From: a virus
Reading direction: 5' to 3' (one strand)
Virus record (IMG/VR): IMGVR_UViG_3300028569_000167
Location: 1 to 24,336 of that record
DNA: 24,336 nucleotides
Each line of letters starts with the position of its first letter. Position 1 is the first letter of the stretch. The notes under the pieces are model-generated. The model searched no databases, was not told where the DNA came from, and worked only from the letters and a program-made list of their open reading frames with translations. This document shows, one piece after another, positions 1 through 24,336 of the stretch. The translations under genes were made by a program, and so were the position numbers.

Positions 1-2
1 AA

Positions 3-221
3 ATCACTAAACTCACAGAAGAACCCCAATGCCGCACCTGTGGTGATGAGTTTCCCTTGGCGCGATACAACCTGAAATACCGTGTCTGCATAGCGTGTGC
101 CACTAAACAACCTCCACCCACAAGGACTGTAGTGAACCTACATAAATCAAACCCTATCTTAATTACCGACATGAACGACTTGAAAGACCTTAACCCGAAA
201 TATATTAGGAGCGCGACATGA
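3..221 (+). CDS. C-terminal part of a small zinc-knuckle phage protein (5' end outside window)
   Basis: The frame is open from the left edge to a TGA at 219-221, giving 72 visible residues. Near the start it has a CRTC pair, and 20 residues later a CIAC pair. This two-CxxC arrangement normally binds one zinc ion in small phage and bacterial treble-clef or ribbon proteins. The segment between the pairs is basic and aromatic (RYNLKYR). The tail after the second pair has no recognisable domain. The stop overlaps the start of the next gene in an ATGA junction, so the two are probably translationally coupled. Function is unknown; nucleic-acid or protein binding is an inference from the zinc knuckle only. 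It is too short for a default ORF cut-off and has no start in the window. Confidence 0.7.
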   Translation: MTKLTEEPQCRTCGDEFPLARYNLKYRVCIACATKQPPPTRTVVNLHKSNPILITDMNDLKDLNPKYIRSAT

Positions 222-493
222 GTACATGGAACTTTAGAGTATTAGACGTTACCGATGAGAACGGCGGTGACCCGTACCTTATGTTAGTCGAGGTGCATTA
301 CAACGATGCAGGTGTGCCTGTTGGGTACTGTGACCCATGCACAGGTAACGAGAACTTGGAGGGCATTAAGCAATTGATTGAGTGGTACGCCCTTGCCTTG
401 GCTAAACCTGTGCTGAAGAAGTCTGACTTCATTGGTAAGTTTGAGGACGATGACGACACAGCCGGAGATCAGGAGGACAAGAGTCATGAGTGA
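218..493 (+). CDS. small acidic phage protein, function unknown
   Basis: This 91-residue protein begins MSTWNFRVLD and is followed by a segment rich in predicted beta strand (PYLMLVEVHYNDAGVPVGYC). A helical stretch with conserved-looking L/I spacing follows (residues 47-67), then a strongly acidic tail (EDDDDTAGDQEDKSHE). The opening 'M-x-W-N-(F/Y)-R-V' together with 'EV-Y-D--G-P-G' resembles a small family I recall from many phage and bacterial genomes, still annotated as hypothetical. The start is chosen because the ATG overlaps the upstream TGA and an AGGAG sequence lies at 207-211 (TTAGGAGCGCGAC). No enzyme motif is visible. The acidic tail might bind a basic partner, but this is speculation. 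Confidence 0.75.
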   Translation: MSTWNFRVLDVTDENGGDPYLMLVEVHYNDAGVPVGYCDPCTGNENLEGIKQLIEWYALALAKPVLKKSDFIGKFEDDDDTAGDQEDKSHE

Positions 494-526
494 CATAGAT
501 CACACCCAACATGAACAAGAGGAACG

Positions 527-613
527 ATGATGAAACAAATAATTGATGCGTTGTTCTGGTGCGCTGGTGTTGTGTTTCTTCTAGGGTTCTTCTGGCTGTG
601 CCTTATCTTCTAG
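527..613 (+). CDS. 28-residue single-pass membrane mini-protein
   Basis: An ATGATG at 527-532 opens a frame of 28 codons ending in TAG at 611-613. After a short polar start (MMKQIID) the rest is one hydrophobic helix, ALFWCAGVVFLLGFFWLCLIF, long enough to cross a membrane once. An AGAGGA sequence about 5 bases upstream (518-523) is a good ribosome binding site. Tiny one-helix proteins of this kind are common in phage early regions, where some alter host membrane functions, but nothing here identifies a target. A 14-codon ORF at 486-530 overlaps its start and could serve as a coupling leader. Moderate confidence because of the short length. Confidence 0.5.
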   Translation: MMKQIIDALFWCAGVVFLLGFFWLCLIF

Positions 614-640
614 CCCGCTGAATTATTATTTTATTTAAAG

Positions 641-672
641 GTATAGTATAACTATACATATCATGGTATAAT
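641..672 (+). promoter_or_regulatory. probable sigma-70-type promoter (extended -10) with an adjacent inverted repeat
   Basis: TATAAT at 667-672 is a perfect -10 hexamer. It is preceded by TGG at 664-666, giving the extended -10 form TGnTATAAT, which can work with a poor -35; no good -35 hexamer is present at 17 bp spacing. Just upstream, GTATAGT (641-647) and ACTATAC (651-657) form a perfect 7-bp inverted repeat around ATA, placed where a repressor or activator could act. The site lies in the 137-bp gap between the mini-membrane gene and the AAA/VWA module and would start transcription near 679, leaving a leader of about 70 bases. The sequence match is seen; promoter activity is inferred. 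Confidence 0.5.
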
Positions 673-714
673 GTAGTTGTGGTCGGGAGAGAACTTAACG
701 AACGACACACAGTT

Positions 715-742
715 AATCACTTACTTATCTATTCTTATAGGA
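715..742 (+). promoter_or_regulatory. leader motif copy 1 (AATCACT - 15 nt - ATAGGA)
   Basis: AATCACT at 715-721 is followed 15 bases later by ATAGGA at 737-742, the probable ribosome binding site of the gene at 751. The same pair, with 16 or 17 bases between, occurs before the next two genes. The spacer is pyrimidine- and AT-rich. Each gene of the module therefore carries its own similar translation leader. Confidence 0.5.
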
Positions 743-750
743 CTTAAATC

Positions 751-1716
751 ATGTACGAACACGAATACACAAATACAGGTTCACCTACACCTGAAATGCA
801 AACCGAGCTTACCAAGCCCAAGCACCTTATATCACTGGCATCAAGTGGCATGCTCGTGGCGTTGGAAGTTAGTGTGTGGTCTGCAACAAAGCAAGACAAG
901 GCTATCAGTAATGAGGTTACTACCTCAAAGAACGCTGACAAGTCTGCGGGCCGCTACACCAAGAACTTACTCGCTGACCATCCCAAGCACAAAGCGCTGA
1001 TGAACTATCGCCAGACTATGTACAACTGGATGAAACGCATGACCTACTCGTGGAACTCGGCGCAGTTTTACTTACCAACGGCTGAACTGCCTAAGTTTAT
1101 GCAGGAGTACAACGCCCACGATGCAGAGTTTAATCGCACCCTCAACGACTTCATCGTCAGTTATGACTCTATTGTTTCAGACATGGCGTTCAAGCAAGGT
1201 GACATGTTCAACCGTAACGACTACCCGAGCGCAGAACAAGTGCGTAACAAGTGTGGCATGCACCTGTATGTGAACGATGTGCCGATGAACGACTTCCGAG
1301 TTGGCATCGCTCAGGACTTGGCTGATGATTTGTTTAATACATATTCACGACAGACTGAAACGATAATCGACAACATTGTGTCGCAACAGGCTGAACGCTT
1401 TACCGAGGTGATGGAGTCGATCAGTCATTGCTGTGGACATGATGAGGTGGGTGTTGACAAGCATGGCGATACGAAACTTAAACGCCGCAAAATCTATGAC
1501 ACAACGCTTAACAAGGCGCGGGAGATGTGCGAGTCGTTTAAGAACTTCAACCTGACCAACAGCCATGAGTTAGAACAAGCACGAGCCAAGCTCGAACAAA
1601 CCTTGCGCGGTGTGACCGCTCAGGACTTGCGTGAGTCGGATGCAGTACGATATATCGTGAAAGCGGGTGTCGATGACGTGTTAGACAAGTTTGGGTCTTT
1701 TAAGTCTTTCAGCTAA
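751..1716 (+). CDS. phage protein of the AAA/VWA module, DUF3150-like
   Basis: This 321-residue soluble protein is mostly helical, with no signal peptide or membrane segment. Features I can see: an N-terminal part with VSVWSA followed by a charged helix; a central 'LP--ELPKFMQEYNAHDAEFNRTLNDFIVSYD' helix; a block GDMFNRNDYPSAEQVR followed by VNDVPMNDFRV; and a long C-terminal helical region rich in E, R and K. The FN--DYPS...(V/P)--DFRV pattern is one I associate with a phage protein family found beside MoxR-like ATPase and VWA genes, often labelled DUF3150. That assignment is from memory and tentative. No catalytic motif is visible. Its place as the first gene of the module suggests a substrate adaptor or regulator for the ATPase. 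ATAGGA lies 8 bases before the ATG. Confidence 0.75.
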   Translation: MYEHEYTNTGSPTPEMQTELTKPKHLISLASSGMLVALEVSVWSATKQDKAISNEVTTSKNADKSAGRYTKNLLADHPKHKALMNYRQTMYNWMKRMTYSWNSAQFYLPTAELPKFMQEYNAHDAEFNRTLNDFIVSYDSIVSDMAFKQGDMFNRNDYPSAEQVRNKCGMHLYVNDVPMNDFRVGIAQDLADDLFNTYSRQTETIIDNIVSQQAERFTEVMESISHCCGHDEVGVDKHGDTKLKRRKIYDTTLNKAREMCESFKNFNLTNSHELEQARAKLEQTLRGVTAQDLRESDAVRYIVKAGVDDVLDKFGSFKSFS

Positions 1717-1764
1717 TACATTTATACATACCACAATTTTAGTAACTACTCCACAACATACTCA

Positions 1765-1800
1765 TTCTTAATTCACTTATTACTTTCTTAATTCATAGGA
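1765..1800 (+). promoter_or_regulatory. leader motif copy 2 with an 11-bp direct repeat
   Basis: The 93-bp gap before the ATPase gene holds AATTCACT (1770-1777), then 17 bases, then ATAGGA (1795-1800), matching the leaders at 715 and 2959. It also holds two exact copies of TTCTTAATTCA at 1765-1775 and 1785-1795, offset by 20 bp, close to two helical turns. The second copy touches the ribosome binding site. The rest of the gap is AT-rich, with no convincing promoter or terminator. Confidence 0.45.
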
Positions 1801-1809
1801 TTTTATATC

Positions 1810-2934
1810 ATGAGCAAAATCAATTTCCACGACACAATGACAATCAAAGAACTCCGTGCGTACATCCCCGCAGTCGGTGAAGATTTGACAGTAGTCGTAC
1901 AGTCAGAACCCGGATGTGGTAAGACCTCGCTGTTATCTATGATTGCCTCAGACAATGGGGACAAGTGGCGCAAGGTCGGTGACAACTACCCCGATGACAA
2001 GTATGACTACATCTACGTAGACTGTCCGGTCAAGGACATGGCTGACATTGGCATGGCTATCCCGAACCACGCAACAAAGACACTTGAGTACTACGTTGCA
2101 TCGCTGTTCAAGATGGGTAACGGCAAGCCTAAGTATGTATTGCTTGACGAGTTTATGAAGTCACCCAAGTTAATGCAGGTGATCTATACGCGCCTGATGC
2201 TTGAGAGAACCGTAGGTGATGAGCCACTACCTGAGCGGGATGGTCGTAGGTCTGTCGTGTTTGCAACATCTAACAATGCCACAGATATGGTTGGTGACAG
2301 CATGCTTGCACATGCCGGCAATCGGGTATGTATTGTTCCAATGGCTAAACCAACTGTAGATGAGTGGTTGACTTGGGCTACTGAGGCAGGTGTCAGTCGT
2401 GTTATCCGTACCTTTGTAAAGATGTTTCCCCGATGCATGGCATCTTACAAGGACGGTGAGCAAGATGACAACCCCTACATCTTTCACCCCAAGAAGTCTG
2501 CGCTGTCGTTCTGTTCACCTCGCTCTTTGTACAAGTCTGATGCAATCGTATCCAAGCGTGGACGTATTACAGAGAATGCGTTGATGGTCGGTCTGTGCGG
2601 CACGATTGGTATGTCGGCTGCTAAAGACATGGCTGCGTTGTTGTCACTAGATAATAAATTACTTGATGTACGTGATCAGATTATCGTTGACCCCAAGAAC
2701 GTGGCTGTGCCTGATGACATTGCAGCACAACTGATGATTATGTTTCAGGCAGTGGATGTGTTGGAGACACAAGATGAGTTGTCATCGTTTATGGAATTCG
2801 TAGGCCGTATCAAGTCATCCGAGATTCAGGCTGTGTTCTTTACCATGATGATGCGTAACACTCGCACCATTCGCTTGGCGCGGAACAACAAGAGTATCTC
2901 TGCGTGGGCTTCTGCCAATCACGAGTTGTTTTAA
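1810..2934 (+). CDS. MoxR/CobS-like AAA+ ATPase
   Basis: This 374-residue ATPase has Walker A SEPGCGKTS at residues 32-40 (Lys38), Walker B YVLLDE at 109-114 (Asp113, Glu114) and a sensor-1 region FATSNN at 151-156. A candidate arginine finger, Arg172, sits in AHAGNRV. The block 'LLDE-F-K-P--MQVIYTRLMLERTVGD' is typical of MoxR-branch AAA+ proteins, including CobS and RavA, which work with VWA-domain partners to remodel proteins or insert metal. The first Walker A glycine is Ser here. The C-terminal 150 residues are helical and unrecognised. The downstream gene encodes a VWA protein, which supports a MoxR-VWA pair. ATAGGA lies 9 bases before the ATG. The AAA+ class is secure; the substrate is unknown. 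Confidence 0.9.
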   Translation: MSKINFHDTMTIKELRAYIPAVGEDLTVVVQSEPGCGKTSLLSMIASDNGDKWRKVGDNYPDDKYDYIYVDCPVKDMADIGMAIPNHATKTLEYYVASLFKMGNGKPKYVLLDEFMKSPKLMQVIYTRLMLERTVGDEPLPERDGRRSVVFATSNNATDMVGDSMLAHAGNRVCIVPMAKPTVDEWLTWATEAGVSRVIRTFVKMFPRCMASYKDGEQDDNPYIFHPKKSALSFCSPRSLYKSDAIVSKRGRITENALMVGLCGTIGMSAAKDMAALLSLDNKLLDVRDQIIVDPKNVAVPDDIAAQLMIMFQAVDVLETQDELSSFMEFVGRIKSSEIQAVFFTMMMRNTRTIRLARNNKSISAWASANHELF

Positions 2935-2942
2935 TAACTGAC

Positions 2943-2987
2943 GGTTCACAGTAGGGTGAATCACTATATAACTAACATCGCATAGGA
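2943..2987 (+). promoter_or_regulatory. leader motif copy 3 with a small hairpin
   Basis: The 59-bp gap before the VWA gene holds GGTTCAC (2943-2949) and GTGAATC (2956-2962), which can form a 7-bp stem with one G-T pair around a 6-base loop. Overlapping its 3' arm is AATCACT (2959-2965), then 16 bases, then ATAGGA (2982-2987). This is the third copy of the leader pattern seen before the two preceding genes. The hairpin lacks a T-run, so it is not a typical terminator. It could instead tune message stability. Confidence 0.4.
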
Positions 2988-2993
2988 AATCAA

Positions 2994-4256
2994 ATGAAAG
3001 ACAAACAAGAAAGTAGAATCAAACGCGCTCACATCATGTTGATGAAGCACCAACAGACAGCGTTGTACTCAGGCGTGATGCTTATGGGTAACACCGAGGT
3101 CGTTGATGGTTCTTTTAGCGCATACACCGATGGTGTCAACAAGAAGTATTGTCGGCAATTCTTGGAGGGTATCAAGGAGGACTCCAAACTGCGTGGCTTA
3201 GTGTTGCATGAGAATTTACATGTTGCGCTGAAGCAGATGCCTCGTGGTCGTGATATGTGGAAAGAGGACGCCAAGCTTGCGAACGTAGCGGCTGACCTCG
3301 TGGTCAATGACATCATCGTGAACATTACTGGGTGCGTGGACAAGACAACCGAGCGCATTGTGGAGTTACCTGATGGTGGATTGCATGATGCTAAATATAG
3401 TAATTGGTCAATGCATGAGATATACAACGACTTGAAGAAACAGAACCCACAACGTCAACAGCCCAAGCCACAGGGGGGTGAACCACAAGATAGTAAGGGT
3501 CAGGACGATGACAAGATCAACGTCAACGGCAAACAGTATGACCTGAGTGACCCACGACTTGACGAGCATGACATGGCAGGTACGGAGGAGTTGAGTGCTG
3601 ACGAGATCAAAGAGCTTGATGGGAAGATTGACCGAGCTTTGCGTGAGGGTGGCATCCTTGCAGGGCGTGTGGGTGGGAACATTCCTAGATCAATCTCTGA
3701 CTTGTTGCAACCTCAGATCGACTGGCGTGAGGAGTTGGCTGAGTTCGTGTTAAGCGCAACCAAGGGTAGTGATGAGTTCACTTGGCGCAAGATGAACAAG
3801 CGTCAGATGGCTAATGACATCTATATGCCAAGCGTTGAGAACGAGACGGTCGGTGAGATCATCGTAGCTATCGACACTTCAGGCTCTATCGGGTCGGCAG
3901 AGATCACAGAGTTTGCTACCGAGCTTGTTGCAATCTGTAATGCATGTACGCCTGAGCAAGTGCGTGTGTTGTGGTGGGATACCAAGGTGCATGGTGAGCA
4001 GATGTTTACGGAGAAGGACTACGGCAACCTTGCGGGACTTCTCAAGCCCTTGGGCGGTGGTGGTACACACGTCTCATCGGTCAGCGAGTACATCGTTAAG
4101 AATGGTATTAGAGCAGAGTGTGTGCTTGTGTTCACTGATGGTTACGTAGAAGGCAACGTCAAGTGGGAGATCACTTCACCTACGCTGTGGATGATTACAC
4201 AGAACCGTTCGTTCACGCCGCCTGTCGGCAAGTCAGTTATGTTTAACAGAGATTAA
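2994..4256 (+). CDS. metallopeptidase-like plus VWA-domain protein (DUF2201 type)
   Basis: This 420-residue protein has two domains. The N-terminal half contains LVLHENLHVALKQM, an HExxH zinc motif at residues 72-76 (His72, Glu73, His76). It is followed by 'ANVAADLVVNDII' (96-108), a helix usual in DUF2201 putative metallopeptidases. A low-complexity Q/P/D/K linker spans about 148-178. The C-terminal half is a VWA fold: IVAIDTSGSIG at 290-300 gives the MIDAS DxSxS (Asp294, Ser296, Ser298), Thr358 lies in GGGGTHVSS, and Asp382 in VFTDGY. All MIDAS ligands are intact. In MoxR-VWA pairs the ATPase acts on or through such a protein; here proteolysis or metal binding may be involved. It is not CobT, since the N-terminal domain differs. 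Peptidase activity has not been shown for the family as far as I know. Confidence 0.88.
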   Translation: MKDKQESRIKRAHIMLMKHQQTALYSGVMLMGNTEVVDGSFSAYTDGVNKKYCRQFLEGIKEDSKLRGLVLHENLHVALKQMPRGRDMWKEDAKLANVAADLVVNDIIVNITGCVDKTTERIVELPDGGLHDAKYSNWSMHEIYNDLKKQNPQRQQPKPQGGEPQDSKGQDDDKINVNGKQYDLSDPRLDEHDMAGTEELSADEIKELDGKIDRALREGGILAGRVGGNIPRSISDLLQPQIDWREELAEFVLSATKGSDEFTWRKMNKRQMANDIYMPSVENETVGEIIVAIDTSGSIGSAEITEFATELVAICNACTPEQVRVLWWDTKVHGEQMFTEKDYGNLAGLLKPLGGGGTHVSSVSEYIVKNGIRAECVLVFTDGYVEGNVKWEITSPTLWMITQNRSFTPPVGKSVMFNRD

Positions 4257-4266
4257 GGAGAATATC

Positions 4267-5337
4267 ATGGCACGATTTGAATATAAAGTATTAAATCAAA
4301 TAACAGAGTCTACTAACCCATATCGTGGGACAAAAAATAAATACCCGATAGATAACCGTAAACAGTCACACAAATACTTCACCTCTGACTACCTAGATGG
4401 TGAGAAGGTATTCCGTATCTTTTATGGTAAGACATATCAAGCGGTGTATCTACCTAGTGACGAAATCGTAGCGCAAGCCAGAGCGAGAGGTGAAAACGTA
4501 TTGTATGGGAACACTATGCCCTTTTATCATGAAATGAAGCCAAATGAAGTAGGTATCGTGCGCCCAGACAATACGTTTGAGTTCACAATTAAGCGGCTGC
4601 ATCAAGGTCTTTGTATGTTCATCAATAATTTTATTAATGGATGGGTATATAGAAGTTCACGGCATGGTGGTTACGTATATGTCGTAAATATTAAGAACTA
4701 TACAGAGGAAGTGTTTCATCCTGTATTCAAGGGTATACGGTTTGGGCTTGGCGAGAACAAAGATGTACATGAGTTAAGTAAGTATCGGTTGACTGGTAGG
4801 TCTGTTAATCGCAAAGAGTCCAAGCAGTTGATGAGTAAGTACTCAGACATGTTCAAGATATCCGAGATCATGGCTAAGACTATGAAGCCTGAAGACTTTG
4901 TGATGACAGCGGTTGAGGTAGTGAACACAGCGTATAACATTGATCTGACTAACGCGCCTAACTCATACTTACATATGGATGATGAGAAACATGATGAGGT
5001 GCTGATGAGGGCGGAAGAACAAGTCAGTTTTGCGCCGCTCGATTCATTACTTTTATTCGGGAGACACTTAGGCGTAGATGGTTTACAGTTTTATCGTTTA
5101 TATAAACAGGCTAAAAATATTACAGGCGATACGTCTACAGGATACACCGCCTACTACTCCCGCTTGCTAGACCCATTGACCGCAGTAAAGGCAGTCAAGC
5201 GTAAGCTATCCAAGTTTCTGTATGAGCGCAACCCAGAAGTTATGAAAGTGTGTGAGCTTGAAGCAGGTAAGCGGTATCCGCAGAGTGACTGGGGATTCAC
5301 CATCACGGTGAACGGCAAAGAAGTTGAACAATATTAA
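4267..5337 (+). CDS. unknown 356-residue phage protein
   Basis: It starts 10 bases after the VWA gene ends, behind AAGGAG (4256-4261), and so belongs to the same transcription unit. The protein is basic and aromatic, with many Tyr and Arg. The first 150 residues look beta-rich (VFRIFYGKTYQAVYLP; GGYVYVVNIKNY). A basic stretch follows (YRLTGRSVNRKESKQL, about 173-188), then helices. A late block, SLLLFGRHLGVDGLQFYRLYKQAK, is helical and hydrophobic-patterned but not a membrane segment. No catalytic motif, signal peptide or coiled coil is evident and I do not recognise the family. The link to the AAA/VWA module is positional only. Base use is somewhat more AT-rich than in the VWA gene. Confidence 0.8.
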   Translation: MARFEYKVLNQITESTNPYRGTKNKYPIDNRKQSHKYFTSDYLDGEKVFRIFYGKTYQAVYLPSDEIVAQARARGENVLYGNTMPFYHEMKPNEVGIVRPDNTFEFTIKRLHQGLCMFINNFINGWVYRSSRHGGYVYVVNIKNYTEEVFHPVFKGIRFGLGENKDVHELSKYRLTGRSVNRKESKQLMSKYSDMFKISEIMAKTMKPEDFVMTAVEVVNTAYNIDLTNAPNSYLHMDDEKHDEVLMRAEEQVSFAPLDSLLLFGRHLGVDGLQFYRLYKQAKNITGDTSTGYTAYYSRLLDPLTAVKAVKRKLSKFLYERNPEVMKVCELEAGKRYPQSDWGFTITVNGKEVEQY

Positions 5338-5351
5338 TTCAGGAGATTTAA

Positions 5352-6323
5352 ATGAGCGATTACATTTTTGATGGATGCGAGTCAGAAGAACTCGAACAAA
5401 CCATCCTCAACAACAAGGCACTCCCCCTCATCCGTGAGCTTGCGTTCAAGTACAAGTTAAAAGTACTCAAGACCGTGAAAAGTAATGACGTAGCAGATGG
5501 GGGTGTTAATTTTGTTATGGCTAAGTCGGAGGGTATAGTAGCGGGCTTTCCCATCGGTGAGGTTAGCTATATCATAGAGCGCACATATAAATTAGGTGAG
5601 GAGGTATATACAGATTGCTTTAGCTATTACTCACCTTACTTTCAGAAGTCGCGCGGTAGAACTGAGCGTGATCGCAGGACTATCAAGATTCAAAAACTGG
5701 CATCACTTATGGCTACTATAAAAAGAATGGATGCTATCCCTGAAGACATTGATATTCAGAACTTTCAAGTAGACAGTATGCGGGATGGTTATAGACGCAC
5801 CGCAGCACACTTGGGTAGAGTTGACAGGGATTCGGTTCTTGAGTCAAAACATATTCAAGCGTTAGTTAAAAATGTAATTGACGGTTCACCTGTACCTACA
5901 GATATGTTACATATCTGTAAAAGACAACTTGACATCTTTAACGCCGCAGATAAAATTGAGTCTGACAAAGTTAATGAACTCAAGAGAATGTTTGCTACAG
6001 AATTCTATGCTATCGGCGCAAACCGTAACGGCGACATGATGTTAGGCACATTACGTCTTGAGACGGACTTCAAACAATGCTCAGCATACAGTTCAGATGA
6101 ATTCAAACTCATCAAGCCATTCAAGCGCATCAAGTCTATTGAAGACGCACCGGAGATCATACCTATCATGACGATGTTGAAAGTCGCAAGTGAAGGTTCA
6201 GATAGAGATAGGTTATGCGGCATCCCAACTGATGCGAAGTTTTATCCTGAACTGGATTTGGTGGTTGAGTACTACCGCTATCCAGACTTGTACAACTTTG
6301 TCTGGGCGTTAACCCCATGCTAA
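5352..6323 (+). CDS. unknown 323-residue phage protein
   Basis: It follows the preceding gene by 14 bases, with AGGAG at 5341-5345. It has an acidic start, then a beta-rich part (VNFVMAKSEGIVAGFPIGEV, SYIIERTYKLGEEVYTDCFSYY). A basic stretch, FQKSRGRTERDRRTIKIQKLASLM (about residues 97-120), could contact nucleic acid. A mixed C-terminal half ends in YYRYPDLYNFVWALTPC. No enzyme signature, zinc motif or membrane segment is visible. The last bases overlap the next ORF by 7 nt, indicating coupled translation. I do not recognise the family. Its constant company with the gene before it suggests a shared job, but nothing in the sequence names it. Confidence 0.8.
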   Translation: MSDYIFDGCESEELEQTILNNKALPLIRELAFKYKLKVLKTVKSNDVADGGVNFVMAKSEGIVAGFPIGEVSYIIERTYKLGEEVYTDCFSYYSPYFQKSRGRTERDRRTIKIQKLASLMATIKRMDAIPEDIDIQNFQVDSMRDGYRRTAAHLGRVDRDSVLESKHIQALVKNVIDGSPVPTDMLHICKRQLDIFNAADKIESDKVNELKRMFATEFYAIGANRNGDMMLGTLRLETDFKQCSAYSSDEFKLIKPFKRIKSIEDAPEIIPIMTMLKVASEGSDRDRLCGIPTDAKFYPELDLVVEYYRYPDLYNFVWALTPC

Positions 6324-6691
6324 AGGGAACGAACTTAAAGCTTCCCCCAGTCAGTCACAAAACTTTGCACAATCACGTCAGGGTATTTATGTTTAGGCAA
6401 GATAACTATTGGGTGTGGGTAGATACAAACTACACCCGAGTGTATGACGATGACACATTACCTGATGAGATTAAAACAAAACTAGCGATGGTACTGGCTA
6501 CACCACGACACGGCAAGATACATACTCAGGAGGAGGTAGAAATGAACACGCTACTTCCGTACATTAACAACCACAACCCTGAACTAAACGAGGTAGGTTG
6601 GCAGTCAACTGAAAATCTTTTCTGCATCGTGTTACCTACACAATATTTAAATTCACTCAAGGGTGAACAACTAACTAAGGAACTGACATGA
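6317..6691 (+). CDS. unknown 124-residue protein
   Basis: The ATG at 6317 overlaps the upstream stop, and no clear ribosome binding site precedes it, so expression would depend on coupling. An internal ATG at 6389, behind CAGGG, is an alternative start giving 100 residues beginning MFRQDNYWVWVDTNYTRVYDDD. The part after that Met is aromatic and beta-rich, then mixed helix, and ends NSLKGEQLTKELT. Its end overlaps the next gene's ATG by four bases (ATGA). No motif is recognised. The gene is probably real because of the overlaps at both ends; the exact start is uncertain. Confidence 0.65.
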   Translation: MLKGTNLKLPPVSHKTLHNHVRVFMFRQDNYWVWVDTNYTRVYDDDTLPDEIKTKLAMVLATPRHGKIHTQEEVEMNTLLPYINNHNPELNEVGWQSTENLFCIVLPTQYLNSLKGEQLTKELT

Positions 6692-6909
6692 AAACAATCA
6701 TTCACGTTAACCAACACGAGGTTAAAGCTAACGTCAAGAACGGGACTGACAACCCTGTCCTTACCGTCAAGACATACAAGAGCAACACCTACGCACATGA
6801 GGTAGACATCAAGGGGGACAGCAAGATTGTGTACTCCCCTGACAAGCCGCTGTCGTGTGGTGCGAGAGTATGGATTGAAACAGAAGCTGAAGTCATCATA
6901 AGGAGATAG
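6688..6909 (+). CDS. small conserved phage protein (CGARVWIET type)
   Basis: This 73-residue protein appears to be all beta: KTIIHVNQHEVKANVK, PVLTVKTYKSNTYAHEVDI, DSKIVYSPDKPLSCGARVWIETEAEVIIRR. I recall near-identical small proteins with 'INQH', 'KT-KSNTYAHE' and 'DKPLSCGARVWIETE' in many proteobacterial phages and prophages, all without assigned function. The ATGA overlap with the gene before it and AAGGA at 6677-6681 support the start. A single Cys lies in the conserved SCGARVW turn. It may be a small binding protein, but no partner can be inferred. Confidence 0.75.
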   Translation: MKTIIHVNQHEVKANVKNGTDNPVLTVKTYKSNTYAHEVDIKGDSKIVYSPDKPLSCGARVWIETEAEVIIRR

Positions 6910-6911
6910 GA

Positions 6912-7139
6912 ATGAACGAACGAATCAAAGAACTAGCTGAACAGGCGGGGCTATACGTTGGAGTACAGGTAGCGCATGGGGTAGAACTTGAACGCTTTGC
7001 CGAGTTGGTAGCCGAACAAACGCATACAAACAACAAAGCCAAGTGGTATCAGGAAGGGTACGAGGCAGGGCAGCGTGATGAACAAGAGCACATTAAGAAA
7101 GAGCAACATCAATGTTACGTTGAAAGGGGTAGCAAATGA
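6912..7139 (+). CDS. small helical protein, unknown
   Basis: This 75-residue, mostly helical and charged protein begins MNERIKELAEQAGLY, a start I often see in small phage proteins of the 'ERFAELVAEQ' type. The middle has GYEAGQRDEQEHIKKEQ, a strongly charged helix that could form a coiled coil. AAGGAGATAG stands just before the ATG and overlaps the previous stop. Its end overlaps the next gene by four bases (ATGA). Function is unknown. Confidence 0.72.
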   Translation: MNERIKELAEQAGLYVGVQVAHGVELERFAELVAEQTHTNNKAKWYQEGYEAGQRDEQEHIKKEQHQCYVERGSK

Positions 7140-7546
7140 AACTTACATTTATATCAGAGCAAGACGGATTAAAAGTCGAAATGAATTTCGAGGCTGAATT
7201 TATTTATGACATTGAAGATGCGTTTAAAAACTTTCTTCGTGGCTCGGGGTTTACCGTTCAGGACGAAGAAGATATGTATACAAAACAGGAGAATGTAGAC
7301 ACGCCCGAAGAATGTGTACATGAAGAAATCGAAATGCTGAAGTGGGAGGTTAAACGTGCTAATGAATTAGCAGAGTACAGGCTACAGTTGTTAACAAAGA
7401 TGCCTGAGAATAAACCTTGGCAATCGCTGACGGATGAAGAGATTATGGAGATGATGAATTATGGGCAATACGGGCGCATACCCGAATACGCTAGAAACTT
7501 TGTTGATGCCATCGAAGCCGCATTAAGGAGCAAGAACCATGGGTGA
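7136..7546 (+). CDS. unknown 136-residue acidic protein
   Basis: An N-terminal beta/alpha part (MKLTFISEQDGLKVEMNFEAE; IEDAFKNFLRGSGFTV) leads to a charged helix (EEIEMLKWEVKRANELAEYRLQLL, about residues 63-86) with heptad-like spacing. It ends with 'PWQSLTDEEIMEMMNYGQYGRIPEYARNFVDAIEAAL'. The WQSLTDEEI...FV-AIEA-L pattern occurs at the C-terminus of many small phage proteins in my memory, as a module of unknown role. GAAAGGGG at 7122-7129 lies before the ATG, which overlaps the preceding stop. No catalytic residues are seen. Confidence 0.72.
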   Translation: MKLTFISEQDGLKVEMNFEAEFIYDIEDAFKNFLRGSGFTVQDEEDMYTKQENVDTPEECVHEEIEMLKWEVKRANELAEYRLQLLTKMPENKPWQSLTDEEIMEMMNYGQYGRIPEYARNFVDAIEAALRSKNHG

Positions 7547-7601
7547 CAGACAAAATCTGAATGAAATCTTGCCCAGACCCCGCAGCAGCATGGCTGTTTA
7601 A
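7539..7601 (+). CDS. possible 20-residue micro-ORF
   Basis: An AAGGAG at 7525-7530 stands 8 bases before an ATG at 7539, which opens 20 codons (MGDRQNLNEILPRPRSSMAV) and stops at TAA 7599-7601. It overlaps the end of the previous gene by 8 bases. The ribosome site is as good as those of accepted genes, but the peptide has no visible feature. It could be a leader, a remnant of a longer gene, or a real micro-peptide. The remainder of this gap up to 7633 shows nothing else convincing. Confidence 0.3.
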   Translation: MGDRQNLNEILPRPRSSMAV

Positions 7602-7633
7602 CGAACCAAGAGTCGAGCTACTAGGAGCTAATT

Positions 7634-7912
7634 ATGATGACCGAAGCTAAAGTCAAAGCGAAGGTTAAAACTATTTTAAAGAACAAGGGCGCGTACTACG
7701 CCATGCCTGCAACAGGTGGGTACGGAACTTCAGGGGTGCCTGACTTTGTAGTTTGCTACAAGGGGAAGTTTATCGGTATCGAATGCAAGGCAGGTAATGG
7801 TAAGACGACTATGCTGCAAGATAAAAACTTGCGACAGATTGAAGACGCAGGTGGCATAGCGTTTGTAGTTAACGAAGAAAGTATTTATCTCTTTGAATCA
7901 TATTTTAAATAA
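7634..7912 (+). CDS. VRR-NUC domain nuclease
   Basis: The whole 92-residue protein is a VRR-NUC fold, a branch of the PD-(D/E)XK superfamily. The pattern is GTSGVPDFVV at residues 31-40 (Asp37), IGIECKAG at 47-54 (Glu50-x-Lys52) and Gln62 in a TMLQDKNLRQIEDAGG helix. An upstream helix is KVKAKVKTILK. All expected catalytic residues (Asp, Glu, Lys) are present. Stand-alone phage VRR-NUC proteins are thought to cut branched or structured DNA, as Holliday-junction resolvases or in packaging and recombination. GGAG at 7624-7627 precedes two adjacent ATGs (7634, 7637). The class is confident; the exact substrate is unknown. Confidence 0.9.
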   Translation: MMTEAKVKAKVKTILKNKGAYYAMPATGGYGTSGVPDFVVCYKGKFIGIECKAGNGKTTMLQDKNLRQIEDAGGIAFVVNEESIYLFESYFK

Positions 7913-7925
7913 TAGGAGTAACACA

Positions 7926-8087
7926 ATGGAAACAGCATCAAAACTAACAAATAAAAACAGCGCATTTAAATTTACAGCGGGTGGCAACGTGCAAGCCATA
8001 TGGAAGAAGTATGGATGGACGCCTCCGTCTGACTACCGTGAAGATTACCTTTTTAAATACAACAGAGAGGCACAAAATGAAAACTAG
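7926..8087 (+). CDS. small phage protein with VQA-W-K-GW-PPS motif
   Basis: The true start is taken as the ATG at 7926 behind TAGGAG (7912-7917), not an earlier in-frame ATG that would lie inside the nuclease gene. The 53-residue product has the segment 'FTAGGNVQAIWKKYGWTPPSDYREDY'. I recall the (V-QA-W-(K/R)-(Y/F)-GW-PPS) signature from very small phage proteins next to DUF3310 or nuclease genes. No function is known. It is rich in Asn and Lys, with no Cys. It ends TAG, overlapping the start of the next gene by 11 bases. Confidence 0.65.
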   Translation: METASKLTNKNSAFKFTAGGNVQAIWKKYGWTPPSDYREDYLFKYNREAQNEN

Positions 8088-8244
8088 AGTAGTAACAATC
8101 TACTGGGACACCGAGAGAGACCTGACCACATATGAGTGGAGTCCCGCCTTTAAATCCTTACGTAAAATAGAAAGGCTTGATACTTTGCAAGACGCAATAA
8201 GTGATCTATCAGCAGAGTACGACAAGGAAATAAACAATGAATGA
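8077..8244 (+). CDS. unknown 55-residue protein
   Basis: The start at 8077 is preferred to an upstream in-frame ATG because AGAGAGG lies at 8064-8070, six bases before it. The product, MKTRVVTIYWDTERDLTTYEW followed by a helix FKSLRKIERLDTLQDAISDLSAEYDKEINNE, looks like a small beta-alpha protein. It overlaps both neighbours by a few bases. I do not recognise it. Confidence 0.6.
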   Translation: MKTRVVTIYWDTERDLTTYEWSPAFKSLRKIERLDTLQDAISDLSAEYDKEINNE

Positions 8245-8434
8245 CGAAGACTTGAGAGACTTGTTTGCGGGGTTGGCTTTGATAGGTATGTCCAGAGATA
8301 TTACGGATGAACGTCGAGCGGCTATGTGGTGCTATAAAATGGCAGACGCAATGATTGAAGCAAGGTACGCCGAACCTGAACCTGAACTCGAAGAAGGCAT
8401 TACATCAATTAAACCTAAAAGGAAAGGGAAATGA
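8237..8434 (+). CDS. small phage protein of the 'LRD-FA--AL...ADAM-EAR' family
   Basis: This 65-residue protein has 'LRDLFAGLALIGM' near the start and 'AAMWCYKMADAMIEARYAEPEPELEE' near the end. The combination LRD-(Y/L/W)FA---L-G and A--AY--ADAM-(E/A)AR is one I recall from many phage and prophage genomes as a small helical protein of unknown role. The C-terminus switches from acidic (EPEPELEE) to basic (KPKRKGK). AAGGAA and coupling by an 8-base overlap support the start. Its end overlaps the next gene (ATGA). Confidence 0.7.
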   Translation: MNDEDLRDLFAGLALIGMSRDITDERRAAMWCYKMADAMIEARYAEPEPELEEGITSIKPKRKGK

Positions 8435-8919
8435 AAAAAAGTAATATGAAATCAAGAATTATGATGATGCTCAGACAAAACGTGAAGGCGAAAGACATTG
8501 CCGAGAAGGTAGGAACGTCTGCTAGTTATGTGTATTCGGTGCGAAGCGAGATGAAGGACAATGACCCCGAGATAAAAACCAAACTCATCGCCAAACCGCT
8601 TTCCGTATACGAGCTTCACTTGAAGAATTCTTTGGCTCAGGCGCGTAACGAACGCCCCCCTATTCGTATGCAAGCGTCACCTACTACTAATGTAGTAAAG
8701 CCCTATGAAACCGATATGGTGAACAACCCTACGCACTACACCGCAGGTGGTATTGAGACTATTGACTTTATCGAGGCAAAGAAGCTTGGGTACAACCTTG
8801 GTAATGCGGTGAAGTACATCTCACGTAGTGATCTTAAGGGAGACCGTTTGGAGAACTTGAAGAAGGCGCAGTGGTATCTTAACCGTGAAGTTAACAATAT
8901 AACAAAGGATTCAAAATGA
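8431..8919 (+). CDS. HTH-like N-terminus fused to DUF3310 domain (T7 gp1.7-like C-terminus)
   Basis: Residues 18-40 (VKAKDIAEKVGTSASYVYSVRSE) read as a helix-turn-helix. Residues about 93-155 are a full DUF3310 domain: MVNNPTHYTAGGIETIDFIEAKKLGYNLGNAVKYISRSDLKG...DLxKAxWYL, with NP-HY, the G-(A/I)-KYI-R core and the LENLKKAQWYLNRE helix. The same domain forms the C-terminus of T7 gp1.7, reported as a nucleotide kinase, so a role in nucleotide metabolism is possible but unproven here. The two-domain layout is common in phages. An AAAGGAAAGGGAA run lies just before the ATG. Its end overlaps the next gene by four bases. Confidence 0.85.
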   Translation: MKKSNMKSRIMMMLRQNVKAKDIAEKVGTSASYVYSVRSEMKDNDPEIKTKLIAKPLSVYELHLKNSLAQARNERPPIRMQASPTTNVVKPYETDMVNNPTHYTAGGIETIDFIEAKKLGYNLGNAVKYISRSDLKGDRLENLKKAQWYLNREVNNITKDSK

Positions 8920-9059
8920 AAGCAATTATCTTTGTACTAGCTATAACACTAAGCGTGACCGCAACTGCGGCGATTAAGTGTGAACGCAACCTAGACGGTT
9001 CCACATGCTGTTGGGATACCGCTGTTGAAGGCCCTTTTAAACCTTTGTCTTGTTTATAA
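8916..9059 (+). CDS. 47-residue exported cysteine-rich peptide
   Basis: An ATG at 8916, coupled to the DUF3310 gene by ATGA and preceded by AAAGGA (8904-8909), opens a 47-codon frame ending in TAA at 9057-9059. Residues 1-19 are a typical signal peptide: a Lys, a hydrophobic core IIFVLAITLSV, and a TATAA-like cleavage end. The mature part of about 27 residues has four cysteines (22, 31, 32, 46), enough for two disulfides, in IKCERNLDGSTCCWDTAVEGP and a final SCL. Short exported phage proteins often act in the periplasm, for example in superinfection exclusion or lysis, but no match is claimed. The gene is shorter than usual annotation cut-offs. Confidence 0.62.
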   Translation: MKAIIFVLAITLSVTATAAIKCERNLDGSTCCWDTAVEGPFKPLSCL

Positions 9060-9083
9060 ATCTAATCACTCAGGGACGTACGT

Positions 9084-10952
9084 ATGAACTTAATTACTCT
9101 GGACTACGAAACCTTTTACTCAAAGGACGTAGGCTTTAAGAAGATGACCACAGAAGAGTACGTGCGTCATCCTGAGTTTCATGTGATAGGAGTCGGCGTA
9201 AAGATTAATAGCGGAGAACCTGTTTGGTATTCAGGCACTCACGATCAGGTGAAAGACTATTTAACAAACCTGACTGACTGGAGCAACGCTGCATTGCTCT
9301 GTCATAACGCGCTGTTTGATGGTTGCGTACTAGCGTGGCACTTTGGTATCAAGCCTAAGCTGTATCTGGATACGTTGTGTATGGCTCGTGCTATTCATGG
9401 CGTGGAGGCGGGTGACTCGTTGAAAGCCTTAGCTGAGAAGTATGAGCTAGGTGTTAAGGGTACAGAGGTGGGGGATGCGATTGGCATGAAACGTACGGAC
9501 TTCTCGCCGCTTAGTCTTGCGGCGTACGGAGAGTATTGCAAGAACGATGTGCAGCTTACGTTTGATTTGTTTAGAGAACTGGTATCGGTATTCCCAGAAA
9601 ATGAAATAAAACTTATTGACATGACACTGCGCATGTTCATAGACCCAGTCTTCCAAGTTGACGACGCACTGCTAGCCGCAAGGCTTGAAGAAGTAATAGA
9701 GGAGAAGTCAAACCTACTTAAGACTCTGATGGTCAAGCTTGAGTGTGAGACAGAAGAAGCTGTACGTAAGAAGCTTGCAAGCAATAAACAATTTGGCGCT
9801 CTCTTAGAAGAACTTGGCGTCAAGCCCCCGATGAAGGTGAGCAAGACTACAGGCAAAGATACGCTTGCACTTGCTAAAAATGACGAAGGGTTTATTGCGC
9901 TGACCGAGCATGAGGATACGTTCATCCAACAACTGTGTGCGGTGCGTCTGGGTACTAAGTCAACGATTGAAGAGTCCCGCATTGCTAGGTTCATCGACAT
10001 CGGTGCGCGTAACAAGGGGCTACTACCTATCCCGCTAAAGTATTATGGCGCACATACAGGCAGGTGGGCTGGCTCAGACAAGGTGAACTTCCAGAACTTG
10101 CCGAGTCGAGACAAGAAGAAGAAAGCGTTGAAGAACGCCGTAGTCGCGCCCGAAGGCTATGAAGTTATTAACTGTGACTCATCACAGATTGAAGCCCGAG
10201 TACTTGCATGGCTAGCAGGACAAGATGAGTTGGTCGAAGCGTTTGCCAAGGGTCAGGATGTCTACTCTTTGTTTGCGTCTAAGATTTATGAACGAGATAT
10301 ATCTAAGGCAAACCCCGTCGAACGGTTTGTTGGTAAGACATGCATCTTGGGATTAGGCTACGGGACTGGCGCATTAAAACTTCAGCACACGCTCAAGACA
10401 TCACCGCCCGGGGCTGACCTCTCAGAGGAACAGTGCAAAGATATCGTTTCACTGTACCGTGAAACCAACGATAAGATCATTCAGCTGTGGCGTGATGGGG
10501 ACGGGGTTATACAAGACCTAGCAAACTGGGATAACGCCAAGCCATACTACTACGGCAAACACAAATGCTTATACATCAGTGAGGAAGGGATACGTCTACC
10601 CAATGGTTTATACATTCGCTACCCACAGCTATACCTCAACACTGATGAAGATAAATCCCGATACATGTACAAGTCACGTAGAGGGCCTGTGTCTTTGTGG
10701 GGTGGGGCGCTTGTGGAGAATGTAGTGCAAGCCTTGGCGCGAATCATTGTGGGTGAGCAGATGCTTAGGGTAAACGAGCGTTACCGAGTTGTTTTAACCG
10801 TACACGATGCGGCTGTAGTTGTGGTAAAAAAAGAAGAGTTGGACGAAGCAATGAAGTACATCATAGATGTTATGTCAACCCCGCCTGACTGGGCTACAGG
10901 GTTACCTGTGGCGTGTGAGGCTAATCACGGAGAGAGTTATGGAGACTGTTAA
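9084..10952 (+). CDS. polA: family A DNA polymerase with 3'-5' exonuclease domain
   Basis: This 622-residue replicative polymerase has an exonuclease domain at about 1-170. Exo I is DYET (Asp7, Glu9), Exo II CHNALFD (Asn75, Asp79) and Exo III YCKND (Tyr151, Asp155), all intact. There is no 5'-3' exonuclease domain. In the polymerase domain, TGRWAG...NFQNLPSR (325-342) precedes motif A VINCDSSQIEARV (361-373, Asp365). Motif B is R414-K418-L422-Y426 in RFVGKTCILGLGYG, and motif C is TVHDAAV (573-578, Asp575). The motif B residue equal to E. coli Phe762 is Leu422. Motif C has Ala576 where most family members have Glu. CAGGGA at 9071-9076 precedes the ATG. Confidence 0.96.
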   Translation: MNLITLDYETFYSKDVGFKKMTTEEYVRHPEFHVIGVGVKINSGEPVWYSGTHDQVKDYLTNLTDWSNAALLCHNALFDGCVLAWHFGIKPKLYLDTLCMARAIHGVEAGDSLKALAEKYELGVKGTEVGDAIGMKRTDFSPLSLAAYGEYCKNDVQLTFDLFRELVSVFPENEIKLIDMTLRMFIDPVFQVDDALLAARLEEVIEEKSNLLKTLMVKLECETEEAVRKKLASNKQFGALLEELGVKPPMKVSKTTGKDTLALAKNDEGFIALTEHEDTFIQQLCAVRLGTKSTIEESRIARFIDIGARNKGLLPIPLKYYGAHTGRWAGSDKVNFQNLPSRDKKKKALKNAVVAPEGYEVINCDSSQIEARVLAWLAGQDELVEAFAKGQDVYSLFASKIYERDISKANPVERFVGKTCILGLGYGTGALKLQHTLKTSPPGADLSEEQCKDIVSLYRETNDKIIQLWRDGDGVIQDLANWDNAKPYYYGKHKCLYISEEGIRLPNGLYIRYPQLYLNTDEDKSRYMYKSRRGPVSLWGGALVENVVQALARIIVGEQMLRVNERYRVVLTVHDAAVVVVKKEELDEAMKYIIDVMSTPPDWATGLPVACEANHGESYGDC

Positions 10953-11166
10953 TCTTTACGAGGAAGGTGCTGTGGATTGTGTCAAAGCGTATCATGTGTG
11001 GCAACTTAATACGCCGACGACAGGTCACGTTGTGCCATACGATATTTAGCGGGCAGGGTGGTTAGCCTCGCAAGCGTATTATGAGAAAGAAATTAATAAA
11101 ATGACAGACCAGATTGATAGCTTGTGTATTGATCTGGAAATTAAACGTGGGAATATAAAGGAATAA
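10939..11166 (+). pseudogene. small phage ORF interrupted by an in-frame TAG
   Basis: An ATG at 10939, behind GGAGAG inside the end of polA, opens METVNLYEEGAVDCVKAYHV and runs 36 codons to TAG at 11047-11049. The same frame then continues open as RAGWLASQAYYEKEINKM through 38 more codons to TAA at 11164-11166. The next gene begins two bases later. The joined 74-residue product resembles small phage proteins with a 'Y--G--A------N-P------W--GW--A' layout, in which the part after the TAG (RAGWLASQAYYE) is the expected C-terminus. Point mutation, sequence error or stop-codon read-through would each explain it. TAG ends several other genes here, so general recoding is unlikely. Confidence 0.5.
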
Positions 11167-11168
11167 AC

Positions 11169-11360
11169 ATGACTATCAAGAAAAAATCTGAAGCATTAAA
11201 TAGATTTAAAGGCGAGTACAAACCTCCTCGCGCGGACAGGTTATCAATGCGTACAGGTTCTATGGACATCCTACAAGCACCTAGCCGCATTAGTAATAGC
11301 TTGTTTTATCCAGATGAAAAAATAATAAAACAGGTTGATAACAAAACACTTTCGGGGTAA
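11169..11360 (+). CDS. small basic protein, unknown
   Basis: This 63-residue protein has a Lys/Arg-rich N-terminal half (TIKKKSEALNRFKGEYKPPRADRLSMR) and a polar C-terminal half (ISNSLFYPDEKIIKQVDNKTLSG). AAAGGA at 11157-11162 lies six bases before the ATG, a good ribosome site. No domain is recognised. Basic charge suggests contact with nucleic acid, which is only a guess. It sits between the interrupted ORF and the Cas4-like nuclease. Confidence 0.6.
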   Translation: MTIKKKSEALNRFKGEYKPPRADRLSMRTGSMDILQAPSRISNSLFYPDEKIIKQVDNKTLSG

Positions 11361-11389
11361 TATGTATACTTAAACTTTCAAGGACTAGC

Positions 11390-12046
11390 ATGAGTTTTAC
11401 ATGGTCATACTCTTCGCTAAAAGACTACGTTAACTGCCCTCGTCAATACAAGGAAGTTAAAGTCCTTAAGCGATACATCAAAGCTCCTACTCAGCAGATG
11501 ATATACGGAACTGAGGTGCATAAAGCGTGTGAAGATTATGTTGCCGAGGGTAAACCCCTAGCTAAAAACTATGAGCGGTTTAAACCCATGCTAGATGCCT
11601 TGAAAGAAATATCGGGGGTACGTTATCCAGAGCTTAAAATGGCTCTAACGCACGACAAACATCCTTGTGAGTTTGCAGCCGAGAATAGATGGGTGCGCGG
11701 TATTGTAGACTTGTTAATTGTGGACGGGGACTATGCGTTCATCGTGGATTACAAAACTGGCAGTAACAAATATCCTGATCCAAAACAGTTAAAACTGATG
11801 GCACTGATGACGTTTGCGCATTTCCCAGAGGTTCAGAACATTAAAGCAGGACTGTTGTTTGTGATGCACGACAGCTTTATGACGGAAGAATACAAGCGCA
11901 GTGACATTTATAAACTCTGGGGTAGTTTTCACAGAGACCTTGAAAGGTTAAAATTCTCTTATGAGACAGATGCTTGGATGCCTAACCCTACGCCTTTGTG
12001 TGGATGGTGTCCTGTCCGAGAATGTGAATATCATAAGGAACGGTAA
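11390..12046 (+). CDS. Cas4/RecB-like PD-(D/E)XK nuclease with Fe-S cysteines
   Basis: This 218-residue nuclease has motifs in order: SYSSLKDYVNCPRQY at 6-20, usual at the start of the PD-(D/E)XK_1 family; His44 in GTEVHKA; Asp107 in RGIVDLL; FIVDYKTG at 117-124 (Asp120, Lys122); and PKQLKLMAL at 131-139 (Gln133). Four cysteines, Cys16 plus Cys204, Cys207 and Cys212 (CGWCPVREC), have the spacing of the iron-sulfur cluster that clamps Cas4 and AddB nucleases. All expected active-site residues are present. Such proteins are DNA exonucleases that make single-stranded ends for recombination. There is no cas gene nearby, so it is a phage recombination nuclease. AAGGA at 11380-11384 precedes the ATG. 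Confidence 0.92.
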   Translation: MSFTWSYSSLKDYVNCPRQYKEVKVLKRYIKAPTQQMIYGTEVHKACEDYVAEGKPLAKNYERFKPMLDALKEISGVRYPELKMALTHDKHPCEFAAENRWVRGIVDLLIVDGDYAFIVDYKTGSNKYPDPKQLKLMALMTFAHFPEVQNIKAGLLFVMHDSFMTEEYKRSDIYKLWGSFHRDLERLKFSYETDAWMPNPTPLCGWCPVRECEYHKER

Positions 12047-12354
12047 TGCCCTACGTAAATAAGAAACGCCCATATGAGAAAGAATACCAGCAGCAGTTAG
12101 AGCGCGGTGAGCATGACAATCGTATGGAGCGTCAGCGAGGTCGCCGCAAGATTGATAAAGAAGATACAGGTACGGTCACTAAGAAGTCCCCTAGACGTGC
12201 TGGTAAAGATGTAGCGCACACCAAAGCTTTAAGTAATGGTGGTTCTAATGCGGATGGGCTGAAGCTTGAATCCCCCTCAAAGAATCGTTCGTTTAAACGT
12301 AGTTTTAGTGGTAGCTTGGTATCAGAAACCAGCAAAAGAGAACGTAAAAAGTAG
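12046..12354 (+). CDS. basic protein with a degenerate HNH-like segment
   Basis: This 102-residue, very basic protein has a start that shares one base with the nuclease stop (TAATG). Residues 55-83, DVAHTKALSNGGSNADGLKLESPSKNRSF, follow the layout of HNH endonucleases ('D(H)-K-LS-GGSN--NL-----NRS'). They keep His58 and the final Asn80-Arg81, but the usual Asp before the His is Ala57. No Cys pairs are present. I recall small phage proteins of this type near replication genes. Catalytic ability is doubtful because of the altered motif; DNA binding is likely from the charge. The rest is low-complexity Lys, Arg and Ser. Confidence 0.65.
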   Translation: MPYVNKKRPYEKEYQQQLERGEHDNRMERQRGRRKIDKEDTGTVTKKSPRRAGKDVAHTKALSNGGSNADGLKLESPSKNRSFKRSFSGSLVSETSKRERKK

Positions 12355-12364
12355 TTCAGGAATA

Positions 12365-12403
12365 GCGCCGCTGTTAGGCATGAGTGGGTGGCGCGGGGCT
12401 TTT
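12365..12403 (+). terminator. possible weak terminator hairpin
   Basis: GCGCCGC (12365-12371) pairs with GTGGCGC (12388-12394) in a 7-bp stem with one G-T pair and a 16-base loop. GGGGC and only four T residues (12400-12403) follow. It lies 10 bases after the stop of the HNH-like gene. The long loop and short T-run make it weaker than the terminator at 15724. Confidence 0.3.
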
Positions 12404-12425
12404 GATTGTTATACCCTTTAACCAT

Positions 12426-12495
12426 GTCAGTTGAGCGGCGAGAGTCCCTATCTCACTGCGCGTCAGGCTCAACCGACTTACCCCCGTAAGGGGTC
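12426..12495 (+). ncRNA. structured intergenic RNA candidate
   Basis: GTCAGTTGAGC (12426-12436) and GCTCAACCGAC (12467-12477) form an 11-base stem with a single A-C mismatch and a 30-base loop. The loop has a smaller GAGA/TCTC pairing. A second hairpin, ACCCC and GGGGT around CGTAA, spans 12480-12494 directly before the helicase ribosome site (AAAGGA). The 161-bp gap (12355-12515) is the longest without a plausible ORF. It is GC-richer than the other gaps. It may be a small RNA or a 5' regulatory leader for the helicase gene. It does not fold as a tRNA. Confidence 0.35.
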
Positions 12496-12515
12496 TCTTA
12501 GTCAAAGGAACAGTA

Positions 12516-14078
12516 ATGGAAATAGTGCAAGATCAAGCAGTGCGCTTTAAGTTGCAGTCAGACTTAGCACCCATCGTCACTGAGTATGTAGAGCGCAGCG
12601 AAGTTTTAAGCGAACAACACAACATAACAGATATGTTAGTGTACTGGGGCTTAAAAGAAATGCGCACCATAGCTAAGATACAAGACGATTTAAAAATACC
12701 TTCACCCATACTACGCGATTACAAGTGGCCCGGCATGTACACGCCGTTTGACCACCAGAAAACTACTGCATCATTCCTATCCCTACGAGACCGCGCCTTC
12801 TGTTTTAACGAGGCTGGTACAGGCAAGACATCGTCTGTTATTTGGGCGGCAGATTATTTAATGACTCAGGGATTGGTGAAACGAGTATTAGTGATATGCC
12901 CCCTGTCGATCATGTATTCAGCATGGCAAGCAGACATATTTAAGACAGCCATGCACAGGACAGTAGCCGTAGCATATGGTGACGCGCACAAGCGTAAGAA
13001 GATTCTCAGCGGAGACTACGAGTTTGTAATCATTAACTTTGATGGTGTAGGCATCGTGCAAGATGATATACCTAATCTTGGATTTGATCTAATTGTTATA
13101 GACGAAGCTAATGCGTATAAGACCGCAACCACTAAACGATGGAAGACACTCAACCGTATCTTAAAGCCAAGTACAAAGCTCTGGATGTTGACTGGCACCC
13201 CCGCATCTCAATCGCCTAACGATGCGTATGGATTAGCTAAACTTATATCTCCCGGTAGGGTACCCCGCACGTTCGGGGCTTGGCGCGATAAAGTCATGAC
13301 GCAAGTGACTAGGTTTAAGTGGGCACCAAAACCCAATGCGCGGGATCAGGTGTTCAGCGCATTACAACCTGCGATTAGATACGCCAAAGCAGAGTGCTTA
13401 GACTTACCAGAACTTGTGTATCAGACAAGAGAAGTGCCACTGACAGCGCAGGCAAACAAGTACTACAAGACATTGAAGAGCCAACTGATGATAGAGGCGG
13501 CAGGTGAAGAAGTCAGCGCCGTTAACGCAGCCTCTGCACTAAGTAAGTTGTTGCAGATATCAGGAGGTGCGGTTTATACCGATACCCACGAAGTTATTGA
13601 GTTTGATGTAAGCCCACGACTAAATGCTCTGATGGAAGTACTAGATGAAACAGATCATAAGGTGGTGGTGTTCGTACCGTTCCGCCATACGATAGATGTC
13701 GTATCCAATTACTTAACTAGCCAAGGAGTAGCCAATGAAATAATACAAGGAAGTGTATCGGCAAGAGAGCGCTCAGAGATAATCAATTGCTTTCAAAATA
13801 TGACCGCGCCTAGAGTGTTGGTCATACAGCCACAAGCTGCCTCACATGGGATTACCTTGACCGCTGCTAATATGGTAGTGTTCTGGTCGCCTGTTATGAG
13901 TGTAGAAACGTACTTACAATGCGTAGCACGAATAGACCGAGTTGGGCAGAAAAACAGCATGACTGTCGTACACCTAGAGGGGTCTGAAGTCGAACGCAAA
14001 ATGTATCGGATGCTTCAAGGCAAAGTTGATTTGCATGAGAAGCTGGTAGATCTATATAAACAAGAACTAGGGGTTTAA
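12516..14078 (+). CDS. SNF2-family superfamily 2 helicase/translocase
   Basis: This 520-residue protein has both RecA-like lobes. In the first, FDHQKTTASFL (78-88) precedes motif I NEAGTGKT (98-105, Lys104). Motif Ia is VLVICPLS; motif II is VIDEANAYK (Asp196, Glu197, with DEAN in place of DEAH); motif III is LTGTPASQ (225-232). In the second, VVVFVPFRHTI starts the lobe, motif V is QAASHGITLTAAN, and motif VI is CVARIDRVGQ (469-478), the SNF2-type ending with both arginines. Phage SNF2 proteins of this compact size move on duplex DNA and are thought to remodel replication or recombination forks. No extra nuclease or DNA-binding domain is seen. AAAGGA at 12504-12509 precedes the ATG. Confidence 0.93.
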   Translation: MEIVQDQAVRFKLQSDLAPIVTEYVERSEVLSEQHNITDMLVYWGLKEMRTIAKIQDDLKIPSPILRDYKWPGMYTPFDHQKTTASFLSLRDRAFCFNEAGTGKTSSVIWAADYLMTQGLVKRVLVICPLSIMYSAWQADIFKTAMHRTVAVAYGDAHKRKKILSGDYEFVIINFDGVGIVQDDIPNLGFDLIVIDEANAYKTATTKRWKTLNRILKPSTKLWMLTGTPASQSPNDAYGLAKLISPGRVPRTFGAWRDKVMTQVTRFKWAPKPNARDQVFSALQPAIRYAKAECLDLPELVYQTREVPLTAQANKYYKTLKSQLMIEAAGEEVSAVNAASALSKLLQISGGAVYTDTHEVIEFDVSPRLNALMEVLDETDHKVVVFVPFRHTIDVVSNYLTSQGVANEIIQGSVSARERSEIINCFQNMTAPRVLVIQPQAASHGITLTAANMVVFWSPVMSVETYLQCVARIDRVGQKNSMTVVHLEGSEVERKMYRMLQGKVDLHEKLVDLYKQELGV

Positions 14079-14079
14079 C

Positions 14080-14481
14080 ATGAGTACAAATGTAGAAGAA
14101 TTAGTAAACATATACTTGACAATAAGAAATCAACGTGAGAGCATACTAAGAGAGTACGAAGCAAAAGACTCTGAACTAAAGAAGGATCTTCAGAGTGTGG
14201 AGCAGTTACTACTAGCAGTTTGTAATGAAACTAATTCTGACGGTTTCAAAACAAGCGCAGGTAGTGTGACACGCAAACTCAACGAGCGGTTCTACTGCAA
14301 CGATTGGGATAATTTCCGAAAGTTTGTGATGGAGAACGATGCGGTTGAATTGTTTGAGCGGCGTATTCATCAGGGCAATTTTAAAGAATTCATGGCAGGG
14401 CATGAGCAGGATGGTCTCCCGCCCGGTATTAACGTTATGAAAGAGTTTTCAATCACCGTCCGTAAACCAACCTCTAAATAG
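14080..14481 (+). CDS. coiled-coil phage protein of the replication block
   Basis: This 133-residue protein's N-terminal 50 residues form a charged helix with heptad pattern (ELVNIYLTIRNQRESILREYEAKDSELKKDLQSVEQLLLAV). A compact domain follows, with 'SDGFKTSAGSVTRKLNERFYCNDWDNFRKFV', 'NDAVELFERRIHQGNFKEFM' and 'LPPGINVMKEFSITVRK'. I recall this whole layout, including (D/S)W--F--F(V/I)---DA-ELLERRIHQ-N--(E/Q)F and LP-G-NV, from many phages, always beside the helicase and the Cys-cluster protein and never given a function. A Gam-like or accessory single-strand role is possible from the coiled coil, but unproven. It starts one base after the helicase stop. Confidence 0.82.
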   Translation: MSTNVEELVNIYLTIRNQRESILREYEAKDSELKKDLQSVEQLLLAVCNETNSDGFKTSAGSVTRKLNERFYCNDWDNFRKFVMENDAVELFERRIHQGNFKEFMAGHEQDGLPPGINVMKEFSITVRKPTSK

Positions 14482-14505
14482 TCTGATTCAGTAAAGGAAA
14501 TTAAA

Positions 14506-15366
14506 ATGAGTAACGAACTCGCAAACCTGTTGTCCAGTAACCCCGCCCTCGCAGGGCTAGATGAAGATACCCTTGCCGTAGCAGGGGGCGGTGGTAAAGG
14601 CGGAGTCAAGCGCATCTCTATTAAGGGCGGTGTGTTCCGTAAATATTCTGGCGGTAAAGAAATTGGTGCTATCGAAGACCGACACATGAACATCATCATT
14701 GTCAAGATGGCACACAAGGCTTCACGTATGCTCTACATGCAGGGCTACAAAGAGGGTGAGAAGATCAGCCCGACTTGTTGGTCAAGCAACTCAGATGTAC
14801 CAGACCCAGAAGTTAAGAGTCCTGTAGCTAAGAGCTGTAGCGATTGCCAGTACAGCGTCAAAGGCTCAGGCGATAACGGTATGGGTACAAAGTGTAAGCT
14901 CTCATGGCGCACAGCAGTTGTGTTGCCCGCTGACCCATCGGGAGATGTCATGCAGTTGGTGTTGCCAGCTACATCGTCTTTCGGTAAAGAGGATAACGGG
15001 CGTTGGCCTTTCCGTCCTTACATTCAGCACTTGGCTTCACACAACGTATCGGCTGGGCGCGTTATTACCCGCATGGCGTTTGATACTAAATCTCCAGTGC
15101 CTAAAGTCTTGTTCTCACCCGCAGGTGTTACGCCAGAGGCTGACTTAGAGACTATCGCTATGCAAGCAAAGAGTGCCGCTGCTGAAGCCGCTGTCAAGAT
15201 GAGTGTCTATCAAGTTGACAATAGCGAAGAAGGTGATGGTGGTTTTGAACAGACACCCGCACTTGAAGCTGTAGCAAAACCTGTGAAGCGTGAGTCTACT
15301 AAGGCAACCGCCGAGCAAGCATCAGACGTTTCTGGTGTTCTCAAGAAATGGTCTAAGAAGGAGTAA
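14506..15366 (+). CDS. candidate phage ssDNA-binding protein with a Cys cluster
   Basis: This 286-residue protein opens with a Gly-rich loop (AVAGGGGKGGVKRISIKGG, residues about 25-43). A beta-rich core follows (VFRKYSG, MNIIIVKMAHKASRMLY). Next is a cysteine group: Cys in SPTCWSSNSDVPDPEVKSP, then CSDC, then CKLSWRTAVVLP, which could bind zinc. FGKEDNGRWPFRPYIQHL precedes the tail, and the C-terminal 80 residues are flexible and rich in Ala, Glu and Lys. The pattern 'CWS-(N/S)--PD----P---SC--C......G.KC....R-AVV' is one I recall from abundant phage proteins taken as single-strand binding proteins. Its position between the SNF2 helicase and the primase agrees. There is no typical acidic SSB tip; it ends VLKKWSKKE. 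AAAGGA precedes the ATG. Confidence 0.65.
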   Translation: MSNELANLLSSNPALAGLDEDTLAVAGGGGKGGVKRISIKGGVFRKYSGGKEIGAIEDRHMNIIIVKMAHKASRMLYMQGYKEGEKISPTCWSSNSDVPDPEVKSPVAKSCSDCQYSVKGSGDNGMGTKCKLSWRTAVVLPADPSGDVMQLVLPATSSFGKEDNGRWPFRPYIQHLASHNVSAGRVITRMAFDTKSPVPKVLFSPAGVTPEADLETIAMQAKSAAAEAAVKMSVYQVDNSEEGDGGFEQTPALEAVAKPVKRESTKATAEQASDVSGVLKKWSKKE

Positions 15367-15370
15367 GGAA

Positions 15371-15688
15371 ATGCCACGGACATACAGTGAAAAATTCTTG
15401 TTGGAGATGCACCAAGCTGATCCTTACCGCGCAGGTGTTCAGCTTGCCAAGGCTTGTGTTAAGGCGAACTTACCCGCTAAATATGTAGCCGAGGCGCTTG
15501 GTGTTACCCGCATGACAGTTTACAGTTGGTTCCGTGGCAAACCTATCCGCGACAAAAACCAACAGGTCGTTGAGGTATTTACTGAGATTGTTGAGGGGGA
15601 CATGATGCGAGGTATATTGCCAGCAAACAATCTTCAGCAAGCAAAGAAGTACATCGAAGACATGATCGGTAAGCCGTTGAAGCAATAA
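15371..15688 (+). CDS. helix-turn-helix phage protein
   Basis: The start at 15371 follows AAGGA (15366-15370 region) and avoids a longer version that would overlap the previous gene. The 105-residue product begins MPRTYSEKFLLEMHQADPYRAGVQLAKACVKANL. It then has a clear helix-turn-helix, AKYVAEALGVTRMTVYSWFRG (about residues 35-56), and ends LPANNLQQAKKYIEDMIGKPL. I recall close relatives in many phages next to the SSB candidate and primase. They probably bind DNA as transcription or replication factors. It is the last gene before a strong terminator, so it may control the primase gene downstream; this is inferred from position only. Confidence 0.82.
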   Translation: MPRTYSEKFLLEMHQADPYRAGVQLAKACVKANLPAKYVAEALGVTRMTVYSWFRGKPIRDKNQQVVEVFTEIVEGDMMRGILPANNLQQAKKYIEDMIGKPLKQ

Positions 15689-15693
15689 AATAA

Positions 15694-15711
15694 GGGGGGC
15701 TTCTGCCCTCC
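15694..15711 (+). terminator. GC-rich hairpin without T-run
   Basis: GGGGGGC (15694-15700) and GCCCTCC (15705-15711) form a 7-bp stem with one G-T pair and a TTCT loop, five bases after the HTH gene's stop. It has no T-tract. It probably works together with the true terminator 12 bases further on, as a pause or mRNA-end stabiliser. Confidence 0.5.
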
Positions 15712-15723
15712 GCCCAAACAACT

Positions 15724-15748
15724 AAAGCGTGAGCAGTCACGCTTTTTT
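15724..15748 (+). terminator. strong intrinsic terminator in front of the primase gene
   Basis: AAAGCGTGA (15724-15732) and TCACGCTTT (15737-15745) form a perfect 9-bp stem with a GCAG loop, followed by TTTTTT (15743-15748). This is a textbook rho-independent terminator. It ends only 16 bases before the primase ATG at 15765. TGAGCAG (15730-15736) can instead pair with CTGCTCA (15754-15760), which would break the terminator stem. This suggests an attenuator rather than a plain end of the transcript. Confidence 0.85.
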
Positions 15749-15764
15749 AAACTCTGCTCAAGAA

Positions 15765-18617
15765 ATGATAAAACAATTTTATGAGAAGTTACTGCCATCG
15801 CAGGGGGTTTACTGTATAGGTGAGTTAGATAGGTCTGCGCCGAAAGGCAAGCAAATGCGTCACCACTATGCAGAAACAATTGATGAACTAATTACAAAAA
15901 TTGAAGGCGTAAACAACCGTAAACATGACTGCTATGTAACACCTAGTACATTTATGCAGTACAAACGCGCTGCGTCAGAGTGCGTGTTTCACAAGTCTCT
16001 CTTCATTGATTTTGATGTAGGCGTAGACAAGGCAGAAGAAGGTAGTGGTTACGCTACAAAGGAAGACGCTGTAGCTGCACTAGATAAGTTTGTAGAAGAC
16101 TCTGGACTGCCGCCGCCTGTACGTATCAGCTCAGGTATTGGGTTACATGCGTACTGGATATTTGCGGATGATATACCTGCAGAAGAATTTTTACCCTACG
16201 CCAAGAAGTTTAAGTCGTACTGCCGAGAAAACATAGCTATCTTTGATGAAGAGGCTGTACCTGCTGACTTGGCGCGATTCATGCGTGTAGTAGGTTCGAC
16301 GAATTACCGCGCAGATCCGCCAGCGCTTTGTGAGTTCATCAATGAAGAAATTAATCAGTATTCGTTCGATGAATTTAAGAGCTTTCTTGGCGAACCCGAA
16401 TTAGAGTCAGCTAGTGATATCCTAGCGCGGGTCAGTAAAGGGCTGACTGACGACGAACGCAAGATGCTTGGGCTGGATAACTTTAAGTATTCATTCGAGA
16501 AGATTGCGATCCGTAGTTTGGAAGGCAGCGGTTGCCCCCAGATTGCAGATGTAATTATGAACCCCAATACCATTAGCAGGAATACATGGGCAGGGGTGCT
16601 TACAGTCGCCGTTAGATGCGATGATGGCGATACAGCGATACATAAAATATCAGAGGACTACGACAATTATGATCCAGAGGAAACCTACAAAGTTGCCCAT
16701 TCTTTTAGTGGCTGCCGTAGGTGCAGTTGGTTTGAAGAAAACTCCGACAACCCAGACCTATGTGGCGGATGCCCCAATAAAGGAAAAATATCATCCCCCA
16801 TACAACTTGGAAAAGAAATACGAATCGCAAGAGCCTCGGATACGCAGGACGCAGTTTGGGAGAAATCGGATTCCAAAACAATTCAAGACTTTCCAGAATT
16901 CTTAAGACCTTACCATCGTGGTGTGCATGGTGGGATTCTGTATCAACCCGCGCCTGTAGTAGATAAGAAAGGTGTTAAACACGAGCAAGACCCTGTCATG
17001 TTACTTGCACACGACTTGTACCCGATTCGTCGTATGTTTAGTCCGATAGATGGTGAGTGCTTGACTATGCGCTTGGTACTCCCAAAGGACGGAGACAGAG
17101 AGTTTGTTTTGCCAATGAAACTTGCATACTCCAAAGAAGAATTCAAGAAAGCTTTAACTAGCCAAGGTGCGTTCTTTAATCAAAACTCAGCAGAGGCACT
17201 TATGAACTATGTAATTAAATGGGGACAGTATTTAGAGAGTGTTGAACGCGCAGACGTTATGCGCATGCAGATGGGTTGGACAGATGATAACAACAGCTTC
17301 ATCGTTGGCACTAGAGAACTCACTCGTGATGGTAAAGACTTAGTAGCAGCAGCGTCGCCATTCATTAAGGGCTTAGTTAAGAATCTTACAACTGAAGGAT
17401 CGTACAGTAAGTGGAAAGAATCCATGAACTACCTAAACGAACCTGACTTTGAAACCCATGCGTTCACAGCCCTGTGCGGATTTGCTTCACCTGTGATGCG
17501 TTATACATCTACATCAGGCGTTGTCCTTAGCTTGCATGGTAAGTCTGGTAACGCTAAGACCGGAGCTATGTACGGTGCGCTGAGCGCGTTTGGTAACCCC
17601 AAAGACCTGAGCATATTTGATGCTACGCAGAACGGCATGGTTGGTAGGTTGCTAGGTCTGAAGAACATTGTATTTGGTGTGGATGAGACATCTAATATGA
17701 CGCCACTCATAGCATCGCAGTTGACTCACGCTATCTCACACGGCAAAGCCAAGATTAGGATGCAAGCTTCAGTTAATGCTGAGCGTGAGTACGAGATGAG
17801 TGCATCAGGTATTGGTATCTTCACTACTAACAACGGTATGTACGCAAAGTTTGAAGAACTGAAAGCAAACCCAGACGGTGAGGCTGCACGTATGGTGGAG
17901 TTTTTAGTGCGTAAACCTAGACAGCTAGAGGGTGAAGGCGGCGCAAGGCTTGGCGTTAAGATATTTGATACCTTCCGCACAAACTACGGGTTTGCAGGGC
18001 CTGAGTTTATACAGAATGTTTTTACGCTCGGTGAGAACTACATGCTAGATAACGTTTCACACTGGGGTGAACGGTTCGATAAAGACTTTGGGGATAACTC
18101 CACGTATCGGTTCTATAGGAACTTGGTATCAGCAGTCTTTACATCAGGCACTATCACAAACAACGTAGGCATTACCAACTTCACGCTTGAGCGCATATAC
18201 AACCAAGTTATTTTAGATATGATTATGATACGGGATAAGGTAATTAAGGTTAACCGCACTGACTACGAGTCCATGCTTGGCGACTTTATGAATACAAACC
18301 TCGGCAAAGTACTGGCATTCAAGAACGGTAAGGTCGCGCTTGAACCACGTAACTCAATCGTGGCTCGTGTCGAAGCAGATAAGGACTTGCTGATGATATC
18401 AAAGTCTGAGATCAAGAAGTACCTGACTGAGCGCCAAGTAAGTACTAGGGAGTTTGAGCAGGACATGCGCTCACGCAACATACTAATTGATGATAGGAAA
18501 GGTAGGCTAACGACAGGATGGAAGTCATCGGTCAGCGCATCCCCGACTTATCTGTATTGCTTTAAAACTCAGATTCCTGATGAATGGTTTGGTAATGACC
18601 CCGAATCAGATTCTTGA
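15765..18617 (+). CDS. primase-helicase (AEP-like primase fused to DUF927-type ATPase)
   Basis: The start is set at ATG 15765 because an earlier in-frame GTG (15729) lies inside the terminator stem; this gives 950 residues. The N-terminal domain (about 1-200) looks like an archaeo-eukaryotic-type primase: LFIDFDV (79-85, Asp82, Asp84), SSGIGLHAYW (122-131, His128) and MRVVGSTNYR (173-182). A zinc pair set, SGCRRC (315-320) and CGGC (333-336), lies between the domains. The C-terminal motor has Walker A HGKSGNAKTG (591-600, Lys598) and Walker B NIVFGVDE (634-641), as in DUF927 proteins; the residue before the Walker Lys is Ala. Together these make primers and unwind DNA at the fork. The ribosome site is weak (AAGAA). 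Confidence 0.88.
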   Translation: MIKQFYEKLLPSQGVYCIGELDRSAPKGKQMRHHYAETIDELITKIEGVNNRKHDCYVTPSTFMQYKRAASECVFHKSLFIDFDVGVDKAEEGSGYATKEDAVAALDKFVEDSGLPPPVRISSGIGLHAYWIFADDIPAEEFLPYAKKFKSYCRENIAIFDEEAVPADLARFMRVVGSTNYRADPPALCEFINEEINQYSFDEFKSFLGEPELESASDILARVSKGLTDDERKMLGLDNFKYSFEKIAIRSLEGSGCPQIADVIMNPNTISRNTWAGVLTVAVRCDDGDTAIHKISEDYDNYDPEETYKVAHSFSGCRRCSWFEENSDNPDLCGGCPNKGKISSPIQLGKEIRIARASDTQDAVWEKSDSKTIQDFPEFLRPYHRGVHGGILYQPAPVVDKKGVKHEQDPVMLLAHDLYPIRRMFSPIDGECLTMRLVLPKDGDREFVLPMKLAYSKEEFKKALTSQGAFFNQNSAEALMNYVIKWGQYLESVERADVMRMQMGWTDDNNSFIVGTRELTRDGKDLVAAASPFIKGLVKNLTTEGSYSKWKESMNYLNEPDFETHAFTALCGFASPVMRYTSTSGVVLSLHGKSGNAKTGAMYGALSAFGNPKDLSIFDATQNGMVGRLLGLKNIVFGVDETSNMTPLIASQLTHAISHGKAKIRMQASVNAEREYEMSASGIGIFTTNNGMYAKFEELKANPDGEAARMVEFLVRKPRQLEGEGGARLGVKIFDTFRTNYGFAGPEFIQNVFTLGENYMLDNVSHWGERFDKDFGDNSTYRFYRNLVSAVFTSGTITNNVGITNFTLERIYNQVILDMIMIRDKVIKVNRTDYESMLGDFMNTNLGKVLAFKNGKVALEPRNSIVARVEADKDLLMISKSEIKKYLTERQVSTREFEQDMRSRNILIDDRKGRLTTGWKSSVSASPTYLYCFKTQIPDEWFGNDPESDS

Positions 18618-18801
18618 GCCAGAGTGGATATTCCCGTTTGATGGTATGAACGTAGGGGACAGCTTTTTTGTGCCAACCCTACGTCCTGCTGAAATGGTTT
18701 ACGTCATAGACTGTTGCGCCAAACGCGCACGTATCCGCATCAAGTCGTACCCAACTTATAAGGATGGCTGCATTGGTGTACGATCTTGGCGCGTGGGCTA
18801 G
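18595..18801 (+). CDS. small phage protein with 'VGDSFFVP...GVRSWRV' pattern
   Basis: This 68-residue protein overlaps the primase end by 23 bases; an ATG at 18580 would add five residues, and neither start has a strong ribosome site. The sequence has 'IFPFDGMNVGDSFFVPTLRPAEM', a Cys pair (CC) and a C-terminal 'RIRIKSYPTYKDGCIGVRSWRV'. I recall small phage and prophage proteins with the same bracket, 'YPF--M-VGDSFFVP' and 'R----(E/D)G-RVWRV', as a beta-rich DNA-associated family without known role. Its stop TAG shares CTAG with the stop of the convergent minus-strand gene. Confidence 0.7.
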   Translation: MTPNQILEPEWIFPFDGMNVGDSFFVPTLRPAEMVYVIDCCAKRARIRIKSYPTYKDGCIGVRSWRVG

Positions 18802-21800
18802 GGTTTTATATCAAAAGATTTGTACTTCTCAATCAGGTTTGCTTTTATTAAGCGCTGCATCAAAAGGTTAGGCTCTAGCATTTCCTGCCTATCTTTAGGT
18901 GAGAGCATTTCTGTCGGCATCATTCTGATTGACTTAGCTTCTGTCTGAAGTTTTTTCAGATCCCCGTTGATATCTTTAAGATACATACCTACTAGGACTT
19001 CGTCCATAGGATTGCGCTCTAAGTACTTAACGTAAGCTGTAGGATCGTTCTTAACTGCATTCAGGTTCGCTTGTTTCTTCATTAGCTGAGACTGAATCTG
19101 TGCAAACTCTCTGTTGTCTACGTTGCCCTTGTTACCGAAGAACGATCCAAATAGCAAGCTCTCCTGCTTGATGTTACGTGGCTTCTCACCGCTAAGTCCA
19201 AGCGCACCATAGGATGTCTCAAGCATCCGACCAACTCCATCAAAATAACTATTAGCTAAAAAGTACATAGAGTTAGGGTTTACATCTACGCCCACTTCAT
19301 TGAACAAGTAACGTGCCGCATCTTTGTATGCTTCTGGCACACGGTCACCCGCAGAGAACGCATCTGCCATCCGACGATAAGGCTCGTTGTAGATACCTCG
19401 TCCTAGTCCGTCTTTGTTAAGCGCAAACTGTAGTAGGGGACGCGCTATGCTAGGTGTCAATGAGTCAATCATAAAGTTGACTGGGTTCTCAGAGAACTCC
19501 ATCTTAGACACAGGCAGCGGGATAAATGAGTCAAGCGCGATGTCAGTAAAGATATTTTTAAGCGCCTCTTCCATCGTGCCTTTGCCAGAGACAACATTTG
19601 CTATCTGCGCCCCAGAAGCAGCGAACGCGCCAAGACCAAAGCCCCAAGGTAATTGGAACACAACGTTCTTACCCATACCTAGTGATTCAGAAATCTCATT
19701 CGGGATGTGAACCCTAAAGTAACGGTTCCAAGTCTTCATGTTGTCAGCGTGTACCGAGTTGCGCCCGAGGTCATCTTCAGGTGCCATAGTAGCTGCCATC
19801 ATGTAGGCAAACACACCTAGACCGCCGAGCGCGGCTATCATAATCCAAGCGTTCTTCTGCTTTTCAGCGTATGCCTTTTCAAACTTAGCCAACGCTACGG
19901 GATCAGTCTTTATTTTGACAGGGAGGGCCTTAACCGCGCTACTAAGCAAGCGGAAAGCTGGGGTTACAGATTCAATAGCACGTACAGCACCGGTTGCAGC
20001 GGGACGGAAGAACATAAAGAGCGCACCCATCAACTTGCCATGCTCGCCTACCTGTTCAAAGTTAGCAAGGTTCTTGACATACGCCACAGCTTTAGCTGAC
20101 GCTTGTGCTTCAGTTTTAGTTTTATCTTGCTTCATGAAGCGCTGCTTAACAATCCCATAGGCAGCGGCTCGACTACTGAATTCAAACATGTTGTTCCAGA
20201 CGTCGACAAACTTTTCAAACTGTTCATAGTTTTTAATTACTTTGCCGCGCCCAAGTTCTTTGTTAAGTTCTTGTAATTTATCTTTTAACGACAGACCAGC
20301 TGTATACGATACGGCCCCGCCCTTATTAAGATACTCAACCATGTCCCTGACAAACGCATCTTTCTTGGCGTAGGCTTCCATGCCTTTAGTGTCGCCGTTC
20401 TCATACATGTTTGCTACTTTCATAGCCTTAAACAACCCGCCACGCGCCCCTACCTGAGAGGCAACCTTAGCAATCATACGTGCGCTATCCGCAGGGCCAA
20501 ATTCAGCACCCAGAACAAAAGCGTTTGTTAGCGCGTCCCGCACGAAGTTCATAGGCGCGAATGCGTAGTTCCATCGGGTGTGCATCTTACCTATGAAGCC
20601 AGTTACCATGTTCATAGAGTCAACAAGCGGGTTGCTATCTTTGTATGTGCGGCGTAACGCCTCAAGCATCTCAGGCTTAGCAATCTCAATTACGTCTACT
20701 GTACCGTCCTTGTTGTAATGAAAGATGGTGTTCTTTTTCTTTGATGCTGGCAGCGCGTTATCTCTGTCTTTAAACTGAATTGGTTCCTTCGCAACTTTAC
20801 CGTCAATCAGCCCTTGCAGCACAGCGTTCTTTATAGTCAAGGTGTAGTTACCGCGCCCAGACCGCGAAGCCGCGCGCGCAGCGTCTGACATAACCTGCAG
20901 GATCGGGTTATCAGGGGTGTTATCGCTACCTTCAAAGGAAGACTGAGCGTCTTGCAGTTCACGACCTCTATGCATAGGATCAAAGAACGCGTCTTTCTCA
21001 AACCTTGCCTTCATAGGCACGTAGTTACCCCAACCATAAAACGCAACAATATTGCTAACCGGATTTGACCAGTAGTTTGATACGCTGTTCATTCTCTGCG
21101 TAGCTGCTTCAATCTTACGAACGGCGTTTAGTGCCTCATCAATAGCTGCTTTTTGTGGGTGTTTATTGTATTCGTCTATAATATTTTTTACAGAGGCACC
21201 GTCCATATTAACCACATTATAGGTGGCATCACCTACATCTAGCGACGTAGAACCATTAGGACTAAAGCCAAGTGGTGTAACGTTCTTCTTGTTTACTACT
21301 GGCTGACCGTCAGCTCCTACCTTTACCTTACCGTTCTGATCAACCTCAAACATTATTGAGTTAAGTTTGTTGCGCAAGGTATCTGTCTGCGCTTGGGTTA
21401 GCTTGGTCTTAGACTCTAGCAGATCAAAAATCTGATTACGGACATCCGCCATCTGTGGTCTTAACGGCGCGGTCTTCATAAATTTAACAACACGACGCTC
21501 ACCTTCGTGTAACGCAATGCTTAACATACCAAGCCTACCTATAGTTTTTTCTACCGTTGAGTTAGTAAGATTGACTAACTTATTAAGCGCTGTTTCTAGA
21601 TTAATAATGTGTGGCAGAGCTTCCCTTTTATAGTTCATGCTACCGCGCTCTGCAGACAACGTAGCTTCCGTATAGAAATTATTCTGATCTGGGCCGCTGT
21701 ACTGAATAAGATCAGATAAATCTGCTTGGTTCTCAAGCACCTTTATAGCGTGTTTTGTGTTTTGAAACTTTGTAACAAGACTGCTAGGCATCACTGCTTT

Positions 21801-24336
21801 AGCTAGGCGACCAAGAAGAGACTTAGGCTTATAGCCTTCCACAGAATATTTACCTTCTTTACCATTCTTAGTTTCTACCAAACTATCGTCAAATAAACTC
21901 TCAGGCTTAGTCGGCCCCATGTTTGTTGATTTGTTAGCGGGTGTAGCGGTCTTGGCGGGTGTAGCGGTCTTGGCGGGTGTAGCGGTCTTGGCGGGTGTAG
22001 CTGTAGTACCTGCAGCACCAGCAGCACTTGCCGCGAGCGGCGACATATCAATACCAGCTTCAGGTGTAGCAAGGATCTGTTCAAAGATTTCAGTTACTTC
22101 TAGCAACAAGTTGCCTTCAAAACCTTTCTCTCTGGATAACAAAGCCTTATTTGAAACCTTAATACGTTCTTTTTTATCTTTAACGTCAGTCTGCTTACCG
22201 GGTACAAAATCACCTACTTCTGTTGTAGTAAGTGCATCTGCGTCTGTGGCGCTATCAACATCTTCATACATTGCCTGTCGCGTTGTAGGACTCATACCTT
22301 CAGAAAAAGGCCCCACGAGTTCAGGGCGTACCTGTAATGTCTTACCCTTACCAGTAATCAAACCATATAGGTTGGCTAGTGAGCGAGTAAATTCTCCCCA
22401 AGCGTTACGCACTGCTGCGCCAAGCTCAGACATAGAAGTATATTTAGACAGATTACGTGACTGTATGTTTGCAAGCTCACCTTGGAAACGCAGGTCAGTT
22501 AAAGCGTAACCAACGAACTCATACAAGTTCTCAAATGCGTTTTTGTATTTACCACCAAGCCTGCCCTTAGTGAAGTCATATATTTTTTGTAAGTGGTCAA
22601 GCGCTTCTCGTTGTCGCGGGTCAAGCGAAGATGGATCTGTCAGGTATTGATTAATAAGTTTAACTGTAGCGGCATGAACAATCTCGTGAAGGACTGTAGC
22701 TTCATCCATACCTTCTGGAGTGAAGTAGAACGTGTCTGTCTTAGGGTCATATTCAGCAAGCTTACCCTCAGCTCGTAGCCGTTGGATCACTGGGTCATTT
22801 ACATCAGTAATAACTGATGAATTAAACTTCACTCGTGAAAGTGACCCCGCTAAGAATCTAAAAATACCTGCGGATACTTTCCCATATGACTTAGCAAGAA
22901 AGCTTAAGGCTGCTTCTGTCGTTTTATTAGTTTTAGGTGTTTTTATGCCCCTGCCTTCATCGGCAATTATTCCTAACACACCATTTATGTCGCCGTCCTC
23001 AAGTGCTTGGCGCATATCTTTAGTTAAAGATTTACCTTTACCAACAGCTTCAGCTTCTTTGGCTTTGTTTTTTTCGTCTTCTTTTTGAGCGCGTTGCTGA
23101 GCAGCCGCCTCGGACTGCTTTTGTTGTTGTCTGGCTGTAGAACTTACAGAAATTCCCTGTGTTTGCAGTACTTGCAGTACTGCTTTTAATCCTGCGTCCT
23201 GCTGGACAGGCGCGTTCGATGTAACTATATCTGTATACGCTTTTTGTGCTTCTGGCGATAAGCTATCCCATTGCGGGAAATTAACATTATATTTTTTATA
23301 AGCTTCAGCACGGGCTTCGTTGTACCCATTTATAATACGGCGTTGTGTAGGTGTAACTTTCTTTCCGCCATAACCTTCACCACGCCCTGTACTATCTTTG
23401 TAGTCAGCTAAATTTTCAAGCGCATCAGTGTAATCAGTTGCGGAAGGGTTAGTGGGTAATTGAGATAAAAAGAAATCTTTTTCATCTGTCTCAAGATTGT
23501 CCCACTCAGGTACGTTTATTTCGCGCTTAGCAAGGTCTGCCCGCGCCAAGTTATATTCGTCTTTAAAGTCTTCGGTGACAATGCCTTTAAGATTCTCAAC
23601 ATAGTTACGCAATAAAAAATTAACGTCTTGTAAAGTAACAGGCTTTTCTTTTGTTGATTTTGGTATATTAATGCCAAGCCCTTTAGCAACGTTTGTTGCC
23701 TGTTTAAGCGTAGGTGTTTCTCCACCATTATCAATAGCGTCAATATAGTCAATAGCTTTTTGTTCGGCAGGGGTTGCTTTTGGTGTACGGGTGTTGGGTA
23801 ACTCTTTCCCTTTTGTTTCAGTAAGCGCAGTATCACGCGCTGCTTCTTCTTCTTTATTTTGCGCAATACCCCGTTGCATCGCTAACTTTTCAGTTTCTTC
23901 TGATGTATCTTTTTGACGAGGCGTTACACGTTCTTCTGTTTTTACAACATCGGTGGTAGTAGCAGTGCCTTCAAATACATTAGGCGCAACCTCACGTACA
24001 CCTCCCGCTAATACTGCTCGAAGGTTACCAACATAATTACGAATAATTTGATTTATATCTTGTAATGTAACTGGATTTTTTTTTGTTGATTTAGGTAACT
24101 GAATGCCTACCGAAGCCGCTACTTTTTTAGCCTGCGCTGGAGAAAACGATGCGCCTTTAGTATCAATAGCGTCAATATAACTAATAGCTTCTTGTTCAAC
24201 GGGTGTAGCCTTACGCGCTCCAACTCTTTCAGCTACTGGTGTAGTGACAGCAGGTGTAGTGACAGCAGGTGTAGTGACAGCAGGTGTAGTGACAGCAGGT
24301 GTAGTGACAGCAGGTGTAGTGACAGCAGGTGTAGTG
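18798..24336 (-). CDS. giant polyvalent / internal-virion-type protein (N-terminus outside window)
   Basis: The minus frame is open from the stop at 18798-18800 to the right edge, 1845 codons. The first Met in the window (23879) is not the true start. Order from the N-side: Thr/Pro/Ala/Val repeats (24238-24336); two 68-residue units (24009-24212, 23577-23780); two weaker repeats; a Gln/Lys/Glu-rich coiled region; and VLHEIVHAATVKLI, an HExxH zinc-peptidase motif (22674-22688), with a Glu about 52 residues later in NLYEFVGYAL. KTATPA repeats (21937-22005) and a long helical half follow. That half holds WNYAFAPMNFVRDALTNAF, like LPD38-type regions, and a membrane-type segment at about 19798-19860. 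Such phage proteins are packed in the virion and injected. Function is inferred. Confidence 0.85.
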   Translation of the reverse strand, partial: TTPAVTTPAVTTPAVTTPAVTTPAVTTPAVTTPVAERVGARKATPVEQEAISYIDAIDTKGASFSPAQAKKVAASVGIQLPKSTKKNPVTLQDINQIIRNYVGNLRAVLAGGVREVAPNVFEGTATTTDVVKTEERVTPRQKDTSEETEKLAMQRGIAQNKEEEAARDTALTETKGKELPNTRTPKATPAEQKAIDYIDAIDNGGETPTLKQATNVAKGLGINIPKSTKEKPVTLQDVNFLLRNYVENLKGIVTEDFKDEYNLARADLAKREINVPEWDNLETDEKDFFLSQLPTNPSATDYTDALENLADYKDSTGRGEGYGGKKVTPTQRRIINGYNEARAEAYKKYNVNFPQWDSLSPEAQKAYTDIVTSNAPVQQDAGLKAVLQVLQTQGISVSSTARQQQKQSEAAAQQRAQKEDEKNKAKEAEAVGKGKSLTKDMRQALEDGDINGVLGIIADEGRGIKTPKTNKTTEAALSFLAKSYGKVSAGIFRFLAGSLSRVKFNSSVITDVNDPVIQRLRAEGKLAEYDPKTDTFYFTPEGMDEATVLHEIVHAATVKLINQYLTDPSSLDPRQREALDHLQKIYDFTKGRLGGKYKNAFENLYEFVGYALTDLRFQGELANIQSRNLSKYTSMSELGAAVRNAWGEFTRSLANLYGLITGKGKTLQVRPELVGPFSEGMSPTTRQAMYEDVDSATDADALTTTEVGDFVPGKQTDVKDKKERIKVSNKALLSREKGFEGNLLLEVTEIFEQILATPEAGIDMSPLAASAAGAAGTTATPAKTATPAKTATPAKTATPANKSTNMGPTKPESLFDDSLVETKNGKEGKYSVEGYKPKSLLGRLAKAVMPSSLVTKFQNTKHAIKVLENQADLSDLIQYSGPDQNNFYTEATLSAERGSMNYKREALPHIINLETALNKLVNLTNSTVEKTIGRLGMLSIALHEGERRVVKFMKTAPLRPQMADVRNQIFDLLESKTKLTQAQTDTLRNKLNSIMFEVDQNGKVKVGADGQPVVNKKNVTPLGFSPNGSTSLDVGDATYNVVNMDGASVKNIIDEYNKHPQKAAIDEALNAVRKIEAATQRMNSVSNYWSNPVSNIVAFYGWGNYVPMKARFEKDAFFDPMHRGRELQDAQSSFEGSDNTPDNPILQVMSDAARAASRSGRGNYTLTIKNAVLQGLIDGKVAKEPIQFKDRDNALPASKKKNTIFHYNKDGTVDVIEIAKPEMLEALRRTYKDSNPLVDSMNMVTGFIGKMHTRWNYAFAPMNFVRDALTNAFVLGAEFGPADSARMIAKVASQVGARGGLFKAMKVANMYENGDTKGMEAYAKKDAFVRDMVEYLNKGGAVSYTAGLSLKDKLQELNKELGRGKVIKNYEQFEKFVDVWNNMFEFSSRAAAYGIVKQRFMKQDKTKTEAQASAKAVAYVKNLANFEQVGEHGKLMGALFMFFRPAATGAVRAIESVTPAFRLLSSAVKALPVKIKTDPVALAKFEKAYAEKQKNAWIMIAALGGLGVFAYMMAATMAPEDDLGRNSVHADNMKTWNRYFRVHIPNEISESLGMGKNVVFQLPWGFGLGAFAASGAQIANVVSGKGTMEEALKNIFTDIALDSFIPLPVSKMEFSENPVNFMIDSLTPSIARPLLQFALNKDGLGRGIYNEPYRRMADAFSAGDRVPEAYKDAARYLFNEVGVDVNPNSMYFLANSYFDGVGRMLETSYGALGLSGEKPRNIKQESLLFGSFFGNKGNVDNREFAQIQSQLMKKQANLNAVKNDPTAYVKYLERNPMDEVLVGMYLKDINGDLKKLQTEAKSIRMMPTEMLSPKDRQEMLEPNLLMQRLIKANLIEKYKSFDIKP
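21937..22005 (-). repeat. 18-bp tandem repeat coding KTATPA units
   Basis: The unit GCGGGTGTAGCGGTCTTG (plus strand) stands in three exact copies at 21937-21954, 21955-21972 and 21973-21990, with a partial copy to 22005. On the minus strand it codes TATPAK repeats, a flexible Thr/Pro/Ala linker between the metallopeptidase part and the C-terminal half of the giant protein. Confidence 0.92.
23166..23555 (-). repeat. weaker pair of repeats, 'YN-ARA...P-WD-L'
   Basis: The segments coded at 23400-23555 (YNLARADLAKREINVPEWDNL) and 23166-23324 (YNEARAEAYKKYNVNFPQWDSL) align with one gap. They share YN-ARA, a Lys, N(V/F)P-WD-L and a following acidic helix. The similarity is clear at the N-side and fades after about 25 residues. 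It suggests a second, older duplication next to the 68-residue units. Confidence 0.55.
23577..23780 (-). repeat. 68-residue protein unit, copy 2 of the duplicated domain
   Basis: The second copy runs from KATPAEQKAIDYIDAID to RNYVENLKGIV. It is 57% identical to copy 1 over the full length with no gap. The two copies are separated by about 76 residues of charged linker rich in Thr and Glu. Confidence 0.85.
24009..24212 (-). repeat. 68-residue protein unit, copy 1 of the duplicated domain
   Basis: Minus-frame codons 24212 down to 24009 code a unit running from KATPVEQEAISYIDAID to RNYVGNLRAVL. It aligns without gaps to the unit coded at 23577-23780, with 39 of 68 residues identical by hand count. 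Conserved parts are 'KATP-EQ-AI-YIDAID', 'V-GI-(L/I)PKSTK--PVTLQD-N' and 'RNYV-NL'. It resembles a small helical-binding module; the family is not recognised. Confidence 0.85.
24238..24336 (-). repeat. 15-bp tandem repeat coding PAVTT units, cut by the window edge
   Basis: The unit GGTGTAGTGACAGCA (plus strand) stands in six exact copies from 24238 to 24327, plus nine bases of a seventh reaching the edge. In the minus frame it codes PAVTT, a stiff Thr/Pro-rich linker. The copies are identical, including third codon positions, which points to recent slippage or expansion. True copy number cannot be known here. Confidence 0.93.

Follow-up and report, generated by a model that had tools for sequence, protein, structure and literature searches.

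Gene content of the locus

The stretch analysed here (henceforth the window) comprises 24,336 nucleotides of the viral IMG/VR record IMGVR_UViG_3300028569_000167. Positions 751 to 4256 hold three intact open reading frames, all on the + strand, coding for a DUF3150-type protein, a MoxR-clade AAA+ ATPase and a protein that joins a zincin (metallopeptidase) domain to a VWA domain (Table 1), confirming the three-gene module that a preliminary description had placed there. That the module is under purifying selection was also apparent, dN/dS against the closest relative being 0.085–0.12 with dS near saturation. Median identity among relatives was 61–65% for the trio and 70% for the DNA polymerase, compared with only 31–38% for the neighbouring, fast-evolving companion genes that usually lie 3' of the VWA gene in conserved order. 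The first two of these companions had no family match in Pfam or PHROG; all three are linked to the trio, and we do not put them forward as subunits.

Further downstream, genes of DNA metabolism follow on the same strand as the trio, and their order is kept in relatives. A 65.7-kb relative has its late genes on the opposite strand, with the trio in the replication arm and, in the late arm, a separate protein matching head-protease families.

Table 1. Features of the module and its surroundings (positions in the window; conservation as aligned rows with the residue).
Feature	Position	Strand	Remarks
DUF3150-type protein gene	751–1716	+	321 aa; ORF list
WSATKQD motif, residues 43–49	877–897	+	alignment; plasmid sequences
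MoxR-clade AAA+ ATPase gene	1810–2934	+	374 aa; PHROG 1297, N4 gp24 family
Walker A EPGCGKTS, residues 33–40	1906–1929	+	G35/G37/K38 in 92/93 relatives, the other a gap
Walker B YVLLDE, residues 109–114	2134–2151	+	D113/E114 in 93/93
Sensor 1 Asn155	2272–2274	+	93/93 IMG/VR, 7/7 phages, 34/34 Burkholderiales/plasmid rows
Arg172, candidate arginine finger	2323–2325	+	93/93 IMG/VR, 7/7 phages, 33/34 Burkholderiales/plasmid rows
Arg238, other candidate arginine finger	2521–2523	+	invariant in all three groups
Zincin-VWA protein gene	2994–4256	+	420 aa; DUF2201_N + DUF2201, N4 gp25 family
HExxH zinc site (H72, E73, N, L, H76)	3207–3221	+	90/90 IMG/VR, 7/7 phages, ~32/35 Burkholderiales/plasmid rows
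Asp101, candidate third zinc ligand (N-x3-D)	3294–3296	+	90/90 IMG/VR, 7/7 phages
MIDAS DTSGS (D294, S296, S298)	3873–3887	+	90/90 relatives
MIDAS T358	4065–4067	+	88/90, rest gaps
MIDAS D382	4137–4139	+	88/90, rest gaps
Three companion genes	4267–5337, 5352–6323, 6317–6691	+	usually 3' of VWA gene; order conserved
Family A DNA polymerase	9084–10952	+	Pfam/PHROG; downstream of trio
PD-(D/E)XK nuclease	11390–12046	+	Pfam/PHROG; downstream of trio
SNF2-type helicase	12516–14078	+	Pfam/PHROG; downstream of trio
Primase-like gene	15729–18617	+	Pfam/PHROG; downstream of trio

The ATPase and its zincin-VWA partner

Both halves of the third product scored over their Pfam cut-offs, the metallopeptidase domain PF13203 with 86.8 bits (E 2.5e-24; cut-off 23.2) and the DUF2201 VWA domain PF09967 with 62.8 bits (E 4.4e-17; cut-off 26.4). 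We rejected the PHROG 1314 label of this protein ('HNH endonuclease') in favour of the Pfam assignment. Its structural model (pLDDT 79.6) has a VWA fold, for which the top Foldseek match was the MIDAS domain of midasin (E 1.2e-4), with the NorD VWA also among the matches; VIA-align covered the VWA half without the zincin half, and when the VWA profile was run against PDB sequences, only unrelated or repetitive proteins matched. When uncultivated relatives from IMG/VR were aligned (90 VWA and 93 ATPase rows), the zinc-site and MIDAS residues previously described as intact proved to be kept apart from a few gaps (Table 1). In the profile alignment Asp101, a candidate third zinc ligand, falls opposite the E-D found in VWA proteins of SXT type. 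Three Paraburkholderia loci have lost HExxH and kept the MIDAS, so proteolysis is not always needed.

The ATPase matched PHROG 1297 'ATPase' (E 6.6e-39). At E 0.1 the window protein had no AAA_5 or AAA_3 match in Pfam, its AAA/MoxR matches being sub-threshold, and weak matches to these two families appeared in 7 and 6 of 33 relatives, respectively; we therefore call it a divergent MoxR-like protein. The MoxR label follows from its motifs, a match to midasin among PDB sequences (E 1.2e-5) and profile matches to AAA_5/CbbQ_C (CbbQ/CobS-type) proteins (probability 80–97%), and in this form the predicted pairing of a MoxR-type ATPase with a zincin-VWA protein was borne out. Walker B opens a MoxR-like signature, DE-x(2)-KSPK-x(2)-Q...ER. 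The residues G35, G37, K38, D113, E114, N155, R172 and R238 are kept in phages and in nearly every IMG/VR row, as the preliminary description had supposed for the ATPase motifs, and the Burkholderiales rows mostly have D at the E114 position. Judging from the alignment, either Arg172 or Arg238 may act as the arginine finger.

An ATPase and a VWA partner of this clade could suggest a machine for metal insertion, as in CobS-CobT, NorQ-NorD or Mg-chelatase, i.e. a 'CobS auxiliary metabolic gene', and some phage papers do name the ATPase CobS (PMC11705849). SXT-type ATPase and VWA proteins also match the CobS and CobT models, although far below cut-off (93.8 vs 558 and 38.9 vs 759 bits), while the window proteins had no match to NCBIfam CobS/CobT and nothing meaningful in NCBIfam overall. 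True CobT, however, is devoid of HExxH (6/6), which the window protein keeps and those of the other elements mostly keep, and in the loci read the module adjoins neither the catalytic subunit of a chelatase nor a cofactor enzyme. We consider metal insertion very improbable and cobalt chelation unlikely; because of the missing HExxH, CobS-CobT was the wrong choice of functional analogue in the preliminary description.

The DUF3150-type protein

The first gene encodes the most informative part of the module, one to which the preliminary description gave little weight. Against Pfam DUF3150 (PF11348) its product scored 20.0 bits (E 4.6e-4), under the gathering cut-off of 24.9, and we therefore call it DUF3150-type, a distant homologue and not a Pfam member. 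Its identity derives from profile-profile comparison (hhalign) with canonical DUF3150 proteins, at a probability of 84–94% (E 7.6e-6 to 1e-7; unrelated controls ≤0.3%), and from its fold, which in BFVD matched that of a 'DUF3150 domain-containing protein' from a phage (E 1.9e-15). The earlier reading of this gene as DUF3150-like thus stands by profile and fold and falls short by Pfam score. The motif WSATKQD is the stretch most clearly in common with canonical members (IWSGRK; TWSATR in Aeromonas caviae). By tblastn the protein had no match among 50,697 phages, and relatives were reached only with profiles. The predicted structure (pLDDT 76, pTM 0.45) is mostly helical, with two long helices (residues 110–152 and 182–227). 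Comparison of this model, with its pTM of only 0.45, to the PDB by Foldseek and VIA-align returned helical bundles of a common kind and nothing more (best Foldseek E 0.23, Z 8.0).

Linkage of the three genes across mobile elements

All three genes were present in 79 of 79 informative IMG/VR loci, 75 in the order DUF-ATP-VWA and four as ATP-VWA-DUF; six loci without the DUF gene, where the contig ends, were left out of this count. Together with the significant DUF2201 match, this agrees with the conserved neighbourhood and family assignments that the preliminary description had led us to look for. The isolated cyanophage Pag-Yong1 also carries the trio (DUF match E 7e-37). The module is not phage-specific as first described. 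In Burkholderiales the order is ATP-DUF-VWA in 32 of 33 loci (the 33rd being at a contig edge), near T4SS genes rather than recombination genes. In SXT/R391 and IncC elements, homology was found by profile comparison for the DUF3150 protein (probability 84–94%), the ATPase (80–97%) and the VWA protein (34–58%, in separate matches over the MIDAS and HExxH regions), with unrelated pairs at ≤0.3%. An annotated VWA gene directly follows DUF3150 in 7 of 8 plasmids read; ssb, RecT/Bet and/or lambda-exonuclease adjoin the trio in all eight, although in IncC the ATPase gene is upstream of ssb-bet-exo and not adjacent. Six of eight VWA-position proteins read, which are called 'CobT-like', have HExxH. 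As many as 978 of 1168 DUF3150 plasmids were typed as conjugative.

The third part is not universal, since for most pair-bearing phages (N4-like, V5-like, AR9, SCTP-2, CRP-7) the stretches read contained no gene of the DUF3150 kind. Such pair-only phages would fit mere operon co-location, with the DUF3150 protein having an unrelated role of its own. We hold this to be highly unlikely, given that the three genes stay together even where their order has changed (ATP-VWA-DUF, four loci) and that phages, T4SS plasmids and SXT/IncC, whose neighbourhoods otherwise differ, all carry the trio. Very probably, the three genes encode a single ATP-driven ternary remodelling machine.

Possible function of the module

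By analogy with NorQD, RavA-ViaA and midasin, and with the motifs present here, the AAA+ protein would form a MoxR-type ring to which the VWA protein couples, its MIDAS holding a segment of the target and its N-terminal zincin domain cutting, or only binding, the segment presented. The DUF3150 protein, linked by gene order, would be a third subunit specific to the machine and act as a helical adaptor, recruiting the target or linking it to the ring and the VWA protein. Context and timing suggest as target a protein of the element's own replication/recombination complexes (exonuclease, annealase, SSB, polymerase, helicase), or alternatively a host protein bound to them. Such a machine would work early, before virion assembly, and render the same service to phages and conjugative elements.

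We favour this DNA-handling role because conjugative elements have no virions, an annotated early promoter lies just upstream of the ATPase-VWA pair in AR9, N4 gp24/gp25 are middle transcripts (PMC4193335) and the module sits in the replication arm. That the machine acts on replication/recombination complexes of mobile elements, and not in virion building, is in our judgement evenly poised; the target would be assigned through guilt by association, and the Burkholderiales trios are near T4SS genes instead. The same evidence disfavours the maturation role initially suggested. Virion assembly or maturation by a chaperone-protease has been proposed for the jumbo-phage MoxR-vWA(metallopeptidase) pair, citing the MoxR-VWA precedent of Acidianus two-tailed virus (Iyer et al. 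2021, PMC7824862), and phage structural proteins often need proteolysis. Nevertheless, the conjugative plasmids and ICEs, the early and middle expression, and the separate head-protease-family protein in the relative's late arm make it improbable for the trio.

The main rival is counter-defence or host takeover, in which the machine would unfold or cut a host defence complex or DNA-processing enzyme early after phage or plasmid entry. It would suit the early/middle expression, the intact protease-like site and the fact that phages and conjugative elements alike carry the genes. In Pag-Yong1 an annotated AcrVA2 lies two genes away from the VWA gene, and the SXT/IncC genes are conserved yet nearly dispensable for transfer: with SXT s067, s068 or s070 deleted, which by gene order are probably module genes, transfer fell by no more than 10-fold (PMC2791158). 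The lack of a strong known phenotype also weighs against the DNA-handling role. For N4 gp24/gp25 we found no essentiality data in the literature. Against this rival, a median identity of 61–65% across divergent phages is near that of DNA polymerase, which is not typical of arms-race genes, PADLOC defence models gave no match beyond a weak P-loop, and the surrounding genes belong to replication/recombination more than to islands of defence genes. We regard counter-defence as unlikely.

Returning to the DNA-handling role, we tentatively propose, as a possibility we would not yet call probable, that MoxR AAA+, zincin-VWA and DUF3150 constitute one ancient ternary unfoldase/protease of mobile elements, common to lytic phages and SXT/IncC, which would remodel exonuclease/annealase/SSB complexes or host partners, CobT being a relative of the VWA protein without the zinc site. 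Through the trio, conserved genes of no assigned function in the SXT/R391 and IncC core, N4-like phages and many aquatic phages can be recognised as one kind, and both the proposed role in virion assembly and the label 'CobS auxiliary metabolic gene' are called into question. SXT/R391 and IncC are antibiotic-resistance elements, in which the trio is found inside ssb-RecT/Bet-exonuclease operons.

Comparison with known systems

What appears to be new here is the proposed DUF3150 third subunit, added to an ATPase-VWA pair that is already published; the system is therefore not wholly uncharacterised, as had been suggested it might be. In jumbo phages, a MoxR AAA+ - vWA pair with an N-terminal metallopeptidase has the same architecture (Iyer et al. 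2021, PMC7824862), and we found SCTP-2 homologues, but no third subunit has been described and none was found near the SCTP-2 pair. In the literature searched, we likewise came across no description of this third subunit and no paper that names DUF3150. Phage N4 has homologues of the ATPase (gp24, E 5e-19) and the VWA protein (gp25, E 2e-104), Schitoviridae core genes that adjoin each other with HExxH and MIDAS intact. It differs in having no DUF3150 gene in the 45 kb searched, and among the proteins tested from the window family no virion RNA polymerase of the N4 type was seen: a piece of N4 gp50 had no phmmer match to the large proteins of the 65.7-kb relative or a 1693-aa window protein, in a single-sequence search that is weak and with the window being a fragment.

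The ternary conflict systems with VMAP, iSTAND or FtsH (Kaur et al. 2020, PMC7159879) also combine MoxR-vWA with a defining third protein. The third protein here is DUF3150-type, with no Pfam match to those components in the module proteins, and is carried on mobile elements with no variable effector set seen. NorQ-NorD, RavA-ViaA and CobS-CobT share the MoxR-clade ATPase and a VWA partner with MIDAS, and likely the same motor principle, but they have no known DUF3150 and target respiratory or cofactor enzymes. The AAA - DUF3150 - VWA genes of the SXT/R391 (ICE core) and IncC elements are homologous in all three parts by profile and lie beside ssb-bet-exo, differing in a longer, CobT-like VWA protein, a CbbQ/NorQ-type ATPase and their carriage by conjugative elements.

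Gene content and layout of the window

The three genes claimed in the preliminary description are all present as open reading frames on one strand of this 24,336-base IMG/VR virus record. The first two of the companion genes that follow gave no family match, and beyond them the plus strand encodes a family A DNA polymerase, a PD-(D/E)XK nuclease, a SNF2-type helicase and a primase-like protein. The large protein encoded on the minus strand did not match the one piece of N4 virion RNA polymerase with which it was compared. A 65.7-kb relative (G002) has the same strand division: the module shares its strand with the replication genes, and the opposite strand encodes the terminase, the portal, the tail fibre and a head protein that matches head proteases.

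Features of the window and their positions
Feature	Position	Strand	Remark
Near-palindrome	about 641-657		gtatagtataactatac; upstream of the module, possible regulatory site
DUF3150-type gene	751-1716	+	
ATPase gene	1810-2934	+	
Zincin-VWA gene	2994-4256	+	
Three fast-evolving companion genes	4267-6691	+	usually 3' of the VWA gene
1693-aa protein gene	18798-23879	-	contains HExxH (HEIVH)

Identity of the three products

Distant homology of the first product to DUF3150 is supported by profile-profile comparison (probability 84–94%, against ≤0.3% for unrelated controls), similarity in fold to a phage DUF3150 protein (E 1.9e-15) and a common W-S-[AG]-x-[KR] motif; the direct match (E 4.6e-4) fell below the Pfam cut-off. 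Its predicted model was of moderate quality (pLDDT 76, pTM 0.45), and structure comparison found no convincing PDB neighbour. ORF96 of Tunturiibacter phage Tunturi_3 (L161:6926-7885), labelled HNH endonuclease, is also DUF3150-type (HMM E 8e-22); the annotated ATPase of this phage was not recognised by our profile.

The second product matched the PHROG 1297 ATPase (E 6.6e-39) and, judged from its sequence, is a divergent MoxR-clade AAA+ protein. There was no AAA_5 match above cut-off; midasin was the best PDB sequence match, and profile comparison with CbbQ/CobS-type ATPases gave probabilities of 80–97%. The third is a zincin-VWA protein (PF13203, E 2.5e-24; PF09967, E 4.4e-17). The VWA half of its model has a clear VWA fold, for which Foldseek ranked the midasin MIDAS domain first and also listed the NorD VWA chain of NorQD. 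PHROG 1314 is labelled 'HNH endonuclease' whereas its members are zincin-VWA proteins, a mislabel carried in RefSeq phage records (N4, LUZ7, Presley and others) that covers both the window protein and N4 gp25 (L002:11164-12306).

The HExxH, MIDAS, Walker A, Walker B, sensor 1 and two arginines were nearly invariant across about 90 relatives and 7 phages. Against the nearest relative, dN/dS was 0.085–0.12, with dS near saturation; median identity was 61–65% within the trio, compared with 70% for the polymerase and 31–38% for the genes that come next. Since the VWA proteins of three Paraburkholderia loci have lost HExxH and retained the MIDAS, cleavage may be less central to the activity than remodelling.

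The trio is a linked gene unit

All three genes occurred in each of the 79 viral contig loci with enough sequence, ordered DUF-ATP-VWA in 75 and ATP-VWA-DUF in 4; six further loci without the DUF gene, not counted here, have a contig edge at its expected position. When a Burkholderia plasmid DUF protein was used to scan genomes, 33 loci were recovered: 32 are ATP-DUF-VWA, and the contig of the last begins immediately ahead of the DUF gene. The isolated Planktothrix phage Pag-Yong1 carries the trio, and an annotated anti-CRISPR, AcrVA2, lies two genes from its VWA gene (L166:6815-9996).

The ATPase-VWA pair had been described before, for N4 and for jumbo phages. The proteins common to N4-like viruses include gp24, listed for N4 as an AAA+ ATPase, and gp25. 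We found the pair also in V5-like phages, AR9, SCTP-2, Thermus phiFa, CRP-7 and a Rhizobium phage; neither in N4 nor in these did the stretches examined contain a DUF gene. The literature searched mentions neither DUF3150 nor a ternary arrangement, although papers beyond that search could contain either. Two 'plasmid' records resemble phages: CP057073.1 (137.6 kb, E. coli, in PLSDB) has a gene layout like a V5-like phage (cf. phage naam), and NZ_CP110465.1 (75 kb, Acinetobacter baumannii), which carries the VWA gene, matches N4-like phage genomes in size.

Probable function

By analogy with NorQD (PMC9976466, PMC13036017), an ATPase ring would drive the VWA protein, whose MIDAS would grip the target. 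The DUF3150-type protein is a putative adaptor in the proposed complex, and HExxH a candidate peptidase site. Replication/recombination complexes are our preferred target, since genes of this kind neighbour the module in phages and SXT/IncC-type elements alike; against the generality of this context, Burkholderiales trios have T4SS neighbours instead, adjoining the trio in some annotated plasmids. Virion assembly, proposed for the jumbo-phage pair (PMC7824862), fits poorly as a general role with conjugative elements, which have no virion, with the annotated early promoter preceding the AR9 pair, with the middle transcription of N4 gp24/25 (PMC4193335) and with the position of the window module in the replication arm. 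As a further caution on the preferred target, SXT deletions of s067, s068 and s070, by gene order probably module genes, lowered transfer at most 10-fold (PMC2791158).

Plasmids, resistance elements and CobT

The phage components have homologues on plasmids. Canonical DUF3150 proteins were found on 1168 plasmids (E 1e-5), 978 of them typed conjugative. In all eight plasmids read, DUF3150 is grouped with an AAA+ ATPase gene (upstream of ssb-bet-exo in IncC) and with genes for ssb, RecT/Bet and/or lambda-exonuclease; seven had an annotated VWA gene after DUF3150, immediately or with one small gene between. The Aeromonas caviae gene following DUF3150, annotated hypothetical, encodes a D-x-S-G-S motif without HExxH. 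A CobT-like VWA gene lay close to DUF3150 in all five genomic loci found through Pfam DUF3150, and three of these loci also had an AAA_5 gene. HExxH was present in 6/8 'CobT-like' VWA proteins of DUF3150 elements, aligned with the phage position, and absent there from all six true CobT proteins; the zincin-VWA plan is thus common to phage and plasmid VWA proteins, whereas cobaltochelatase CobT does not keep it.
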